From Sphingobacterium haloxyli (GTDB lineage: Bacteria; Bacteroidota; Bacteroidia; Sphingobacteriales; Sphingobacteriaceae), in assembly GCF_002980525.1 (NCBI RefSeq), contig NZ_PVBQ01000005.1:124001-188000 (forward strand): DNA of 64,000 nucleotides. The letters are read 5' to 3'. Positions 1 through 64,000 of this stretch are shown here, piece after piece. Every line of letters starts with the position of its first letter. The stretch's first letter is position 1. A program made the position numbers and the translations under genes. The notes under the pieces were generated by a model, which saw only the letters and a program-made list of their open reading frames with translations, was not told where the DNA came from and ran no database searches.

Positions 1-292
1 TTTTGATTATATATTTGAACGGCTTATCTAGAAAAAATTCTTTCAGGACCTGATCCAATGTTGCATTTTTAACATTGATGTCTACCGGTTCTACATCGTT
101 AAAGATTTCCGGATTATAAAAAAAGCTAAAGTTGGTCTGTTTTCTTATTTCTTCCAACACAACTTTAATGCTACTGTTCTGCTTATTTAACGTGATACGC
201 TGTGCATAGGTAGCAGCGGTCACCTGAACAAATACGCAGGTTAATAATACCATGGTGATTTTCATAGCACGCATGATTGTGCAAAAATTCAT
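1..292 (-). CDS. TonB-dependent receptor with STN domain, 5' part only (cut by left edge)
   Basis: About 97 codons can be read before the window edge. The product begins MNFCTIMRAMKIT, followed by a hydrophobic signal segment and the cleavage-like ATYAQRI. Next comes an STN (secretin/TonB short N-terminal) domain with LEEIRKQTNFSFFYN and VKNATLDQVL. STN domains in the periplasm pass substrate signals from the receptor to a FecR-type anti-sigma factor. The sequence closely resembles the N-terminus of the receptor ending at 12659, so the two are paralogues. Upstream in the same direction lie FecR (417-1607) and an ECF sigma factor (1807-2391), the usual order for sigma-controlled receptors. The start at 292 is preceded by AACAAAAGT, identical to the context of the paralogue at 16267. 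The plug and barrel are outside the window, so the substrate cannot be inferred. Confidence 0.88.
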   Translation of the reverse strand, partial: MNFCTIMRAMKITMVLLTCVFVQVTAATYAQRITLNKQNSSIKVVLEEIRKQTNFSFFYNPEIFNDVEPVDINVKNATLDQVLKEFFLDKPFKYIIK

Positions 293-359
293 ACTTTTGT
301 TGAAGTTAGTTATCTAAATGATGTTTTGACTGCATTATGTTGATAAGCTTAACTATTTA

Positions 360-394
360 GCCAAGTCCCGATGGCCGTCGGGATCTGGCTTTTT
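360..394 (+). terminator. Terminator-like hairpin read on the plus strand, between FecR and the receptor
   Basis: GCCA and TCCCGA (360-371) pair with TCGGGA and TGGC (378-389) around a six-base loop, with one G-U pair and one mismatch. Five T residues follow on the plus strand (390-394). That is intrinsic-terminator shape for plus-strand transcription, yet all neighbouring genes are on the minus strand, where the tract becomes an A-run before the stem. A similar element sits at the same place in the paralogous cluster (16333-16365). It may end an antisense RNA that covers the receptor start; this is inference. Confidence 0.6.
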
Positions 395-416
395 ATTAAG
401 CGAGATAATCATCGTA

Positions 417-1607
417 CTATTCGCTCACTATCAACCTCCTTCCTTTGATTTCGATGTTTATTTCGCGGGTCGATCTTATCATCTCTATCACCGTTGGCAA
501 AGGCATGTTGCGTGATACGATACCGGAGAATTTTTTCCGTTGGAGATGTTCGGGGCAATCGATTTCTACATCATACCAGCGTGCCAGTTGTTTCAATATA
601 TTGCCTAAAGCATCTTTCTCAAAAATAAACTCCCCGTTTTTCCAAGCGATTTTCTCGTGGACATTCGCGGACTGTACACGAATTTGTTTGTCCAATAGCG
701 CTTGTTGGCCCGGTCGCAACAATACAGCATGACCGCTTTCCTTTGCTATAACCCGAACGCTCCCTTCGATAAGTGTTGTTTCCGTAAAGGATCCATCAGC
801 GTAGGCGTTCACGTTAAAATGTGTTCCTAGTACCTGTACTTCCTGTTTGGCCGTCTCTACAACAAACGGAACGTTTCCTTTTGTTGTGTTTGAAGGCAAT
901 TTTGCAACTTCAAAATAAACTTCGCCACTCATCTTTACACGTCGTTCACTGTCATTGAAGTAAATGGGGTACGTTAATGAAGATGCTGCATTCAGCCACG
1001 CTTTGGAACCGTCCGGTAAGATAATGCTGTATTGACCCCCTTTTGGCGTTTCTAGGCTATTGTAGACAATTTCTGACGCGACGGTTTTCTCAGGACTGTA
1101 AATAATCATACCATCACCTGTTTTTCGGATTTCTATACCGTCTTGTTTAATAATTTTTCCTTCATCAGCACTAGACAAAGACACCGTACTGCCATCCCCT
1201 AACCTTAAAATAGCTTTATCGCTGCCGGGGAGAATAGCCGGGATATTCGTGTCGGTGGCCAGCCTATCATCTTCCGTCTTATCCACGGAGAAGTAAAATG
1301 GCAGGCCGGCTAAGATGACGACGCCAGTGAATATTGCTGCGTAACGCATAAGCCTGAATACTGAAGATGATTTCTTGGTTTGTGTTTTCCTTATCTTGGC
1401 AAACAGCTGTTCCTTAACGCGGATGGCGTCAGCGGGCGTTATATCGTTTGGCGTTGATTCCTCCTGCACCCAATCTCCGCGTGTTAATTCTTCCAAAACC
1501 TCTTGGGCATTTGGTAATTGGAGTAACTCCTGGATACGTTCGTATTCCTTTTCTGTGAACTCCTTATCAATAAATTTTCTTAAAAGTACTTTGTCCGCTT
1601 CTTGCAT
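417..1607 (-). CDS. FecR-family anti-sigma factor
   Basis: This 396-residue inner-membrane protein should hold its partner ECF sigma factor (1807-2391) inactive until the TonB receptor signals through its STN domain. The N-terminal cytoplasmic anti-sigma region spans about residues 1-80. A single membrane helix at about 86-106 (MRYAAIFTGVVILAGLPF) follows. The periplasmic FecR domain begins near 178 with ETPKGGQYSIILPDGSKAWL, and a DUF4974-type C-terminal domain covers about 310-394 (WKNGEF, LARWYDVEI). The layout and length match Bacteroidota FecR proteins. The paralogue at 16392-17579 shares the DGSKAWLNAASSLTYP core. The gene lies 199 bases after the sigma gene and 124 bases before the receptor start. 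The ATG start at 1607 is clear. Confidence 0.94.
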   Translation of the reverse strand: MQEADKVLLRKFIDKEFTEKEYERIQELLQLPNAQEVLEELTRGDWVQEESTPNDITPADAIRVKEQLFAKIRKTQTKKSSSVFRLMRYAAIFTGVVILAGLPFYFSVDKTEDDRLATDTNIPAILPGSDKAILRLGDGSTVSLSSADEGKIIKQDGIEIRKTGDGMIIYSPEKTVASEIVYNSLETPKGGQYSIILPDGSKAWLNAASSLTYPIYFNDSERRVKMSGEVYFEVAKLPSNTTKGNVPFVVETAKQEVQVLGTHFNVNAYADGSFTETTLIEGSVRVIAKESGHAVLLRPGQQALLDKQIRVQSANVHEKIAWKNGEFIFEKDALGNILKQLARWYDVEIDCPEHLQRKKFSGIVSRNMPLPTVIEMIRSTREINIEIKGRRLIVSE

Positions 1608-1620
1608 CTGCGTCTAAATT

Positions 1621-1650
1621 TATAGAGACGGTTTTTCTAGCTTCTCTATA
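1621..1650. other. Inverted repeat in the FecR leader
   Basis: TATAGAGA at 1621-1628 and TCTCTATA at 1643-1650 form a perfect 8-base inverted repeat with a 14-base loop, just upstream of the FecR start at 1607. The other FecR gene has a related A/T-rich inverted repeat (CTTATA and TATAAG) in its leader near 17590-17610. It could be a leader hairpin or part of a promoter. Nothing else is recognised in the 199-base gap 1608-1806. Confidence 0.3.
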
Positions 1651-1806
1651 TAAGACGTACCCTTTTTGGCAGACTACCACCGATATTAAGTTCTTTTTTT
1701 TAGCGAAAAATATTTAAATGGTTGACTACCAATATTCTATTTATTTGTAAAATATGATTCGATGTTGTCGCAATATAAAAAGAAGACGGTTAGTGCGTCC
1801 GCCAGG

Positions 1807-2391
1807 CTAGGAAATCAAAAGGAGGAAAGCGAATAGATAGGTGCCGAAAGATTTAAGGCTAGAACGTAAAATCTTCAGCGCAGCAGAGATATGCCCTTCG
1901 ACGGTATGTTTGGAAATATCCATCTCCTGCGCTATTTCAGCGTATGACATGCTGTTTTCCCGACTTAATTCAAAGGCTTTCCTTCTTTGGGGGGAGAGCT
2001 TATAAAGGGTTTTCCGGTAGGCTTTTATGACATCAGCCGAATGGAGGGCGTCGTCTGGAATATCACAGGAAATCAAGCGGCTTTCATCAATGGCGTGAAT
2101 GTCAACATGTAAGGGAACTTTTTTACGTAGATGTTTTAGACATTGGAAATGTATAGCTTTAAATAGGAAGTTGGATACACTTTTCTCGATAACAATGGTT
2201 TTTCGTCTCTGCCAGATATCGAAAAGCACATCGGCGGCTAGTTCCTCTATAAGGTATTGGTCATCGAAATACCTTTTTCCTACTCTATATAGCTTGGGGA
2301 TATAACGGTCAAAGAGCTCTCCATAGGCTTTTAGATCGTCCTCTTGACAATACTCAAATAACTTGATGTCTGACAGTTTCTTGTAATCCAC
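1807..2391 (-). CDS. RNA polymerase ECF sigma factor (FecI-like)
   Basis: This 194-residue sigma-70 family protein of the extracytoplasmic-function class should direct RNA polymerase to the promoter of the linked TonB receptor. Region 2 is seen around residues 18-65 (AYGELFDRYIPKLYRVGKRY, then ADVLFDIWQRR). Region 4 lies around 128-175 (LSPQRRKAFELSR, MSYAEIAQEMDISKHTVEGH), a helix-turn-helix for the -35 element. The last residues (YLFAFLLLIS) form an unusual hydrophobic tail; the sigma factor at 17720 also ends hydrophobic (LLIVACFLSV). The predicted start is GTG at 2391, and no better in-frame ATG lies close upstream. FecR follows 199 bases downstream. The membrane-prone tail is seen directly; any role for it is a guess. 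Confidence 0.92.
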   Translation of the reverse strand: MDYKKLSDIKLFEYCQEDDLKAYGELFDRYIPKLYRVGKRYFDDQYLIEELAADVLFDIWQRRKTIVIEKSVSNFLFKAIHFQCLKHLRKKVPLHVDIHAIDESRLISCDIPDDALHSADVIKAYRKTLYKLSPQRRKAFELSRENSMSYAEIAQEMDISKHTVEGHISAALKILRSSLKSFGTYLFAFLLLIS

Positions 2392-2437
2392 GGAGTGTAT
2401 TTTTTTCGCACCGTAAAATTGGATATGATTTTTGTAT

Positions 2438-2581
2438 TTACCATGAGCAATGGATTAACTTTATATTAATTCTATATTTACCCTCTTCGTCAAACGGATC
2501 AATCTCCATCTGTAATCTCTTTCCTGCAAGAATATATTCATCAGGTGGTTGTAATAGAGCAAAAAAGGGAACACCGCCATC
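2438..2581 (-). pseudogene. Possible remnant of a coding sequence (47 codons, no start)
   Basis: Reading the minus strand from 2581 gives an open frame of 47 codons that begins straight after an in-frame TAG and ends in TAA at 2438. Its peptide includes PPDEYILAGKRLQMEI and DPFDEEGKYRINIK, which has the composition of a real soluble protein. There is no start codon before an internal ATG. A second minus-strand frame is also open for about 39 codons here, so chance is a real alternative. I do not recognise the family. Confidence 0.18.
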
Positions 2582-2608
2582 CTAAAGAAAACATATATCG
2601 TTATCATA

Positions 2609-2854
2609 TCAGGTTGTTTTTTTATTCATTTTCCTCAGGGCCAAAACGGCCATCGGACGGATTTTCTTCCTTAGTTTATTGTAGTCGACAGCGCTTTTTT
2701 CCGCTTGCGCCACCAAGTGTGCCGTACGCTGGTAAGCGTCGGTCAGCTCTCGCTCGATGCTCTGCCAATGGGCGGCATCTCCACTCTGTTCTGCCAGCAT
2801 GCGTAAGCATTCCATTAAACGTCTGTGTCCATTTCTGTCTATTCCTATTGCCAA
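2609..2854 (-). CDS. Hypothetical small basic protein (81 codons, doubtful)
   Basis: The frame runs from a TTG at 2854 to a TGA at 2609, and an in-frame TAG lies a short way upstream. The predicted peptide is charged and probably helical (AHWQSIERELTDAYQRTAH, then YNKLRKKIRP), with no signal peptide, membrane helix or recognised motif. ATG starts exist only inside it. It lies between the GC-rich hairpins after the Oar-like gene and the sigma-factor leader. It could be a small helical protein or a chance frame, and I cannot assign a function. Confidence 0.3.
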   Translation of the reverse strand: MAIGIDRNGHRRLMECLRMLAEQSGDAAHWQSIERELTDAYQRTAHLVAQAEKSAVDYNKLRKKIRPMAVLALRKMNKKTT

Positions 2855-2896
2855 TGTTACTCTTATTCTTTTGTCCTACTTCCAGATAACAATACC

Positions 2897-2957
2897 GGGC
2901 CGGCCGCTGATTTCCGGCCCGAAGTATTGTACCGCCCCGGCTGATGGAACGGGGCGG
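2897..2957 (-). terminator. Tandem GC-rich hairpins after the Oar-like receptor
   Basis: Two strong stems lie just past the receptor stop at 2974. CCGCCCCG (2932-2939) pairs with CGGGGCGG (2950-2957), and GGGCCGG (2897-2903) pairs with CCGGCCC (2914-2920). They probably end the long minus-strand operon. Neither has a good U-run on the minus strand, so the call rests on stem strength and position. Their GC content matches the unusually GC-rich gene before them. Confidence 0.5.
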
Positions 2958-2973
2958 GTTTCTTTGTATGTTA

Positions 2974-5900
2974 TTAAAACGTGTACCTCACACCCAATTG
3001 CACCTGTGCCCTGGAGTTGAAATAATCGATGCTGTACGGCCTTCCCGGATCGCTGAAAGTGAACACCGGCCAGTTGCCCGCGTTCTGCTGCGGCGGGAAC
3101 AGGGTCGGTGTCAGCCCTACCGAACTGGTCGAGTTGAACGTGTTCGGTGAGAAATACTGCACGCCCCATTCTCTGTAGAGCAGGTTGGTCAGGTTTACAA
3201 TATCCGCCGATAGGGTCAGGAACTGTCCGCTTTTGGTGACCGGCAGGTCGTGTGCCAGTCTCAGGTCCGCCTGCACGTTCCACGGTGTACGCCCGGTGTT
3301 GCGTTCCGTAAAGTCGCCCCGGCGCGATGACAGGTATTCATTGCCATCGATGAAGGTGTTGAAGGCCTGCGCCTGCTGCTGGGCGGTCTGTCCGCCGGCG
3401 ATGTCCTTGAAGTAGTTGATGGCCTCTGCCTGCGTGGGGATATAGACGAGCGATACCTGCTGGGGCAGCCCCTGTATGCTGTTGTTCACGATGCCGTAGG
3501 TGAACGGCGATCCCGACTGTGCCGAGAAGAACAGGTTGACGCTTGTACGGCCGGCGGTTTTCCAGCCATGGGTATAGCTGAAGCTGGTCACGATGCGGTG
3601 CCGGATATCGAAGTTGCTGTAGGCAAGTTTCGGATTGTTCGGTACCAGCGACTGGTTCAGCTGCCAGTTGGACTCCATCGAGTTACGTACGCCGTTGGAG
3701 ATATCCTTCGACTCGCCGAAGGTGTAGCTGGCCGTGGCATGGAGGCTTTTGTAGTTCTTTGCTATCGTCCCGGTGATGCTGTAACGATAACCTTGGTTCG
3801 TGTTGCTCAAAAGGTACACGTTGGAGAAACGGCTGTCCACCGTGCCGTCATATACGGGCTGCTGTCTTTCGTTGTCGTAACCGTACCACAGCGGATTGTC
3901 CTTTGTGTTCAGCTGCTGGAACAGTACGTCGCTGATGTTGCGGGTGTACATCCCCTCCACGGTGAACTTCCAGTCGTCTGCCGTCTGGTAGTCGATGCCC
4001 AGGCTGGTACGGAACACCTGCGGCAGCGTGAATCCGTTGTCCACCAGGTCCACCTGTGTCTGCCCGCTGTTCGGGTCGTTGATCACCGCTCCGTTTTCGG
4101 CAATGAAATCCCCCAGTCCGTTCTCGCTCGGCCGGATCGCATCCGATCCCGGCGCGAAGGGCTTCCGGTCGGCACGCTGGTCAAAAGCCCCGTAGCTGTC
4201 GCCCGTGTTGTAGTAGGCATACGCAAGCCAGGCAAACGGGATACGGCCGGTAAACAGTCCGGCCCCGCCCCGCAGTACCAGACTGCGGTCTTCGGTGGCC
4301 TCCCAGCGGAAGCCGACCCGTGGCGACAGCTGCACGCGGTTCATGAAATCATTGGAGATACGGCTGATCGGCGTGTAGCTATAGGTTGTCCCGAAATTCG
4401 GGTCGGCCCACATATCCCGTACCTTATCGCTGAGCGTCGGCATGTCCGGCAGGTGTGCAAAGTCCGCACGGAGGCCCGGGGTGACCCGGAACCTGTCGCT
4501 GATACGGATCTCGTCCTGCACGTACAGGCTGTACATGTTCACGTTGAAGTCCGCTGCCGGATTGTCGAGGATATAGTCTCTTGTGTTGTCTATATAGTTG
4601 TAGCTGCCCCTTACCCGGTAGGGGTTGTTATTGATAAAGTCATCGATGCTGTTGTAGTCCACCCGTCCGTTCCATCCGTTGACAAAGCCGTAACGGATAT
4701 TGTACAGCTCGTTGTGCGTACCCACCAGAAACTTGTGCCGCCCCGTGTTCCAGTTCAGGTTGGCCGTGACCTCCCAGGTCTGCTGCCGCATGTCGAAGAT
4801 GCTCGCCTCCCGGTCGGTACCGATATAGATGGTCGTGCCCGGCGTGCGTCCCTGTATCTGCACCTGCGGCAGCGTGGGGTCGGACAGCGGATCGCGGCGG
4901 TCGTCCACCACGGTGTAACCGATGACCGCATTGCCCGACAGCGAATTGCTGAAACGGCTTTTCAGTTCGGCTACCGTAGAGCTCTGGTTGTTCCCCTGCT
5001 CGAAGGCCATGCTCGAAAAGCGGAAATCCTGCTGGTCGCGGTCCATGTGGGTGGCCGAGCTGCGGATCGTATTGTTCCGCACGGCCAGCTGGTGCCGGTC
5101 ACTGATGTTCCAGTCGATCCGGTTGAAGAACTTGACCGATTTTGACCAGTTGGTATATAGTCCTGCCCTGCCGGCATCGAAGATGTCGCCATAGCGGCTC
5201 TGCACGGTAGAGGCGATGCTGTTTGCATCGCTTTCCGTCAGGATATGGGCCGTTTCCGCCGTACCGACCAAAAGTTGTGTGGGATCCTGACGGCGGGTGA
5301 TCTCCTGGTTGGAGAAGAAGAAAAGTTTGTCCCTGATGATCGGGAAGCCGATACGGAAACCGGCCTGGTAGTCGTAAAAGTCGCTGTTCATTGCTCCCAA
5401 TGTGCCCACACGGTCGTTTCCGGTGATGGCGGCATTGCGGCCGAAACCATAAACGGAACCTTCGACCCTGTTGGTCCCCGAACGGGTAACGGCGTTGACC
5501 GATCCGCCGGTGAAGTTACCGATCTTCACATCGTAGGGGGCCAGGTAGACCTGCATGTCCTGTATGGCGTCCAGGGAGATGGGGTTGGTGCGCGTAGAGC
5601 TCCCTGCCATGCCGGAGGTTCCGGTCTGCCCGCCCAGTGATGGTGAAAACCCGATGGCGTCGTTGTTGATGGCTCCGTCGATGGTGACGTTGTTGTAGCG
5701 GAAGTTCGTACCCCCGAAGCTGTTGTCGCGGCTGCCCTGCGGGGTGAGGCGCGTGATGTCGGTCACCGAACGGCTGACCGTCGGCATGCCCTGCACCTGC
5801 TCCCGGGAGATGTTCTGCCCGGCGCCATAGGTATCCGCACGTTCGCCCTGCGCCCGGGCGGTGACGGTCACCTCCTCCAGTGCCTCCGCAGCACCGCTCA

Positions 5901-6225
5901 GCACGAAGTCCAGCTGCTGTGCACCGCCCAGTCGGATATGGATGTCGGTACGGACATCGTCCTGCATACCGACCATCGAGGCTGTAACCGTGTAGGGTCC
6001 ACCGATGCGCATGTTGTTGATCGTATAACGTCCGTCGCCTCCTGTTGAGAGGCTGTAGCGCGTACCCGAAGGGGTATGCACAGCCGTTACCGTAGCGCCG
6101 GCGATTGCCCCGCCCGGGGCATCGGCTACCCGGCCCGTCAAGGCCCCGGAGGTTTCCTGCGTATGTGCAACATAAGGCAGCAGGCATATCAATATGGCAA
6201 AAAGCCATGTGTTCATTAGTTTCAT
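2974..6225 (-). CDS. Oar-like TonB-dependent outer-membrane receptor
   Basis: This 1083-residue outer-membrane protein starts with a signal peptide (LLPYVAHTQ), then a carboxypeptidase-regulatory-like beta-sandwich at about 25-110 (GALTGRVADAPGGAIAGATV, GGDGRYTINNMRIGGPYTV). A TonB plug follows at about 115-250 (LEEVTVTARAQG, ISREQVQGMPTVSRSVTDI), then a long barrel ending in the terminal aromatic LGVRYTF. This is the Oar/CarboxypepD-reg architecture; Oar in Myxococcus is linked to adhesion and protein export, and most homologues have no known substrate. The gene is clearly richer in G+C than its neighbours (long runs of CCG, GGC and CTG codons) and so carries a spurious long antisense frame. 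It lies 72 bases after the last FAS1 gene and is likely the end of that operon. Transfer or codon selection could explain its composition. Confidence 0.92.
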   Translation of the reverse strand: MKLMNTWLFAILICLLPYVAHTQETSGALTGRVADAPGGAIAGATVTAVHTPSGTRYSLSTGGDGRYTINNMRIGGPYTVTASMVGMQDDVRTDIHIRLGGAQQLDFVLSGAAEALEEVTVTARAQGERADTYGAGQNISREQVQGMPTVSRSVTDITRLTPQGSRDNSFGGTNFRYNNVTIDGAINNDAIGFSPSLGGQTGTSGMAGSSTRTNPISLDAIQDMQVYLAPYDVKIGNFTGGSVNAVTRSGTNRVEGSVYGFGRNAAITGNDRVGTLGAMNSDFYDYQAGFRIGFPIIRDKLFFFSNQEITRRQDPTQLLVGTAETAHILTESDANSIASTVQSRYGDIFDAGRAGLYTNWSKSVKFFNRIDWNISDRHQLAVRNNTIRSSATHMDRDQQDFRFSSMAFEQGNNQSSTVAELKSRFSNSLSGNAVIGYTVVDDRRDPLSDPTLPQVQIQGRTPGTTIYIGTDREASIFDMRQQTWEVTANLNWNTGRHKFLVGTHNELYNIRYGFVNGWNGRVDYNSIDDFINNNPYRVRGSYNYIDNTRDYILDNPAADFNVNMYSLYVQDEIRISDRFRVTPGLRADFAHLPDMPTLSDKVRDMWADPNFGTTYSYTPISRISNDFMNRVQLSPRVGFRWEATEDRSLVLRGGAGLFTGRIPFAWLAYAYYNTGDSYGAFDQRADRKPFAPGSDAIRPSENGLGDFIAENGAVINDPNSGQTQVDLVDNGFTLPQVFRTSLGIDYQTADDWKFTVEGMYTRNISDVLFQQLNTKDNPLWYGYDNERQQPVYDGTVDSRFSNVYLLSNTNQGYRYSITGTIAKNYKSLHATASYTFGESKDISNGVRNSMESNWQLNQSLVPNNPKLAYSNFDIRHRIVTSFSYTHGWKTAGRTSVNLFFSAQSGSPFTYGIVNNSIQGLPQQVSLVYIPTQAEAINYFKDIAGGQTAQQQAQAFNTFIDGNEYLSSRRGDFTERNTGRTPWNVQADLRLAHDLPVTKSGQFLTLSADIVNLTNLLYREWGVQYFSPNTFNSTSSVGLTPTLFPPQQNAGNWPVFTFSDPGRPYSIDYFNSRAQVQLGVRYTF

Positions 6226-6297
6226 TTCTGTATTTTTTCAGTAAATTTTGCTTTGTGAAAACTTCGTGTACAATGCTTTAAATTTCCTTTTCCATTA

Positions 6298-7284
6298 TTA
6301 CCGCAAAACCTGGTTAATCACATGCAATACCCCATTTCCTGCTACCACATCTGCATCGGTCAGCGCAAAATATGTATTCGTGGTACCTCTTCTCATTTGA
6401 ATGTCGAGAAACAGACCATTGGTTCTTCGGACACGGATTTCCTGCGATACACCGTCCAGCATGGTATCGGTGTAAACCGACATGGTCGATCCCGTCTCCG
6501 GGGGAACCATCAGGTAGTAGTCCTGCGCAAACTTTCGACCCCTGGAGATGTAGGCTTCCAGGAAAGCACGCAACTCCTCTGGATTTCTTTCGGCAATATC
6601 CATCATCGAGTGATATCCTAAGTTGCTCATCGCTGTATTGTTCAGGGCAAACACCGTAAACTCTTCTGTGCTGTTCAACGCTGGGAGCAGGCCGGCATGT
6701 TTGACCGCATGGTAAAAAAGCGCCAGTTCCGCATCGGAAGAAAGCGCGTCGCCCAGCTTATCAAAGATTGCCGGATGCAGAAAGCGGTCCAGCACATGCA
6801 TCACACCATTAGACGCATGCGTATCGGCACGCAATACCCGCCCGCCATTGACCGTGGTCACCGTATCTTCGCCCAGCTCTACTCGGCTTAGGTAAACGGC
6901 GGTTCCCAATATAGTTTCCAGTTCCATATTGAATGCCAACGGCTGATCCTCGATCAGCAGATCACCGGGCAGTACATGGTACTGGCACCGTACCGCAAGC
7001 TCAGATGCTGCTGAGGATACAGCGGCCTGCGTATTAAACCCGGCAGATTGAAAGGCGGCATCCGAAGGCGCCAATAAGGTATAAGGCCCCGGTTCTGCAA
7101 GCTGCGTTTCCAGCCCGGTACGGTTTAGCGCAACGGCAAGAAAACTCAACCCAAAGTTATCGCGAACCACGTAATTTAACGTGTTTCTGTCGGCTACCGG
7201 CGCTGTCGGCCCTGTGTCTTTCTGACAGGAAACCACGTTGGTCAACAGTAAAACCGCTACTATATATTTCTTAAGTGAGATCAT
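6298..7284 (-). CDS. Fasciclin (FAS1) domain lipoprotein, two domains
   Basis: A lipoprotein signal ending LLLTNVVSC is followed by QKD; acidic residues after the cysteine resemble surface-export signals of this phylum. The 328 residues hold two FAS1 folds. The first (about 37-170) shows the H1-type motif YTLLAPSDAAFQSAG and the H2-type motif NGVMHVLDRFL. The second (about 175-326) shows FTVFALNNTAMSNLG and GNGVLHVINQVL. FAS1 domains mediate adhesion or ligand binding in many organisms. The gene is the last of three tandem FAS1 lipoproteins, 15 bases after the previous one, and comes before the Oar-like receptor. Surface display as an adhesin or accessory binding protein is an inference. Confidence 0.9.
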   Translation of the reverse strand: MISLKKYIVAVLLLTNVVSCQKDTGPTAPVADRNTLNYVVRDNFGLSFLAVALNRTGLETQLAEPGPYTLLAPSDAAFQSAGFNTQAAVSSAASELAVRCQYHVLPGDLLIEDQPLAFNMELETILGTAVYLSRVELGEDTVTTVNGGRVLRADTHASNGVMHVLDRFLHPAIFDKLGDALSSDAELALFYHAVKHAGLLPALNSTEEFTVFALNNTAMSNLGYHSMMDIAERNPEELRAFLEAYISRGRKFAQDYYLMVPPETGSTMSVYTDTMLDGVSQEIRVRRTNGLFLDIQMRRGTTNTYFALTDADVVAGNGVLHVINQVLR

Positions 7285-7299
7285 CTTTTCGTCCTTTTC

Positions 7300-8583
7300 T
7301 TATTTAACATGCCACATACTAAAATCCTTCGGTACAATCAAACGGTCTACCACATGTATTGGCCCTTGGAAGGTGTTGATATTAGATTCGATGACCGTGG
7401 CCGGTTCGGCAGCGGATCCTCTTTGTTTTACCGTCACGCGACCCGAAGCGTCCGCACCGAAATCGTAGTCCAAATAAATGGGGAAGTTAACCGTGGATTC
7501 TATGACATAGTTGCCCAGCGTGCCGTTGTTCAACGAACGGTCATAGAAAACTGCATTCGCACCTTTGCTATGCGCTATTACAGAAATACCGGGGACAAAC
7601 GCCACCCAATCAATATCCATCTCGACTCTGCTCCGACTAATCCTATGGGTGACCAACAGGCTATCCGAAGGTGTGCTGGCATTATTCCCAAACCGAACTT
7701 GTGACCGTGCGTTTAGTAACCTAAGGTCCTCTTCGGTATGTATACCTATCTCCTGAAAAGCGGCGTCGGTAGGCGCAAAAAGTGTAAACCGTATGACGTG
7801 GGGTAAAAGCTCCTGGCTGCGAAATCCTCCTTCTGTAACTGCATACCAGTCGGTAATGTATTTATATGGGGGAAAAATAGGCGGGCTGAGATTAGAAACG
7901 GTGTAAGCATCATAAAGCAAACCGTTAAGTTCCATCGCCCGTACAAAAAGGCTGAATCGCCCGTCTTCGCGCAGCACATCGATCATCTGGTTGGTAGGCC
8001 GTTCGATCACCTGATCTAACGGAACGATCGTCCCGTTATCCACCGGAATCCAGTCTGCTGTCGAGACCAATACGCCGTTATCTATGAGTTGGTCTTCTCC
8101 TACCAGCTGTAATGTATGCTGATAACAATACGGGGCGGCTATCATTATGCTTGCTGATTGGACACCTTCCTGGAGTTCCGGATGTATCAATAAACTGTTG
8201 AACGCCAAGGCAGAAGCAGATTCCCGCAAATGCTCCCGCGTCATGTGATTATTTAGCACATGGTACCGTAAAAACACTTCTAAATCCGCGATGTCTGTGG
8301 CATTGATGATTTCCAGCGTATAACCTGCTGTCTTCATGGCCTCGTCATTGGGCACCAAAAACAGCAATTTGGACTGCGAATACTCCTCCGTAACCACGCG
8401 CTCCATCGCACCACGTTCCCAAGCCGCCCGAAAGAGTGTGTATTCATTGGAGGATGACAATACTTCCCGTAATGATGGGTAATTTTCCTGAGGTATCGGC
8501 TCGCCCAACGGCTCCGGCATAAATTCGTCCGTGCAGCTCCAAAGCCCCAGTAAAGAGAAATATAAGATAATTCGTTTAAACAT
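7300..8583 (-). CDS. Fasciclin (FAS1) domain lipoprotein, two domains (larger, divergent)
   Basis: The signal sequence ends LLGLWSC and the mature protein begins CTDEFMPEP, consistent with a lipoprotein. Of the 427 residues, about 40-190 form a first FAS1 domain (LLFLVPNDEAMKTAG, YHVLNNHMTREHL). About 200-425 form a second with FTLFAPTDAAFQEIG and PIHVVDRLIVPKD. The second domain carries an insertion of roughly 60-80 residues that includes a glycine-rich stretch near YVIESTVNFPIYLDYDFGAD. The gene is the middle of three FAS1 genes, with 23 bases to the one before and 15 to the one after. Its divergence from the neighbours suggests the three bind different partners rather than being recent duplicates. 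No substrate can be inferred. Confidence 0.88.
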   Translation of the reverse strand: MFKRIILYFSLLGLWSCTDEFMPEPLGEPIPQENYPSLREVLSSSNEYTLFRAAWERGAMERVVTEEYSQSKLLFLVPNDEAMKTAGYTLEIINATDIADLEVFLRYHVLNNHMTREHLRESASALAFNSLLIHPELQEGVQSASIMIAAPYCYQHTLQLVGEDQLIDNGVLVSTADWIPVDNGTIVPLDQVIERPTNQMIDVLREDGRFSLFVRAMELNGLLYDAYTVSNLSPPIFPPYKYITDWYAVTEGGFRSQELLPHVIRFTLFAPTDAAFQEIGIHTEEDLRLLNARSQVRFGNNASTPSDSLLVTHRISRSRVEMDIDWVAFVPGISVIAHSKGANAVFYDRSLNNGTLGNYVIESTVNFPIYLDYDFGADASGRVTVKQRGSAAEPATVIESNINTFQGPIHVVDRLIVPKDFSMWHVK

Positions 8584-8606
8584 TGTTCTGTTTTTTTAAT
8601 TGAACT

Positions 8607-9698
8607 TTAGTTAATAAGCGCTTCTTCGGGATAGACCAAGAGTCCCGTGATGGCATGGACTACGCCGTTTTCCGCCTTATAATCTGACTGGCTCGGGCTG
8701 ATGTGATCTGCCGTGCGGATGGGGGTATTGCCTCCTACCGGCTCAGTAGCGATGACAAACGGCTGCCTTGCTGCATTGCTCGCTATTCCAAAACTAAATG
8801 CTTCGGCTCCCGGGACCGGTCCCCGTAGGAAAGTATTTCCAAAATATCCCGACCCCCCGGATCGTCCGAAAATTTCCAAGTCGGAAAGAAAGACGTGATT
8901 GCTTACGATATACACGCCCAGCAGCTGCCTGCTGCGGTAGTCAGTGGGATCCAAGGCCCGAATGGTTTCTATGGTCAGTCCTAAGCTTTCAAAGCCTTCA
9001 TTGACTGGCGCAAACACCGTCCAAGGACCTGGCTCACTCAAACGGTCCCATTCGCCAAAGTGTTTAAGGGCTGCGACAAAAATACTGAACTCTGGACGGT
9101 CTTCCAGTATATCCTGCACCGTACCGGAGTTGTATTTCAACACTTTATTGAGCATATGTAGAACGCCATTTGCCAGTAGCGCGTTTTGGTATGCCTGCGG
9201 AGCCTGCGCGCCATTGACAGCCAAGTAATCAATCACACGGATACTACTTGAATGATCTATTTGCTGATATCCCAGGTGCAGCTGCCTTCCCGTGAGATTC
9301 TCATACATATTATCAATGGTCAGATCCGGAATATCTTCCCGGTACAGCCGCCGCGGCAGGATGTGGTAAAGCATCATAAAGCGCAGGCTGTCCTGGTTCA
9401 TCGCAGCAAAGTCTGAAGCACGTACAATCCCAATATCGTTGAATGCCTGATTACTGGGGGCAAAAAGTGTAAACGGCCCTTCTCCACGCAGGGTATCCAG
9501 CAATCCAGCAGTTTCCATTGCCGCATGGAAAAGCGTCAGTTCATAATTGTTCGCCGTAAAATCAGCGGCATTGCGATAATTCTCGCTTTCTATGTATACG
9601 TCCAGGTCCTCGTGTTGGCAGGAATTCAGCAGTAAAAAAGAAAAAGTAACTCCTAAAAACACCAGCGAACGTGCGCTGTCTGATATCTTGTGTTTCAT
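8607..9698 (-). CDS. Fasciclin (FAS1) domain lipoprotein, two domains
   Basis: The signal peptide reads VFLGVTFSFLLLNSC, with the lipid-modified cysteine followed by QHEDLD. The 363 residues contain two FAS1 domains. The first (about 40-190) has FTLFAPSNQAFNDIG, YHILPRRLYREDI and NGVLHMLNKVLK. The second (about 195-355) has WTVFAPVNEGFESLG and NGVVHAITGLLVYPEE. These are the most canonical FAS1 motifs of the three proteins here. The gene follows the unrecognised lipoprotein ending at 9715 after 16 bases, so it is in the same operon. The ATG at 9698 follows AGAT, as at other genes of this operon. Confidence 0.9.
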   Translation of the reverse strand: MKHKISDSARSLVFLGVTFSFLLLNSCQHEDLDVYIESENYRNAADFTANNYELTLFHAAMETAGLLDTLRGEGPFTLFAPSNQAFNDIGIVRASDFAAMNQDSLRFMMLYHILPRRLYREDIPDLTIDNMYENLTGRQLHLGYQQIDHSSSIRVIDYLAVNGAQAPQAYQNALLANGVLHMLNKVLKYNSGTVQDILEDRPEFSIFVAALKHFGEWDRLSEPGPWTVFAPVNEGFESLGLTIETIRALDPTDYRSRQLLGVYIVSNHVFLSDLEIFGRSGGSGYFGNTFLRGPVPGAEAFSFGIASNAARQPFVIATEPVGGNTPIRTADHISPSQSDYKAENGVVHAITGLLVYPEEALIN

Positions 9699-9714
9699 AT
9701 CTGGTATCTCCTAT

Positions 9715-10890
9715 CTAATAAATCGGTTGCGGATATCTTCGTTGTACAGTTGTCAAATAAACATTCCCGTTCACCACTTCAACGCTATTCACGACACCGA
9801 ATGTTCGTGGATTGTGGGTTCCGGAATGGACATTGACCACCAACCCGGGTAAAATGTGACCTCCTGTCGGGTTATACCGGGCATGGTCAAATATCACAGC
9901 GCGATACAGGTTGTTCAGCCCCGGAAAAATTGTCCCGCTTTCACCCGGTAGCGGAAAAAGGTTGCTGTTCCTCGGATCGATAGGAGGTGCACAGAGTTGC
10001 AGATACTGCCAGGTGTCGGTATAAACATGGTTGCCGTGCTGCGGAAACACGGGAAAAGCATGATAAAGAGTGACCCTCGTATCCGTATTGTTCCTATAAA
10101 CCGCTCCCGCATATTGGAAGCTAAATTCCGGAATACGTTGGTGGCTAATCTGCCCCTGTTCGTTCGTATTCACCGCCATGTGGGTAAGAAACACATTCAT
10201 GGTGTCCCGTACACCGGAGGAATTACCGGGCGCTTGCCAAAATCCCTTGGCGCTCAGGTTGTAAAAGTTGACATAGGATAGGGTGTCCGAAAAAGGCTGC
10301 TTGTGAAAATTTTCCTGTCGTACATACAAAGCATTTTCCTTCGTCGTAAAATCCCGCTGCAACACATGGATAGTATAGACCTCCCGCTCCGTGAGCGATA
10401 TAGTGGTATCCAGAAACACCCGTCTTTGTTGTTCATCAGGCAGTTGACCGAATGGCACGTCACTGATTGGCCGCGACATAAACAGGAAACGACGTGTACC
10501 CGAGGAGACTTGCGCCCAGTTGGTTAAATCAAATCCATTCAAAATGGGCGCGGTAGGTACCAATTCCTTACCGGGGTATTCCTGATTAAATCGGGAAGTA
10601 CTTACACCGGCATGTGCTGCATGTGGAGGGGCATAAGCGCCCCTTTTGTCCAAAAAATCTCCTACGGCCAATCCGCCCACTGGCTTTCCCGTTTCATCAA
10701 ATTCCGGATCAATGAACATGCAGAAGAATGGCTGCGGTTCTTCTTTATTATTGATGTCTACTTCGTATGTCAGATTATTGAACACCCGGATATAGGCGGG
10801 TTCTTCTACGATACGGTAGTCGGTTTTGGTGCAACCCGCAAAGTAAAAAGGTAAAAGTAAAAAACAGATGAATCTACTTGCCTTTCTCAT
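9715..10890 (-). CDS. Unrecognised lipoprotein next to the DUF4397 protein
   Basis: The start at 10890 (MRKASRF) is preferred because it gives a textbook lipoprotein signal (ICFLLLPFYFAGC) and is preceded by AGAT, as at 12656 and 9698. An ATG at 10911 would add seven residues. The mature protein begins with an Ig-like strand pattern (YIRVFNNLTYEVD) and includes repeated segments such as YTIHVLQRDF and SYVNFYNLSAKGFW. These faintly recall DUF4397 modules, but I cannot assign the family firmly. The C-terminus has a segment on valued pairs (NSVEVVNGNVYLTTVQRRY). The gene lies between a DUF4397 lipoprotein and three FAS1 lipoproteins, which suggests a surface or periplasmic partner of the receptor upstream. 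Confidence 0.8.
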   Translation of the reverse strand: MRKASRFICFLLLPFYFAGCTKTDYRIVEEPAYIRVFNNLTYEVDINNKEEPQPFFCMFIDPEFDETGKPVGGLAVGDFLDKRGAYAPPHAAHAGVSTSRFNQEYPGKELVPTAPILNGFDLTNWAQVSSGTRRFLFMSRPISDVPFGQLPDEQQRRVFLDTTISLTEREVYTIHVLQRDFTTKENALYVRQENFHKQPFSDTLSYVNFYNLSAKGFWQAPGNSSGVRDTMNVFLTHMAVNTNEQGQISHQRIPEFSFQYAGAVYRNNTDTRVTLYHAFPVFPQHGNHVYTDTWQYLQLCAPPIDPRNSNLFPLPGESGTIFPGLNNLYRAVIFDHARYNPTGGHILPGLVVNVHSGTHNPRTFGVVNSVEVVNGNVYLTTVQRRYPQPIY

Positions 10891-10919
10891 ATCTAATATT
10901 TTACGTTTCATATTATTAA

Positions 10920-12656
10920 CTATTTCGTATGTTTTACCACCATAAATCTGGCGTTATTATTTCCTTGCGCATCCCGTCCCATAAGCGCAATGGTATAGAT
11001 ACCGGGTTCGTGTACCGGCACCGTGCGATTGGCCTCCGTATACAGTTCTTTTCGGGCAATCAATGCGTCACTAGATAGGTGGGGTATATGCTGTAACCAG
11101 TCGCCGGGTGATCGGCCCGGCGCAGAAGCATATGCTAAGAAACTATATGGAGCCGAATTCCATGTATAGCGGACATAGGGGTTGTCAACAAGCGGTACGC
11201 CGGGCTGTAAGTTGGACGCCGTGCTAGTCGTAGACGTGCTGCTGCCAAATGGGAGCCCGTTACCATCCGTAACAGCCAGGTAAGGAATATCCGGACACAG
11301 GTTAAGAAAGCGAAAATCAAACGGGAAACTCAATCTTCGCCTGTCTACCGAGGCATCGCCGCCTTCTTGCGGATTCCCCACGAACCAGGAACCGCTGAGG
11401 TTGTTGCTGACCAACACGGCGGCAACCCGTCCGTCTGAACCCGGATATACCCACAATGTATAATTGCCCCCGGAGGCCAGTGTTTCCCGGAGGTTAAGCA
11501 ATTGTTGGCCGGATGCATCATGTACGTTTAGTTCCCGTTCACCGGCAATCACATTCACATAGTCACTCGATTTTCCGCTATCTACTTCTTCGGTTGCTTC
11601 CCCACCGGCATTTATACGCAATTGAAGCCGACTGTCGGGCAGGGCGTTGGCCAGCTGTACACGGGTGTAGACGCGATTCAAAGGTTCACTTCCGTCAGCT
11701 ATCACGTGGAAACTGTTCTGCCAGTCAGTGAAATCATCACGACCATTGCTCCAGGTGAACTGAGCCGGGTGTATCACGACGGTATAAATTCCCCCGGGTT
11801 GAAAGGTCTTTATGGATGCATAGGTGATATGGGAGGCTTGGGTGGAAGCTACTGCCAATGATGAAGTACCAGGATGTATACGCTGATCTTGGGGACGGTC
11901 GTTTTGCTCGACCGAAGGCACTTGTCTACCATCCGCTGTCAGCACCTTGAATTGATAGGTGCCATAGGGCACTTCGACGTATTCGGACCAAGCACCCGTG
12001 GGGATATTGCTCGTAGCTTCTGTAGAAACAGGCGTTCCGTCCGCGAAAGCCAGGGTCATCGGCCCAACCAGATTTTCCATTGGTGAGGAGGCTTTTGTTG
12101 GTCTTGCCGCAAAGTTAACGATCCGTATTTTGAAATGATCGGGTTTTGACGGCGCCGTAATATCACGCGGTACCTCAACGACCGGTCGATTCCATTCCAC
12201 CAGCTGCTCATGCTGAATCAGCAAGTAGTAATCTTTGGGATTGGCATAGTCATCCTCGGCCACAAAATCTACCTCTTTGATCACAACCTCGTCATAAATA
12301 GAACGGTTGGTCGTTTTCACTTCCGCTTTTCCATCTGCTCGGAACAGATCCTGTGGCATCGCCCAAGTCAACCCCAGGCGCCCGTCCTTGGGAAAGTAGT
12401 GGGTGCCCGGAGGCGTTGTTTCCTCGGGCGGTATGTAGCCCGGGCGTACCGGAGGTAAAAAGAAGTTGGTCAGACTGTCACCGTTGACCAGTAGCTGTAT
12501 ATTGGTGGACAGATTGATCAACCGCACACTGCTGGCTTCTGCCGCTTCGGTATTCCTGCGGTAGTCGTACCGGTAATCTATATTTTCCTTTTTGCAACTA
12601 TTAAAAAGTAAAAAGGAAGATATAAGAAATAGAAAATATATAAATATTTTTTTCAT
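10920..12656 (-). CDS. DUF4397-domain lipoprotein
   Basis: This 578-residue lipoprotein (signal SSFLLFNSC, then KKENIDYRYDY) contains several beta-rich modules of the DUF4397 type. SSVRLINLSTNIQLLVNG is at about 42-60, FKIRIVNFAARPTKAS at about 178-195, and RVQLANALPDSRLQLRING-like sequence at about 330-350. Each module ends with a strand phrase such as GGIYTVVIHP, GGNYTLWVYPG or PGIYTIALMGRD. DUF4397 proteins of Bacteroidota have no established function and are usually exported. The stop of the TonB receptor and the start here are two bases apart (12659/12656), so translation is probably coupled. This is where a SusD-like lipoprotein would sit in a SusC/SusD pair, so the protein may be the receptor's lid or partner; that is inference. 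Confidence 0.88.
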   Translation of the reverse strand: MKKIFIYFLFLISSFLLFNSCKKENIDYRYDYRRNTEAAEASSVRLINLSTNIQLLVNGDSLTNFFLPPVRPGYIPPEETTPPGTHYFPKDGRLGLTWAMPQDLFRADGKAEVKTTNRSIYDEVVIKEVDFVAEDDYANPKDYYLLIQHEQLVEWNRPVVEVPRDITAPSKPDHFKIRIVNFAARPTKASSPMENLVGPMTLAFADGTPVSTEATSNIPTGAWSEYVEVPYGTYQFKVLTADGRQVPSVEQNDRPQDQRIHPGTSSLAVASTQASHITYASIKTFQPGGIYTVVIHPAQFTWSNGRDDFTDWQNSFHVIADGSEPLNRVYTRVQLANALPDSRLQLRINAGGEATEEVDSGKSSDYVNVIAGERELNVHDASGQQLLNLRETLASGGNYTLWVYPGSDGRVAAVLVSNNLSGSWFVGNPQEGGDASVDRRRLSFPFDFRFLNLCPDIPYLAVTDGNGLPFGSSTSTTSTASNLQPGVPLVDNPYVRYTWNSAPYSFLAYASAPGRSPGDWLQHIPHLSSDALIARKELYTEANRTVPVHEPGIYTIALMGRDAQGNNNARFMVVKHTK

Positions 12657-12658
12657 AT

Positions 12659-15600
12659 CTAAAACAAATTATAACTGAAACCCAACATGACCTCGGCTCC
12701 GCGTTTGTAACTTCGGTTGATATACTCATTGCCGTACCATCTTCCTTGTGTTTTCGGGTTGGCGTAAACCGTCTTGATGTCCGGATTGAGGATATTCTTT
12801 GCATAACCCTTAAATTGTATCCTGTTGTTGATGCGCTGGGTAAAGACCAGATCCAACATAGCGAAAGGACGGGTGTAGAGATCCGGTTCTCCGGTCATAT
12901 TGATCTGCACAAGACGCTCGCCTACTATGTTGAACGTAGCCGTTAGGTCCGTCCCCCATTTTTTGTTGTCGTAGTTAAGCCAGGCGTTGATGCTGTACGG
13001 CGCCTGTTCAAATAGAGGGCTGTTCTCAGGTGCATTCCGGTCGATAGACCAGTTGGCTGCCAGACGCTCGGGTGTTTTCTTGACCTCGGACTGTGCAAGC
13101 AGGAGGTTGGAACCGATAAAGAAGCCTTGCGCAGGATCCCAGATGGTTCCCAAATCCTTGACCACCTCAAATTCCAGTCCCCAGACACGTCCGGTATTGG
13201 GATCATTTTCAAATCGAATGACCGGAAATTCCGGAAAAGTAGCTGCCAGCCCTTCGGTCTCCAAACTGAATACTTTGACCAACTGGTTATTGATCTCCTT
13301 CCCAAAGGCAGAAACCGCAATGACTTCGCCCGGATTCGGAAACCACTCCCAACGGAAGTCCAGATTCTTGGTAGATTGGTTGACTAAATTTGGATTTCCA
13401 ACGACTAAGCCCATCTGGAAGGCGTCAAACTCATACACATTGGTGAGTTCCCGCAATTCCGGCCGAGCCAAAGTGGTATTGAAGGCCGCACGGAAGTTCA
13501 TATTGTCGTTCAGTGTATAGGTAGCGTTGACCGAATAGAACGGTTTGTAGCCCTGCTTGTAGGCCGAGTTGGGGTTCTGTGGATTGAGATTTACGGTACC
13601 GTCCGCATTCGCCGCCTCAAGTGAAGGATCTAGAAAGACATTCGCCGTATCGACCGCTGATTGTATATTGGTATTTTCAAAACGTACTCCTCCGGCTATA
13701 CGGAACTCTTCGGTTAATTTGAGATCCAACATCCCATAGAATGCATTGGTCTCGAAAAAGCCCCGGTAGTTATTGGGTGATTTCTGGATATTATACAAGA
13801 ATCCGCCCACCGGGAAGTCGCCTTCACCGACTGCCCCCGAAGGCAGCTGTAGACCAACTACCTCGTTACTCACTAGTCGATCCAGATTACCGCTTACGTC
13901 GTATAGGGGCAAAGCCGAAGTAATGCCAGTATGATCATAGCTACCGGCATAGTTCGAAAAATTCGATCCGGGAAGGAAAAGCACATTCTCACCGAACTCG
14001 CGTTCACGGCTTAGGTAGTTAAAGCCTACTTTCAGTTCTTGTTTAATCCCCAAAAATGGAAAGGGAACTGCCAAATCAGCTTTATAGTTATAGTTCACCT
14101 CCTCCAAGTTCCGCCAGCGACGACCATTGGGATCGGCCTGCATAATCCCATAAGGACCAAAACCATTCACATATCCAGAGGTAAGGGCGTAATAACGATC
14201 GGTGTATACATATTCACCATCACCGATCGCTCCTTCTCCCAGTACGGGTCTGTAATATACCCCTCCATAGCGCGGCGCGTAATCCACGAGGTTTGCAAAG
14301 CGATAGTCCGGATCGTTCTGCTCAGAGGTAGAGGTAGCTAGGTTATAGCTCAGCCGCGGCGAATAAGCTCCCCGCAGGAACTTGTGCTCGCCCTGCAGGT
14401 TGAAGGTATTCAACGTGCGGTAGGTTTGTTTCAAGGAATAGGTGGTGCTATTGACCTCCCCCGGGAGACCTGCATAATAATACCCTCCACGCAGGTTGGT
14501 AGCCCGGTTTTCTCCGCCCCAGCTACCCATATACTGAAAGCTGATTTCGTGGCGCGGATCGAAACGGTAGGTCAGTCCGCCCAGCACACCATAGTTCAAC
14601 GTTTCGACTCCTGTATGTTCGCGGTAAGTCTGGTACGGTCCCATCACGATATTATTGGTGGTCGTGAAGTTGGGGATATTCCGCTGACTGTAGATATATG
14701 GATTGCCGGTCACGACACCTTGATAGATACTGTACTGTGCCAAGTCGCCATCGTAGATGTTGCTGGTACGGCGATAGTAATTTCCGCCAAGAATGACGCC
14801 CAGCTTATGTTTATCAAACACATCATAGCTATTCCCGAAGGTTGCTGAATACAACTGGTTCAGCGGCGCTTGTTGGCCCTGGGTAGTCAGCACCGGGTCG
14901 AATCCCTGCATAATGCCGTTGATACGACTTACTTCCTGTCGCACGTCTGCATTGTAGCCACTTTGCGCAATCATATTTTGGATGGTTCCCAGTCCACCGG
15001 GATATTGTTGCGACAGATTTAAAAAATCCTGTGACAGGTTTTTATTGTTGATTTTCGTCCCCAACACCCCCATGTCGCTGTTCCAGAAACTGTTGTAGTT
15101 GCCGCCTATACCGATATTGGAGTTGAATCCCGTCTGGGCGATAACCTCAAAGGTCATCTTGTCCGGCACGGATTTGGTCTTCAATTCCACAATCCCCGAA
15201 GCGGCATCGGCTGGTTTGTCTGGTGTGACGGTCTTGTAAATCGTGATGTTGTCCAATAGAGAAGCAGGTACCAGGTCCAGCGGAATCGCACTGCGATCCG
15301 GATCGGAAGACGATAATCTCACACCATTCAATTGTCCGATGACGGAGCGGTCTCCCATTCCACGGACGGCCACGTACTTATCATCGGTAACGGTTACTCC
15401 GGCCACTCTTTGTAGAGCTTGGGTCGTGGTAATACTTCCCGTACGCTCGATCATCTGTGCTGAAATGGCATCCTGTACAATCGATGCGTTCTTACGTTCT
15501 TCCAATACCGCTATTTCGGTATTGGTACGACGACGCGCCTGTACCGTGACGGCTACCTCTTCCAACTGAGCGGTTGTTTCGTACATACGCACAGTAATGT

Positions 15601-16267
15601 TTTTATTATTGGGGCCGACGCGCACTTCCTGTGGGTCCAATCCAAGAGAAGTAAAAGTGAGCGTTGTGCCTGAGGCCGGTACCGTAATGGTGAACTGTCC
15701 ATTAGGATTGGTAACTGTCACGGTGTTCGATCCTTTTATCCGTACAGATACCCCTAGGAGGGCTCGGCCATCTGCCGCGCTAACCACTCTACCGGTAATC
15801 TGGAGCTGTTGCTGCAAGGAGGGCTTGGAGTCAACCTTCGCTTTTTTTGTGATAATAACCGATCCTGCTTCAATAACGTAGGTGTATGGCTGATTTGCAA
15901 AACATGCATTCAGAACCTGATCGAGGTTTGCATTTTTCACGTGTATATCTACCGGCTTGGCGTCCTTGAAAATATCCAAGTTGTAAAAGAAATCGTAGTT
16001 GCTTTGTTTGCGGATTTCTTCCAGCACAGCATAGATACTACTGTTCTGCTTACTTATTGTGATGCGTTGCGCATAGGTTGAAGCGCTCAACTGTACAAGC
16101 AAACATGTCATTAATACCATGGTGATTTTCATAACACGCATGATTTGATAAAAATTTCTATGTGTATTACTATTCTTTAATGGCCATAGAGAATATTCAT
16201 GAGAAAATAATTTGTTTTTTAAAAATCTCATGGAACCTGCATAGCAGGTTTCAAATGAATATTTCAT
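12659..16267 (-). CDS. TonB-dependent receptor with STN and carboxypeptidase-like domains
   Basis: This 1202-residue outer-membrane receptor has a 43-residue N-terminal extension before the MRVMKIT signal core (alternative ATG at 16141). An STN domain follows at about 70-130 (YAVLEEIRKQSNYDFFYN). Then come a carboxypeptidase-regulatory-like domain at about 150-235 (ITGRVVSAADGRALLGVSV), a plug at about 240-400 (SAQMIERTGSITTTQALQRV, RGMGDRSVIGQLNGVRL), and a barrel ending LGFSYNLF. The STN domain and the sigma/FecR genes upstream mean it senses its own substrate. It lacks the DEVVVVGYG TonB-box pattern of SusC and has no SusD after it. A DUF4397 lipoprotein follows instead. The extension contains TCYAG, encoded by a 7-base hairpin at 16234-16250. 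The substrate is unknown. Confidence 0.93.
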   Translation of the reverse strand: MKYSFETCYAGSMRFLKNKLFSHEYSLWPLKNSNTHRNFYQIMRVMKITMVLMTCLLVQLSASTYAQRITISKQNSSIYAVLEEIRKQSNYDFFYNLDIFKDAKPVDIHVKNANLDQVLNACFANQPYTYVIEAGSVIITKKAKVDSKPSLQQQLQITGRVVSAADGRALLGVSVRIKGSNTVTVTNPNGQFTITVPASGTTLTFTSLGLDPQEVRVGPNNKNITVRMYETTAQLEEVAVTVQARRRTNTEIAVLEERKNASIVQDAISAQMIERTGSITTTQALQRVAGVTVTDDKYVAVRGMGDRSVIGQLNGVRLSSSDPDRSAIPLDLVPASLLDNITIYKTVTPDKPADAASGIVELKTKSVPDKMTFEVIAQTGFNSNIGIGGNYNSFWNSDMGVLGTKINNKNLSQDFLNLSQQYPGGLGTIQNMIAQSGYNADVRQEVSRINGIMQGFDPVLTTQGQQAPLNQLYSATFGNSYDVFDKHKLGVILGGNYYRRTSNIYDGDLAQYSIYQGVVTGNPYIYSQRNIPNFTTTNNIVMGPYQTYREHTGVETLNYGVLGGLTYRFDPRHEISFQYMGSWGGENRATNLRGGYYYAGLPGEVNSTTYSLKQTYRTLNTFNLQGEHKFLRGAYSPRLSYNLATSTSEQNDPDYRFANLVDYAPRYGGVYYRPVLGEGAIGDGEYVYTDRYYALTSGYVNGFGPYGIMQADPNGRRWRNLEEVNYNYKADLAVPFPFLGIKQELKVGFNYLSREREFGENVLFLPGSNFSNYAGSYDHTGITSALPLYDVSGNLDRLVSNEVVGLQLPSGAVGEGDFPVGGFLYNIQKSPNNYRGFFETNAFYGMLDLKLTEEFRIAGGVRFENTNIQSAVDTANVFLDPSLEAANADGTVNLNPQNPNSAYKQGYKPFYSVNATYTLNDNMNFRAAFNTTLARPELRELTNVYEFDAFQMGLVVGNPNLVNQSTKNLDFRWEWFPNPGEVIAVSAFGKEINNQLVKVFSLETEGLAATFPEFPVIRFENDPNTGRVWGLEFEVVKDLGTIWDPAQGFFIGSNLLLAQSEVKKTPERLAANWSIDRNAPENSPLFEQAPYSINAWLNYDNKKWGTDLTATFNIVGERLVQINMTGEPDLYTRPFAMLDLVFTQRINNRIQFKGYAKNILNPDIKTVYANPKTQGRWYGNEYINRSYKRGAEVMLGFSYNLF

Positions 16268-16332
16268 ACTTTTGTTGTGGTTAAATTATCTGATTATGTG
16301 TAATGGCATTAGCGGATATACTTAACATTGTG

Positions 16333-16365
16333 GCCAAGGATGTTCCCGCATCTTTGGCTTTTTTT
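16333..16365 (+). terminator. Terminator-like hairpin read on the plus strand, between FecR and the receptor
   Basis: GCCAAGGATG (16333-16342) pairs with CATCTTTGGC (16349-16358) around TTCCCG, with one G-U pair. Seven T residues follow at 16359-16365. The polarity is that of a plus-strand terminator, although genes on both sides are on the minus strand. The equivalent place in the left cluster holds the same kind of element (360-394), and both T-tracts are followed by TTAAGC or TAAGC. An antisense transcript starting in the receptor's 5' end could stop here. Confidence 0.65.
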
Positions 16366-16391
16366 AAGCATATTTTTTAATCGTTATCGTA

Positions 16392-17579
16392 TCAATCGGT
16401 CACGATCAACCTCCTTTCATGTAACGTTATATTAATGTCGTTTGTCGATTCCATAATTTTGATGAGCGACGACAGTGGCTTGGAACGAGACACAATACCC
16501 GCAAAGCGCAGTTTGCCCAAATGCGGTGGGCACTGGGTTTCGACATCGTACCAGCGAGAAATGTGGCGCAGGACGCTTTCAAGGCTCTCGCCTTTGAAAA
16601 CGAAATCTCCCCTCTGCCATCCGAGCTGCTGATCGATATCTGCAGGCTGCACCGTTAGGACATCGGACAGTAAGGCCTGTTGCCCCGGCTTAAGCAAGGT
16701 CGACTGCCCATTTTTGAACGCGGTAACCTTGACGCTCCCCTCCACCAACATCGTCTTTAAATAAGGTTCGTCTACATAGGCATTCACATTGAATTTGGTT
16801 CCCAGAACCGATATCTCCTGTTTGTCGGTCTCCACGAAAAAAGGTACATTTCCATCGCCATCGGTGCGCTTCACTTTTGCGACCTCAAAATAAACTTCCC
16901 CGGTCATCTTCACCCGTCTTTCGTCGGCTGGGAAGCGAACAGGATAAGTCAGTGAAGATGCTGCATTCAACCAAGCTTTTGATCCATCAGGCAGGGTAAT
17001 CCGGTACTGTCCGCCATTGGGTGTCATTACACTATTATAAGTATTACTGGCCTGGGCCACCTTGGCACCTGCTTTATAGACTATTTCTCCTTCGGTAGTT
17101 TTCTCAACTTCTACGCCGCCTTGCTCGGTTAATTTTCCGTTAGCAACATCTGATAGGGAAACGGTATTTCCATCCGATAGCATCAATATTGCTTTATCAC
17201 TCCCTGGAAGCACTTCCTCCTCGTGTTCAGCAAGCCGCTCTTCGGATGGTTGTGTAGATGTACGAACGACTACGAATACAGCTGATATAATAAATAGGGC
17301 AACTGCAGCAGCATATCCGGACCACCGCATACGCCGAAAGATCGAGCGATCATTGCTTGATTGTATATGCTTTTCCTGAAAACGTCTATTCCATGCACGG
17401 CTTTCCTCTTCTTCCGGTTCTACTGGGCTGAATTGAGCAAAATCCTCCTCCAACAATTCCTCCAACGCATGCTTCCATTCCGGCTGAAACAGGAATTGCC
17501 TGACCTGTTCCAGTTCTTCGGCATTACATTCGTCCCTTACGTATCTTGCCAAAAGGTCCCTATCTATTTTCTTATCCAT
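16392..17579 (-). CDS. FecR-family anti-sigma factor
   Basis: This 395-residue protein is the paralogue of the FecR at 417-1607. Its N-terminal cytoplasmic domain (about 1-82) is notably acidic (FSPVEPEEEESRAW). A membrane helix lies at about 87-106 (WSGYAAAVALFIISAVFVVV). The periplasmic FecR domain begins near 180 (TPNGGQYRITLPDGSKAWL), and a DUF4974-like C-terminal domain follows (WQRGDFVFKGESLESVL, ISRWYDVETQCPPHL). It should bind the STN domain of the receptor at 12659-16267 and restrain the sigma factor at 17720-18310. It starts 141 bases after the sigma gene and ends 125 bases before the receptor, the same spacing as the left cluster, so the two three-gene units arose by duplication or share strict constraint. 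Confidence 0.94.
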   Translation of the reverse strand: MDKKIDRDLLARYVRDECNAEELEQVRQFLFQPEWKHALEELLEEDFAQFSPVEPEEEESRAWNRRFQEKHIQSSNDRSIFRRMRWSGYAAAVALFIISAVFVVVRTSTQPSEERLAEHEEEVLPGSDKAILMLSDGNTVSLSDVANGKLTEQGGVEVEKTTEGEIVYKAGAKVAQASNTYNSVMTPNGGQYRITLPDGSKAWLNAASSLTYPVRFPADERRVKMTGEVYFEVAKVKRTDGDGNVPFFVETDKQEISVLGTKFNVNAYVDEPYLKTMLVEGSVKVTAFKNGQSTLLKPGQQALLSDVLTVQPADIDQQLGWQRGDFVFKGESLESVLRHISRWYDVETQCPPHLGKLRFAGIVSRSKPLSSLIKIMESTNDINITLHERRLIVTD

Positions 17580-17719
17580 TGACAGTCGACTTATATCGTT
17601 CTATAAGGTATACCGTAAAAAAGCGAGGGACTCCCCATAAAGAAAATGACCTTTATTTCAATAAAGCTACAAATCGTTGATTTTCAGATATAAAAATTTA
17701 AAAAATAAGAATATTTAGA

Positions 17720-18310
17720 TTATACCGACAGGAAGCAGGCAACTATCAGTAGGGTCATATCGATATACCTTGACATGTAGGCACGCAGGGACGTTTTCGC
17801 ACTATGCAGGTGCCTGTCGACGGTTTTAACGGCTATTCGCAGGTTTTGGGAAATCTGCTGATAGGATTGGGCTTCCTCATGTCTCATCCGATAAACTTTC
17901 TGCTGCATAGGGGTAAGCGAATGGATACCTTGCTCGTAGAGCTGATTTAATTCACCAACCAGGGTCGGGCTGTCCGAACGCAGCCCACTTTCCGTATTTT
18001 CAGCCACAGCATCCAGAGGTACATGCTCTGTTTTCCGCCTGCGGTAATGGTCTACGAGCGATGCTTTCAATAAATGGAAAAGAAAGGGACCAAGTGAGGT
18101 CGCTTTCTCATCAAGTACATCACGGCGGTGCCACACTTTCAGCATCACGTCCATTACAAGCTCGTCTGCTATAAACATGTCGTTGGTGTGTCGAAAAGCA
18201 AACTGTTGCAACCGCGCTACATGAATACGATAAAGTCGGTCAAAGGCCTTATCGTCTCCTTTGCGCCACCTCTCTATAAGGCTTATTTCGTCATTGACTT
18301 TGCCGAACAT
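17720..18310 (-). CDS. RNA polymerase ECF sigma factor (FecI-like)
   Basis: This sigma factor of the ECF class should drive the receptor operon below it. Region 2 is at about residues 20-75 (DKAFDRLYRIHVARLQQFA, DELVMDVMLKVWHRRD). Region 4 is at about 130-180 (LTPMQQKVYRMRHEEAQSY, QQISQNLRIAVKTVDRHLH). I place the start at the ATG of MFGKVNDE (18310). An in-frame TTG at 18322 is possible, but it lies only about 12 bases from a -7 box at 18334-18341 and would leave almost no leader. The C-terminus is hydrophobic (TLLIVACFLSV), as in the left-hand sigma factor. FecR follows 141 bases downstream. Confidence 0.92.
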   Translation of the reverse strand: MFGKVNDEISLIERWRKGDDKAFDRLYRIHVARLQQFAFRHTNDMFIADELVMDVMLKVWHRRDVLDEKATSLGPFLFHLLKASLVDHYRRRKTEHVPLDAVAENTESGLRSDSPTLVGELNQLYEQGIHSLTPMQQKVYRMRHEEAQSYQQISQNLRIAVKTVDRHLHSAKTSLRAYMSRYIDMTLLIVACFLSV

Positions 18311-18333
18311 AAAATGATCCAAATTTTACGTTT

Positions 18334-18341
18334 CAAAATTA
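18334..18341 (-). promoter_or_regulatory. Candidate -7 box for the sigma/FecR/receptor unit
   Basis: On the minus strand the bases read TAATTTTG, an exact match to the TAnnTTTG -7 element described for Bacteroidota housekeeping promoters. The expected TTG about 19 bases upstream is present only as a T-run, so the match is partial. The box lies 24 bases before the ATG at 18310. The rest of the 18323-18563 gap shows only a weak inverted repeat (AAGATT/AATCTT, near 18541-18564) after the next gene. Confidence 0.45.
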
Positions 18342-18563
18342 GCCAATGACCTATTTGCCTAAAATTATGTTTTGATTAAATTACTGTTAATAAGACGCAC
18401 CCGCGTTGTCAGGCATCCGACGTGCTAATCGCTGAACTTGACAAGTGGCCTGCGTTGGTTATCTACTTGCAAACTCACAAATATGAAATCGAACGAATAA
18501 TAATCAATCCGGTTAGACGGAGTCGACCACAAAATCCACCTAAGATTATCTAAAGGAAAATCT

Positions 18564-20489
18564 TTAAATAGCGTCTTTTTCGATGGATAGATTATATTTT
18601 CCTCTATCCAAACCGTATACCTGTGTCATAAATTCGTAGAACGCCGCATAATTCTCTTTGGGATATGTTCCTTCCCGTAATTGAATCATGCGGTAGCTAG
18701 TCAACACACCATTAGATATCGAAATACGTAATTCGTATACCCCCATTTCGGTTTCCAGTCGTTTATTAACGGGTATGGCTGATGCGTCGATATCTTCCGG
18801 GAGTGTATAGTAGATAACGTCGATATCCGTATAACCGCGGTTAATATATAAATCGTTGATTCGGTTTCGTGTTGCGGGTATCGGTTCAGCTTGATTAAAT
18901 ATATTGGTGTGTAAAATAGCGTGGGCATCCGACTTTACCATGTGGTTTTTTACAGTGAGATCTACGGTTTCACGAAACGCAATCGAATCTTTATCTTCTG
19001 AAATCATTTCGTAATCAACCTTCCGGAAGCTGATATTATCGATATCATACCATTTTCTGATGTTTTGTATTTGATCCTGTTGATTTAAAAAAGTGTTGTA
19101 ATAATGGTTGTCAAACTGTCCTCCCTTAAATGTAGTCGTTAAACTTCCTTCTAATGAGCCGTCCGCAAGTATTCTAAAGTGGCCTTCCCGATACTGTAAA
19201 CTTTCGGTGTCGCTGAATTTGGGTGTACGGAGTATTTTTCCGCCCTCCGCGCTACAGGCGATAACAAGCCGATCATCCGTAAAATTGCTTAAAAATCCGA
19301 AGGGGATTTTCTGATTAGTGCATTCCAGCCAGGTCGTATCGTTTTCAAAAGGTATACATAGGATAATGTGGTTTCCATCAGAAACATTCGCAAAGTCGGC
19401 AGTAATGTCTCTTTTATAGGAACCCGCTTCTACAACGCAGTAATAAGACGGAATATGCACGACATCTAATAAACTCTGCATATAGTTGACCAATGCCTTA
19501 CAGTCACCATATCCCAACTTATCGACCGTTTCAGCCGGAAAAGGTTCAATTCCCCCTATTCCCACCTGTATACTTATGTATCGGGTTTTATCCTGCATAT
19601 ATTTATATAATGCTTTCGCTTTCTCTTTAGGTGACTCTATATCCTTCGTCAATTCCTGTACACGCCTAACGGTCGCCTCTGGCAGTTCGCGTTTGTCTGC
19701 CAGGAGATAATCATAATTCCATTTCCCAAGTTCCTGCCAGTCCCTGAAATGACCTGTTTTCTTAAAGTACTGAAAGTTTTCTGGAACGATTCTGACATGC
19801 GTAGCATAGCGGTGGCGGGGAGGACTATAGGGTTCAGAACGCCGTGCTGCTATATCGTTTAGTGTCCACCTGTATATTTTTGTCTTTCCATTCTCCTCTA
19901 CCGCCGCTTCCCCTTTATAATTTTGTTGATGTATGCGAATTTTATCGGCTGGCCGACACGTAAAGACATAGCTGCTCCGTTCAATAGCCACGTCGTAATC
20001 GTAGTCTGGTGCCCATGACGGAATTAGCAGGTTTTGGTTCTCTTTAATTTCCACGCTGTAAACAATGGTATAAGGATAGCTGTATACCGCCGGGCTATAG
20101 TCTTTCATACGAGTGTCGTCATATAGATTACTCTGACCGGACGCACTCCTATCCCGAAAATCTTTCAATGAGAATTTTCCAATTGGAATGCCAAATTCAT
20201 TAAATATTTCCCCTTTTACACTTCGTATCTTTCTCGATTTATTATAATATAATTCGATAGCCCCGTGCTCCTCCCCGTTCTTATTATGGACAGTCACGGC
20301 GCGTGTTATCCGGATAGTGACATCGGTAACACTTTTCATATCAACTTCAAGACATTCGTCTCTAACAGTTGCGTCTGCTCGTTCTTTTAAGTGATCACTA
20401 AGGACGTCCACTGCATATATGTTTTGCCCCTTTAAACATACGTGCATAGCGCTGGCTAATACCAATATTAGCCATATTTTTTTTGTCAT
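18564..20489 (-). CDS. DUF3857 protein with transglutaminase-like domain
   Basis: The 641-residue exported protein has a signal peptide (LVLASAMHVCLKGQ). It then has an N-terminal DUF3857 beta-rich domain (about 40-210; ITRAVTVHNKNGEEHG, YPYTIVYSVEIKENQN). A transglutaminase-like cysteine-protease core follows at about 270-400. The candidate catalytic cysteine is in LGYGDCKALVNYMQSLL, the histidine in SDGNHIILCIPF, and the acid in DTTWLEC. A C-terminal beta domain completes the length. Family members are widespread in Bacteroidota and poorly characterised; processing or cross-linking of envelope proteins is often suggested. It begins three bases after the related gene ending at 20493, so the two form an operon. 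Unlike its neighbour, it keeps the cysteine. Confidence 0.88.
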   Translation of the reverse strand: MTKKIWLILVLASAMHVCLKGQNIYAVDVLSDHLKERADATVRDECLEVDMKSVTDVTIRITRAVTVHNKNGEEHGAIELYYNKSRKIRSVKGEIFNEFGIPIGKFSLKDFRDRSASGQSNLYDDTRMKDYSPAVYSYPYTIVYSVEIKENQNLLIPSWAPDYDYDVAIERSSYVFTCRPADKIRIHQQNYKGEAAVEENGKTKIYRWTLNDIAARRSEPYSPPRHRYATHVRIVPENFQYFKKTGHFRDWQELGKWNYDYLLADKRELPEATVRRVQELTKDIESPKEKAKALYKYMQDKTRYISIQVGIGGIEPFPAETVDKLGYGDCKALVNYMQSLLDVVHIPSYYCVVEAGSYKRDITADFANVSDGNHIILCIPFENDTTWLECTNQKIPFGFLSNFTDDRLVIACSAEGGKILRTPKFSDTESLQYREGHFRILADGSLEGSLTTTFKGGQFDNHYYNTFLNQQDQIQNIRKWYDIDNISFRKVDYEMISEDKDSIAFRETVDLTVKNHMVKSDAHAILHTNIFNQAEPIPATRNRINDLYINRGYTDIDVIYYTLPEDIDASAIPVNKRLETEMGVYELRISISNGVLTSYRMIQLREGTYPKENYAAFYEFMTQVYGLDRGKYNLSIEKDAI

Positions 20490-20492
20490 AGC

Positions 20493-22469
20493 CTATTTTT
20501 TGGTGAATGCAAAATCTACTTTTTGGTGTTGGATTATTCTCGAGTAAAACTCTTTAAGATGAAAATATTCATCGACCTCATAAATTGCTTTATTCAGACT
20601 CAACTCTTGTTTAAGTATTAGTGTACCCGCTCCATAGTGTGACTGGTAGGTGTACCTGGCTGCAGCTTCGGGCAAAGCTAAACCGGTATTCTTCGGTTGG
20701 CGCTCGACATGGAAGCCTTCTGGTAATTGAACTGAAATGGTGTATAATTCTTTCTGTCTGGAACCCAGATCTACAGGATAGTTTCTTTCCTCCAAGTTGA
20801 AAGGATTTTTTGTCATTCTATTAATCAATATAGGATTGAAAACAAAATTGCTTCCCCGTAGGTTGTCAGAGAAATCCATACTAATTTCGTAGCTTTCGAC
20901 AAGATTTTTATCCAGGCTGTCCAGTTGATAGACTGTACCCTCCTCGATTTTGATACTGGCGGAATTATTCATCCGCTCCTCTATATAGGCATCCAAAGAT
21001 GAAAACCCACGAATATAATTTCTACGGTTCAACGCGTCCAGTCCTTCATAGATGATACGGATCTCTCCTTTGAATTGACCTATATCATCTATCTTTCCGG
21101 CGATATCAAAATGAGTAAAAGCCTGGATCTCGTTCTCAAGCTTTATCCATTCGGAAGATTTTTTCGAATAGATAATACGGCCATTCCCGTTAATACATCG
21201 GAGAGGTAAAAGACCGAATGGCAGATTTTCTTCCGATGCGTCCAGAAAATAGCTTTTGCCGTGCACGCGAACCTGTACGACAAGATAGTTGAAATCGGAG
21301 ATGACTGGATGTATCGTGTTAGGAAGTCCATTTTCCCGTGTAGACACCAACACGGGGTATGCCTCGATTCCCGCGGCACTACAGGCGGAAATCAATGCAA
21401 GATTAATATCGCCAATATTGCCGTTTCTTTTTTCTAAAGCTTCTTTTACTCCGAATTGACTATATTTGCCGTATACCTTATTCCATTTAATCTGTCTTTT
21501 GATATAGCTGTATATTTTGCGAGCCTTATCTTCTTCGGAATCATCTTCCGCATATATTTCGGGCAAAATCCGTTTGAAATTATTCTCTCGATTAATCTGG
21601 CCGCCAAACGAGCGGTTACTCAACAACTCCCTATCCACATCTTTCCATTCTTTGGTTAGGTCTTCTCGACCTCCATTCGTCAAATAATACTGCATGAGCT
21701 CAAAGTTGATGGCCGATTTATAGTTTTTCGGCGCCAACATGTAGCTTTCCTCATGGAATGCGGGAATATCCTTCATAATATAGGTTAACTGTGAACTATC
21801 AAATCGACGACCATTCAGTAAAAAATGATCTTTCAGCAACCTTGATTTTTGGTCAGTTAATTTGTAGAAACCCGTCAATGTTACATTGTAGTTATAGACG
21901 GCCGGGATTATTGCCGTGTATTCGCTATAAAGCTTAGGTATATCGTCTTGGTATTTCCAGGTTCTGTAGTTAAAGATATCAGGTGACCGTATCTCATATT
22001 CAATATCGATAATACAATTTTCTGTAATGTTGGGCAAAGTGAATTTGCTTAAGTTTACAAAGTCGTTCACTTTCTCGTGAAAAACAGCCCCTTTCTCCAT
22101 CTCGACCGTATGTATCTTCCCATCTATATAATGTGTGTATCCTCGAATATGACTTACGGTCTCAAATTTATTTCCGATTTTATACAGAGGAATAACGTAG
22201 TTGGCTCTGTCAAAACCTTCTTTATTCAGTATCTTAATCCGAATGCCATAACGGTGTAGGACCCGCAGCTCCCTTTCTCCTTCGTCCACCTGTATGTCCG
22301 ACCTTCCTTTTTCTATTATAACTACTGCATGGGAAGCTGAATCGATGAATGGAGAGTCGGGTATATTAAAATCACGAAAAGTAATCGGTGGCAGTTCATT
22401 AGTTTGTGCATGCGTATTGAAGAAACACACATGATAAATCAAAATGAGGGCAAACAATCTGTGCATCAT
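20493..22469 (-). CDS. DUF3857 protein, transglutaminase-like domain lacking the cysteine
   Basis: This 658-residue exported protein (signal FALILIYHVCFFNTHA) shares the DUF3857 plus transglutaminase-like layout of its downstream neighbour. DUF3857 covers about 40-230 (ENCIIDIEYEIRSPDIFNYR). The protease-like core at about 300-430 reads KRNGNIGDINLALISACSAA, VSTRENGLPN and YFLDASEENLPFG. Where the neighbour has GDCKAL, this protein has GDINLAL, so the nucleophile is replaced by isoleucine and it is probably not an active thiol enzyme. Some relatives that I recall share this loss. It may serve as a binding or scaffold partner of the active neighbour. There is 118 bases between its start and the hydrolase gene upstream, so it likely has its own promoter. 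Confidence 0.87.
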   Translation of the reverse strand: MMHRLFALILIYHVCFFNTHAQTNELPPITFRDFNIPDSPFIDSASHAVVIIEKGRSDIQVDEGERELRVLHRYGIRIKILNKEGFDRANYVIPLYKIGNKFETVSHIRGYTHYIDGKIHTVEMEKGAVFHEKVNDFVNLSKFTLPNITENCIIDIEYEIRSPDIFNYRTWKYQDDIPKLYSEYTAIIPAVYNYNVTLTGFYKLTDQKSRLLKDHFLLNGRRFDSSQLTYIMKDIPAFHEESYMLAPKNYKSAINFELMQYYLTNGGREDLTKEWKDVDRELLSNRSFGGQINRENNFKRILPEIYAEDDSEEDKARKIYSYIKRQIKWNKVYGKYSQFGVKEALEKRNGNIGDINLALISACSAAGIEAYPVLVSTRENGLPNTIHPVISDFNYLVVQVRVHGKSYFLDASEENLPFGLLPLRCINGNGRIIYSKKSSEWIKLENEIQAFTHFDIAGKIDDIGQFKGEIRIIYEGLDALNRRNYIRGFSSLDAYIEERMNNSASIKIEEGTVYQLDSLDKNLVESYEISMDFSDNLRGSNFVFNPILINRMTKNPFNLEERNYPVDLGSRQKELYTISVQLPEGFHVERQPKNTGLALPEAAARYTYQSHYGAGTLILKQELSLNKAIYEVDEYFHLKEFYSRIIQHQKVDFAFTKK

Positions 22470-22587
22470 AATTAGGCTATTTTGGAGTGAATATAGTAAA
22501 AAACCAATATATCTAAAATAGATGTACTATTATTTGTTAATAATGATGTTCGATCTGGTCTAGGTGAATCAGGTTTTGAGCTCCCAG

Positions 22588-23463
22588 TTACTCTGGCAAT
22601 CGTTCCGTGAAAAAGTTGTCTATCAGTTCTACCACTTCGTCAAAATTCGTTTCTAACAACATATGACCTCCCTCTAATATATGAACCTGAACCTTTTCTA
22701 GGTCTCTTTTATAGCAATTTGCTTCCGCCACATCAAAATATACATCATACTTACCCCATATTACAAGAGCAGGCGGCTGGTATTTGCGGAAATATTCTTG
22801 AATAGCAGGAAACAGTTCAAAGTTGGTTGGATATGTACAGTTAAGCTTAAACTGCATATCTAGGTTTTTTGGTCTGCTAAGCCGTTCCCAATCAATGATC
22901 CAACTCTCCGGGCTGATGTTCTGCTTGAGATTTTCAGGAACTCCAGCAAAATACTGTTCTTTCGTTCCTTCCGCGCTCAGGAAGGCATACACTTTTTTCT
23001 TCTTTTCTTCGGTAGGATTTTCCCAATAGTCTTTAGTTTCATCCCAATTAGGTCCATGTCCTTCAAGATAGTTGTTTCCATTCTGCACAATAATTGAATC
23101 AATTTTATCGGGATTTTTTATGCAAAGGCGCATGCCAATATAACTTCCATAATCGTGGAAGTAGATGGAAAATGCTTCTAGCATAATTGCGTTCGTAAAT
23201 TCGTCAATGTACAAAGCAATATTTTCAAATGAGTAGTCAAACTCCTTTACCGATGGAAAATCGCTAAAGCCAAAACCAGGATAGTCAGGCGCAACAAAGT
23301 GAAACTTATCAGAAAATGCCGTCATTAAATTTTTAAACATTAATGACGACGTTGGAAAGCCGTGTAACAAAAGAATTGTCGGATTTTTTGGATCGCCGGC
23401 TTCTCTATAGAAAATCTCTACGCCATTTACGTGAACTGTTTTATTAACTATTTGTCTCTTCAT
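22588..23463 (-). CDS. Alpha/beta hydrolase of the epoxide hydrolase/haloalkane dehalogenase type
   Basis: This 291-residue soluble protein has the alpha/beta-hydrolase fold. The oxyanion-hole motif is LLLHGFPTSS (about 31-40). The nucleophile elbow is FHDYGSYIG with Asp104, the acid is likely in KYDVYFDVAE, and the histidine is in LEGGHMLLET near residue 268. An aspartate nucleophile, rather than serine, is typical of epoxide hydrolases, haloalkane dehalogenases and fluoroacetate dehalogenases. No signal peptide is seen, so it acts in the cytoplasm. The natural substrate cannot be told from sequence alone. It is monocistronic by spacing (118 bases downstream, divergent gene upstream). It could help detoxify small reactive compounds. 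Confidence 0.88.
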   Translation of the reverse strand: MKRQIVNKTVHVNGVEIFYREAGDPKNPTILLLHGFPTSSLMFKNLMTAFSDKFHFVAPDYPGFGFSDFPSVKEFDYSFENIALYIDEFTNAIMLEAFSIYFHDYGSYIGMRLCIKNPDKIDSIIVQNGNNYLEGHGPNWDETKDYWENPTEEKKKKVYAFLSAEGTKEQYFAGVPENLKQNISPESWIIDWERLSRPKNLDMQFKLNCTYPTNFELFPAIQEYFRKYQPPALVIWGKYDVYFDVAEANCYKRDLEKVQVHILEGGHMLLETNFDEVVELIDNFFTERLPE

Positions 23464-23683
23464 GGTTGTCCGCTAAAATATTCATACCCGGAAACACGGA
23501 TCCCCTACATCGGGTAACCGTCGTACCTCTAACGAAGACAGCAGCAGATAAAAAAAGTTAGCTGGATGATTTTTAATATCGTACTAGTAGGTTTCACCAT
23601 TAGAGATTCAACTAAAATAGCAAAATTTACTCGATATAAGTTTACAAACAACCTTATCAATATAAATTTTTAAGGCAATTAAG

Positions 23684-23713
23684 TTGCTTTTAAGAACACA
23701 AGTACTATATTTG
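23684..23713 (+). promoter_or_regulatory. Bacteroidota-type promoter for the histidine-rich lipoprotein
   Basis: TTG at 23684-23686 and TATATTTG at 23706-23713 match the -33 and TAnnTTTG -7 elements with a 19-base spacer. A purine-rich AAAAAGGAGA at 23751-23760 lies six bases before the ATG at 23767, an unusually good ribosome-binding site for this phylum. The rest of the 303-base gap 23464-23766 shows nothing else recognisable. Confidence 0.65.
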
Positions 23714-23766
23714 CACCTATGTTGCTTTTATAAAACAAATAATTAACTTAAAAAAGGAGAATAGAA

Positions 23767-24477
23767 ATGAAAAAAGAAATGACAAACAAATTAGGAGTAG
23801 TAATGATGCTACTAGGTTTCTCCGTTGTGGGATTCTCATCGTGTAGCGATGACGACGAACCTCAGCCTATTAGAGAAGGCATTGAAAAAGCGGAACTTAC
23901 GCTGACAGAAATCAGCGGGGAAGCTGTATATCCACATGGAGATCACTTCCATGGCCTGAACGGAGGAGTTGAAGGGGAAAAAGTCGTTATCGCATTCAAT
24001 GAAGAGGGAATAGCGACAAAGAACGGTCATCTACACCTTGAAGCAGACGCTGTCTACAAAATCGAACTCAAAGCGTGGAACTATGAAGGCAGAGAAGTTC
24101 AAAACAGCTTTATCGAAAATAAGACTATTGCTGACAGCTATAAAGCTTTCCTTATCGGAGGCGATTTTAAACTAAATCCGGATTCAGAAACCGAAGAAGG
24201 CGCGATTTTTCAACCACGCGAACAAACATATGCAGACGAGTCAGCGGTAGACGGCAAATATGAAACAACCGGTATCCTGAGCTATTTTATCGTGGGCCAT
24301 GAAAATGAAGGTTCGACAAAAGAAGTAAGCTACGTTTTAAGAAAGCTTAATGAAGGCGTAAAAGCACAAATCGAGCGTACCGACTGGAACCGTGAAGATT
24401 ACAAAACAGCATTTCCTGGGGAGAACGTTCTCGAACTTAAGTTCGAAATACACGCTGAACACGGCCATGACCATTAA
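23767..24477 (+). CDS. Histidine-rich lipoprotein, possibly metal-binding
   Basis: The 236-residue product has a lipoprotein signal (MLLGFSVVGFSSC) followed by SDDDEPQP, an acidic run after the cysteine of the kind associated with surface export in this phylum. Histidines cluster near the N-terminus (YPHGDHFHGLNGG at about 57-69, NGHLHLEAD at about 88-96) and at the C-terminus (EIHAEHGHDH). These could bind zinc, copper or another metal. The middle is beta-rich (YKIELKAWNYEGREV, GILSYFIVGHENEGS). I do not recognise the family. It stands alone on the plus strand with its own promoter (23684-23713) and a following hairpin. The codon usage is relatively A-rich. Confidence 0.85.
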   Translation: MKKEMTNKLGVVMMLLGFSVVGFSSCSDDDEPQPIREGIEKAELTLTEISGEAVYPHGDHFHGLNGGVEGEKVVIAFNEEGIATKNGHLHLEADAVYKIELKAWNYEGREVQNSFIENKTIADSYKAFLIGGDFKLNPDSETEEGAIFQPREQTYADESAVDGKYETTGILSYFIVGHENEGSTKEVSYVLRKLNEGVKAQIERTDWNREDYKTAFPGENVLELKFEIHAEHGHDH

Positions 24478-24526
24478 TCCGTTTTAGGAATTTTTGCAAC
24501 GCTTAGCGATTGTGATGATAAACACG

Positions 24527-24556
24527 ATGGACTGTTTCCAAAAAGGGATAGTCCAT
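24527..24556 (+). terminator. Probable terminator of the histidine-rich lipoprotein gene
   Basis: ATGGACT (24527-24533) pairs with AGTCCAT (24550-24556), with a further CC/GG pair inside the loop region, followed by TTTTCTT. It lies 50 bases after the stop codon at 24477. The stem is short, so confidence is moderate. Confidence 0.5.
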
Positions 24557-24569
24557 TTTCTTAAAATGT

Positions 24570-24616
24570 AAACTCGTCCATCTTGCTTAAAATAAAATTG
24601 CTTGATGAACGAGTTT
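24570..24616. terminator. Inverted repeat between the convergent lipoprotein and SusD genes
   Basis: AAACTCGTCCATC (24570-24582) and GATGAACGAGTTT (24604-24616) form a 13-base inverted repeat with a single G-U or mismatch and an AT-rich 21-base loop. It lies just past the SusD stop (24643) on the minus strand and probably ends the xylan operon. It is a stem without a clear U-run. Confidence 0.45.
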
Positions 24617-24642
24617 AAGAGAAAGCTATGTTTTACGTATTA

Positions 24643-26595
24643 TCAATCATATCCGGGGTTCTGATATGCTGCTTTTTCTGCTCCATCTAATTCCATTGCA
24701 TCCATCTGCCCTTGCGGTATCGGACGTAGATAATGGAATGGTTGGATGTCACGGTTGAATGTAATCGGTGTATGATCCTCGATATTTGGCCCAGCAATTT
24801 GATATGTTTTAGCTCGTTCCTGCCATGTTTGCGTTCTTACCAGGTCGAACCAGCGATATCCTTCTCCAAAATACTCTCTGGAACGTTCATCCAAAATATA
24901 GTCGATCGTTATATTCGCTGGAGTCGCCGATGTCATCTCCGCACTCAAGTCCTCATTTTTTTCGATATTGCCGTTGTTATCCCAACGCCATACCCCTGCC
25001 CTTGCTCTTATCACGTTAATTAAGTCCCGTGCGCTCTTGCCTGCCTGCACCGCTGCGCCCTTCACGGCCGCCTCTGCTGCAATAAAATATAGCTCTGAAA
25101 ACTTCGCAATATTGAAAGGACGCGTACTTCCTCCATTGGGTTGTCCCAGCCCGCCACCATCATTGGTGCGATATATACCCAATTTCCATAAATTTGGGTA
25201 CTTTCTTCTGCTGATGGCACTTGGAGCTATTACGAAATCTGACCTTCCTGGTAAGACCCCTGCGCCAACATTGCTTTTGTACGTCGTATTGGAATAATCG
25301 ACTGATTGCGCAGGTTCTTCATCTAGAATACTAAGAATGGCGTCTCCGGGATGCACAGGCATACCGTTTGCATTATAAAGAACCGTATTTGCTACGCCCG
25401 CTTTGTCCCAATTGCCCCGCCAAGTTGTAACGAATGTCCCGTCGTATCGTGAGTCATTCGTTTTGTCTGCGAAGGTTTGGATAATGGCATTTTGAGTAGG
25501 AGCCATACGCGTCCAAGGTCTACCGTAAGCTTGCGCGGCTTGTCGTTGTACCGATCGTACGACGGAAGACCAGTTTGCAGCAGTCGCGCTTTCCAAAAAC
25601 GTATAATCCCATGTTACCATCCACACGGCAAAATTATCAGGCGATCCACCATTTCCCCAAGAGTGGCTACCGCCATTAAAATATTCGCTTTCTTCCGTAT
25701 GATCAGCGTATAGCAGAATCTCGTTGTTCCGATCATTTGGTGCTAAGTTGACGTCATAGTAGGTTTCTTGCAAACCGTGGCTTCCGGGATTATCAATCGC
25801 CTCAACAGCCACATCGTATGCCTGTTGGAAATAATATTGTGCGCTGTGTCCGTCAGGATCGGTACGCGCAGTGGCCGGATAGGTCGGAATATTATCCGGA
25901 TTTTCTAACCACCAAGCATAAGTAAGATATGCTTTCGCCAAATAGAGACGCGCAAGGGTTTTCGTTACTCCTCCTGTTACTCTTCCCACTTCTGGCAGAT
26001 CGTCCACAGCTTGCTTTAAATCCGGAAAAACTGCCTTGGTATAAACTTCGGGCACGGTATTACGGACAGATCCTCTAAACGTAGAGGTATTAAACTTCAG
26101 CTCGCCGGCCCCCAAGTCCAACGGAACACCGCCGAAGGTCTGCACTAACATAAAATAATCAAAAGCTCGAAAAAAACGTGCTTCTGCCACCAGCGCGTCG
26201 GAAACAGTTCCTACTTCTTCTGCATTTTCTATAATTCCACTGGCTGTATTGATTGCAGGGAAAGCCGCGTTCCACAATACATCAGCCCTACTTCCACTAG
26301 GCGTTACCGTGCCCACACCTGAAAGATCCATATCTCTAAAATTAGCGTCAGCGGCCTGTGCATAGGTATATTCATCTGTTCCTGTTAGACATGCGTTTAA
26401 GTAATAACCGTTTCCATAAATCCACCGCAAATGGCCGTAAAGCGCTGTCACACCACCCACAACACCCTTTTCTGTTTTAAAATAATCTGGCGTAAATATA
26501 TTTCTAGGCTCTTCTTCCAATATGCTATTGCAACTGCCAAATAGTATCGAAGTGCAAATAATACCTATTAAAACCGTGATATGTATATTCTTCAT
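24643..26595 (-). CDS. SusD/RagB-family glycan-binding lipoprotein
   Basis: The 650-residue lipoprotein has the signal ICTSILFGSC, then NSILEEEPRNIFTPDYF, the usual SusD start. The N-terminal SusD-like half with tetratricopeptide helices includes VVGGVTALYGHLRWIYGNG and VAEARFFRAFDYFMLVQTFG, a strong family signature. The C-terminal RagB half ends with YILDERSREYFGEGYRWFDL and HYLRPIPQGQMD. SusD proteins sit on the outer surface as the lid over SusC and capture oligosaccharides. The gene starts 12 bases after SusC, so the pair is co-expressed. By context the ligand is a xylan oligosaccharide, possibly carrying glucuronosyl groups; this is inference. At 650 residues it is somewhat longer than most SusD proteins. 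Confidence 0.94.
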   Translation of the reverse strand: MKNIHITVLIGIICTSILFGSCNSILEEEPRNIFTPDYFKTEKGVVGGVTALYGHLRWIYGNGYYLNACLTGTDEYTYAQAADANFRDMDLSGVGTVTPSGSRADVLWNAAFPAINTASGIIENAEEVGTVSDALVAEARFFRAFDYFMLVQTFGGVPLDLGAGELKFNTSTFRGSVRNTVPEVYTKAVFPDLKQAVDDLPEVGRVTGGVTKTLARLYLAKAYLTYAWWLENPDNIPTYPATARTDPDGHSAQYYFQQAYDVAVEAIDNPGSHGLQETYYDVNLAPNDRNNEILLYADHTEESEYFNGGSHSWGNGGSPDNFAVWMVTWDYTFLESATAANWSSVVRSVQRQAAQAYGRPWTRMAPTQNAIIQTFADKTNDSRYDGTFVTTWRGNWDKAGVANTVLYNANGMPVHPGDAILSILDEEPAQSVDYSNTTYKSNVGAGVLPGRSDFVIAPSAISRRKYPNLWKLGIYRTNDGGGLGQPNGGSTRPFNIAKFSELYFIAAEAAVKGAAVQAGKSARDLINVIRARAGVWRWDNNGNIEKNEDLSAEMTSATPANITIDYILDERSREYFGEGYRWFDLVRTQTWQERAKTYQIAGPNIEDHTPITFNRDIQPFHYLRPIPQGQMDAMELDGAEKAAYQNPGYD

Positions 26596-26606
26596 AATCT
26601 TTATAC

Positions 26607-29600
26607 TTAAAATGTCAAATTAAGACCAATCATAAAATTTCGGTTAGCTGGCGTGTTCGTCCCGATGATCAACATACGCTCTTGAAACGCCGTCGTCACG
26701 GCCTGATTTTCATCTCCATAAGAGTTCGGCTCGGGATCCATACCCGATTCGCGGTGATATGGAGAAAATAGAACAAATGGATTTTGAACCGTTCCATATA
26801 AACGTAGACCACTAATGCCTCGTGCGCTGAGCCAACCGTCATTTTTAAAATTATATCCTAGTGTAATTGTTCTTACTTTTAAATACGATGAATCAAAGTA
26901 GCCCATTGTACTTCCATATTTAGGATTGTCGTTACTTTCGATACCTCCGGGTTTTGGGTATTTTGCGCCGGTATTTTCGGGTGTCCAGTAGTCTACTTTC
27001 ACATTATTCCGCCGTCCACTCAACATGTTTAGATAGCCTGAGGATGAATATAGCGAACTAATCAACACGCCGCCGTTTCTATACGCTGCGACCAGACCGA
27101 GATCAAATCCCTTGTAAGACACACGTGTATTGAATCCTCCTTCAAAATTAGGGTTGGTATTGATGATTTGGCGATCGTCGGGATTAATCTGTCGTACAGG
27201 CGTGCCGTCCGCATCAAACTCACCGGTATATTTCACCTTAATCATCCCTACATTTCCCCCCGGCTCCAAGATATCCAAATGCGGGTCACCTTCCTGCCAA
27301 AGACCGATTTTCTCGTAATCGTAAATAACATCAATTGGATGTCCGACGAACCACCAATTTCCTTCATCGCGTGTGCGACCAGATGTTAAAGCGACCAGCT
27401 TGTTTCTATTTAAATAGAAATTGACGCCTGCCTCCCAACGCCATCCATTGTGATCATCCAATATCAATCCGTCCATGGAAAACTCAAAGCCTTTATTTTG
27501 GGTTTCTCCAACGTTGGCCATATAGCTACCTACGCCTGCCGTAGCTGGTAAACCAACACTTAACAGAAGGTCCTTTGTATGTTGGGTGTAGTACTCTACT
27601 GTACCCCGTAAACGGCTGTTTAACAGGGAAAAGTCTATTCCGTAATTCCATGTTGTTGTGTACTCCCAACCCAGAGCAGCGTTCGGCAACTCCGACACGT
27701 AATAGCCGATCGCGAACTCTTGTCCAAAATTATAAGGTCGTGTATTCAACAGCCCCAAAGTCTTATAAGGGTCGACAGATTGATTGGACGTTTGCCCATA
27801 CCCTGCTCTCAGTTTCAGCGCATCTAACCAGCTTACGCTTTCCATAAAGCTCTCGTTCTTTATATTCCAACCGGCAGAAATTGCCGGATAAGCGTGCCAT
27901 TTATAACCTGGTGCTAAACGTGAGGAGCCATCAGAACGTACCGTTGCACTTACCATGTAGCGCCCATCGTAATCATACATCACACGCCCCATCCAAGACA
28001 TTAGTCCACTTTTATAGTATCCCTGGTTATCCGGATCGACGGTAATTTCTCCTGTAGCATGACCCAAATTATAAAACTGGAATTGATCAGCCGGAATATG
28101 TAAAGCTCGAACTTGAGAACTGTTAAACATGATCTGTTCTGCGGAATATAACCCCACCACATTGATACGGTGCTTATCTGCAAAGGTTCGATCGTAAGTC
28201 AACAGATTTTCGACTGTCCATTGCGTATTCATCGAATTGCTGATGGTCGCATTTGACGGGGTTGTCGGATCTTGGCTAAACACGCCTTCGCCTGTATAGC
28301 TACCCCCGTTCGTCATACGAAAGTTTAAGCCGACATTCGCCCTATATTTTAACCCCTCGATCCCCGGGATATCAACCTCACCAAAAAAGGTGTTGTAGGA
28401 GCCAAAACCTTTTGTTTGATCTATCCATCGATTTCCGAGATTTTCGATTGTCTCCCTAGAATACACCCATTGATTATCATTCGATAACCGAACTATATCC
28501 TTCCAAGAACCGTCCTCCTGATAGGGGTTAGCTATTGGCGTCGAACTCAATGTGCTATATAAGCCTAGGTTTCCACCACGATTTGTTGAATAATTGTTAT
28601 TGGTCGTCAGTCCTACACGTAGTATATTCCCAATTTTTTGATCTAAGCTTCCCCGCATAGAAAACCGCTCAAAATTCTGTCCAGGTAACACAGCTTCGTC
28701 CCGAAAGTATCCCGCACTGAAATTATAGATCGTTTTCTCTGTACCACCAGAGATACTTAAATCTTGACTGGTCATTATACCATTTTTATACAATAGATCC
28801 TGCCAATCGGTATTGATATCGTTAGACTCATCGGCTCCGTTCTGGAAACGATTGGCAGTTTCGCGCAATTCGATAAACTCTTGAGCATTCATCATTGGAT
28901 ACCTACCAAAAAGTGTCTTAAGTCCCGTAAAACTGTTGAAGCTGACACGCGCTTGTTGCCCGCTATATCCTTTATGAGTCGTAATCAACATTACACCGTT
29001 TGCACCTCGTGAACCGTAAATCGCAGTTGCGGAAGCATCTTTTAAGATGTCCACACTTTCAATATCGATCGGATTAATGTCACTGATCGATCCTGCGAAA
29101 GGTATTCCGTCGAGCACAATCAACGGATCATTACTCGCATTTAAAGAGCGCGTGCCCCGAATACGGATTTGCATGGGTGCTCCGGGTTTAGAGGAGGATT
29201 GTGTAATCTGCACGCCCGCGACACGTCCCTGTAAAGCTTGCGAAATATTCGAAGCGGGCACCTCGTTCATCTGTTCCCCACTGATGGATGCTACAGAGCC
29301 GGTAATAGACTCTTTACGCTGTGTCCCGTAACCAACTACGACGACCTCGTCCATTGCAATGTCGTCGCGGACTAGTGTGATGTCAAGATGAGATTCGTTT
29401 CCAAGTACATATTCTTTAACAGAATAACCGATATTAGAGAAAATCAATGTAGCACCAAGACGTACCGACAGCGAAAAACGGCCGTCCTCTCCCGTTGACG
29501 TAGCCGTATCCGAACCCTCCACACGCACAGACACACCACTTAGTGGTTGTCCACCTGCAGCAGCGACCCTCCCTTGAACCATTCGCTCTTGCGCAAACAA

Positions 29601-29705
29601 ACTGCCGGTCATCAAAAATGTCAGTATACATACCGACCAATGGACCAAGCTCCCTCTTGCCATTTTTCGAATACCAAGTGTTAAAAATCTAGGTTTTGTC
29701 ATCAT
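26607..29705 (-). CDS. SusC/RagA-family TonB-dependent glycan transporter
   Basis: This 1032-residue outer-membrane transporter has a signal peptide (ILTFLMTGSLFAQ) and a carboxypeptidase-regulatory-like domain at about 42-115 (VQGRVAAAGGQPLSGVSVRV). The TonB box is DEVVVVGYGTQRKESITGS near 120. The plug includes GAPMQIRIRGTRSLN and LDGIPFAGSISDINPIDI, and the conserved ILKDASATAIYGSRGANGV. The barrel ends MIGLNLTF. It has no STN domain, so it is not sigma/FecR-controlled; the HTCS at 45182 is the expected regulator. It pairs with the SusD 12 bases downstream. A 218-base gap with a leader hairpin separates it from the GH3 gene, so it may have its own promoter. Xylo-oligosaccharides are the likely cargo. 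Confidence 0.95.
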   Translation of the reverse strand: MMTKPRFLTLGIRKMARGSLVHWSVCILTFLMTGSLFAQERMVQGRVAAAGGQPLSGVSVRVEGSDTATSTGEDGRFSLSVRLGATLIFSNIGYSVKEYVLGNESHLDITLVRDDIAMDEVVVVGYGTQRKESITGSVASISGEQMNEVPASNISQALQGRVAGVQITQSSSKPGAPMQIRIRGTRSLNASNDPLIVLDGIPFAGSISDINPIDIESVDILKDASATAIYGSRGANGVMLITTHKGYSGQQARVSFNSFTGLKTLFGRYPMMNAQEFIELRETANRFQNGADESNDINTDWQDLLYKNGIMTSQDLSISGGTEKTIYNFSAGYFRDEAVLPGQNFERFSMRGSLDQKIGNILRVGLTTNNNYSTNRGGNLGLYSTLSSTPIANPYQEDGSWKDIVRLSNDNQWVYSRETIENLGNRWIDQTKGFGSYNTFFGEVDIPGIEGLKYRANVGLNFRMTNGGSYTGEGVFSQDPTTPSNATISNSMNTQWTVENLLTYDRTFADKHRINVVGLYSAEQIMFNSSQVRALHIPADQFQFYNLGHATGEITVDPDNQGYYKSGLMSWMGRVMYDYDGRYMVSATVRSDGSSRLAPGYKWHAYPAISAGWNIKNESFMESVSWLDALKLRAGYGQTSNQSVDPYKTLGLLNTRPYNFGQEFAIGYYVSELPNAALGWEYTTTWNYGIDFSLLNSRLRGTVEYYTQHTKDLLLSVGLPATAGVGSYMANVGETQNKGFEFSMDGLILDDHNGWRWEAGVNFYLNRNKLVALTSGRTRDEGNWWFVGHPIDVIYDYEKIGLWQEGDPHLDILEPGGNVGMIKVKYTGEFDADGTPVRQINPDDRQIINTNPNFEGGFNTRVSYKGFDLGLVAAYRNGGVLISSLYSSSGYLNMLSGRRNNVKVDYWTPENTGAKYPKPGGIESNDNPKYGSTMGYFDSSYLKVRTITLGYNFKNDGWLSARGISGLRLYGTVQNPFVLFSPYHRESGMDPEPNSYGDENQAVTTAFQERMLIIGTNTPANRNFMIGLNLTF

Positions 29706-29738
29706 ATTAAGTTTTAATTTAGCATTTCACTTCTTACA

Positions 29739-29776
29739 TTTTTCTGTACACAACCGATGGCGTTCCTACAGAAAAA
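29739..29776 (-). other. Leader hairpin before SusC
   Basis: TTTTTCTGTA (29739-29748) and TACAGAAAAA (29767-29776) are a perfect 10-base inverted repeat with an 18-base loop. The minus-strand hairpin ends about 34 bases before the SusC ATG at 29705. No U-run follows it on the minus strand, so it is not a simple terminator. It could affect mRNA stability, be a protein target or attenuate SusC expression. The rest of 29706-29923 holds GTTAC-type repeats near 29843 and 29899. Confidence 0.5.
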
Positions 29777-29923
29777 TCAGGTTTATAATATCTGTCTATC
29801 GTCAACTTTCTAATACAGTAAACGCGTGGTTGCTTGTACAATGTTACGCTTATCTCTATTTTTGCTTATTCATATAGGTAACATAGACGTTTCAATTCGT
29901 TACGTTAAGCGTTTTTTGACCTT

Positions 29924-32590
29924 TTATTGGGTGATTTTGAGCATCAAAGTTTTCTGGTTTCTGTTTGCCGAGGTTCCGCCGTACATAATAGTATAGTCAC
30001 CTTGCTTCAACACCAATCCGTCCTTTCGCTCGTCGTAAAAATGAAAAGCATCTGGATGGATTTCTAAATCAATCAATTTTGTTTCCCCTGCTTTAATGGG
30101 AACACGCGTGAAAGCGCGTAGTGATTTTACGGGAGCAAGTTCATCATCTTGTCGTGCCACATAAACTTGTACCACCTCTTCTCCGTCAAGCTCTGATATA
30201 TTGGTTACTGGGACGGACAGTTTTACCGCAGCACCTCCGTCGATGGTTGATTCGGCTAACGTAACCTCACCATAGGAGAATGCTGAATAACTCAATCCAT
30301 GCCCGAATGGATATAATGGTGTATCTTTCATATAGCGATATGTACGGCCCTGCATATCGTAATTTTCAAAACCTTGGCGTTTTTCGTCGCCGGTTTGGGT
30401 TAATGCATTATCCAGTTGTGCCAAGGATTTATAGAAGGTCACCGGAAGCCGGCCCGCCGGGTTGTAGTCGCCGAAAAGAACATCAGCTACAGCTGTACCG
30501 GCTCTTTCTCCCCCATACCACGCACAAAGTAAAGCATCATAGTTTACCTCGTCTTGCTCTAACGCTAATGCACTTCCGGTACACAAAACAAATATCACAG
30601 GCTTTCCCGTTTGACGTAGCGCGGCCAGTAAATCGCGTTGCACCTTCGGCAAATCGATCGACGTCCGGTCTCCACCCTTGAAACCTTCCGCGTCGACGTA
30701 CATCTCCTCTCCTTCCAACTGCGGCGACAGCCCTCCTGCATAGACAATGGCATCTACTGCTTTTAAACGTTCGGTCAACTCAGTAAAATCAGCTTTTTCC
30801 TTTTTAAAAACTGAGAATCCCATCGTTAGGATACTTCCTTTTTGCCGATGCTCAAATACGATAGGGTAAGATTTCCCTTTCTTAACCTGCACGGAATATT
30901 CAGCACCACGCACCGCAGCACGCCCTTCCATTTTACCAATTTCCTTCCCATCAAACATTAAAACGTAACCATCGTTCGCGTTGGCTTTAAACACAACTTC
31001 CCCGGTGTAAGGCGCAACAAACACACCGGAAATCCGCGTCGAGGTATTTTCCAAATTCACGTCCTGTGCCAACGCTGTACCGCCGCGGTTAGAATACTCA
31101 ATTCCCAAATGATTTGTTATTGTTCGTACGGGTTTTCCTTCTAAAGCATTATTGTTATAGAACTCAACTTTCAGACCTTTTTCTCCATCTTCCCTTGTCA
31201 AAAACGATCCGTATAGCGAATTCCTAACCCAAGGATCCACCAAATCACTGCCCTTTTCATAAATTACTTCTGCATTTGGCACTTTTTTCCGAATACCTTC
31301 TAGAATGGTTACAGTCGAAGTAGGTGTACCATTATAGTTACCCCAAAGCATCATGCTATCAGCAGCGTTTGCCCCCACAACTGCGATACGCTTAATATCT
31401 TTATTTAAAGGGAGTGTTTGCTTTTCATTCTTCAACAACGTCATTGATTGACGCGCAACATCCAAAGCTTGCTTCTGGTGTTTTTCGGAGGCCACAATGT
31501 CATACGATAGGGTACTCCATGGTACACGATCTTCCGGATCAAACATGCCCAGTTCAAACCAGCCACGCAAGACGCGTCGTAAAGAAACGTCGATTTGTTC
31601 CTCCGTAATCAGCCCCAGTTTAACAGACTCCAATAAATGTTCGTAAGATTGTCCACATTCCAAATCTGTGGACGTCAATACAGCATTCGCGACTGCTTCT
31701 GCTGGTGTTTCATGCGATTCATGGTGGCCTTTCTTATAGAAGTCGTCAATAGCCCAGCAATCCGACACGACCATACCCTCGAATCCCCATTTATTTCGAA
31801 GAATATCCATCATCAGTCGATCGCTTCCGCAACAAGGCTTACCTTCAAATGCATTATATGCACACATCACTTCCTGTACATTACCTTCCTGAACCAAGGC
31901 TTTAAAGGCTGGAAGGTAGGTTTCCCATAAGTCACGATTGGAAACGACAGCATTATAGGAGTGTCGATTCCATTCCGGACCACTGTGTACCGCATAATGT
32001 TTGGCACAGGCATGTGTTTTAAAATAAGTCTCATCATCTCCCTGCAAGCCTTTCACTGCCGCTAATCCCAGCCGCGTTGTCAGATACGGGTCCTCCCCAT
32101 ATGTCTCTTGTCCTCGCCCCCATCGCGGATCTCGGAAGATATTGATATTTGGTGTCCAGAAGCTCAAGCCATAGTAGCGCCCCCGTTCACCTTGTCGCAC
32201 AGCCTCGTTATATTTTGCACGCGCTTCATCCGAAATAATTTCGAAGGTTTCTAGATGTCCCGGTTCGTTCCAAGTTGCTGCCATCCCAATAGCCTGCGGA
32301 AATACCGTTGCCTTTCCCGAACGCGCTACTCCGTGGAGCGCTTCATTCCACCAATCATAGGCTGGGATATCCAGTCGGGGCACAGGCTTCGAACTGTTCA
32401 TCATCAGTCCTACTTTTTCTTCTAAGGTCAATAGTCCGATCAAATTAGCGACCCGCTCTTCAAGAGGTAGATCTGGATTACGAAAAGGATAAGTCTGATT
32501 TTTTATATTTCCCTTAAAGGTAAACGCCATTAAAATCAACGCTAGAAAGGTCCCTGTCAAGTAGTATTTTCTTTTCATAACATGTCTCAT
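29924..32590 (-). CDS. GH3 glycoside hydrolase with PA14 insertion (probable beta-xylosidase)
   Basis: The 888-residue exported enzyme has an N-terminal signal (YYLTGTFLALILMAFTF). The GH3 N-terminal barrel covers about 45-340, with the nucleophile Asp277 in GFEGMVVSDCWAIDDF and the substrate-binding KHYAVHSGPEWNRH. The C-terminal alpha/beta sandwich begins near 385 (MTLLKNEKQTLPLN) and is interrupted at about 465-600 by a PA14 domain (LKVEFYNNNALEGKPV, DGYVLMFDGKEIGK). A fibronectin-III-like domain closes it. GH3 members act as exo-beta-glucosidases, xylosidases or arabinosidases. Placement between xylan-debranching enzymes and SusC/D favours beta-xylosidase action in the periplasm. It lies 11 bases after the GH43 gene. 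PA14 insertions are known in such GH3 enzymes and may shape the active site. Confidence 0.92.
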   Translation of the reverse strand: MRHVMKRKYYLTGTFLALILMAFTFKGNIKNQTYPFRNPDLPLEERVANLIGLLTLEEKVGLMMNSSKPVPRLDIPAYDWWNEALHGVARSGKATVFPQAIGMAATWNEPGHLETFEIISDEARAKYNEAVRQGERGRYYGLSFWTPNINIFRDPRWGRGQETYGEDPYLTTRLGLAAVKGLQGDDETYFKTHACAKHYAVHSGPEWNRHSYNAVVSNRDLWETYLPAFKALVQEGNVQEVMCAYNAFEGKPCCGSDRLMMDILRNKWGFEGMVVSDCWAIDDFYKKGHHESHETPAEAVANAVLTSTDLECGQSYEHLLESVKLGLITEEQIDVSLRRVLRGWFELGMFDPEDRVPWSTLSYDIVASEKHQKQALDVARQSMTLLKNEKQTLPLNKDIKRIAVVGANAADSMMLWGNYNGTPTSTVTILEGIRKKVPNAEVIYEKGSDLVDPWVRNSLYGSFLTREDGEKGLKVEFYNNNALEGKPVRTITNHLGIEYSNRGGTALAQDVNLENTSTRISGVFVAPYTGEVVFKANANDGYVLMFDGKEIGKMEGRAAVRGAEYSVQVKKGKSYPIVFEHRQKGSILTMGFSVFKKEKADFTELTERLKAVDAIVYAGGLSPQLEGEEMYVDAEGFKGGDRTSIDLPKVQRDLLAALRQTGKPVIFVLCTGSALALEQDEVNYDALLCAWYGGERAGTAVADVLFGDYNPAGRLPVTFYKSLAQLDNALTQTGDEKRQGFENYDMQGRTYRYMKDTPLYPFGHGLSYSAFSYGEVTLAESTIDGGAAVKLSVPVTNISELDGEEVVQVYVARQDDELAPVKSLRAFTRVPIKAGETKLIDLEIHPDAFHFYDERKDGLVLKQGDYTIMYGGTSANRNQKTLMLKITQ

Positions 32591-32601
32591 TAGTTTCTAT
32601 T

Positions 32602-34710
32602 TTATTCCGAAGCGAATACAATATGATGTGTTTTCACGACTCCTTTATAGTCAAATTTTACCGTAGCTGCTCCAGACCTTGATTTCGCCTGTGTAACCGT
32701 CACGTTCACGTCTGGGTTTGTGGCAGAAGCGGTAATAACCGGAACTGTTGTTTTACCCGCGGGAATTTTATAAGTCGTTTCGTAACGATCATAACCGACG
32801 ATGCCATTCGCGTTTGTCGAGCGAACTGGTGTCGTTGATACCGCTATTGCCTTCCCATCGACGGCAATGTTTACCGTAGGTACGACTGGCCGTCTGATTT
32901 CCTTGTCGCGAGAGCTAAACCCTAGTCCACTTAACTCGAAAAGATCCGTGGAATCGGTTCCCTCCGCCACCAAGTAAACAGCATGCTTTTGATCCAAATG
33001 ATCAACAAACCTAGCCACGTCGACCGTAAATTTCGTTTCGACCTGTTCCGCATTTGCAGGCACCACGATTTCCCCCATCTTTGTTCCTTTCCATGTATCG
33101 TTATCCCACGGTCCGTCTAACCAGATATGAACCTTGAATGCCTTTGTTGTTTTGGGCGTAAGAAAAAGACTAAAGGCTGTTTCGTTTCCTTTCCTAGTTC
33201 CATTAAACGCTTTCAAACCATTTTTGTCTTGATCAAGCCCACCGAAACCAAAATACTTGTACCCGATGATATGCCCGTCCTTAACGGGGGAAATTGGCAT
33301 GTGGTTATCCCAGATATCCCAGGAATCCTGCATCGTACCTACATCTGACAGATAAGAAGCGTATCCCGCCGAATAATACTGATAAGGATCCAGACCATAC
33401 ATATGGAATCCCTCAGACGTTACTTCAGCGCCTGTGTATTCCCGCCCTTGGCTATCTTTTGCCGTCCACATATTATTTTTTGCATACGGATCGTAAGCAC
33501 GGATTCTCACCGTACCTCCCTCGGCTACCGACTTTTCATCCCAATCGATTAGGATTGGCGCTACCACAGCCTGACGCGCAAAACCAAAATTTCGCGGCGG
33601 CCTGTGGTAGAAAACGTACCATTGACCGTTGATTTCTTCAATACTTCCATGCGTATTATGTCCCCCGTTAGTCGTTTGCAACGCACTCCCCTCCTTATTC
33701 GGTACCGGTCCGCGGGAGTCTATCAACACACCGCCGCTTTTCCATGGTCCCAATGGCGAATCTCCCACCAGATAACGTAAGGTCGAGTTAGAACTACCGA
33801 CGCCATACTCCGGCCCGGAGTATCCGCTATACACCGAGACGTACTTGTTACCTACCTTCCGAATCGAGGACGCTTCAAAAAAATTAAACGCCTCTAAATC
33901 TTCTCCCGGCAGTATATTGGGATATTCAGTGCCTTCCGGATCACGCAACACACCATAACGTGCACTTGCTGGAATAAAGCGATCAATAATTTCTGTTCCC
34001 GGTCTCACAGAATACATCGTATGCTGATCCAGTTCTGCCGCTAGAGACCGTTGGAATCCCCAGTAAGCATATGCTCTAAATCCAATTTCAAAATCGGGAT
34101 CATTCGGGTCCGTAATATATTCGATGTACACAGCCGGATCAAACCCAATCCTACTGCCAGGCACCGTACGTCTACCATCTTCCGTTAAGTTAATGGGCGT
34201 AAAAGGTCCGTCGGGCCGACTACCTTTTGCTACCATAGCTTCACGGTTCTGTCCTCGACTGTGTGGGTATAAATAGTACTCCTTGGTACCATCCTTACGC
34301 TTAACTTCAACGAGATCCGGCGCGTACATCACATCCCACTGTCCATCAACCTGGTAAGTAAAAATCGCGCCTTCGTCGCGCCAACTAGATAAGTCCTCAA
34401 CCGGAGCTGACCACATTCGGATATCAGGTCCACAATAACTATCAAACCGCACGTCATGTGAACCAATGATGTAAGCGCGATATTTACCGGGATTGTCGGG
34501 ATCTTCAAACACGCGAGGTTCGCCATCGGGCAAATGTTCCCAAAGAGGCAAATAAGGATTGCCGGCACCTTGATGTACAAATTTTTGTTGCGGCATCGTT
34601 CGTTGGATAGCGTAATCCTGTCCATTTAACCCGGTTACAGTGAACAATGTCGCAGCAAAAAGAGATAACATGACTTGCTTCTTCTTAAACATACTTCTAG
34701 ATCTTTTCAT
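32602..34710 (-). CDS. GH43 glycoside hydrolase with C-terminal accessory domains
   Basis: This exported enzyme of about 700 residues is assigned to GH43, the five-bladed propeller family of arabinofuranosidases, xylosidases and relatives. The propeller occupies about 50-430. It includes FEDPDNPGKYRAYIIGSHD, DVMYAPDLVEVKR, FNFFEASSIRKVGNKYVSVY (a likely acid glutamate) and GGHNTHGSIEEINGQWYVFYH. After it come a beta-rich accessory domain (about 480-620; FKVHIWLDGPWDNDTW, VYLVAEGTDSTDLFELSG), which looks like a carbohydrate-binding module, and an Ig-like tail. Starts at 34734 (GTG), 34710 (ATG) and 34692 (ATG) are possible. I chose 34710, which gives a basic n-region before the signal helix VMLSLFAATLFTVTGLNGQ. 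In this locus it probably removes arabinose or xylose from xylan. Substrate specificity is not certain. Confidence 0.88.
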   Translation of the reverse strand: MKRSRSMFKKKQVMLSLFAATLFTVTGLNGQDYAIQRTMPQQKFVHQGAGNPYLPLWEHLPDGEPRVFEDPDNPGKYRAYIIGSHDVRFDSYCGPDIRMWSAPVEDLSSWRDEGAIFTYQVDGQWDVMYAPDLVEVKRKDGTKEYYLYPHSRGQNREAMVAKGSRPDGPFTPINLTEDGRRTVPGSRIGFDPAVYIEYITDPNDPDFEIGFRAYAYWGFQRSLAAELDQHTMYSVRPGTEIIDRFIPASARYGVLRDPEGTEYPNILPGEDLEAFNFFEASSIRKVGNKYVSVYSGYSGPEYGVGSSNSTLRYLVGDSPLGPWKSGGVLIDSRGPVPNKEGSALQTTNGGHNTHGSIEEINGQWYVFYHRPPRNFGFARQAVVAPILIDWDEKSVAEGGTVRIRAYDPYAKNNMWTAKDSQGREYTGAEVTSEGFHMYGLDPYQYYSAGYASYLSDVGTMQDSWDIWDNHMPISPVKDGHIIGYKYFGFGGLDQDKNGLKAFNGTRKGNETAFSLFLTPKTTKAFKVHIWLDGPWDNDTWKGTKMGEIVVPANAEQVETKFTVDVARFVDHLDQKHAVYLVAEGTDSTDLFELSGLGFSSRDKEIRRPVVPTVNIAVDGKAIAVSTTPVRSTNANGIVGYDRYETTYKIPAGKTTVPVITASATNPDVNVTVTQAKSRSGAATVKFDYKGVVKTHHIVFASE

Positions 34711-34740
34711 AATGATACGTCTTATTAAACTCACCTGTTT

Positions 34741-36615
34741 CTACCAGTCGTCTGTGCGGAATGGAGATGCCAATAGTCCTTCTTTATTTTCCAAATTGGC
34801 CTCTTCGGGATTATTACTCCAGGCATAGCGAACAGCTATCGGATTTTTTACCTGTTCGTTATGAATCACAACCGCATTACCCTTGATCACGGCATGTGCC
34901 CAAACAAACTTTTTATCCCTTCCCGCTATTGCAAAATGCCGCAACGCACCTTCTCTACTTCGTAGACCGCCGCCGACTTCCGTAAAGAACAAGACAATCT
35001 TGTCGTTCTCTATTTTCATATCTTGATATACAGGGCCGGCGCTGACTAGTTTTTCGCCATAGGAAAGTTTTCTAGCCCCCAAAAACAGGCGATAAGCCAG
35101 ATCTTTTTTGTTCAACGGGTGAATATCATTCCATTCGCCGATGTCATACGTCACGGCTAATGACGTATAGGGTATTTCTTGCGTCGCTTTAAGCTGTGCT
35201 TCGCGTATTTCTGCCCAACCGCTTTCCTGCGGCTCATTGGATTTTTTTAAGTAATTGGGTAACTGTACGACAAAAAAGGGCAGTTCCGGCGCTTGGTAAA
35301 GTTCCCGCCAATTGCCAATCAATGACTCCAAATACGTTTGATAGTGTTGCGGGCGACCGGCATTCGTTTCTCCTTGGTACCAAATCACTCCCCGTACCCC
35401 GTAGTCCCGAATAGGGTAAATCATACCGTTATATAATCCCGATCCGGCCGTTTTTCTATTGTGAAGTCGGTTTTTATAACGGTTGATTTCGTCTACATCT
35501 AGTCCTACCCTGTATCTCCATTCTCCAGTTAAATCCACTTCAACCCCATCTCCTATTATTTTATAAGGCTTATCGGGTACAAAACCTCCGTTGCCACTGC
35601 TCGCGTTCAATTGAACCGTGATGTTATTTTTCCCCGCACGGAGCACCCCTGCGGGGATATCATATTCGCGCGGAGGATACATATACGATGTTGATCCTAC
35701 AAAGTGCCCGTTGACGAAAACAGAATCACTGTCTATCAGCATGCCTAAGCGAAGTTTAGCGTGTCTTCCGTCCATGGACTCGGGCATTTCAAAATTTTTT
35801 CGAAAATAGAGCATTCCTTTCGTGTTTATTCCCTGCGAGCGCCAAAGTCCCGGAACTGATACGGTTTTCCAGCCTGCGTCATTCCAACCCGGTTCCGTCC
35901 ATTTTCCAGAACCTCGATCGGTTCCTGCGATCTTTACACTATCGATAGCCTCCTGATCAAGCAACAAATCGGGAAATTCTTTTAAATGTTCCTGGCTAAT
36001 CCAGCTTTCGATGGCAGAACCACCCAAGCTAGAGACGAGCATACCCACGGGTATTTTCGTATGATGATAAGCCTCCTGCGCATAAAAATAAGCCAAAGCA
36101 GTCCAGTTCATGACCTCTGAAGCCACTGCGGAGTGCCATTTGCCGCCCTTAGGAATATCTTCTTGTACCGATTCAACTGTGTTATGTGTCGGTACTTTAA
36201 AATGGCGGATCATGTGGTTATTGGATACATCTATCTCCGGGTAGCGGTTCGTCAGACGTGCGATTGGTGTTTCCATATTGGATTGTCCGGAGGCCAGCCA
36301 CACGTCGCCAATCAGAATATCGCGAATCACGATTTCGTTAACCTCCATAATATATGGCCCTCCTGCCGCTTGCGGAGGCAACTGCACTGTCCATTTGCCG
36401 TCTTTTCCAGCCTCGGTATAATAATATTTACCTTGGAACCGAACGGTTACTTTCTCGCTGACATCTGCCCAACCCCAAATGTGCAGGTCGATGTCACGCT
36501 GCAAAACCATCTTGTCGCTGATGAGCCGAGGAAGCCGTACCTTCGCTGCAACTAGATCAAAGCACCCTACCAACAGGGCTAAAAGTGACAACACAACAAT
36601 GCTATTCTTTCTCAT
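34741..36615 (-). CDS. Sialate O-acetylesterase-family carbohydrate esterase (probable acetylxylan esterase)
   Basis: The 624-residue exported esterase belongs to the SGNH/SASA family. The nucleophile Ser112 is in WLASGQSNMETPIARL, and a second block reads GVIWYQGETNAGRP. The Asp-His pair is in YDIGEWNDIHPLNKKDLAYR. Between the blocks, at about 250-355, is an inserted jelly-roll domain like the N-terminal module of GH2 (MLYFRKNFEMPESMD, DSDSVFVNGHFVGST). The name comes from sialate deacetylases, but in xylan loci such enzymes remove acetyl groups from xylan. The signal sequence (VLSLLALLVGC) could be lipoprotein or classical. The ATG overlaps the stop of GH115 by one base (TAATG), so the two are translationally coupled. 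Confidence 0.9.
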   Translation of the reverse strand: MRKNSIVVLSLLALLVGCFDLVAAKVRLPRLISDKMVLQRDIDLHIWGWADVSEKVTVRFQGKYYYTEAGKDGKWTVQLPPQAAGGPYIMEVNEIVIRDILIGDVWLASGQSNMETPIARLTNRYPEIDVSNNHMIRHFKVPTHNTVESVQEDIPKGGKWHSAVASEVMNWTALAYFYAQEAYHHTKIPVGMLVSSLGGSAIESWISQEHLKEFPDLLLDQEAIDSVKIAGTDRGSGKWTEPGWNDAGWKTVSVPGLWRSQGINTKGMLYFRKNFEMPESMDGRHAKLRLGMLIDSDSVFVNGHFVGSTSYMYPPREYDIPAGVLRAGKNNITVQLNASSGNGGFVPDKPYKIIGDGVEVDLTGEWRYRVGLDVDEINRYKNRLHNRKTAGSGLYNGMIYPIRDYGVRGVIWYQGETNAGRPQHYQTYLESLIGNWRELYQAPELPFFVVQLPNYLKKSNEPQESGWAEIREAQLKATQEIPYTSLAVTYDIGEWNDIHPLNKKDLAYRLFLGARKLSYGEKLVSAGPVYQDMKIENDKIVLFFTEVGGGLRSREGALRHFAIAGRDKKFVWAHAVIKGNAVVIHNEQVKNPIAVRYAWSNNPEEANLENKEGLLASPFRTDDW

Positions 36616-39200
36616 TATAAATCCCTATTTCGTTGATTGGGCGATTCATCCGTAAAAAGGTAAGTTTCCTGATAACCGCCGAAGTCGACGATTATTTTTT
36701 GAAACACGATACCCGGATCTAATGGCTTTACGATCAATGTCTGTACGCCGTCGTCCGTCGTCGGCAGCGGAAACTTCGCGTCCTTCTTTACCACGCGACG
36801 AGCAACCGTAGGATAAAATTTCGTATAGATGTTTTCTGGATCTTCATTTAAATCTGCGTTGAAGTTTATGGTTTTCTCCTCACCACCCGCAAATCCAATG
36901 GTATATTCATGCCCCTTATTGTCATGGAATGCTAAGGTCGATTTAACTACCACATGTACGGTAACTTCAGTGACATCTTTTGGAATCTGCATCTTATAGG
37001 AAAGCGAAGCACCATTGACTGCTTTCGAATAAGGCATCACCGCCATACCACTTAATGTCCGTCCTTGATACGGAATAACCGTCCAAGTGGCTTCGGACGC
37101 ATCTTTTGCTTCAAAATAATGTTCCGCTTCCATCACAACTACACCATCCTTACAGGTAAAGAGATAACCACCTACAGCATTCTCTGGGTGCTCCATACGA
37201 TGTATTTCCGGCAGGGTATCTTCGGGAAAATTATCATTCCATGAGGTATAGCCAATTTTCTTCTGAATCATCATGCCGTTCCATTTCCCGTCGGCCATCA
37301 CATGGTTATAATCGTGGCTCAGCTCTGCGTCACGCTTGAACGTTTCCTCAACTCTGTCGGCCCACAAATTTGCCTGTGGATTATTTTCTTTGTACAATTT
37401 GTGGTTCATAGCTTGCGCATAGTACATCTCATATAGATTTGCGGTCGCTTGTACCGGATAAAGGAGTAATTGTTTATACGCATCCCGGTATTGCGGCTTG
37501 AGCGAAAGGTATTGGCGTAAGGCTTCAGCTTCTAGTTTAACATATTCGTCAGCTACCTGTTTCCACTCGCCCGTCTCGATATTGTAAGTGTGGCGGTCAA
37601 GCATTTCCGGTGTGACGCGTCCATTATATTTGCTATATAAGTTCAAGATGCGCATAGCTTCATCTGCCTGTTCTTCGCCGAACTGCTGCGCACAGAATTG
37701 TCGCGTATGGTCCAACAGATTATCTACAGAAAAGTTGTTTGGATTCCAGGCCATGTCCAGAAAGAGCGTGATGGGATATTCCATAGGCTTTAGATCTCCA
37801 ACGTTCACGATCCAAAGCTTATCTACCCCATAATCATAGGCCAGCTGAAGCTGTTCCCACATATTCTGGATCGGCGTGACATTGAGCCATTTTGTATTAC
37901 GGGGAGCTCCTACATAGTCAACATGGTAATACATCCCCCACCCTCCGGGGTGATTCTTTTCATCTCCTCTCGGCAAACGGCGTACATTACCCCAATTATC
38001 GTCGCACAACAGCATGATAACATCATCGGGCACCCGCAGTCCCATGTCAAAATAACGCTGTACTTCCTTGTATATCGCCCAAACTTGGGGGCGCTTTTCA
38101 GGTGCATCGCCCGTTACGTCCTCTATGATCTCTCTTTGGTTTTTAATGATCTTCTCTAACAGTTTGATATTTTCTTGCTCACGCGCCACATAATTATGGT
38201 CTTCTCCTTCCTTGCCCCCCATAGGCGTGTCGCCATCGCCGCGCATACCAATAGTTATCAGATCTTCGGTGCCTTGTGCCCGTTCTATTCCTTCACGGAA
38301 AAAGCGATCAATCACTTCTTGGTTCGTGCTGTAGTCCCACACACCATACTCTTTTCGTTTTCTCGCCCATTCCTGATGGTTGCGCGCCATCGGTTCGTGA
38401 TGTGTGGTACCGATAATAACCCCCATTTCATTGGCGATTTTACTATTTTCCGGATCATCTGCATAGAAGCTCCAGCTCCACATAGCCGGCCATAGGAAAT
38501 TACCGCGCAGACGAAGAATCAGTTCGAATACACGGCCGTAAAACCGATGATCTCCGTATTTCGTTCCATATGTATTGAATACCCAGGTGGTTAAACAAGG
38601 TGCTTCGTCATTCAAAAATATACCCCGGTATTTCACAACCGGTTCTCCTGCGGTGTAAACCCCTCGAGCAATAGATAAATTCTGTTGTTGCACTACGGGA
38701 ACATCTGCCCAATCATACCACGGTGACACACCGATTTGTTCAGACAACTCGTATATCCCATATATCGTGCCCCGCTTATCACTACCGGCAATCACCAACG
38801 CTTCTTTTACTCCAACCATGGGGTTGTCCACGACGGTCATCAGGTATTTTTCGTTTTTATCGATCAACTCGGCACCATCTATCTTTTTGTTATTAATCAG
38901 TTCTTTGATGTAACGGCTCTCGAGCGTACCCACTATAACCAAGCGGTTGTTACTCGGTTTAAAAATCAAGGGCGCGCGGTTGCCCGATACCCTGCCAAAG
39001 TCTTCCTGAAGATTCTTGGCTGCGATCATTACTCCCCCATCCTCGTTTTCATCAATCAAAATCGTGCTGGGTACTCCCTTTTCGATCAGCGTTAGCCGAT
39101 CGGAAGACAACTGCGTGCCGGTTATTCCTTTGTGGTCGATGGCCAGTACGTGTGCGGTAATCATTGCCGACACTAATATTAGTATAAAATGTTTCATCAT
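36615..39200 (-). CDS. GH115 alpha-glucuronidase
   Basis: The 861-residue exported enzyme (signal ILILVSAMITAHVLA) matches GH115, which removes (4-O-methyl)glucuronic acid from internal xylose residues of glucuronoxylan. Family signatures are the N-terminal domain with VMIAAKNLQEDFGRVSGN, the barrel start KYRGIFLNDEAPCLTTWVFN, and LRLRGNFLWPAMWSWSFYA. Further ones are GVIIGTTHHEPMARNHQEW, TIGMRGDGDTPM and VIMLLCDDNWGNVRRLP. A C-terminal beta domain starts near 690 (VVMEAEHYFEAKDASEATW). The length is normal. It is followed directly by the esterase (one-base overlap) and preceded by GH67 31 bases away. GH67 and GH115 are complementary: GH67 works only on terminal glucuronosyl xylose of oligosaccharides. 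Confidence 0.95.
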   Translation of the reverse strand: MMKHFILILVSAMITAHVLAIDHKGITGTQLSSDRLTLIEKGVPSTILIDENEDGGVMIAAKNLQEDFGRVSGNRAPLIFKPSNNRLVIVGTLESRYIKELINNKKIDGAELIDKNEKYLMTVVDNPMVGVKEALVIAGSDKRGTIYGIYELSEQIGVSPWYDWADVPVVQQQNLSIARGVYTAGEPVVKYRGIFLNDEAPCLTTWVFNTYGTKYGDHRFYGRVFELILRLRGNFLWPAMWSWSFYADDPENSKIANEMGVIIGTTHHEPMARNHQEWARKRKEYGVWDYSTNQEVIDRFFREGIERAQGTEDLITIGMRGDGDTPMGGKEGEDHNYVAREQENIKLLEKIIKNQREIIEDVTGDAPEKRPQVWAIYKEVQRYFDMGLRVPDDVIMLLCDDNWGNVRRLPRGDEKNHPGGWGMYYHVDYVGAPRNTKWLNVTPIQNMWEQLQLAYDYGVDKLWIVNVGDLKPMEYPITLFLDMAWNPNNFSVDNLLDHTRQFCAQQFGEEQADEAMRILNLYSKYNGRVTPEMLDRHTYNIETGEWKQVADEYVKLEAEALRQYLSLKPQYRDAYKQLLLYPVQATANLYEMYYAQAMNHKLYKENNPQANLWADRVEETFKRDAELSHDYNHVMADGKWNGMMIQKKIGYTSWNDNFPEDTLPEIHRMEHPENAVGGYLFTCKDGVVVMEAEHYFEAKDASEATWTVIPYQGRTLSGMAVMPYSKAVNGASLSYKMQIPKDVTEVTVHVVVKSTLAFHDNKGHEYTIGFAGGEEKTINFNADLNEDPENIYTKFYPTVARRVVKKDAKFPLPTTDDGVQTLIVKPLDPGIVFQKIIVDFGGYQETYLFTDESPNQRNRDL

Positions 39201-39231
39201 TTACATTGTTGTTTTAATATATAGTTTACAA

Positions 39232-41274
39232 TTAATTATGATGCTTCATATTTAGTTTTATTTTTTTTAAGTCCTTTAATTCATGAATCGGGCGTTCGAT
39301 CTCGTATGGAATAGGCATGTTGGAGAACGTCTGAAAGTACAACAAGCAAGCGTCTTTCCACCACACCGCATCTTTTGCTTGAACTTTCAGTTTGGATTGT
39401 ACTTCGCTAAATCGTTGTTCGTCGACATACGGTTCGAGCTTATCCCAGATTTTCTGAAACCCCCGCACCTCCTGTACGCCTCGGTCGTAATGAAAACAGA
39501 GTTCATCCCATAAGGTGCGTCCGCTTTTCATACTGTGTGTCCACGGCACGTGATGGAACCACAATAACAGATTTTCCGGACAGGTTTCGATGGTATTGAA
39601 TATGCTCCGCAGCGGTTCACTATATTGTGATACGGCATTGCTTCCAGTTGTTGTGCGATCAAATCCTAATCCCGCAGTATCGGCATTATGATAATACCAC
39701 GGCATCCAGTCAGGTCTTCCTCCTTTCCGATCCCCCCATGGTTCCGGTCCATAGTGATGGTCGAAAGCAAAAATATGATGCAGTCCCAGCGGCATCATAT
39801 AGTCGACCACGGCTTCACGCGAATCGATCATCATCTGCTGAATAGGTTTTACAAAATCAGCATCTCCGGTGAACGTCATATGAATCCACTCTCTTGCAAT
39901 CTCTTCCGAAGACAGCGCATGATTCCAAGCCAGACGGCCAAACGCATACCAATTTGCCTGGCCAAAATGGTGCCCTGTCCAGTTCGTATCTTCGCCAATA
40001 TTAGCCACTGCCGAAATAGCGGTTTTCTTGTGTCGCCAGATACTCCCATCGGTTACACGTGCCACCGTGCTCCCCTCTCCCGCACTATAGGTATCGGCGT
40101 CCAGCGTCTCCTTAAACAAAGGGGCCAGATAAGCTAAATGGTTTGAGAAACCTAGGTATTCCTGTGTAATCTGGAATTCAATCATCTGCGCAGTATGCTG
40201 CATAGCACCGAAAAGTGGCGTGAACGGCTCCCTTGGTTGAAAATCGATAGGCCCATTTTTGATCTGGATGATGACATTGTCCCGGAATTCGCCGTCCAAC
40301 GGTACAAACTCCTGATATGCTTGCTTCGCGCGATCCTCTTCCGACGGGTTATAAACGAAGGCACGCCACATCACCACGCCACCGTACGGCTTCAGTGCAT
40401 CGGCAAGCATATTAGCTCCATCAGCGTGTGTACGCCCGTAATCCTGCGGCCCCGGCTGCCCTTCCGAATTGGCCTTAACTAAAAAGCCTCCGAAATCGGG
40501 AATATGTTGGTAGATTTCTTTGACTTTTGTATTCCACCAATCCTGCACTTCTTTACGCGAAGGATCGGAGTCAGCCAAACCATCCAGCAGTGCTGGCGAT
40601 GAAAAATTAGCGGATAAATATACGCGGATACCGTATTTCCGAAAAACATCCGCCAAGGCTTTTACCTTTACGATATAATGAGACGTCAGAATCTCCGGTG
40701 ATGCGTTGACATTATTCAGCACAGTAGCGTTGATTCCGATAGAAGCATTCGCCCGGGCGTACTGCTCGTACCTCGGCGATAGTTGATGAGGCAATTCTTC
40801 CCATTTCCACAAAGAATAACCCGCGTACCCCCTTTCTACCGTCCTGTCGAGGTTGTCCCAATGGTTCAATATGCGGATATCATAATCGGGGATCTCTTCG
40901 ACCTGTAGATGGTTTATGTCCTCTCCCATCTCTTGCAAGCGCAATAAGTGGTAGGCGCCGTAGAGTAGCCCGACTGGTTCCGCAGCAACAAGCTCAATAC
41001 GTGAGATATTACCTTTAATAACATAACCTTCTTTTAATCTTGTCAACTTTTTATCTAGTTTCAACACCACCGACTGTCCCGCCCAGTAGTTCTCGAGCTC
41101 CTTTTGGGCCAACTGAGCCATAGCATGCGTAGCACGCAGATCGATAGTCCGTTTATTCACAACAGACTTCTCAACAGGCACATACCTTAACCAAAGTTGG
41201 CTACCGTTTTCCGCATGCCCCAGAAACGGCAGTAGAAGGGTAACGTATAGGAAATATCTTGTGATAGGCGACAT
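39232..41274 (-). CDS. GH67 alpha-glucuronidase
   Basis: The 680-residue enzyme has a signal peptide (YFLYVTLLLPFLGHA), an N-terminal beta domain (about 30-150) and a barrel. Clear family markers are HWDNLDRTVERGYAGYSLW, GFLVKANSEGQPGPQDYGRT (substrate pocket), GGVVMWRAFVYNP and TGSNAVSQYSEP. The block PENLLLWFHHVPWTH leads into a helical C-terminal domain. GH67 releases (4-O-methyl)glucuronic acid from the non-reducing terminal xylose of aldouronic oligosaccharides, products of GH10 xylanase action. The length and order of motifs are normal. It is 18 bases downstream of the intracellular GH43 gene. The signal peptide suggests a periplasmic place, whereas some relatives are cytoplasmic. Confidence 0.95.
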   Translation of the reverse strand: MSPITRYFLYVTLLLPFLGHAENGSQLWLRYVPVEKSVVNKRTIDLRATHAMAQLAQKELENYWAGQSVVLKLDKKLTRLKEGYVIKGNISRIELVAAEPVGLLYGAYHLLRLQEMGEDINHLQVEEIPDYDIRILNHWDNLDRTVERGYAGYSLWKWEELPHQLSPRYEQYARANASIGINATVLNNVNASPEILTSHYIVKVKALADVFRKYGIRVYLSANFSSPALLDGLADSDPSRKEVQDWWNTKVKEIYQHIPDFGGFLVKANSEGQPGPQDYGRTHADGANMLADALKPYGGVVMWRAFVYNPSEEDRAKQAYQEFVPLDGEFRDNVIIQIKNGPIDFQPREPFTPLFGAMQHTAQMIEFQITQEYLGFSNHLAYLAPLFKETLDADTYSAGEGSTVARVTDGSIWRHKKTAISAVANIGEDTNWTGHHFGQANWYAFGRLAWNHALSSEEIAREWIHMTFTGDADFVKPIQQMMIDSREAVVDYMMPLGLHHIFAFDHHYGPEPWGDRKGGRPDWMPWYYHNADTAGLGFDRTTTGSNAVSQYSEPLRSIFNTIETCPENLLLWFHHVPWTHSMKSGRTLWDELCFHYDRGVQEVRGFQKIWDKLEPYVDEQRFSEVQSKLKVQAKDAVWWKDACLLYFQTFSNMPIPYEIERPIHELKDLKKIKLNMKHHN

Positions 41275-41292
41275 ATTTATTGTTTTTGTGCG

Positions 41293-42255
41293 TTACTGTC
41301 CTGCAATTGTTTTGATCAATCCCTGTTTATCATATTCCAACTCTACCATCTTCATGCTCCGTAGCCATGTTTTCCCACCTGATGGAACAGCGTCATGATA
41401 GAACAGGTACCACTTTCCTTTAAACTCCAAAATGCTATGATGCGTAGTCCAGCCGACGACAGGCGTCAATATGACCCCTTGATATGTAAAGGGACCATAA
41501 GGGTTATCGCCCACGGCGTAACACAACAAATGCGTATCCCCTGTAGAATACGAAAAGTAATATTTGTCCTGATATTTATGCACCCATGAAGCCTCAAAAA
41601 AACGCCGTTCGGTATCCCCTTGTTTCAGCGGGCTACCCGCTTCGTCCAGCAAAAGAATATCGCGCGGTTCTTCCGCAAACTCCAGCATATTATCCTGTAG
41701 TTTGGCTATTTTGGGACAAAGTGCCGGTTCATGAAAATGAGGAAGCTCACAGGGCGGCGTTAGCTTATTATTACGATAAAACTGCAATTGTCCACCCCAA
41801 ATTCCGCCAAAATAAACGAAATATTCTCCGTTCTCTTCGAAAATACAAGGGTCTATACTATAGCTTCCCTTCATCGGATTTGCTTCAGGGTCAAATGGCC
41901 CTTCGGGTTTATCGCTGACTGCTACCCCTAGGCGAAAAATATCATTTTTGTCTTTCAGGGGAAAGTACAAATAATACTTTCCATCCTTATGCGCGACATC
42001 AGCATCCCAAAGCTGTCGTCCTCCCCACGGAATATCCTTTACCGAGAGTACGACGCCATGATCGATCACTTCGGCTTCCGGGTCTTCCATCGAGAAAACA
42101 TGATAATCTCGCATATTAAAATGATCACCGTTGTCATTTTCTGCGATACCGCTTTCCCAGTCATGCGAGGGATAGATATAAATCTTATCCTCAAATACGT
42201 GAGCGGACGGATCTGCCATATAATCATTGGGAACTAAATATTTAGAAGTCTTCAT
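41293..42255 (-). CDS. Cytoplasmic GH43 beta-xylosidase-type enzyme
   Basis: The 320-residue protein lacks a signal peptide, unlike the other glycosidases here, so it should act in the cytoplasm. The GH43 five-bladed propeller spans nearly the whole length. The likely catalytic base is Asp15 (DYMADPSAHV), the pKa modulator Asp135 (GSYSIDPCIFEENGEYFVYF) and the acid Glu221 (RRFFEASWVHKY). WTTHHSILEFKGKWYLFYHD is the typical last-blade motif. The compact single-domain form matches the GH43 subfamily 1 type of xylosidase. It probably cleaves short xylo-oligosaccharides imported by the GPH symporter encoded upstream. The gene lies 19 bases after GH10 and 18 before GH67. Confidence 0.92.
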   Translation of the reverse strand: MKTSKYLVPNDYMADPSAHVFEDKIYIYPSHDWESGIAENDNGDHFNMRDYHVFSMEDPEAEVIDHGVVLSVKDIPWGGRQLWDADVAHKDGKYYLYFPLKDKNDIFRLGVAVSDKPEGPFDPEANPMKGSYSIDPCIFEENGEYFVYFGGIWGGQLQFYRNNKLTPPCELPHFHEPALCPKIAKLQDNMLEFAEEPRDILLLDEAGSPLKQGDTERRFFEASWVHKYQDKYYFSYSTGDTHLLCYAVGDNPYGPFTYQGVILTPVVGWTTHHSILEFKGKWYLFYHDAVPSGGKTWLRSMKMVELEYDKQGLIKTIAGQ

Positions 42256-42274
42256 ATTTTACAGGTATATCGAG

Positions 42275-43411
42275 TTATTTTGCCAGATCGATAAGGTCTT
42301 TAAAGAACGGTTTCGGTTCGTAGTTCCGGTCGAACAACAAAGGATAATCTGTGCGTCCTTCGATTGGCCAGTCATTCTTCCAGGAATCGGCGTCACCGAC
42401 CCCCCACAAAGTCACCCTACTGATTTTGTCTTGATGCTTCAGGTATAATTTAAAGAAATCAACATAGCGTCTTCCCAATTCACTCATTTTATCCTCCGGC
42501 AGATTTTCCCTATAAGGATCTAAGCTCTTATTATAGGCCGCCGTGTCGGTCAATTCGGCACCTACATGCCTTCTTGCATGCGGTAGAACCGATATGTCCA
42601 TTTCCGTAACCATAACCTTAACACCCAAGTCTGCAAAATCATTAATTGTTTTCTCCGTTTCTTCCAAGGACGCATGGGTCAACCCGTGATGTTCCTGCAT
42701 GCCCAAGCCATCGATTTTTATCCCCGCTTCCTGTAGCTTCTTGGCTAACCGTACGATACCTGCACGCTTAGCCGGAATAGCCGTCGAATAATCATTATAA
42801 TAGAGTTCCGCTTCGGGATCGGCCTCATGTGCAAATTGAAAAGCTAAGGGGATGAAATCCTCGCCGATAATCTCATAAAACTTACTTTTTCTGTATTCTC
42901 CGTTATCTAGAATAGCCTCGTTTACCACATCCCATCCATCAATACGACCTTTGTAACGGGATACGATGGTATGAATATGGTTTCGCATTCTTTCAATCAA
43001 CACATCGCGCGAAACATCCTTTCCCTCCTTGTCCGAAAAAAACCATCTTGGCGCTTGGGAGTGCCATATTAAGGTATGGCCCACGATATGCATATTGTGC
43101 TTTTCACCATATGCAACAAACTGGTCGGCATCCTTGAAATAAAACTCGCCTTCCCTGGGCTGCATAAACATGCTTTTCATACAGTTTTCAGCAACTACAG
43201 AGCTAAAATGCTGCTCGACTACCTTGCTAGCAACCGGATTTCGTTCCCATATCTGTTCTAAGTTTAAAGCTGCGCCTACGTAAAACTGTTCAGCATAAGC
43301 CTCCTTAAAAATGGCCTCATTCTTCTTACTAGTTACCTGTGAATTTGTAGAAGTGCAGCCCACACTCCACGTAGCTATTCCAGCTAAAATGACGGTCTTT
43401 ACTATGTTCAT
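42275..43411 (-). CDS. GH10 endo-1,4-beta-xylanase lipoprotein
   Basis: The 378-residue enzyme is a lipoprotein by its signal (ILAGIATWSVGC, Cys19) and probably sits on the cell surface. The GH10 barrel shows the acid/base Glu165 in GWDVVNEAILDNG and the nucleophile Glu270 in VMVTEMDISVLP. HTLIWHSQAPRWFF and GLGMQEHHGL are further family blocks, and TLWGVGDADSW is the C-terminal substrate strand. GH10 enzymes cut the xylan backbone near side chains and leave glucuronosyl at the non-reducing end, the substrate for GH67. No extra binding modules are present. It is the first enzyme after the transporter gene, 22 bases downstream, and supplies the oligosaccharides used by the rest of the locus. 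Confidence 0.95.
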   Translation of the reverse strand: MNIVKTVILAGIATWSVGCTSTNSQVTSKKNEAIFKEAYAEQFYVGAALNLEQIWERNPVASKVVEQHFSSVVAENCMKSMFMQPREGEFYFKDADQFVAYGEKHNMHIVGHTLIWHSQAPRWFFSDKEGKDVSRDVLIERMRNHIHTIVSRYKGRIDGWDVVNEAILDNGEYRKSKFYEIIGEDFIPLAFQFAHEADPEAELYYNDYSTAIPAKRAGIVRLAKKLQEAGIKIDGLGMQEHHGLTHASLEETEKTINDFADLGVKVMVTEMDISVLPHARRHVGAELTDTAAYNKSLDPYRENLPEDKMSELGRRYVDFFKLYLKHQDKISRVTLWGVGDADSWKNDWPIEGRTDYPLLFDRNYEPKPFFKDLIDLAK

Positions 43412-43433
43412 ATTTAATTTATATTTCTGCCTA

Positions 43434-44885
43434 CTATTTGTGTCTATTTTCTATCTCATAATTAATTTTATCGATCAGATCGTCTTCCAACTTGTATTTG
43501 GAAATAATAAACATGGCCACGATTAAGAGAATCGCCGGGATTATGGCTACAAGCCATAAAATGCCTTGCTCGGCTAAGGTCGATTGTGTCAAAATATTGT
43601 CCTTATCAAAACCTACGTACGCTAATACCAAGCCGGGTACGACGCCGCCCAACGCCATCCCTGCTTTGTAAAAAATCCCCGTCAGCGCATTGACGATACC
43701 GGAGATCCGCTTACCTGTTGCATGTTCGCCGTAGGATATTACTTCCGGAACCAACGCCCACATATAACCCGTGGCGACAATAATACCGGTCGATTTTACA
43801 AACTGCGCAACAAGCACCAACCAGATCTGTGATTTTAAGGAAGGAACTATCGATATAACATAAAGCATAACCATTCCAACGATAGCAACGGTGAGGAAGA
43901 CGTAAAACATCTGTTTCTTACCGATAGCTCGCTTGATAGCCGGCACCAGGGGCATAAAGATGAACGCAGGAATAGATCCTAAAGCCATAAAGTAGGGCAG
44001 CATTTCGGGCGCCTGCACATTGTAGATCATATAATAGGATCCGGCGGAATTCCCAATAGCCATCATAGCAAATGCCGTGATAAAAAAGAACGCCAAAACC
44101 CGAAGCGGACCATTGTGCTTAAATTCGACCCACAGATCGGAAACCTTTACGTTCTCGGTTTCCTCTTCATTCATTACCACACGTTCTTTCGTTTGTGTAT
44201 AACAAAACAACAGCAAGCACAGACCGATAACGGCGTAAATGGTCATCGTAATAAACCAAGCTTCTCCTGATTCACGGGAATTGATTCTACCATCTGGTGA
44301 AAAATGCTGCACGACAATAGGCACACCGTATCCCACAGCCAGACCACCTAGATTCGCCATAAACATACGTGCTGATGTCAGCTTAGTAATCTCGTCTGTA
44401 TCCCGGGTCAGCGATGCGTTTAACGCCCCATAGGGAACGTTGATCAGCGTATAAAGCATAGACAGACCAACGTAGGTCACATAGGCATAGACCAACGACC
44501 CGGAAAATCCATTCCAAAAACACAGGATCGCAAAACCCGTGAGCGGAATTCCTCCCAACACCAGATAAGAACGGTATTTACCCATCTTCGGATTACGTTT
44601 ATCGACAAAGGCGCCTACAATAGGATCCCAAATAACATCTACAATCCGCACCACGAGGAACATGACACCGGCAGCTGCAGCGGAAATGCCAAAAACATTC
44701 GTATAAAAAATAAGTAGGTACATCGAAACCGTTTGGTAAATCAGGTTCTGGGCTAAATCGCCTGATCCGAAACCTATGCGTTGTACATGGGATAGCTTAT
44801 AAAAGCCTTTTGATTCATTTACCAAACGTGTTTCTGCGTTCATGTTGTGGATTTCGATTGCGCGCATATATTGTTTCGTACTCAT
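43434..44885 (-). CDS. GPH-family sugar:cation symporter (xylo-oligosaccharide type)
   Basis: This 483-residue inner-membrane protein has about 12 helices and belongs to the glycoside-pentoside-hexuronide family of the major facilitator superfamily. Typical blocks are RIGFGSGDLAQNLIYQTVSM at the first helix and VVRIVDVIWDPIVGAFVDK with the conserved acidic residues of helix 2 and its loop. GKYRSYLVLGGIPLTGFAIL and NVPYGALNASLTRDTDE follow. Family relatives import xylosides, melibiose or glucuronides with H+ or Na+. As first gene of the xylan operon it likely feeds xylobiose or aldouronic acids to the cytoplasmic GH43. The first 24 residues before the conserved part are longer than usual; a later start (MNAETRLVN) is possible. 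The last residues are charged. Confidence 0.92.
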   Translation of the reverse strand: MSTKQYMRAIEIHNMNAETRLVNESKGFYKLSHVQRIGFGSGDLAQNLIYQTVSMYLLIFYTNVFGISAAAAGVMFLVVRIVDVIWDPIVGAFVDKRNPKMGKYRSYLVLGGIPLTGFAILCFWNGFSGSLVYAYVTYVGLSMLYTLINVPYGALNASLTRDTDEITKLTSARMFMANLGGLAVGYGVPIVVQHFSPDGRINSRESGEAWFITMTIYAVIGLCLLLFCYTQTKERVVMNEEETENVKVSDLWVEFKHNGPLRVLAFFFITAFAMMAIGNSAGSYYMIYNVQAPEMLPYFMALGSIPAFIFMPLVPAIKRAIGKKQMFYVFLTVAIVGMVMLYVISIVPSLKSQIWLVLVAQFVKSTGIIVATGYMWALVPEVISYGEHATGKRISGIVNALTGIFYKAGMALGGVVPGLVLAYVGFDKDNILTQSTLAEQGILWLVAIIPAILLIVAMFIISKYKLEDDLIDKINYEIENRHK

Positions 44886-45181
44886 AAACGATTTATACAG
44901 TGTTTAGCTTATTTATTTCAGGATCAATCCGGGTGTATCAAGGAGATAACACGAACTAATCAAAAACGTGAAGTAAAGGTAAATCAATAGGTTAGCAAAA
45001 ATGATCCGGCACGTTACATTCGATCTCTCTTTTGTTGCAAAGACCTTTCCATATGTTACATATTCATTTCTTTCCGTTTCGCGCCTCGATTCGTAACCCG
45101 TTTTGTGTCTAAAAAAATACTTTGTATTGCCATTGGAATGAATAGATTTTGTATCTTCCCCTTTGATAACCGTAAAAACCG
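44886..45181. promoter_or_regulatory. Divergent control region between the xylan operon and the HTCS gene
   Basis: The 296-base gap serves two promoters. Towards the HTCS, TTG at 45122-45124 and TAGATTTTG at 45143-45151 resemble the -33/-7 elements with an 18-base spacer and one extra T. GTTACA occurs at 45013-45018 and 45055-45060, 42 bases apart, and its inverse-type CGTAAC at 45092-45097. Similar GTTACG boxes occur upstream of SusC (29843, 29899). They may be HTCS binding sites. No promoter for the minus-strand operon was identified with confidence. Confidence 0.45.
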
Positions 45182-48100
45182 ATGTTAAGAGTATTTTTGC
45201 TTTCGCTATTTTTTTTCTGTACGCTCGTGGTTAATGGGCAAGCTACCCGCATTTATGATCAAAGAGATTACGGATTTGGCGAACTGTCGTCTAATCTAAT
45301 TACGAGCGTGGCGCAGGATCACAACGGATATATATGGATAGCTACCGAATACGGTCTCAATAAGTTCGATGGGGTACGTTTTGTTCAGTATCTTCACGAT
45401 GTACAAGATAGCAGTTCCATATCTAGTAATCATGTCACTATTCTTCATCGAGATGGAAATAGCCGTCTCTGGATCGGGTGTTCAAATGGTCTTCAATACT
45501 ACGATGATAATAGCGAACAGTTTATTCGGATTAAATTCCCCGATCAGATTGCTCCTCACATTATCGATATTCTGACACGCGCGGACGGGTCATTATGGGT
45601 CGCTACCTCGGGCTGGGGTTTTTTTTCCATTGATATGAAGGGGGGCACTGCTCATTCGTTAGAACATGTTAATCAACTTGCAGGCGGTATGTATGGGCGC
45701 AAGCTTTTGGAAGATAGCAGACATCGGGTTTGGATAGCTACTGATCGCTCCGGTGTTATTTGTATATCGGCCGACCTCCAACACACTAGAAAGTTTTCCG
45801 ACGATGAGGTTCCATTTCCCAAGGGCGGAAAATATAGCATGACGAACACGTCTTCTGGCGATATTATACTAGCGTACGATTCCCGCGTAGTTCTAGCCAA
45901 TAAGTCGCTCAGTGAATTCACGTCTCTGACATTTGAAAACGAACGGCGTCCGACGATCAATGAAATGCAGCTTGCACAGGATGGAAATGTCGTCATGAGT
46001 TCGGAGAGCGGTGGTATATGGCACTTAAACTTATCGAAACGGCCCTTGTTGATACGCCAAACAGAATTGCCCAATCTCGATAAAAATTATAGCAAAGCCA
46101 GTATAAGAACTTTTTTTCAAGATAAAGAAAGTAATTTCTGGCTAGGCTGGTTCCAGCGCGGCCTGGTTTTTATACCGGCTTCCAGTCGTCAATTCGAATT
46201 TTGGCGTATACTAGAAGTTGAGGAATCAGATAGCAAAAAAATAAACGTCATTACTACCGACCAACAGGGCCATATTTGGTATGGTGTGGAAGGTGCGGGG
46301 CTATTTAAAGCAGATAGTACAGGCCACATACTAAAGAGATATCCGCATCTTCAGGATATCATGCAGGTTTTGGAAGACAAACGTGGCCATATATGGTTCT
46401 TATCCTTTAGACGCGGACTAGGAAAGATTGACGAAGGAGGTAACGACGCGATATATATGGATATCCTTCCGGAGAAGCAAACCCGAACAATGGTTTTGGG
46501 AAAAAACGGCAAGTTGTATATCTCAACATTCGGAAACGGATTTGTAGAATATGATCCGGCCAGCAGCACATCCAGACTCTTCACCATGAACGATACAACT
46601 AACCCTAAGGGCGTATTGGGAAATGACTGGATCAATACTATTTTATGTGGTCAAAACGGCTTAATTTGGCTCGGCCATCACAAGGGTATCAGTTGTTATG
46701 ACCCCCAGACGCAAACATTCATAAATCAATGGGCAAACGAGGATCTTTCGGAACAAATCGTACTTTCTTTACTAGAAGACAAGGATGAGAACGTCTGGAT
46801 CGGAACTTATAATGGTCTGCATAAGATTGATAAAAGAAGCAGAAAGTTAACAAGTTACACGACCAATAACGGGCTATCCAGTAATGTTATTTCCGGACTT
46901 GGTGAAGATAAAAGGGGAAATATATGGTGTAGTACATTCAACGGTATCAATTATGTAAATCCTACAGAAGATCGGATCGTTACCTATTACACCGGAGACG
47001 GTTTAGTTGATCGTTCGTATAACCGTTCCGTTTATTATCAAGAACCCGAAGGCAAAATCTATTTCGGGGGGAAACAGGGCATCACCTCCTTTTATCCAGA
47101 ACAGGTTCAATTAACGAAATACACACATCCCGTATACGTCACCAACTTATACATCCGAAACCAGACAATCAAACCGGGAGATTTGTCTGGCGGGAAGCCT
47201 ATCTACACGCAAAGTCTAGCGACGGCAAACAAATTTTATTTTGGCAATCAGGACGATAGTTTTACACTCGAATTATCTACAATGGACTTTAACAGTCCAG
47301 AAAACATTCATTATGAATACCGGCTAAAAGGTTTTAACAAAACCTGGAATACCACGCTACCAGGTGTCAATCTTATTACATACAACAATCTTTCGCCTGG
47401 AGAACACGAACTGGAAATCAGGGCCTGTAAATTTGGTGCGTATTCGGAGAGCAAATTCCTTACGTTACATATCATGCCTCCTTGGTACCGCGGTACGTTA
47501 GCTTATCTCGTCTACCTTGGTTTATTTGTCGGCATCCTTCTCCTGATTGCAAACTATCTTCGTGAAAGACGATTGGAAAAGCTACATGCTTATAAGTTGC
47601 AGCTTTTTACCGATATCTCGCATGAGATTCGCTCGCCGCTCACGCTGGTGCTTAGCCCAATCGATAAACTAATTAAAAATGCGCCGGATGCAAATGCGAG
47701 AGAAACGCTGCAAAATATGCGTAGAAATGCACATCGTATTCTTAACCTCGTCAATCAACTTTTGGACATCCGCAAACTGGAGAGCGGTCAACTGAAGCTG
47801 AAATTTACGGAGACTAACCTGACAGACCTTGCGATACAATGTGCGCAGTCGTTTGAACAGCAAGCACAAGAACGGAGTATAGCGTTCCAAGTAACTTCCG
47901 GATCCACTTACATACCAGTTTGGGTCGACGCCAATAGCTTGGATAAAATACTCCATAATCTATTGTCTAACGCTTTTAAATATACCCCCGAAGGAGGTAC
48001 TATAAACGTCCACATTACCTCTTCGTTCACTAAACAGAATACGAAACAAGCAAGCTACGCAGAAATAGCTGTAACAGATACCGGGCCTGGTATCCCTGAA

Positions 48101-49195
48101 GATGACAAGGCTAATATTTTTAAACGGTTCTACCAAGGAGACAATCAGATTTCGGGGGGACCGCAAGGATCGGGCATTGGTCTCCACCTCACCCGGGTAC
48201 TGGTTGAAAAGCATGGCGGAAGAGTGTCTGCCGAAAATAGGACAGACAGACAGGGAAGTTGCTTCCGTATACAGATTCCGATGGGAACAAGCCACTTGCC
48301 GAAGGCGCAAGTAGAAAAAGTGCCGGTTGAAAATGAAAAGAACAACCGCAAAATTGTGCTCGGAACGCCCAGTCCTATAGAAACGGAAGTCGCTCCCATT
48401 AAAGTCGTATCTCATAAGACAAATTTCAAGGTACTCATCGTAGACGACGAGAAAGATATACTTCGTTACGTAAGCCAAGAACTGCAAGGTAGCTACAAGA
48501 TCATATCTGCAGAGAATGGAAATGAAGCATTTCAACTCGCCCTATCGCAGTTCCCTGATTTGGTCATATCAGATGTCTCCATGCCCGATATGGATGGGTT
48601 TGAGCTCGTCAAAAAGTTGAAGAGCAATAGCACGACAAACCATATCCCTGTCATCCTTCTCACCGCAAAAATAAATCACGAGGACCGTATGCAAGGGATT
48701 GGTCTAGGCGCCGATGCCTATCTCACAAAGCCCTTTTTGATCGACGAATTATTAATGCTGGCCGAAAACTTGATTAAAAACCGAATGACGGTCAAAGGGA
48801 AATACTCGGGAGCCCAAGAACAGGAAGGGAAAGTAAAGACGATTTCCTTTAAATCCAGCGATGAAATCCTCATGGAACGTATTGTTGGCATCACTAACAA
48901 GTACCTAGAAGACCCGAACCTCAATGTGCAGTTGCTAGCCGATGAAGTCGGTTTAAGCCGCGTTCAACTACATCGTAAAGTGAAGGCGTTAACTGGTATC
49001 TCTACCAGCGAATTCATTCGAAATATACGGCTCAGACAGGCAGAGAAACTACTGCTAGAAAAACAGATGAACATTTCGCAGGTGGCGTATGCACTGGGTT
49101 TTACAAACCAAACACATTTCTCCACATTGTTCAAAAAAATGTACGGTTTAAGTCCGTCTGAATATATAAATCGACACGCAAAGCAACACAGTTAA
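45182..49195 (+). CDS. Hybrid two-component sensor-regulator (HTCS) of the xylan locus
   Basis: This 1337-residue protein fuses a sensor kinase to a response regulator. A signal peptide (LLSLFFFCTLVVNGQ) precedes a periplasmic double propeller of about 14 repeats (for example DHNGYIWIATEYGLNKFDG, GLIWLGHHKGISCYDP). A Y_Y_Y domain at about 680-765 (YEYRLKGFNKTWNT) and a membrane helix at about 772-793 follow. The histidine kinase has phospho-acceptor His814 in FTDISHEIRSPLT, then an ATPase domain (HNLLSNAFKYTPEGG, DTGPGIPEDD). The receiver has Asp1088 and Asp1131 (VISDVSMPDMDGF). The AraC-type DNA-binding domain is at about 1230-1335 (VAYALGFTNQTHFSTLFKKM). HTCS proteins bind oligosaccharides in the periplasm and activate the adjacent locus. 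The divergent position suggests a xylo-oligosaccharide signal. Confidence 0.96.
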   Translation: MLRVFLLSLFFFCTLVVNGQATRIYDQRDYGFGELSSNLITSVAQDHNGYIWIATEYGLNKFDGVRFVQYLHDVQDSSSISSNHVTILHRDGNSRLWIGCSNGLQYYDDNSEQFIRIKFPDQIAPHIIDILTRADGSLWVATSGWGFFSIDMKGGTAHSLEHVNQLAGGMYGRKLLEDSRHRVWIATDRSGVICISADLQHTRKFSDDEVPFPKGGKYSMTNTSSGDIILAYDSRVVLANKSLSEFTSLTFENERRPTINEMQLAQDGNVVMSSESGGIWHLNLSKRPLLIRQTELPNLDKNYSKASIRTFFQDKESNFWLGWFQRGLVFIPASSRQFEFWRILEVEESDSKKINVITTDQQGHIWYGVEGAGLFKADSTGHILKRYPHLQDIMQVLEDKRGHIWFLSFRRGLGKIDEGGNDAIYMDILPEKQTRTMVLGKNGKLYISTFGNGFVEYDPASSTSRLFTMNDTTNPKGVLGNDWINTILCGQNGLIWLGHHKGISCYDPQTQTFINQWANEDLSEQIVLSLLEDKDENVWIGTYNGLHKIDKRSRKLTSYTTNNGLSSNVISGLGEDKRGNIWCSTFNGINYVNPTEDRIVTYYTGDGLVDRSYNRSVYYQEPEGKIYFGGKQGITSFYPEQVQLTKYTHPVYVTNLYIRNQTIKPGDLSGGKPIYTQSLATANKFYFGNQDDSFTLELSTMDFNSPENIHYEYRLKGFNKTWNTTLPGVNLITYNNLSPGEHELEIRACKFGAYSESKFLTLHIMPPWYRGTLAYLVYLGLFVGILLLIANYLRERRLEKLHAYKLQLFTDISHEIRSPLTLVLSPIDKLIKNAPDANARETLQNMRRNAHRILNLVNQLLDIRKLESGQLKLKFTETNLTDLAIQCAQSFEQQAQERSIAFQVTSGSTYIPVWVDANSLDKILHNLLSNAFKYTPEGGTINVHITSSFTKQNTKQASYAEIAVTDTGPGIPEDDKANIFKRFYQGDNQISGGPQGSGIGLHLTRVLVEKHGGRVSAENRTDRQGSCFRIQIPMGTSHLPKAQVEKVPVENEKNNRKIVLGTPSPIETEVAPIKVVSHKTNFKVLIVDDEKDILRYVSQELQGSYKIISAENGNEAFQLALSQFPDLVISDVSMPDMDGFELVKKLKSNSTTNHIPVILLTAKINHEDRMQGIGLGADAYLTKPFLIDELLMLAENLIKNRMTVKGKYSGAQEQEGKVKTISFKSSDEILMERIVGITNKYLEDPNLNVQLLADEVGLSRVQLHRKVKALTGISTSEFIRNIRLRQAEKLLLEKQMNISQVAYALGFTNQTHFSTLFKKMYGLSPSEYINRHAKQHS

Positions 49196-49281
49196 TCCCC
49201 TTCTGTTTTTGAAAAAATTACACTAAGAATTTTAATGACATTACGATGTCACTGGAAAAAATTAAAATACGCAATTTTGCC

Positions 49282-49292
49282 TAACAGTGTTA
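49282..49292. promoter_or_regulatory. TetR operator copy 1 (upstream of tetR-type gene)
   Basis: TAACAGTGTTA is the reverse form of the TTAACACTGTTAA palindrome found twice more before the pump genes. It lies 23 bases before the TetR start at 49315 and just after TTTTG (49275-49279), where it would block RNA polymerase and give autoregulation. Confidence 0.65.
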
Positions 49293-49314
49293 AATGATTT
49301 TATAGAATTAAAAC

Positions 49315-49914
49315 ATGGGTAGCAAAGAGCGCATTCAACGCCTTAAAGACGAAAACCGGAATTCCATTCTGGAAGCGTCCCTTCAGATTGTCAAGGAAGA
49401 AGGGTGGCAGGCGCTGAGCATGCGGAAAATCGCCGATATTATCGAATACACAGCTCCGATGATTTACGAATATTTTGCCAACAAAGAAGCTATCTTGAAT
49501 GAGCTGTCGAAACAAGGACACCTTTTGTTAGCGAAACGGGTCAAACAGGCTCAAGCTAAAGAAAGCATGTTAGAAAAGCAACTTGAGGCTATGTGGTTTA
49601 GCTATTGGGATTTTGCTTTCGAAGAACGTGAGCTCTACCAACTCATGTTTGGCATTGGAACAGCTTGTTGCGGAGCGGAGAAAAATGAGAGCGGCCGACC
49701 GTCTTTTGGTGAACTCATTGCCGATGTAATCCGAGAGATTATGACCGAGCAGCAGCCATCCGAAGACTTAATTTGTCGAAAATACTTCACCTATTGGTCT
49801 GTTATCCACGGTCTCATCTCCATAAACTTGGTAGATAAAGGAAATGGAGAGATTACCAATCAACAGGTGCTTAAAGATGCCATTTATGGGATCACACGTT
49901 CGCTAAACGACTAA
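49315..49914 (+). CDS. TetR-family transcriptional repressor of the RND pump
   Basis: The 199-residue protein has an N-terminal helix-turn-helix of the TetR family (about residues 12-57: ILEASLQIVKEEGWQALSMR, IIEYTAPMIYEYFANKEAIL). The C-terminal ligand-binding part is all-helical (FSYWDFAFEERELYQLMFG) and has cysteines in GTACCGAEK near residue 120. The gene heads an apparent four-gene set with the pump components, with an 81-base gap before the adaptor. Three copies of one palindrome (49282, 49948, 50045) flank it and mark the likely self-controlled regulon. The inducer is unknown; a toxic lipophilic compound is the usual kind for such repressors. Confidence 0.92.
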   Translation: MGSKERIQRLKDENRNSILEASLQIVKEEGWQALSMRKIADIIEYTAPMIYEYFANKEAILNELSKQGHLLLAKRVKQAQAKESMLEKQLEAMWFSYWDFAFEERELYQLMFGIGTACCGAEKNESGRPSFGELIADVIREIMTEQQPSEDLICRKYFTYWSVIHGLISINLVDKGNGEITNQQVLKDAIYGITRSLND

Positions 49915-49947
49915 TTTTTTTCGCAAAAAAGATACAACGTTAGGTTA

Positions 49948-49963
49948 TTTAACACTGTAAAAT
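49948..49963. promoter_or_regulatory. TetR operator copy 2 (between tetR-type gene and pump)
   Basis: TTTAACACTGTAAAAT carries the same core TTAACACTGT as the other two sites, with a slightly degenerate right half. It lies 33 bases before the adaptor ATG at 49996. This is a suitable place to repress the pump operon. Confidence 0.65.
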
Positions 49964-49995
49964 ATCAACTTTAAAATTAAAAACAACCTTTACAA

Positions 49996-51195
49996 ATGAC
50001 AACGCAACAATCCACTAATTTACTGCATCTTCAGGCTCTATTACTTAACACTGTTAAATCACTTAATCACGTAAGGACATTCTTTATTATAGGGATGATA
50101 CCTTTTCTTTACAGCTGTACGACGGGTACCGGCAAACCCGCTGCGTCCACGCCACCCGCATTACCTGTCGTTACGTTAGCCAGTGATGATCAGATCATCT
50201 ACCAAGAATATCCGGCGTCTATCGAAGGAGCTTCTACAATCGAAGTACGTCCCCAAGTAGAAGGCGCTCTCGATCGGATTTATGTTGATGAAGGGGCCAG
50301 AGTGCAGAAAGGGCAGTTATTGTTTAAGATCAATGACCGGCCGTACCAAGAACAACTCAACCAAGCAAGAGCTAATTTACAAGCGGCTGAAGCCACTTTA
50401 GAGAATACAGCGTTGGAAGTTGAAAAAAAGACCCGTCTTGTCGCCAACAAGGTACTAACCGACTTCCAGTTAAAAGCCGCGGTCAGTGCACACCATGCAG
50501 CGGAAGCGAGTGTACAACAAGCAAAATCCGCAGTGGAAGCGGCAAAAATCAATGTCGGCTACACAGAGATCAGAGCCTCTACAGCAGGCTTTATCGGACG
50601 GCTGCTGAAAAAGCAAGGGAGTTTGGTCAGTCCATTGGACAGCGAACCAATCACGCAGCTATCTGATGTCGAGACATTACACGTATACTTTTCGCTCGGA
50701 GAAAACGACTTTATCGCTTTCAAGAGTGATACGAAGGGGGAAACATTGGAACAAAAATTACAACAAGTACCTCCCGTGACGTTATTGCTGTCTGATCGAA
50801 GTATTTACGAGCATACTGGAAAAATAGACATGGTCGATGGACAATTCGATAAGCATACTGGGGCGATTACGCTTCGAGCTACTTTTCCAAACCCTGAGGG
50901 CGTTCTACGGAATGGAAACACCGGAAGAATTCGTCTGGAAAAACGTTACCAAGACGTCCTACTGGTTCCTCAATTGGCAACGATAGAAATTCAGGATAAG
51001 ATTTTTGTATATACGGTAACAAGCGACAATACGGTGAGTCAGCAACCTATTACGGTAGTGGGCAAGAGCGGCGAAAACTACCTAGTCGAAAAAGGGATAG
51101 AACCGGGAGACCGTATCGTATATAAGGGGATAGATCTTTTACAGGAAGGACAGACGATCACGCCTCAAATAGTAACTACAGAAAACAATCACTAA
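49996..51195 (+). CDS. RND efflux periplasmic adaptor (membrane fusion) lipoprotein
   Basis: The 399-residue adaptor joins the RND pump to the outer-membrane channel. Its lipoprotein signal is FFIIGMIPFLYSC after an unusually long 27-residue n-region. The only other in-frame ATG (50095) would leave too short a signal, so 49996 is kept. Then come a lipoyl-like half (VRPQVEGALDRIYVDEGARV), a helical hairpin of about 60 residues (EQLNQARANLQAAEATLENT, FQLKAAVSAHHAAEASVQQA), a second half (YTEIRASTAGFIGRLLKKQG) and a beta-barrel/proximal domain (LRATFPNPEGVLRNGNTGRI). It lies 21 bases before the pump gene. A third operator palindrome is inside its first codons. Confidence 0.93.
   Translation: MTTQQSTNLLHLQALLLNTVKSLNHVRTFFIIGMIPFLYSCTTGTGKPAASTPPALPVVTLASDDQIIYQEYPASIEGASTIEVRPQVEGALDRIYVDEGARVQKGQLLFKINDRPYQEQLNQARANLQAAEATLENTALEVEKKTRLVANKVLTDFQLKAAVSAHHAAEASVQQAKSAVEAAKINVGYTEIRASTAGFIGRLLKKQGSLVSPLDSEPITQLSDVETLHVYFSLGENDFIAFKSDTKGETLEQKLQQVPPVTLLLSDRSIYEHTGKIDMVDGQFDKHTGAITLRATFPNPEGVLRNGNTGRIRLEKRYQDVLLVPQLATIEIQDKIFVYTVTSDNTVSQQPITVVGKSGENYLVEKGIEPGDRIVYKGIDLLQEGQTITPQIVTTENNH
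50045..50057. promoter_or_regulatory. TetR operator copy 3, inside the adaptor's first codons
   Basis: TTAACACTGTTAA is the most symmetrical copy: the left TTAACA is the inverse of the right TGTTAA about a central C. It lies in codons 17-21 of the adaptor gene, in the weakly conserved stretch before the signal helix. A repressor bound here would act as a roadblock or help looping with copies 1 and 2. Confidence 0.6.
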
Positions 51196-51216
51196 TCTCT
51201 TTAACTCCAGCGCAAC

Positions 51217-54200
51217 ATGTTCAAAAAATTTATAGAACGCCCCGTCCTCGCCACGGTCATATCGATTTTACTAGTCATTCTAGGAATTATCGGTATTCTG
51301 AAACTTCCGTTACAGCAGTTCCCTGATATTGCACCACCAGCTGTTCAGGTCGTAGCTCTATATCCAGGTGCCAATGCCGAAACGGTGTTACGTGCAGTAG
51401 CTCCGTCGTTAGAAGAATCCATCAATGGTGTTGAAAACATGAGCTACATGAGTTCAACCGCCAGTAACGATGGTTCCTTGATGATCACGGTGTATTTCAA
51501 GTTGGGCACCGATCCTGATCAAGCAGCGGTTAACGTACAGAACCGTGTGTCCCAAGCTACGAGCCAGCTTCCTACGGAAGTTGTTCAAGCAGGTATCACG
51601 ACCGCGAAACAGCAAAATAGCTTGATCATGGTGTTGGATCTGTACACGGAAGATGAAGCAAAATACGATCAAACATTTATTACAAACTACGCCCAGATCA
51701 ATATCATTCCAGAACTTAAACGGATTCCTGGGGTGGGACAAGCAATTGCCTTCGGCGGAAGTAAGGACTATTCGATGCGTGTCTGGTTGGATCCAAATCA
51801 GATGGCGACTTACAAACTGACACCCGCGGAGGTAATGGCTGCCATTCAAGATAAAAACATGGAAGCTGCTCCCGGTAAGTTTGGCGAAAACAGCAAAGAA
51901 GCGTTTGAATTTGTCATTAAATATAAGGGAAAACTCAACCAACCTACGGATTACGAGAACATCATTATCCGTTCCAATACGGACGGATCTGTCTTGCGAC
52001 TAAAGGACGTGGCTCGTGTCGAACTGGGGTCTTATACGTACGCCAGTCATACACGCATTGATGGCAAGGCCGGTTTGAATATCGGTATTATGCAATTAGC
52101 AGGTTCCAACGCCAATGAAATTCAGATCGCCATACAGGAATTTATGGACAAAGCGTCTCTCAATTTTCCAAAGGGTGTAAAACACCTGGTGCTCTATAAC
52201 ACCAAAGATGCACTTGATCAATCTATCGATCAGGTAAAGCACACTTTGATAGAAGCATTTATTTTGGTCTTTCTGGTCGTCTTCTTGTTCTTACAAGATT
52301 TCCGGTCTACGTTGATACCAGCAATAGCTGTTCCCGTAGCCATTATTGGTACGTTCTTTTTTATGCAGCTTTTCGGTTTTTCGATCAATTTACTCACACT
52401 GTTTGCGCTTGTGTTAGCCATCGGGATAGTGGTAGACGATGCCATCGTTGTTGTAGAAGCTGTACACAGCAAAATGGAACATACACACTTGCCTCCCAAG
52501 TTAGCTACCCCATCCGCGATGGGAGAAATAACAGGAGCTATTATATCTATCACGCTGGTGATGTCGGCCGTTTTCCTCCCCATTGGCTTTATGGAAGGAT
52601 CCACGGGTGTATTCTACCGGCAATTTGCTTTCACATTGGCGATAGCTATTGTTATCTCTGCCGTCAATGCATTGACGTTAAGTCCCGCACTTTGTGCCCT
52701 GTTTCTGAAACCTGTCCATCATAGCCCCGCAAACGGTAGACGGCTCGGCTTTAAGGAAAAGTTCTTCGCTGGGTTTAATGTGGGTTTCGAGAAATTAACG
52801 CGAAACTACGTGGGAAGTCTGCGCTTTTTGATTCGTCGCAAATGGGTGGGTCTGTCTGGGCTAGTGATAGTAATCCTGGTGACTATCTTCATGGTACAGC
52901 GAACACCGACAGGTTTTATTCCTTCGGAAGATCAAGGCTTTATCGCTATCTCCTTGTCAATGCCTGCCGGAGCATCGTTAGATAGGACATCCCAAGCCTT
53001 AAAAGAAGCAGAGCAACAGCTGCAACACGCCCCCTTCACCAAAACACTCAACGTAATGGCCGGATTTAATATCCTGACACAATCCACAAGTCCTTCAGCT
53101 GGTGTCGCTTTTATCTTGCTTAAGTCACATGAGGAGCGCGGTGAAGTTAAAGATATCGATGCGATCATGGCGGAGGTTAACCAAAAACTATCCAGCATCA
53201 AGGGTGCCAATTTCTTTGTATTCACCTTCCCTACCGTGCCAGGATTCAGTAATGTTGACGGTTTGGATATGGTTTTACAAGACCGTACCGGTGGCGAGCT
53301 GCGGGAGTTTAGCGATATAGGACAAGGATTCATCGGGCAACTTATGCAGCGTCCCGAAATTGCGATGGCCTTTACCACATTTCGGGCGGATTATCCACAG
53401 TACGAGCTGCAAGTTGATGATATAAAGGCTGAACAACTCGGCGTCCGGACGAGGGATATCCTCCACACCATGCAAGCCTATTTCGGCAGCGCGCAGGCCT
53501 CCGATTTTAACCGCTTTGGTAAATATTACCGCGTTATGGTACAAGCGGATTTCACAAACCGTACAGAACCGTCCGCGATGGATGGTATATACGTCAAAAA
53601 TCAAAACGGTGGTATGGTGCCCATTACGACACTAGTTCAATTGCAACGCGTATACGGTCCAGAAACGGCGTCCCGATATAATCTTTTTAATTCTATCGGT
53701 ATCAACGCTATACCGAACCCGGGCTATAGCTCTGGCGACGCCATAAGAGCCGTAGAGGAAGTTGCCCGTCAGCATTTACCTACAGGCTTCACTTATGAAT
53801 TTTCAGGGATGACCAAAGAGGAGCTGGTTTCCGGAGGCCAATCGACGATCATTTTTGTCTTATGCCTTGTATTTGTTTACTTCTTACTCGCTGCACAATA
53901 CGAAAGTTACATTATCCCATTGGCGGTAATTTTATCAATTCCTACCGGCGTATTCGGTGTATTCGCAGCTATTGGACTAACGGGCATATCCAATAATATT
54001 TACGTACAGGTAGCCCTCGTTATGCTAATCGGATTATTGGCAAAAAATGCCATTCTTATCGTCGAATTTGCTCTTCAGGGAAGGAAACGGGGACAGTCTA
54101 TCACAAAGGCCGCCTTAGAAGCGGCTAAACTGCGCCTCCGCCCTATCATTATGACATCGCTTGCTTTTATCGCAGGTATGATTCCCATGATGAGCGCGGT

Positions 54201-54414
54201 AGGACCTTCTGCGCAAGGAAACCATGCAATTAGTATCGCGGCTGCTGGAGGTATGCTGTCTGGTGTAGTATTAGGGCTCTTGGTTATTCCGATTTTGTTT
54301 ATTGTATTCCAATATCTTCAGGAGCGCGTTAGCGGATCCAGAGCCAACGAACAGGTGTTGCCCTCCCATCACCAGGAACTCGCTTTTGTAGACAGGACAT
54401 CCGTACATTCCTAA
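51217..54414 (+). CDS. RND multidrug efflux permease (HAE1/AcrB type)
   Basis: The 1065-residue inner-membrane pump has the 12-helix RND layout. It begins with the classic MFKKFIERPVLATVISILLV. The first periplasmic porter region is at about 35-335 (LPLQQFPDIAPPAVQVVALY). Helix 4 carries the proton-relay aspartates (AIGIVVDDAIVVVEAV), and further helices include SAVFLPIGFMEGSTGVFYRQ. The second porter region is at about 565-870 (GFIPSEDQGFIAISLSM), and the last helices include PIIMTSLAFIAGMIPMM. It exports drugs, detergents or other lipophilic molecules using the proton gradient. It lies between its adaptor (21 bases) and its outer-membrane channel (11 bases), so the three form one operon. 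The substrates cannot be inferred. Confidence 0.95.
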   Translation: MFKKFIERPVLATVISILLVILGIIGILKLPLQQFPDIAPPAVQVVALYPGANAETVLRAVAPSLEESINGVENMSYMSSTASNDGSLMITVYFKLGTDPDQAAVNVQNRVSQATSQLPTEVVQAGITTAKQQNSLIMVLDLYTEDEAKYDQTFITNYAQINIIPELKRIPGVGQAIAFGGSKDYSMRVWLDPNQMATYKLTPAEVMAAIQDKNMEAAPGKFGENSKEAFEFVIKYKGKLNQPTDYENIIIRSNTDGSVLRLKDVARVELGSYTYASHTRIDGKAGLNIGIMQLAGSNANEIQIAIQEFMDKASLNFPKGVKHLVLYNTKDALDQSIDQVKHTLIEAFILVFLVVFLFLQDFRSTLIPAIAVPVAIIGTFFFMQLFGFSINLLTLFALVLAIGIVVDDAIVVVEAVHSKMEHTHLPPKLATPSAMGEITGAIISITLVMSAVFLPIGFMEGSTGVFYRQFAFTLAIAIVISAVNALTLSPALCALFLKPVHHSPANGRRLGFKEKFFAGFNVGFEKLTRNYVGSLRFLIRRKWVGLSGLVIVILVTIFMVQRTPTGFIPSEDQGFIAISLSMPAGASLDRTSQALKEAEQQLQHAPFTKTLNVMAGFNILTQSTSPSAGVAFILLKSHEERGEVKDIDAIMAEVNQKLSSIKGANFFVFTFPTVPGFSNVDGLDMVLQDRTGGELREFSDIGQGFIGQLMQRPEIAMAFTTFRADYPQYELQVDDIKAEQLGVRTRDILHTMQAYFGSAQASDFNRFGKYYRVMVQADFTNRTEPSAMDGIYVKNQNGGMVPITTLVQLQRVYGPETASRYNLFNSIGINAIPNPGYSSGDAIRAVEEVARQHLPTGFTYEFSGMTKEELVSGGQSTIIFVLCLVFVYFLLAAQYESYIIPLAVILSIPTGVFGVFAAIGLTGISNNIYVQVALVMLIGLLAKNAILIVEFALQGRKRGQSITKAALEAAKLRLRPIIMTSLAFIAGMIPMMSAVGPSAQGNHAISIAAAGGMLSGVVLGLLVIPILFIVFQYLQERVSGSRANEQVLPSHHQELAFVDRTSVHS

Positions 54415-54424
54415 TTTTAAAATT

Positions 54425-55849
54425 ATGCAGATGAAAATAAAAAGTAGTTTTCTCTTTTCCTTGGCCATTTCCGCTTCTTTGTGGGCATGCCAAACCAAAA
54501 GGCTAAGCAATGACATCACACTGGCTCCTCCCACGTCCTTCCGTAGCGAGCAAGCAGTAGATGCTGACAGCAGTATCGGTAATGTTCCTTGGTGGGAATT
54601 TTTTCAAGACCCGGTTTTACAACAGCTGATCGACACCGCGCTGCAGCAGAATGTAGATATGCAGCTTGCGCTCAAGAATATCGAATCGGCACAATTGATG
54701 TTCACCCAAGCTAAAGCAGGAAACCTGCCCAGCTTGCAGCTACAAGTACAGGCCAATAGTACCAATCCCTCCAATAATAGTCTAAACGGATTGAGTTTAG
54801 GTCAATTTTTAGGCCAGAACCATCTTGAAGATTATACTGTTGGCTTAGGCTTGTCATGGGAAGCGGATATTTGGGGCAAGATTAAAGGAAAAAAGGCAGC
54901 TGCGCTGGCGTCGTATTTACAAACCGAAGAGGCTAGAAAAGCGATTCAAACACAGCTGGTTAATCAGGTGGCCAAAGGCTACTACCAACTGTTGATGCTC
55001 TATCGCCTCCAAGAAATCGCGGAGCAGAATTTAAGGCTGAGCGATAGCACCCTTCAAGTGGTCCAGCACCAATATGATGTAGGCGATATCAATTTGTTGG
55101 CCTTGGAGCAAGTTGCAGCACAACGGCAGGCGGCAGCTGCATTAATCCCCGATTTTCAGCAGCAGATCTTACTTCAGGAGAACGCTTTGCATGTTCTTAG
55201 CGGCGGCTTTCCAAAAGAAATACGTACTGCGGCGACACTAGATGCTGTCAACCTCCCCACGGATTTGGCTGTAGGTGTACCCGCCGAATTATTGAGTAAG
55301 CGTCCTGATGTTAAACAAGCCGAATTATCGGTAACGGCCTCGCAAGCTTATCATCATGTAGCTAGAGCCCAGATGTATCCTTCTTTATCTATCACGGCGC
55401 AAGCCGGTGTCAATGCGTTTAAAGCTAGCAATTGGTTTAATATCCCTGCATCCCTTTTTGGGGCTGTGGCTGGTAGTATAACACAACCTATTCTTCAACG
55501 AAAAGAATTAAAGACCCAGTACGAGGTTGCACGCGTTGAATACGAAAAAAGTGTGGTTCAGTTCCGGCAATCTGTCGTCACTGCAGTTGGTGAAGTTTCG
55601 GACGCGTTGATCTCTATACAAAAGCTAAAAGAGCGACAAGAGATTGTACAGGACAAAACAAATCGGTTAAAAGCGGCTGTTAAGCACGCTGATTTACTTT
55701 ACGAAACCGGTAGCGCCACCTATCTGGAAGTTATCACTGCACAAAGTAGCGCCTTACAGAGTGAACTGGAATTAATACAAATCCATAAGGCGGAGCTTGT
55801 CGCTGTGGTAGATTTATATCGGGCCCTCGGCGGAGGCTGGTCGAATTAA
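54425..55849 (+). CDS. TolC/NodT-family outer-membrane efflux channel lipoprotein
   Basis: This 474-residue lipoprotein (signal LFSLAISASLWAC, then QTKRLSND) is the exit channel of the RND pump. It has two repeats of long helices and beta strands. The first includes WWEFFQDPVLQQLIDTALQQ and MQLALKNIESAQLMFTQA, and the strand block TVGLGLSWEADIWGK. The second includes LLSKRPDVKQAELSV and EVARVEYEKSVVQFRQSVV. The end has LLYETGSATYLEVITAQSSA. Both features are typical of NodT-type factors. The start at 54425 is 11 bases after the permease stop; an ATG at 54431 is possible too. No terminator is obvious in the 38 bases before the convergent gene. Confidence 0.94.
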   Translation: MQMKIKSSFLFSLAISASLWACQTKRLSNDITLAPPTSFRSEQAVDADSSIGNVPWWEFFQDPVLQQLIDTALQQNVDMQLALKNIESAQLMFTQAKAGNLPSLQLQVQANSTNPSNNSLNGLSLGQFLGQNHLEDYTVGLGLSWEADIWGKIKGKKAAALASYLQTEEARKAIQTQLVNQVAKGYYQLLMLYRLQEIAEQNLRLSDSTLQVVQHQYDVGDINLLALEQVAAQRQAAAALIPDFQQQILLQENALHVLSGGFPKEIRTAATLDAVNLPTDLAVGVPAELLSKRPDVKQAELSVTASQAYHHVARAQMYPSLSITAQAGVNAFKASNWFNIPASLFGAVAGSITQPILQRKELKTQYEVARVEYEKSVVQFRQSVVTAVGEVSDALISIQKLKERQEIVQDKTNRLKAAVKHADLLYETGSATYLEVITAQSSALQSELELIQIHKAELVAVVDLYRALGGGWSN

Positions 55850-55887
55850 AACGAATGGATAAAACCGAAGGAGATCGTAGACGCGTA

Positions 55888-58383
55888 CTAGATGATTGTT
55901 CCGCTGAGAATATTCACCTTGCGGGTCATACTATCTCCTTCGGCATCCGTAACAGTAAACTCAAATGAACCTACGCCTGCAGCTGCCGGTTTGAAAATCG
56001 CTTTTCCATTTTCAACCGATACCGTACCGTTCTCTGTATTACCTGCTTTGAACCTCGGGTTTTGTGTAAATCCACTAGCCAACTTGTTTAGATCTATTTC
56101 AAAAGATTCACCCGCCGCTGCGCTATAGTGTGCTTTGGACATCCATTGCAGGTAATAATCTAATTCCGTGTAACCATCCCGGTTTTTATCGAGATTGGCA
56201 TCTGAAAAATCCCCTTTAGGAGAATCAGGGTTTAAGCCCCGATGCGTTTCCCACCAGTCCGGCAATCCATCATGGTCGCTGTCCCAGTTGGCAGCACGCC
56301 GTACTTCTGGATAATCATCGTAGCCCCCAGCATCATCCTGATGGTCCGGAAAACCGGGTTTGCCGGATATACTACCTCTTGTCGAATACGTACTGTCGAT
56401 CGTTTCCTGGATAATGCGTTGATCGTGTTCATCCAGCTCAGGCCGGTTGTTGCCCACATCAGACAGCACCAATTTATAGGCCAGCCGCGCACTATGCGTA
56501 GTCACTTTAGGATCAAAAAATGGCTGGTCCACAAAGGTTTCGTACTTTTCGGAATCGCCGTTGCTATATCTTGCATTTCTACCCACTTCCTGATTACGCT
56601 CGTCAAAGTGTCCAGGCATCAGATTACCGGTGAAATAGCACCGCTGTGTTCCTTTTCCGACATTTTCGTGGTCTCCAATGAAGGCGAAGAACTGCGTCGT
56701 TCCAGCACCCGGCTTGTAATAATTATTCACGAAATTAACCTCATGGGCGCCGCCGTCTGTGGCTCTGGCTCCCCAGTTGTACACCACGTTATTACGAAGG
56801 TCCAGCTTGCCTTTATAAAATCCGTCACCATTCAACCCCCCGGCCAAACTCCAGTTTCTACCGTAGCAATGTACCAGCAAGTTGTGATGAAAACTACCAA
56901 TTTCTCCGCCGATACTGGCAGCATACCCGTGCATTTTGCCCTTTTCATATTTAGTGTGGCCCGCCGAGTTCAGTGCTTCGGAAATTAACGTCCGCTGTAA
57001 GGTAATATTTTTTGCCCCACGCGAACTGAAAGCCTCATCTATAGTCCAACTGATCGAGCAGTGGTCGACAATGCTGTAATTCGCACCTGTCAATCCCATG
57101 CCGTCTGCTGTTTTTCCCGCGCCCAAGCGAACACGCAGGTGCTGCGCCACGACGTCGTTCCCCGTGAATCCAAAAGGAGCACCGGCGATACAGATGCCTT
57201 TTCCCGGCGCTGTTTGTCCGGCAATAGTCACATAGCGCTGATTGGCAACTAGACGGGACTTCAGATGGATAATACCCGAAACAGCAAAAACGATAGTCCG
57301 GGGACCGGTATGATTTTCGACCGCTTCCCTCAGGCTCCCCGGCCCGCTATCGTTCAGATTGGTAACTTCGACTACGCGTCCTCCACGGCCGCCGCGTGCA
57401 TAGCGTCCGTAGCCTTCGGCTTCCGGAAACGCCAGTTGGGCTGGTCTGAAATACCAGACGTCACCTTTCGTTTTGCCCTCACCCGTTATTTCGTCTACTC
57501 GCCAGTAGTAGGTATTCATGCTGTAAAGATCGGTAGCTAGAAATTCCGTTGCACTTTGCTCACCCTTGAATTCAGGAGAGGAAGGTGTAGCGTCTGCAAC
57601 CGTGGCTGAATCCAATCCAAAATATACTTCGTGTCTTGTAGCTCCGGGTGCCGCCTTCCAGGTTAAATTGAGTTTTTTGTCCTGCGGTTCTGCATGTTCG
57701 TCAGCATTCCCCGGCGACGGTGAGTGTGCCTGCTTCGCTGCATCAGGGGTATTAATCTCAAACGCGTTGATAACCAAATCCCTGACTACGGAACCAGCTC
57801 CATCTCCGGCCTCAAATACCACTACGGCATCCTCGCCGTGTCTTACCTCTAGATGCGTGTAAGCAGTTACTGCGTCCGCCGTTTTCAGTGCTCTTACGCT
57901 CGGCTGCACCGTTTGCCTTCTACCCTTATGCGAAATCACAATGGGGCTAAACCTGTTATGCTCCGGGCTATGGGGTATGTTATGATAAGTCAGCAAAGTA
58001 TTTTCGCCCTGGGGTAGCCCGCTGATACGCATTTCAATCTTTCCTGCTGCATCCCCGTCTTTCAGCGTGAGGCCATCGGAAACCAGATAGGCAAAGTTAG
58101 GCGACCCCATGCCTGTTTTGTACCATTCGGATGCTAGCTCACCGGCTCCAGCTCCTATTTTTGTGAAGGTTACCTTTATGTCGCCTTGTGTAAAACTATC
58201 GGAGGTGCTGGTTTTTACCTGCCATGAGGAATAGCCAACTTCATTGGTCTCAGCGACCCGGCGGCTGCTTTCGTTTAGATCCACCTTCACCACCGGTTTC
58301 TGCTGGGCAAAAATTGATTGAGCCGTGAATAAGCAAAACAAGGTGAGGCCAGAGGCAAGTGAACGAGAAAGAATAGTATTCAT
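55888..58383 (-). CDS. Pectate lyase (PL1-like) with malectin-like and fibronectin-type modules
   Basis: The 831-residue exported enzyme (signal TLFCLFTAQSIFAQQ) has an N-terminal carbohydrate-binding-like module (about 28-210; VKVDLNESSRRVAETNEVGY). A fibronectin-III-like domain follows at about 225-310 (LTWKAAPGATRHEVYFGLDS). A right-handed beta helix at about 315-620 begins with GGRGGRVVEVTNLNDSG and PGSLREAVENHTGPRTIVF, the start pattern of pectate lyase family 1. Later stretches include YVTIAGQTAPGKGICI and SIVDHCSISWTIDEAFSSRG. After it come calcium-binding DxDxDG-type motifs (WDSDHDGLPDWWETHRGLN, DKNRDGYTELDYYLQWM) and an Ig-like tail. It should cleave polygalacturonate by elimination. 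It is convergent to the pump operon and stands alone, with a TAGATTTG box at 58418-58425 upstream. Confidence 0.88.
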   Translation of the reverse strand: MNTILSRSLASGLTLFCLFTAQSIFAQQKPVVKVDLNESSRRVAETNEVGYSSWQVKTSTSDSFTQGDIKVTFTKIGAGAGELASEWYKTGMGSPNFAYLVSDGLTLKDGDAAGKIEMRISGLPQGENTLLTYHNIPHSPEHNRFSPIVISHKGRRQTVQPSVRALKTADAVTAYTHLEVRHGEDAVVVFEAGDGAGSVVRDLVINAFEINTPDAAKQAHSPSPGNADEHAEPQDKKLNLTWKAAPGATRHEVYFGLDSATVADATPSSPEFKGEQSATEFLATDLYSMNTYYWRVDEITGEGKTKGDVWYFRPAQLAFPEAEGYGRYARGGRGGRVVEVTNLNDSGPGSLREAVENHTGPRTIVFAVSGIIHLKSRLVANQRYVTIAGQTAPGKGICIAGAPFGFTGNDVVAQHLRVRLGAGKTADGMGLTGANYSIVDHCSISWTIDEAFSSRGAKNITLQRTLISEALNSAGHTKYEKGKMHGYAASIGGEIGSFHHNLLVHCYGRNWSLAGGLNGDGFYKGKLDLRNNVVYNWGARATDGGAHEVNFVNNYYKPGAGTTQFFAFIGDHENVGKGTQRCYFTGNLMPGHFDERNQEVGRNARYSNGDSEKYETFVDQPFFDPKVTTHSARLAYKLVLSDVGNNRPELDEHDQRIIQETIDSTYSTRGSISGKPGFPDHQDDAGGYDDYPEVRRAANWDSDHDGLPDWWETHRGLNPDSPKGDFSDANLDKNRDGYTELDYYLQWMSKAHYSAAAGESFEIDLNKLASGFTQNPRFKAGNTENGTVSVENGKAIFKPAAAGVGSFEFTVTDAEGDSMTRKVNILSGTII

Positions 58384-58737
58384 AGAGATTTAGTTGATTC
58401 AGCTATTTACATTTATTCAAATCTAGGATACCCGACGGATTCTTTATTATATCATGTTCCCGATTTCTTATAATATCTTACCGAAAATCAATTGGTTACA
58501 AAGAGAAGCGCACTATTTTTTAGCGTCCCTAGCTAAGCTTATATTGCATAGTTTATCTGAAATCGTATCTTTGGTCCATCGAATGAAAAGAACAGTAAAC
58601 ATACCGTCCCAAATTACTCCGCCTTAAAGCAAGGATAACCAGTTGGTTCTCCCAATTACTATATTGGTTATCGTGCCGTACACAGGTGTTTCGCCTCAGG
58701 TGACAATTCAATTGTACAATATTACTTTTTTATTAAC
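58384..58737. other. 354-base divergent region between the pectate lyase and SulP genes
   Basis: There is no gene here. On the minus side TAGATTTG (58418-58425) is a -7 box for the pectate lyase. On the plus side a perfect palindrome ATTGTACAAT (58711-58720) lies 18 bases before the SulP start and could be an operator. A/T-rich sequence dominates the rest. Confidence 0.6.
58418..58425 (-). promoter_or_regulatory. Candidate -7 box of the pectate lyase gene
   Basis: The minus strand reads TAGATTTG, an exact TAnnTTTG match, 34 bases before the ATG at 58383. A TTG about 19 bases upstream is not present, so the -33 element is weak or recognised by an activator. Confidence 0.45.
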
Positions 58738-60273
58738 ATGAAAAAAATTCTGAACTTATTTGATTTCAGCCAAAAAATCAATTACAAAAATGAGATTTTA
58801 GCGGGTTTAACCGTTGCTATGACGATGGTCCCCGAGTCCTTGTCTTTCGCGATATTAGCAGGACTATCACCTCTAACAGGGCTTTATGCAGCTTTTTTAA
58901 TGGGTATCGTTACGGCTATCCTCGGAGGCAGGCCGGGAATGGTGTCGGGAGGTGCCGGAGCAACAGTTGTTGTCCTTATAGCACTGGCATCCACACACGG
59001 CGTCGAATACCTTTTTGCCGCCGTCGCGTTGGCGGGTATCTTACAATTACTAGTCGGTCTTTTTAAACTTGGCAAGTTTGTCCGCTTAATACCGCAACCG
59101 GTCATGTATGGTTTTCTAAATGGCCTTGCCGTCATCATTTTTATGGCGCAGGTTGCACAATTCAAAGTCGTCGATAATGGGACAGAAAGTTGGATGCAAG
59201 GATCCGCACTCTATTTGATGATCGGATTGACAATACTTACCATAGCCATTGTATTTATATTACCGAAATTCACCAAAGTTGTTCCGGCCTCTTTGGTTGC
59301 CATATTAATTGTATTCGGGATCGTTTATTTTCTCAACATCGATACAAAGAAAGTGATCGATATTGCTTCTGTAAGCGGGTCATTTCCCTCCTTCCATATA
59401 CCACAAATCCCTTTTAATGTAGAGACATTAAAGATTATTTTCCCCTATGCGCTGGTCATGGCTGGTGTAGGGCTAATTGAAAGTCTGCTAACGTTAAACA
59501 TGGTTGATGAAATAACCAATACGAAGGGCCAGTCCAATCGTGAGGCCGCAGCACAGGGCATTGCGAATATTACCAACGGTTTCTTTGGCGGAATGGGCGG
59601 ATGTGCAATGGTAGCCCAAACCCTAGTCAACATCGGCGCGGGTGCAAGGGCTCGACTTTCGGCAATTATTGGCGCCCTCACCATTTTGCTGATCATCTTG
59701 GTGGGCGGCCCTGTAATTGAACAAATTCCGATGGCTGCTCTAGTCGGTGTAATGATGATGGTGGCTATTGGCACATTTGAATGGGTCAGTTTCAGGATTA
59801 TCAATAAAATGCCGCGCCACGATATTTTTATCGGCATGTTAGTCGCTGTGATAACCGTGCTTTTACATAATTTGGCATTAGCGGTATTGATCGGCGTAGT
59901 GATTTCCGCTTTGGTATTCGCTTGGGAAAGCGCTAAGCGTATCCGTGCCAGAAAGTTTATAGATGAGCAAGGCGTAAAGCACTATGAAATTTATGGCCCA
60001 CTTTTTTTCGGTTCCACCACCGCGTTTATCGAGAAATTTGACGTGCTTAATGATCCAGAGCAAGTATTGATAGATTTCAGGGAAAGCAGAGTTGTTGACA
60101 TGTCTGCCATTGAAGCGCTACATAAAATCACCGAAAAGTACCACAAGGAAGGAAAAAAAATACATTTGCGCCATTTAAGCCCTGATTGCAGACAACTGCT
60201 TAAAAATGCAGAATCGGTTATTCACGTAAATATACTGGAAGACCCTACCTATAAAGTAATGACAAATAAATAG
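58738..60273 (+). CDS. SulP-family anion transporter with STAS domain
   Basis: The 511-residue inner-membrane protein has 10-14 hydrophobic helices and a C-terminal cytoplasmic STAS domain (about 400-505; FFGSTTAFIEKFDVLN, VLIDFRESRVVDMSAIEAL). The N-terminus contains AGLTVAMTMVPESLSFAILA, the family signature, and GVGLIESLLTLNMVDEIT is on a later helix. SulP proteins move sulfate, bicarbonate or other anions; specificity is not predictable. The gene is convergent to the arsenic operon, and a hairpin overlaps the 15-base gap between the two stops. It is monocistronic by spacing. A link to arsenic resistance is not supported beyond proximity. Confidence 0.92.
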   Translation: MKKILNLFDFSQKINYKNEILAGLTVAMTMVPESLSFAILAGLSPLTGLYAAFLMGIVTAILGGRPGMVSGGAGATVVVLIALASTHGVEYLFAAVALAGILQLLVGLFKLGKFVRLIPQPVMYGFLNGLAVIIFMAQVAQFKVVDNGTESWMQGSALYLMIGLTILTIAIVFILPKFTKVVPASLVAILIVFGIVYFLNIDTKKVIDIASVSGSFPSFHIPQIPFNVETLKIIFPYALVMAGVGLIESLLTLNMVDEITNTKGQSNREAAAQGIANITNGFFGGMGGCAMVAQTLVNIGAGARARLSAIIGALTILLIILVGGPVIEQIPMAALVGVMMMVAIGTFEWVSFRIINKMPRHDIFIGMLVAVITVLLHNLALAVLIGVVISALVFAWESAKRIRARKFIDEQGVKHYEIYGPLFFGSTTAFIEKFDVLNDPEQVLIDFRESRVVDMSAIEALHKITEKYHKEGKKIHLRHLSPDCRQLLKNAESVIHVNILEDPTYKVMTNK

Positions 60274-60278
60274 TGGGA

Positions 60279-60305
60279 CCAAGGGATATCACGCGTATCC
60301 CCTGG
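60279..60305. terminator. Shared hairpin between SulP and acr3
   Basis: CCAAGGGATA (60279-60288) and TATCCCCTGG (60296-60305) pair with one mismatch around a seven-base loop. The stem covers the acr3 stop codon (60289-60291) and lies just after the SulP stop. A T-rich stretch (CTTCTTTTTTAA) follows on the plus strand after a short gap. It probably ends SulP transcription. Confidence 0.5.
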
Positions 60306-61332
60306 TATACCACTTCTTTTTTAACCATAAACTCACTTTTACCAACAGTATCAGCACGGGAACTTCGACAAGCGGTCCGATAACCCCCACAAATGCTTGT
60401 GGCGAATGAATACCAAATACGGCTATGGACACGGCTATTGCTAGTTCAAAATTATTCCCCGTGGCCGTAAATGCGATGGAAGCGTTCTTGTCGTAAGGGA
60501 CATTTAGCGACTTATTGATAAAGAAACTCACGAAAAACATGAGTACAAAATAAATTACGAGCGGCACCGCTACTTTTACAACGTCCATCGGTAACTCCAG
60601 TATTTTGTCGCCTTTCAAGCTGAACATCACCACAATGGTAAACAATAATGCGTATAATGTAAGCGGCGATATAAAGGGTACGAATTTCCGATTAAACCAT
60701 TCGATCCCCTTTGATTTGACAAGGACCTGACGACTAATAAATCCTGCCAGGAAAGGAATACCCAAATACAACAATACACTTTGGGTTACAGCTTTCATCG
60801 AAACGCTCACGTCGAAAGTGGCCAATCCCAATTTACTAGGCAACACATTGATGAACAACCAAACGAGGAAACTGTAACTTAGAATCTGAAAAACACTGTT
60901 CAACGCGACCAATAATGCAGCATATTCCCTATTACCTTTTGCCAAATCGTTCCATACGATAACCATTGCTATACACCTCGCCAAACCGATAAGTATTAAG
61001 CCTGTCATATAATCGGGTTCGTCTCTTAAAAATAGGACGGCCAGTCCAAACATCAGTACTGTCCCCACCACCCAATTAAGAAACAACGATATACCAATGA
61101 CCTTTTTATCCTTGAATGCTCCCGGCAACAATGAATAATCCACCTTGGCCAATGGCGGATACATCATCAGTATCAGTCCGATAGCTAAGGGGATATTGGT
61201 CGTTCCTACAGTTAACGCGTCAGTAACATTGGAAATGCCAGGAAAGAAATATCCCAATGCTATGCCGGCCGCCATTGCCAGGAATATCCACAAGGTGAGA
61301 TAGCGATCCAGAAATTTAAGTTTTGTTTGCAT
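60289..61332 (-). CDS. acr3: ACR3-family arsenite efflux transporter
   Basis: The 347-residue inner-membrane protein has ten helices in the BASS fold and exports arsenite, As(III), from the cytoplasm. The ACR3 signature with its essential cysteine is [18 protein letters not shown] (about 115-132). A second helix block reads [20 protein letters not shown] near 290, also highly conserved. The length is normal. It is the last gene of the arsenic operon, three bases after the reductase. Arsenate enters, arsC reduces it and this pump removes the product. It is an ACR3, not an ArsB of the NhaD type, although many annotations use the arsB name for both. Confidence 0.95.
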
Positions 61333-61335
61333 TGG

Positions 61336-61950
61336 TTATCTTTTAATCATTGAAAAAACATACAACATCTCGGTTGCTATCTGCAAACTTCTTTCTGTAT
61401 AAACACGTGCCTGTTCCGGTGTCCCATCGGAAACCTTAGGGTCTTCAAACGTAATAGGTACTCTCTTTTCTGCACCTACGATGAACGGACATCCGCCATC
61501 CGCCTGCGAACAAGTCATAATAGCAGCAAATGCTGACGCCGGATTGAACGGGCTATCGTATTTTTTGGAAAAACCAATAACAGGTAGCGCATTATCACTG
61601 TACTTTATGGCATATATAGGATTATCATTGTCTGCAATTTTAAAAGTCTGAAACCCTTGATTAGCCAATGTTTCCACGACTTTTGGAAATAAGGCCGTTT
61701 CTTCCGTACCACCCGAATAGCACTGTACGTGCGGAATATGGAAGTATATACTTGCAGCCTGTGCCCAGATTTGCGCTAAATGGCTCCTCCGTGAATTATG
61801 GGTACAAATAAAATGGAGATTTATAGCCTGTTGGTTGTTTACCTTTTGCTGTACAAAATCTATTAGCGGTTGCAAAATCGTTTTACGTTCTTCATTTAAC
61901 GTCTGCGTATCAACGCTTCTCCTGATGGTTTCGACTAGGTTACTATACAT
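61336..61950 (-). CDS. arsC: Arsenate reductase of the low-molecular-weight phosphatase fold
   Basis: This 204-residue cytoplasmic enzyme has the phosphatase P-loop CTHNSRRS (Cys49 to Arg55) and a cysteine pair six residues apart (TCSQADGGCPF). The three cysteines match the arrangement of the thioredoxin-coupled ArsC of Gram-positive bacteria, which reduces arsenate to arsenite. It is longer than that enzyme (about 131 residues) because of an N-terminal extension of about 40 residues (NLVETIRRSVDTQTLNEERK), common in Bacteroidota versions. The rest fits an oxyanion-processing phosphatase. It lies 18 bases after the DUF6428 gene and three before acr3. It might also be annotated as a protein-tyrosine phosphatase. 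Confidence 0.93.
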   Translation of the reverse strand: MYSNLVETIRRSVDTQTLNEERKTILQPLIDFVQQKVNNQQAINLHFICTHNSRRSHLAQIWAQAASIYFHIPHVQCYSGGTEETALFPKVVETLANQGFQTFKIADNDNPIYAIKYSDNALPVIGFSKKYDSPFNPASAFAAIMTCSQADGGCPFIVGAEKRVPITFEDPKVSDGTPEQARVYTERSLQIATEMLYVFSMIKR

Positions 61951-61968
61951 GGCGATTGCTTTTCGTAT

Positions 61969-62433
61969 TTAACAACATCCTGAATCGGGTGTACAACAAT
62001 TGGCATTCAACTCCGCTAATTTTACTTTCGGTTTCTCCGCGGGAATACCGCATGCATCATTTGCTAGGCAAGCTGTCTGTTTGTTTTTTAAGACGAAATT
62101 CTTCCCATTAAATTCCAAGTCGTATTTCCCTATCGTTTCGCTTTGATACTCTACCTCGATTTCTGCATCTTCAATTCCCAATTTTTCTTCAGACAGCTTT
62201 ATAATGTTCAATAATTTTCCCGGTTTTAATCTGTGCTGGTAGTCATTGGCATTCCATAATTGGAAGCTTATTGCTTTCTCTTTACGGATTACACCACCGC
62301 AATCTATAAAATGTTTGATGATTTGTCCTATTTCCGTAACATGAAAATGTTCGGGGACAAATGTTCCGTCCTCCAACTGGAATTCAACATTGCCCAATGT
62401 TGGAAGGATTTCTTTGATGTGTGACAGTTTCAT
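61969..62433 (-). CDS. DUF6428-type arsenic-operon protein with C-terminal cysteine pairs
   Basis: The 154-residue soluble protein has a conserved N-terminal half (LPTLGNVEFQLEDGTFVPEH, then FHVTEIG) that resembles DUF6428, a family I recall from Bacteroidota arsenic operons. The C-terminal tail holds cysteines in ACLANDACGIP and the last residues NCCTPDSGCC, an arrangement suited to binding As(III) or another thiophilic metal. The function is not established; an arsenite chaperone that passes metal to ACR3 is possible but unproven. It is the first gene after arsR, preceded by an ArsR-like box at 62469-62484, so it may have its own regulated promoter. It ends 19 bases before arsC. Confidence 0.88.
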   Translation of the reverse strand: MKLSHIKEILPTLGNVEFQLEDGTFVPEHFHVTEIGQIIKHFIDCGGVIRKEKAISFQLWNANDYQHRLKPGKLLNIIKLSEEKLGIEDAEIEVEYQSETIGKYDLEFNGKNFVLKNKQTACLANDACGIPAEKPKVKLAELNANCCTPDSGCC

Positions 62434-62468
62434 AAAAAATATAATTAAAAATTTAAATTAAACGTTAT

Positions 62469-62484
62469 ATTGCAATATCACGAT
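62469..62484. promoter_or_regulatory. ArsR-type operator before the DUF6428 gene
   Basis: On the minus strand the site reads ATCGTGATATTGCAAT, differing from the box before arsR (ATCGTAATATTGCGAT) at only two positions. It lies 36 bases before the DUF6428 start at 62433. The matching pair of sites suggests that arsR and the downstream genes have separate but co-regulated promoters. Confidence 0.6.
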
Positions 62485-62503
62485 GTTACTATTTAAAAAA
62501 ATA

Positions 62504-62836
62504 TTATGAACAGCAATTAGTGACCTTTACCTCTTGGCTGAAGAATGCCATAAATTCCTTTTGAATCTGCTCCCATACCCCTTCGTCAATACAATAACAA
62601 ACAGATTTTCCCTCAACAGTTCCTTGAATAAGTCCACTGTTTTTTAGTTCCTTTAAATGTTGTGAAATTGTCGCTTGAGCCAATCCTAATTCTTCGACTA
62701 AGTCATTGCAGATACAAGCTTTTTGATTAATAATAAATTGCAATATGGCTATCCTGGCAGGATGACCCAAAACCTTAAACAAGGATGCCAGTTTGTTCTG
62801 CTCTTCTGTAAATATTTCGGATCTTGTGAGTCCCAT
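62504..62836 (-). CDS. arsR: ArsR/SmtB-family arsenic-responsive repressor
   Basis: The 110-residue winged-helix repressor should leave DNA when it binds As(III). The helix-turn-helix is LAQATISQHLKELKNSG (about 53-69). The likely metal site is Cys41 and Cys43 in KACICNDLVEELG, matching the CxCD motif of ArsR on the alpha-3 helix; the end VTNCCS may supply another ligand. The N-terminal part is FKVLGHPARIAILQFI. The gene is the first of the arsenic operon, with an operator-like palindrome at 62852-62867 just upstream and a second before DUF6428 (62469-62484). The ATG at 62836 is clear. Confidence 0.95.
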   Translation of the reverse strand: MGLTRSEIFTEEQNKLASLFKVLGHPARIAILQFIINQKACICNDLVEELGLAQATISQHLKELKNSGLIQGTVEGKSVCYCIDEGVWEQIQKEFMAFFSQEVKVTNCCS

Positions 62837-62851
62837 AGCCTTTATTTTATA

Positions 62852-62867
62852 ATCGCAATATTACGAT
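62852..62867. promoter_or_regulatory. ArsR-type operator before arsR
   Basis: ATCGCAATATTACGAT is a near-perfect palindrome (one mismatch) lying 16 bases before the arsR ATG. Together with the similar box at 62469-62484 it is the likely ArsR binding site, giving autoregulation. Confidence 0.65.
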
Positions 62868-62913
62868 AATAAAAATTGTATTCCAAAATATTTTTATGAT
62901 TTTATTTCTATAT

Positions 62914-62951
62914 GACAACTGGCAGGGAATGCTCATGCCCTGCCAATTGTC
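62914..62951. terminator. Strong hairpin between GH28 and arsR
   Basis: GACAACTGGCAGGG (62914-62927) pairs with CCCTGCCAATTGTC (62938-62951) with one G-U pair, a 14-base stem around a ten-base loop. It lies 24 bases past the GH28 stop and likely separates that gene from the arsenic operon. A clear U-run is absent on the minus strand. Confidence 0.6.
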
Positions 62952-62975
62952 TTTCTGACACTGTATTGTCGATTG

Positions 62976-64000
62976 CTAAAACTTCTCAAAATCGGCCTCG
63001 GAAGTGGACTGAACGTCCTCGTCCGTTACGAGTTTTCCGTTTATCAGCACATTGTCGAACACCATGTTTTTTGTATAGTTAGCTTGAATAGGCACATCCA
63101 CCCCGTCGATATTCGAATTGATAATTTTCAGGTTTTCTGCGGGAGATTCTTCATAGGCATTTATCAAGACGCCGAACTTTCCTCCTTTTTTAACATTTAG
63201 GTTCTCGACAGTAATATTACGCACGGTAGGCATAAAATCACCTGGGTTTTCGTAAAACATATCTACTAAAACGGCAGCCTCTTTGTATGTACCGACTTCG
63301 ACATTACGCATATAGATATCCTCGATGACACCTCCCCGCAGGGAGCTTGTTTTAATACGCAATATGCGGTCTAACTCTGGACTGTCCATCTTCAAATTTT
63401 GGGCAAATATATTTTTAGCGCCTCCAGATATCTCGCTACCGATTACAATACCTCCGTGCCCGTCTTTCATCTCACAGTTTTCGATGATATGGTTTTCAGC
63501 AGGACGTCCAATAGACCGACCGTCTTCATTCCGACCAGATTTAATGGCTATACAATCATCACCCGTATCGAAATAACATCCGGCTATTAACACATTTTTA
63601 CTTGATTCGGGGTTACAGCCATCGTTATTGGGACCGTGTGTTACCACGCTTACATTCCGAACAGTAACATTTTCACATAACACCGGATTAATATTCCAAA
63701 AAGGTGCGTTAATAATCTTTACGTCTGCTATCAAAATGTTGGAAGAGTTATACGGTTGGATAAAAGGTGGGCGTAAGAAATGTCCGTCCCCGTATACCCT
63801 ATCTTCTACAGGGGTTCCGTCTTTCACCTGCTGGGTAAGCCTTTTGACCGCAGCAAGCTGATTATCCATTCCTTCTGACCAGCCATATTCCTTCTTTGCT
63901 TTCCACGGCCACCAATGCTCATTATTTGCATTTCCATCGAGTATTCCTTTGCCTGTTATGGCGATATTCTCCTGCCCGTAAGCATAAATTAGAGGCGAGT
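62976..64000 (-). CDS. GH28 polygalacturonase-like enzyme, 3' part (cut by right edge)
   Basis: The open frame continues past an internal ATG at 63869 to the window edge without a stop, adding SPLIYAYGQENIAITGKG and LDGNANNEHWWPWK, so the true start lies outside. The visible part of about 340 residues is a right-handed beta helix. It has all four GH28 motifs: HGPNNDGCNPE (NTD type), FDTGDDCIAIKSG (the two aspartates), DGHGGIVIGSEISGG and LRIKTS. GH28 enzymes hydrolyse galacturonan or rhamnogalacturonan, usually in the periplasm or outside. Together with the PL1-like lyase (55888-58383) this suggests pectin use. The hairpin at 62914-62951 follows the stop. Confidence 0.93.
   Translation of the reverse strand, partial: SPLIYAYGQENIAITGKGILDGNANNEHWWPWKAKKEYGWSEGMDNQLAAVKRLTQQVKDGTPVEDRVYGDGHFLRPPFIQPYNSSNILIADVKIINAPFWNINPVLCENVTVRNVSVVTHGPNNDGCNPESSKNVLIAGCYFDTGDDCIAIKSGRNEDGRSIGRPAENHIIENCEMKDGHGGIVIGSEISGGAKNIFAQNLKMDSPELDRILRIKTSSLRGGVIEDIYMRNVEVGTYKEAAVLVDMFYENPGDFMPTVRNITVENLNVKKGGKFGVLINAYEESPAENLKIINSNIDGVDVPIQANYTKNMVFDNVLINGKLVTDEDVQSTSEADFEKF

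Follow-up and report, generated by a model that had tools for sequence, protein, structure and literature searches.

A question raised by the bacteria considered here, which possess dozens of look-alike receptors each accompanied by its own sigma factor and FecR protein, is how cross-activation is avoided and how the threshold of each system is set. The window, by which we mean the whole analysed stretch of 64,000 nucleotides from Sphingobacterium haloxyli (contig NZ_PVBQ01000005.1, positions 124,001–188,000), contains two sigma/FecR/receptor units, both on the minus strand, with the receptor gene of the first one cut by the window start. In both units, the gap between the FecR gene and the receptor gene holds a terminator-like hairpin pointing against the direction of the genes, so what might be terminated there?

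A terminator hairpin pointing against the receptor gene

An earlier examination of the letters alone (the sequence-only reading) had described a 10-base stem followed by seven T residues on the plus strand of the second unit and had proposed that the first unit has the same arrangement. Both observations proved correct. The 10-base stem is the core of a 12-pair stem (table 1), and the first copy carries its hairpin and T-run at 359–394, beside its FecR gene. The segment 16332–16365 has the stable stem directly followed by a T-run that defines an intrinsic terminator, and its hairpin ranks first by pair number among the 22 terminator-like sites found by scanning window positions 1–20000. The number of such sites is, however, at the level expected by chance (20.9 in shuffled sequences), and other FecR–receptor loci were therefore needed as a test. 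No curated Rfam family reached its gathering cut-off in the window or in 20 related loci (82,966 bases), and a search of positions 16100–16500 at loose E-values returned only five matches, all to unrelated families and all under their cut-offs.

Table 1. Coordinates of the genes and predicted elements of the two sigma/FecR/receptor units in the window.
Feature	Position	Strand	Basis or remark
TonB-dependent receptor with STN domain	12659..16267	minus	Pfam; putative target of the predicted RNA
Predicted sigma-A -7 box TACTTTTG (consensus TANNTTTG)	16267..16274	plus	begins opposite the A of the receptor's ATG
Predicted antisense small RNA, ~87 nt	16279..16365	plus	+1 placed by the box, 3' end by the T-run
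5' stem-loop of the predicted antisense RNA (GTTAA...TTAAC)	16280..16326	plus	MFE structure
Terminator hairpin	16332..16359	plus	12 pairs including G-U, 4-base loop; between FecR and receptor
T7 run of the terminator	16359..16365	plus	
FecR-type anti-sigma factor	16392..17579	minus	Pfam PF04773 + PF16344
ECF-type sigma factor	17720..18322	minus	Pfam
First copy: -7 box TACTTTTG	292..299	plus	located at the truncated receptor's start codon
First copy: predicted antisense RNA, ~91 nt	304..394	plus	hairpins 305–353 and 359–390
First copy: FecR	417..1607	minus	Pfam
First copy: ECF sigma factor	1807..2391	minus	Pfam

Hairpins of the same polarity in other FecR–receptor gaps

The genome of S. haloxyli itself provided 49 FecR_C matches, eight of which were left out (seven in frames of more than 1,100 residues, one in a 470-residue frame), and in all 41 loci retained the next ORF after the FecR gene lies on the same strand. 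We further used 80 loci from named taxa (Pedobacter, Chitinophaga, Dyadobacter and others), which came from a FecR-alignment scan and were picked regardless of hairpins. Dropping the gaps shorter than 60 nt (6 of the 41 own-genome and 3 of the 80 named loci) left 35 own and 77 named long gaps. An antisense hairpin with a T-run is present in 22 of the 35 own gaps, with dinucleotide shuffles predicting 0.67, and in 58 of the 77 named gaps, where shuffles predict 2.8; its sense-pointing counterpart occurs in one and two gaps, respectively. Among the closest homologues (the 30 best-matching FecR loci from 60 genomes of the genus, the window being one of them), 29 gaps have an antisense hairpin and none a sense one, and a set of 27 same-genus loci subjected to a looser scan yielded 23 antisense and six sense hairpins. 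The absence of the structure from other FecR–receptor gaps, which the sequence-only reading had named as the outcome that would defeat it, is thus not what we find: the antisense-pointing terminator recurs at the same place and with the same polarity, while the stem sequences of the own-genome hairpins vary widely.

The length of the gap is reflected in the type of the receptor, as an STN domain was detected (at E up to 0.01) in 30 of the 35 own-genome receptors behind long gaps and in one of the six behind short gaps. The predicted RNA described below thus accompanies receptors of the trans-envelope signalling type. As a separate observation, the FecR_C model (PF16344) also matches the N-termini of 13 of the 35 long-gap receptors of this genome, i.e. 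the C-terminus of the anti-sigma factor resembles the signalling region of the receptor.

A putative promoter on the receptor start codon

The two units had also been noted to share a AACAAAAGT-ATG sequence at the receptor start. Read on the plus strand, it becomes CAT-ACTTTTGTT and contains TACTTTTG, a -7 promoter box of the Bacteroidota type; the sigma-A consensus given for this phylum in PMC9723704 is TANNTTTG, with the box occupying positions -12 to -5. Of the 35 ORFs in the window that encode 200 residues or more, the receptor gene 12659–16267 is the only one with the box at its start codon. Beyond the window, the box occurs on the antisense strand at the start codon in 23 of the 35 own gaps (in 15 of them at one exact offset), in 54 of the 77 long named gaps (offsets -1, 0 and -5) and in 25 of the 30 gaps of the closest homologues, with the strict box being absent from the start codon in 12/35 own, 23/77 named and 15/27 same-genus gaps. 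A point against reading the box as a promoter is the weakness of the -33 element: of 82 sequences, six have TTTG at the appropriate spacing.

Start codons of Bacteroidota are usually preceded by A-rich, G-poor leaders, and the box is read from those very bases, so AACAAAAGTATG might simply be the sequence context of translation initiation, and the hairpin might be neutral or due to chance. We find this explanation hardly credible. The box accompanies 54 of the 80 named receptors and none of the 199 other ORFs in the same loci, nor any of the nine receptors behind short gaps. Moreover, the offset between the start codon and the same box takes two values that differ by 4 nt, and in three loci (L209, L214 and L216) the receptor start lies 57–76 nt from the box, which is kept together with the downstream hairpin; L214 and L216 no longer have an ATG next to the box but retain the box itself. 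Since the box persists where the start codon has moved or been lost, we interpret it as a promoter rather than a translation signal.

Extent, fold and covariation of the predicted RNA

The most stable structure predicted for the window copy consists of a 5' stem-loop, a 5-base linker and the terminator hairpin. All five sequences tested fold with z-scores between -4.4 and -7.5 (-4.89 for the window copy and -4.48 for the first copy). For a broader view we assembled 109 distinct candidates, having dropped sequences without both the box and a hairpin at a distance of 50–150 nt as well as those with a repeated 5' region; given this selection, the predicted RNAs measure 70–138 nt, with medians of 86–100 nt in the individual sets. 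In 85 of the 109, the 5' region forms a closed stem, compared with 34.5 expected from shuffles.

These features bear on a rival reading of the hairpin, a bare terminator that halts stray antisense transcription from the receptor operon before it enters the FecR and sigma genes, with no dedicated RNA involved. Its polarity and its place before the FecR gene would suit such a function. A roadblock for long stray transcripts, however, requires no box, no 5' stem-loop and no fixed length, and this notion thus appears quite unlikely in view of the -7 box upstream in fixed register with the receptor start codon, the second stem-loop starting at the predicted +1 and the predicted lengths clustering near 87–100 nt. 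The sequence-only reading was therefore right about an antisense terminator and fell short in stopping there, as the box and the 5' stem-loop point to a small RNA gene.

Three alignments were used to look for compensatory changes: A2, with 14 of the homologue stretches; A3, with 48 of 69 references, namely those with a closed 5' stem and a length of up to 118, nine near-duplicates having been removed beforehand; and A4, with 27 more distant loci of the A3 pool chosen for a GTTTGG-type 5' arm. In the 14 homologues, eight of the nine pairs of the terminator stem show changes on both sides; with the 5' stem included the figure is eight of 13, with 94.5% of cells paired, and the covariation score is 0.419 versus 0.228 in shuffled alignments, the nearly invariant 5' stem adding little. 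In the 27 GTTTGG-type loci, 14 of 17 pairs have both-side changes and the score reaches 0.445 (0.214 when shuffled), with slid versions of the same alignment scoring 0.11–0.19. The proportion of paired cells in this alignment, 71.3% in the 5' stem and 92.9% in the terminator, is partly a matter of construction, as the presence of hairpins was a criterion in choosing the sequences of A3 and A4. RNAalifold recovered only the terminator stem from the mixed alignment A3, because the GTTAA and GTTTGG types of 5' stem do not align with each other. The previous suggestion that the structure is under selection gains support from these results, unrelated stems keeping the same place and polarity and showing compensatory changes.

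Distribution of the predicted RNA unit

We built two covariance models: R1 from 48 sequences, restricted to the terminator stem, and R2 from 27 sequences, mainly of one 5' stem type, with both stems. R1 recovered the window copy (16267–16366, 70.2 bits, E 2.6e-8) and the first copy (292–397, 55.9 bits), both being members of its training set, while R2 gave 44.9 bits to the window copy, though this is outside the R2 training set. A search of this kind had been proposed as a check on the hairpin, and in the genome of S. haloxyli all 16 matches of R1 (E ≤1), including seven outside the training set (L032, L033, L037, L038, L039, L046 and L049), and all 12 matches of R2 fall in FecR gaps. One more hairpin of the window (62848–62955, GGCAGGG...CCCTGCC), strong in itself and followed by T-rich sequence on the plus strand, scores 13.5 bits with R1 (E 4.4); it adjoins a GH28 gene (62976–63869) and resembles an ordinary terminator.

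In 41 genomes of the family, R2 matched 25 genomes and 16 of 25 genera, with at least 136 matches among those listed. We inspected 36 of the matched loci (25 from the family search and 11 from the phylum search) with a FecR HMM and found the FecR gene upstream on the opposite strand in every case, at a distance of no more than 250 nt in 35 of them and 278 nt in the remaining one. The placement next to FecR holds in these inspected loci beyond the home genome. The breadth across Bacteroidota that the proposed search had envisaged is another matter, since R2 matched 7 of 118 genomes in a sample of the phylum and 7 of 119 in a sample of the class. A phylum sample of 28 loci, 19 of them with long gaps, contained in these gaps no box (0/19), six antisense hairpins and three sense ones. 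We consequently dropped the idea of a phylum-wide unit; the RNA unit is common near home and rare elsewhere, as seen with a model that overlooks most of the own-genome copies.

Loops of the gap hairpins

The gap hairpins have loops of 6–7 bases. The 7-base loops combine T at the second and A at the sixth position in 29 of 45 cases, compared with 6 of 44 control hairpins from the same loci; a less clear preference in the 6-base loops concerns A next to last (28/45 versus 18/50 in controls). This T2/A6 pattern resembles the U-turn of anticodon loops and is identical when read on either strand. The motif YUNR on its own proved too strict as a rule for the loops: read in the sense direction, 28 of 69 named loops begin with it, where 4.8 would be expected, as do 5 of 30 own ones. 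The two hairpin scans applied to the 77 named gaps differ in their counts, one giving 58 hairpins and the other 70 with loops.

The symmetry of the hairpins, which would form in the sense strand as well, together with the excess of YUNR in the sense loops, could be taken to indicate a structured element of the sense mRNA, such as a leader or intercistronic element with a stabilising or attenuating role, whose antisense polarity would be incidental. It is nevertheless difficult to reconcile such an element with T-runs lying mainly on the antisense strand (58 versus 2 of the 77 named gaps, 29 versus 0 of the 30 homologue gaps) or with a box that persists despite a shifted or altered start codon, and we regard it as improbable.

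A proposed mechanism

Taken with its surroundings, the hairpin is very likely the terminator half of a gene for a cis-encoded antisense RNA of ~87 nt, most likely lowering the expression of the receptor. The hairpins and their polarity, the box and its register, the covariation and the exclusive location in FecR gaps are observations, from which, together with precedent in Bacteroides, we infer the production of the RNA, the start of the receptor mRNA, the pairing of the two and the resulting repression. RNA polymerase with the housekeeping sigma factor would start on the plus strand at the TANNTTTG box overlapping the receptor start codon, and the transcript would form the 5' stem-loop and the terminator hairpin and end at the T-run before the FecR gene. 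Such an RNA would be fully complementary to the stretch of ~90 bases that immediately precedes the receptor start codon; it would most likely pair with a receptor mRNA leader spanning the gap, possibly making first contact via the 6–7-base hairpin loops, and would lower translation or stability of the mRNA, with convergent transcription perhaps contributing. A receptor that can be switched on by its own sigma/FecR pair might thereby be held down until sense transcripts exceed the antisense RNA. Similar RNAs with loop sequences of their own probably restrain the respective receptors at most sigma/FecR/receptor sites in these bacteria.

It is possible, as an extrapolation from the loops, that pairing begins by kissing, with a separate loop for each receptor. 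Kissing requires that the receptor mRNA contain the hairpin, and an mRNA starting inside the gap would lack it. A bolder and more tentative proposal, in which we place somewhat less than even confidence, is that each genome may hold a private set of distinct antisense RNAs, one per sigma/FecR/STN-receptor unit, all sharing a layout in which a promoter on the start codon is followed by a 5' stem-loop and by a terminator hairpin with a 6–7-base loop differing in nearly every copy, and all using this U-turn loop as a kissing address tag. If true, the chromosome would carry a repertoire of mutually orthogonal antisense switches of a kind known from plasmid copy control, and transmembrane sigma signalling would have a second gate, at the RNA level.

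Comparison with known antisense RNAs

The closest parallel by anatomy is the DonS family of Bacteroides fragilis (Cao et al. 2016, as related in PMC7366714), cis-antisense RNAs of 78–128 nt that are divergent to a susC homologue; the same source reports a negative effect of DonS-type RNAs at PUL operons on the receptor gene or PUL. The RNAs predicted here would likewise be encoded antisense to the beginning of a receptor gene, with the predicted 5' end at the start codon; the lengths predicted for them are 87 nt in the window and 70–138 nt among the 109 candidates. They differ in occurring in Pedobacter-, Mucilaginibacter-, Chitinophaga-, Niastella- and Dyadobacter-type genomes and in having a box on the start codon, a two-hairpin shape and U-turn-like loops, so they look like a distinct variant of a DonS-like antisense RNA in a comparison that concerns position and layout. 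DonS is also associated with PULs containing both susC and susD, whereas the gene after the receptor in the window (10920–12656) matches only DUF4397 and not SusD, i.e. the unit is not a standard SusC/SusD pair.

Antisense RNAs associated with PULs have also been recorded in B. thetaiotaomicron (10 in PMC7366714 and 32 in PMC10994844), in a DonS-like orientation and in some cases proven by Northern blots. Many copies per genome and the orientation are features shared with the RNAs proposed here, for which we derived a common model; the treatment of the B. thetaiotaomicron RNAs in these two papers, in the portions concerned with them, describes no common sequence or structure model. As reported in PMC10994844, such antisense RNAs correlate negatively and, in some pairs, positively with their PULs, so repression is not a given.

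Another multicopy group, the FopS and GibS sRNAs, which are linked with RbpB, act at susC translation starts and have sigma-A promoters (according to PMC11697453); our candidates resemble them as multicopy RNAs at receptor translation starts with (predicted) sigma-A promoters. Because there are many paralogues per genome and FopS represses susC mRNAs in trans, one could envisage that the RNAs discussed here act mainly in trans on other receptor mRNAs, the overlap with the neighbouring gene being secondary. FopS, however, is described in the same source as working through one conserved 5' seed. Here the copies differ, 28 of 31 own-genome loops being distinct, and every copy remains opposite its own receptor (full complementarity in cis follows from that by construction), which leaves a predominantly trans-acting role with little probability.

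Antisense RNAs that control plasmid copy number (PMC4485353) share with our predicted cis-acting RNAs the complementary hairpins and loops enriched in U-turn-like sequence; in plasmid systems, YUNR U-turns are reported to help loop–loop pairing, although the system studied in that paper manages without one. There is neither a plasmid nor a replication gene here, and kissing is hypothetical on our side. For Pedobacter, Chitinophaga or Sphingobacterium, a literature search that took in few subscription papers returned nothing on RNAs of this type. The presence of a structured antisense RNA in the majority of units would represent a second, directly testable layer of control, extending the DonS idea beyond Bacteroides, and the covariance model could serve to annotate sigma/FecR/receptor units in new genomes.

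Other features of the window

The receptor starts at 16267 or, if an insertion at its start is not translated, at about 16141. The 42 residues by which the two versions differ seem to come from an insertion of ~113 nt (window 16150–16262), which is bounded by 15-base inverted repeats (87%); a search for a second copy in the same genome found none, so a mobile family is not demonstrable for this single-copy element. Extra sequence of other kinds is present at the same insertion point in L209, L214, L215, L216 and L217. Finally, the window includes a pair of genes for a SusC-like receptor and SusD (24643–29705), with no FecR gene seen directly adjoining it.
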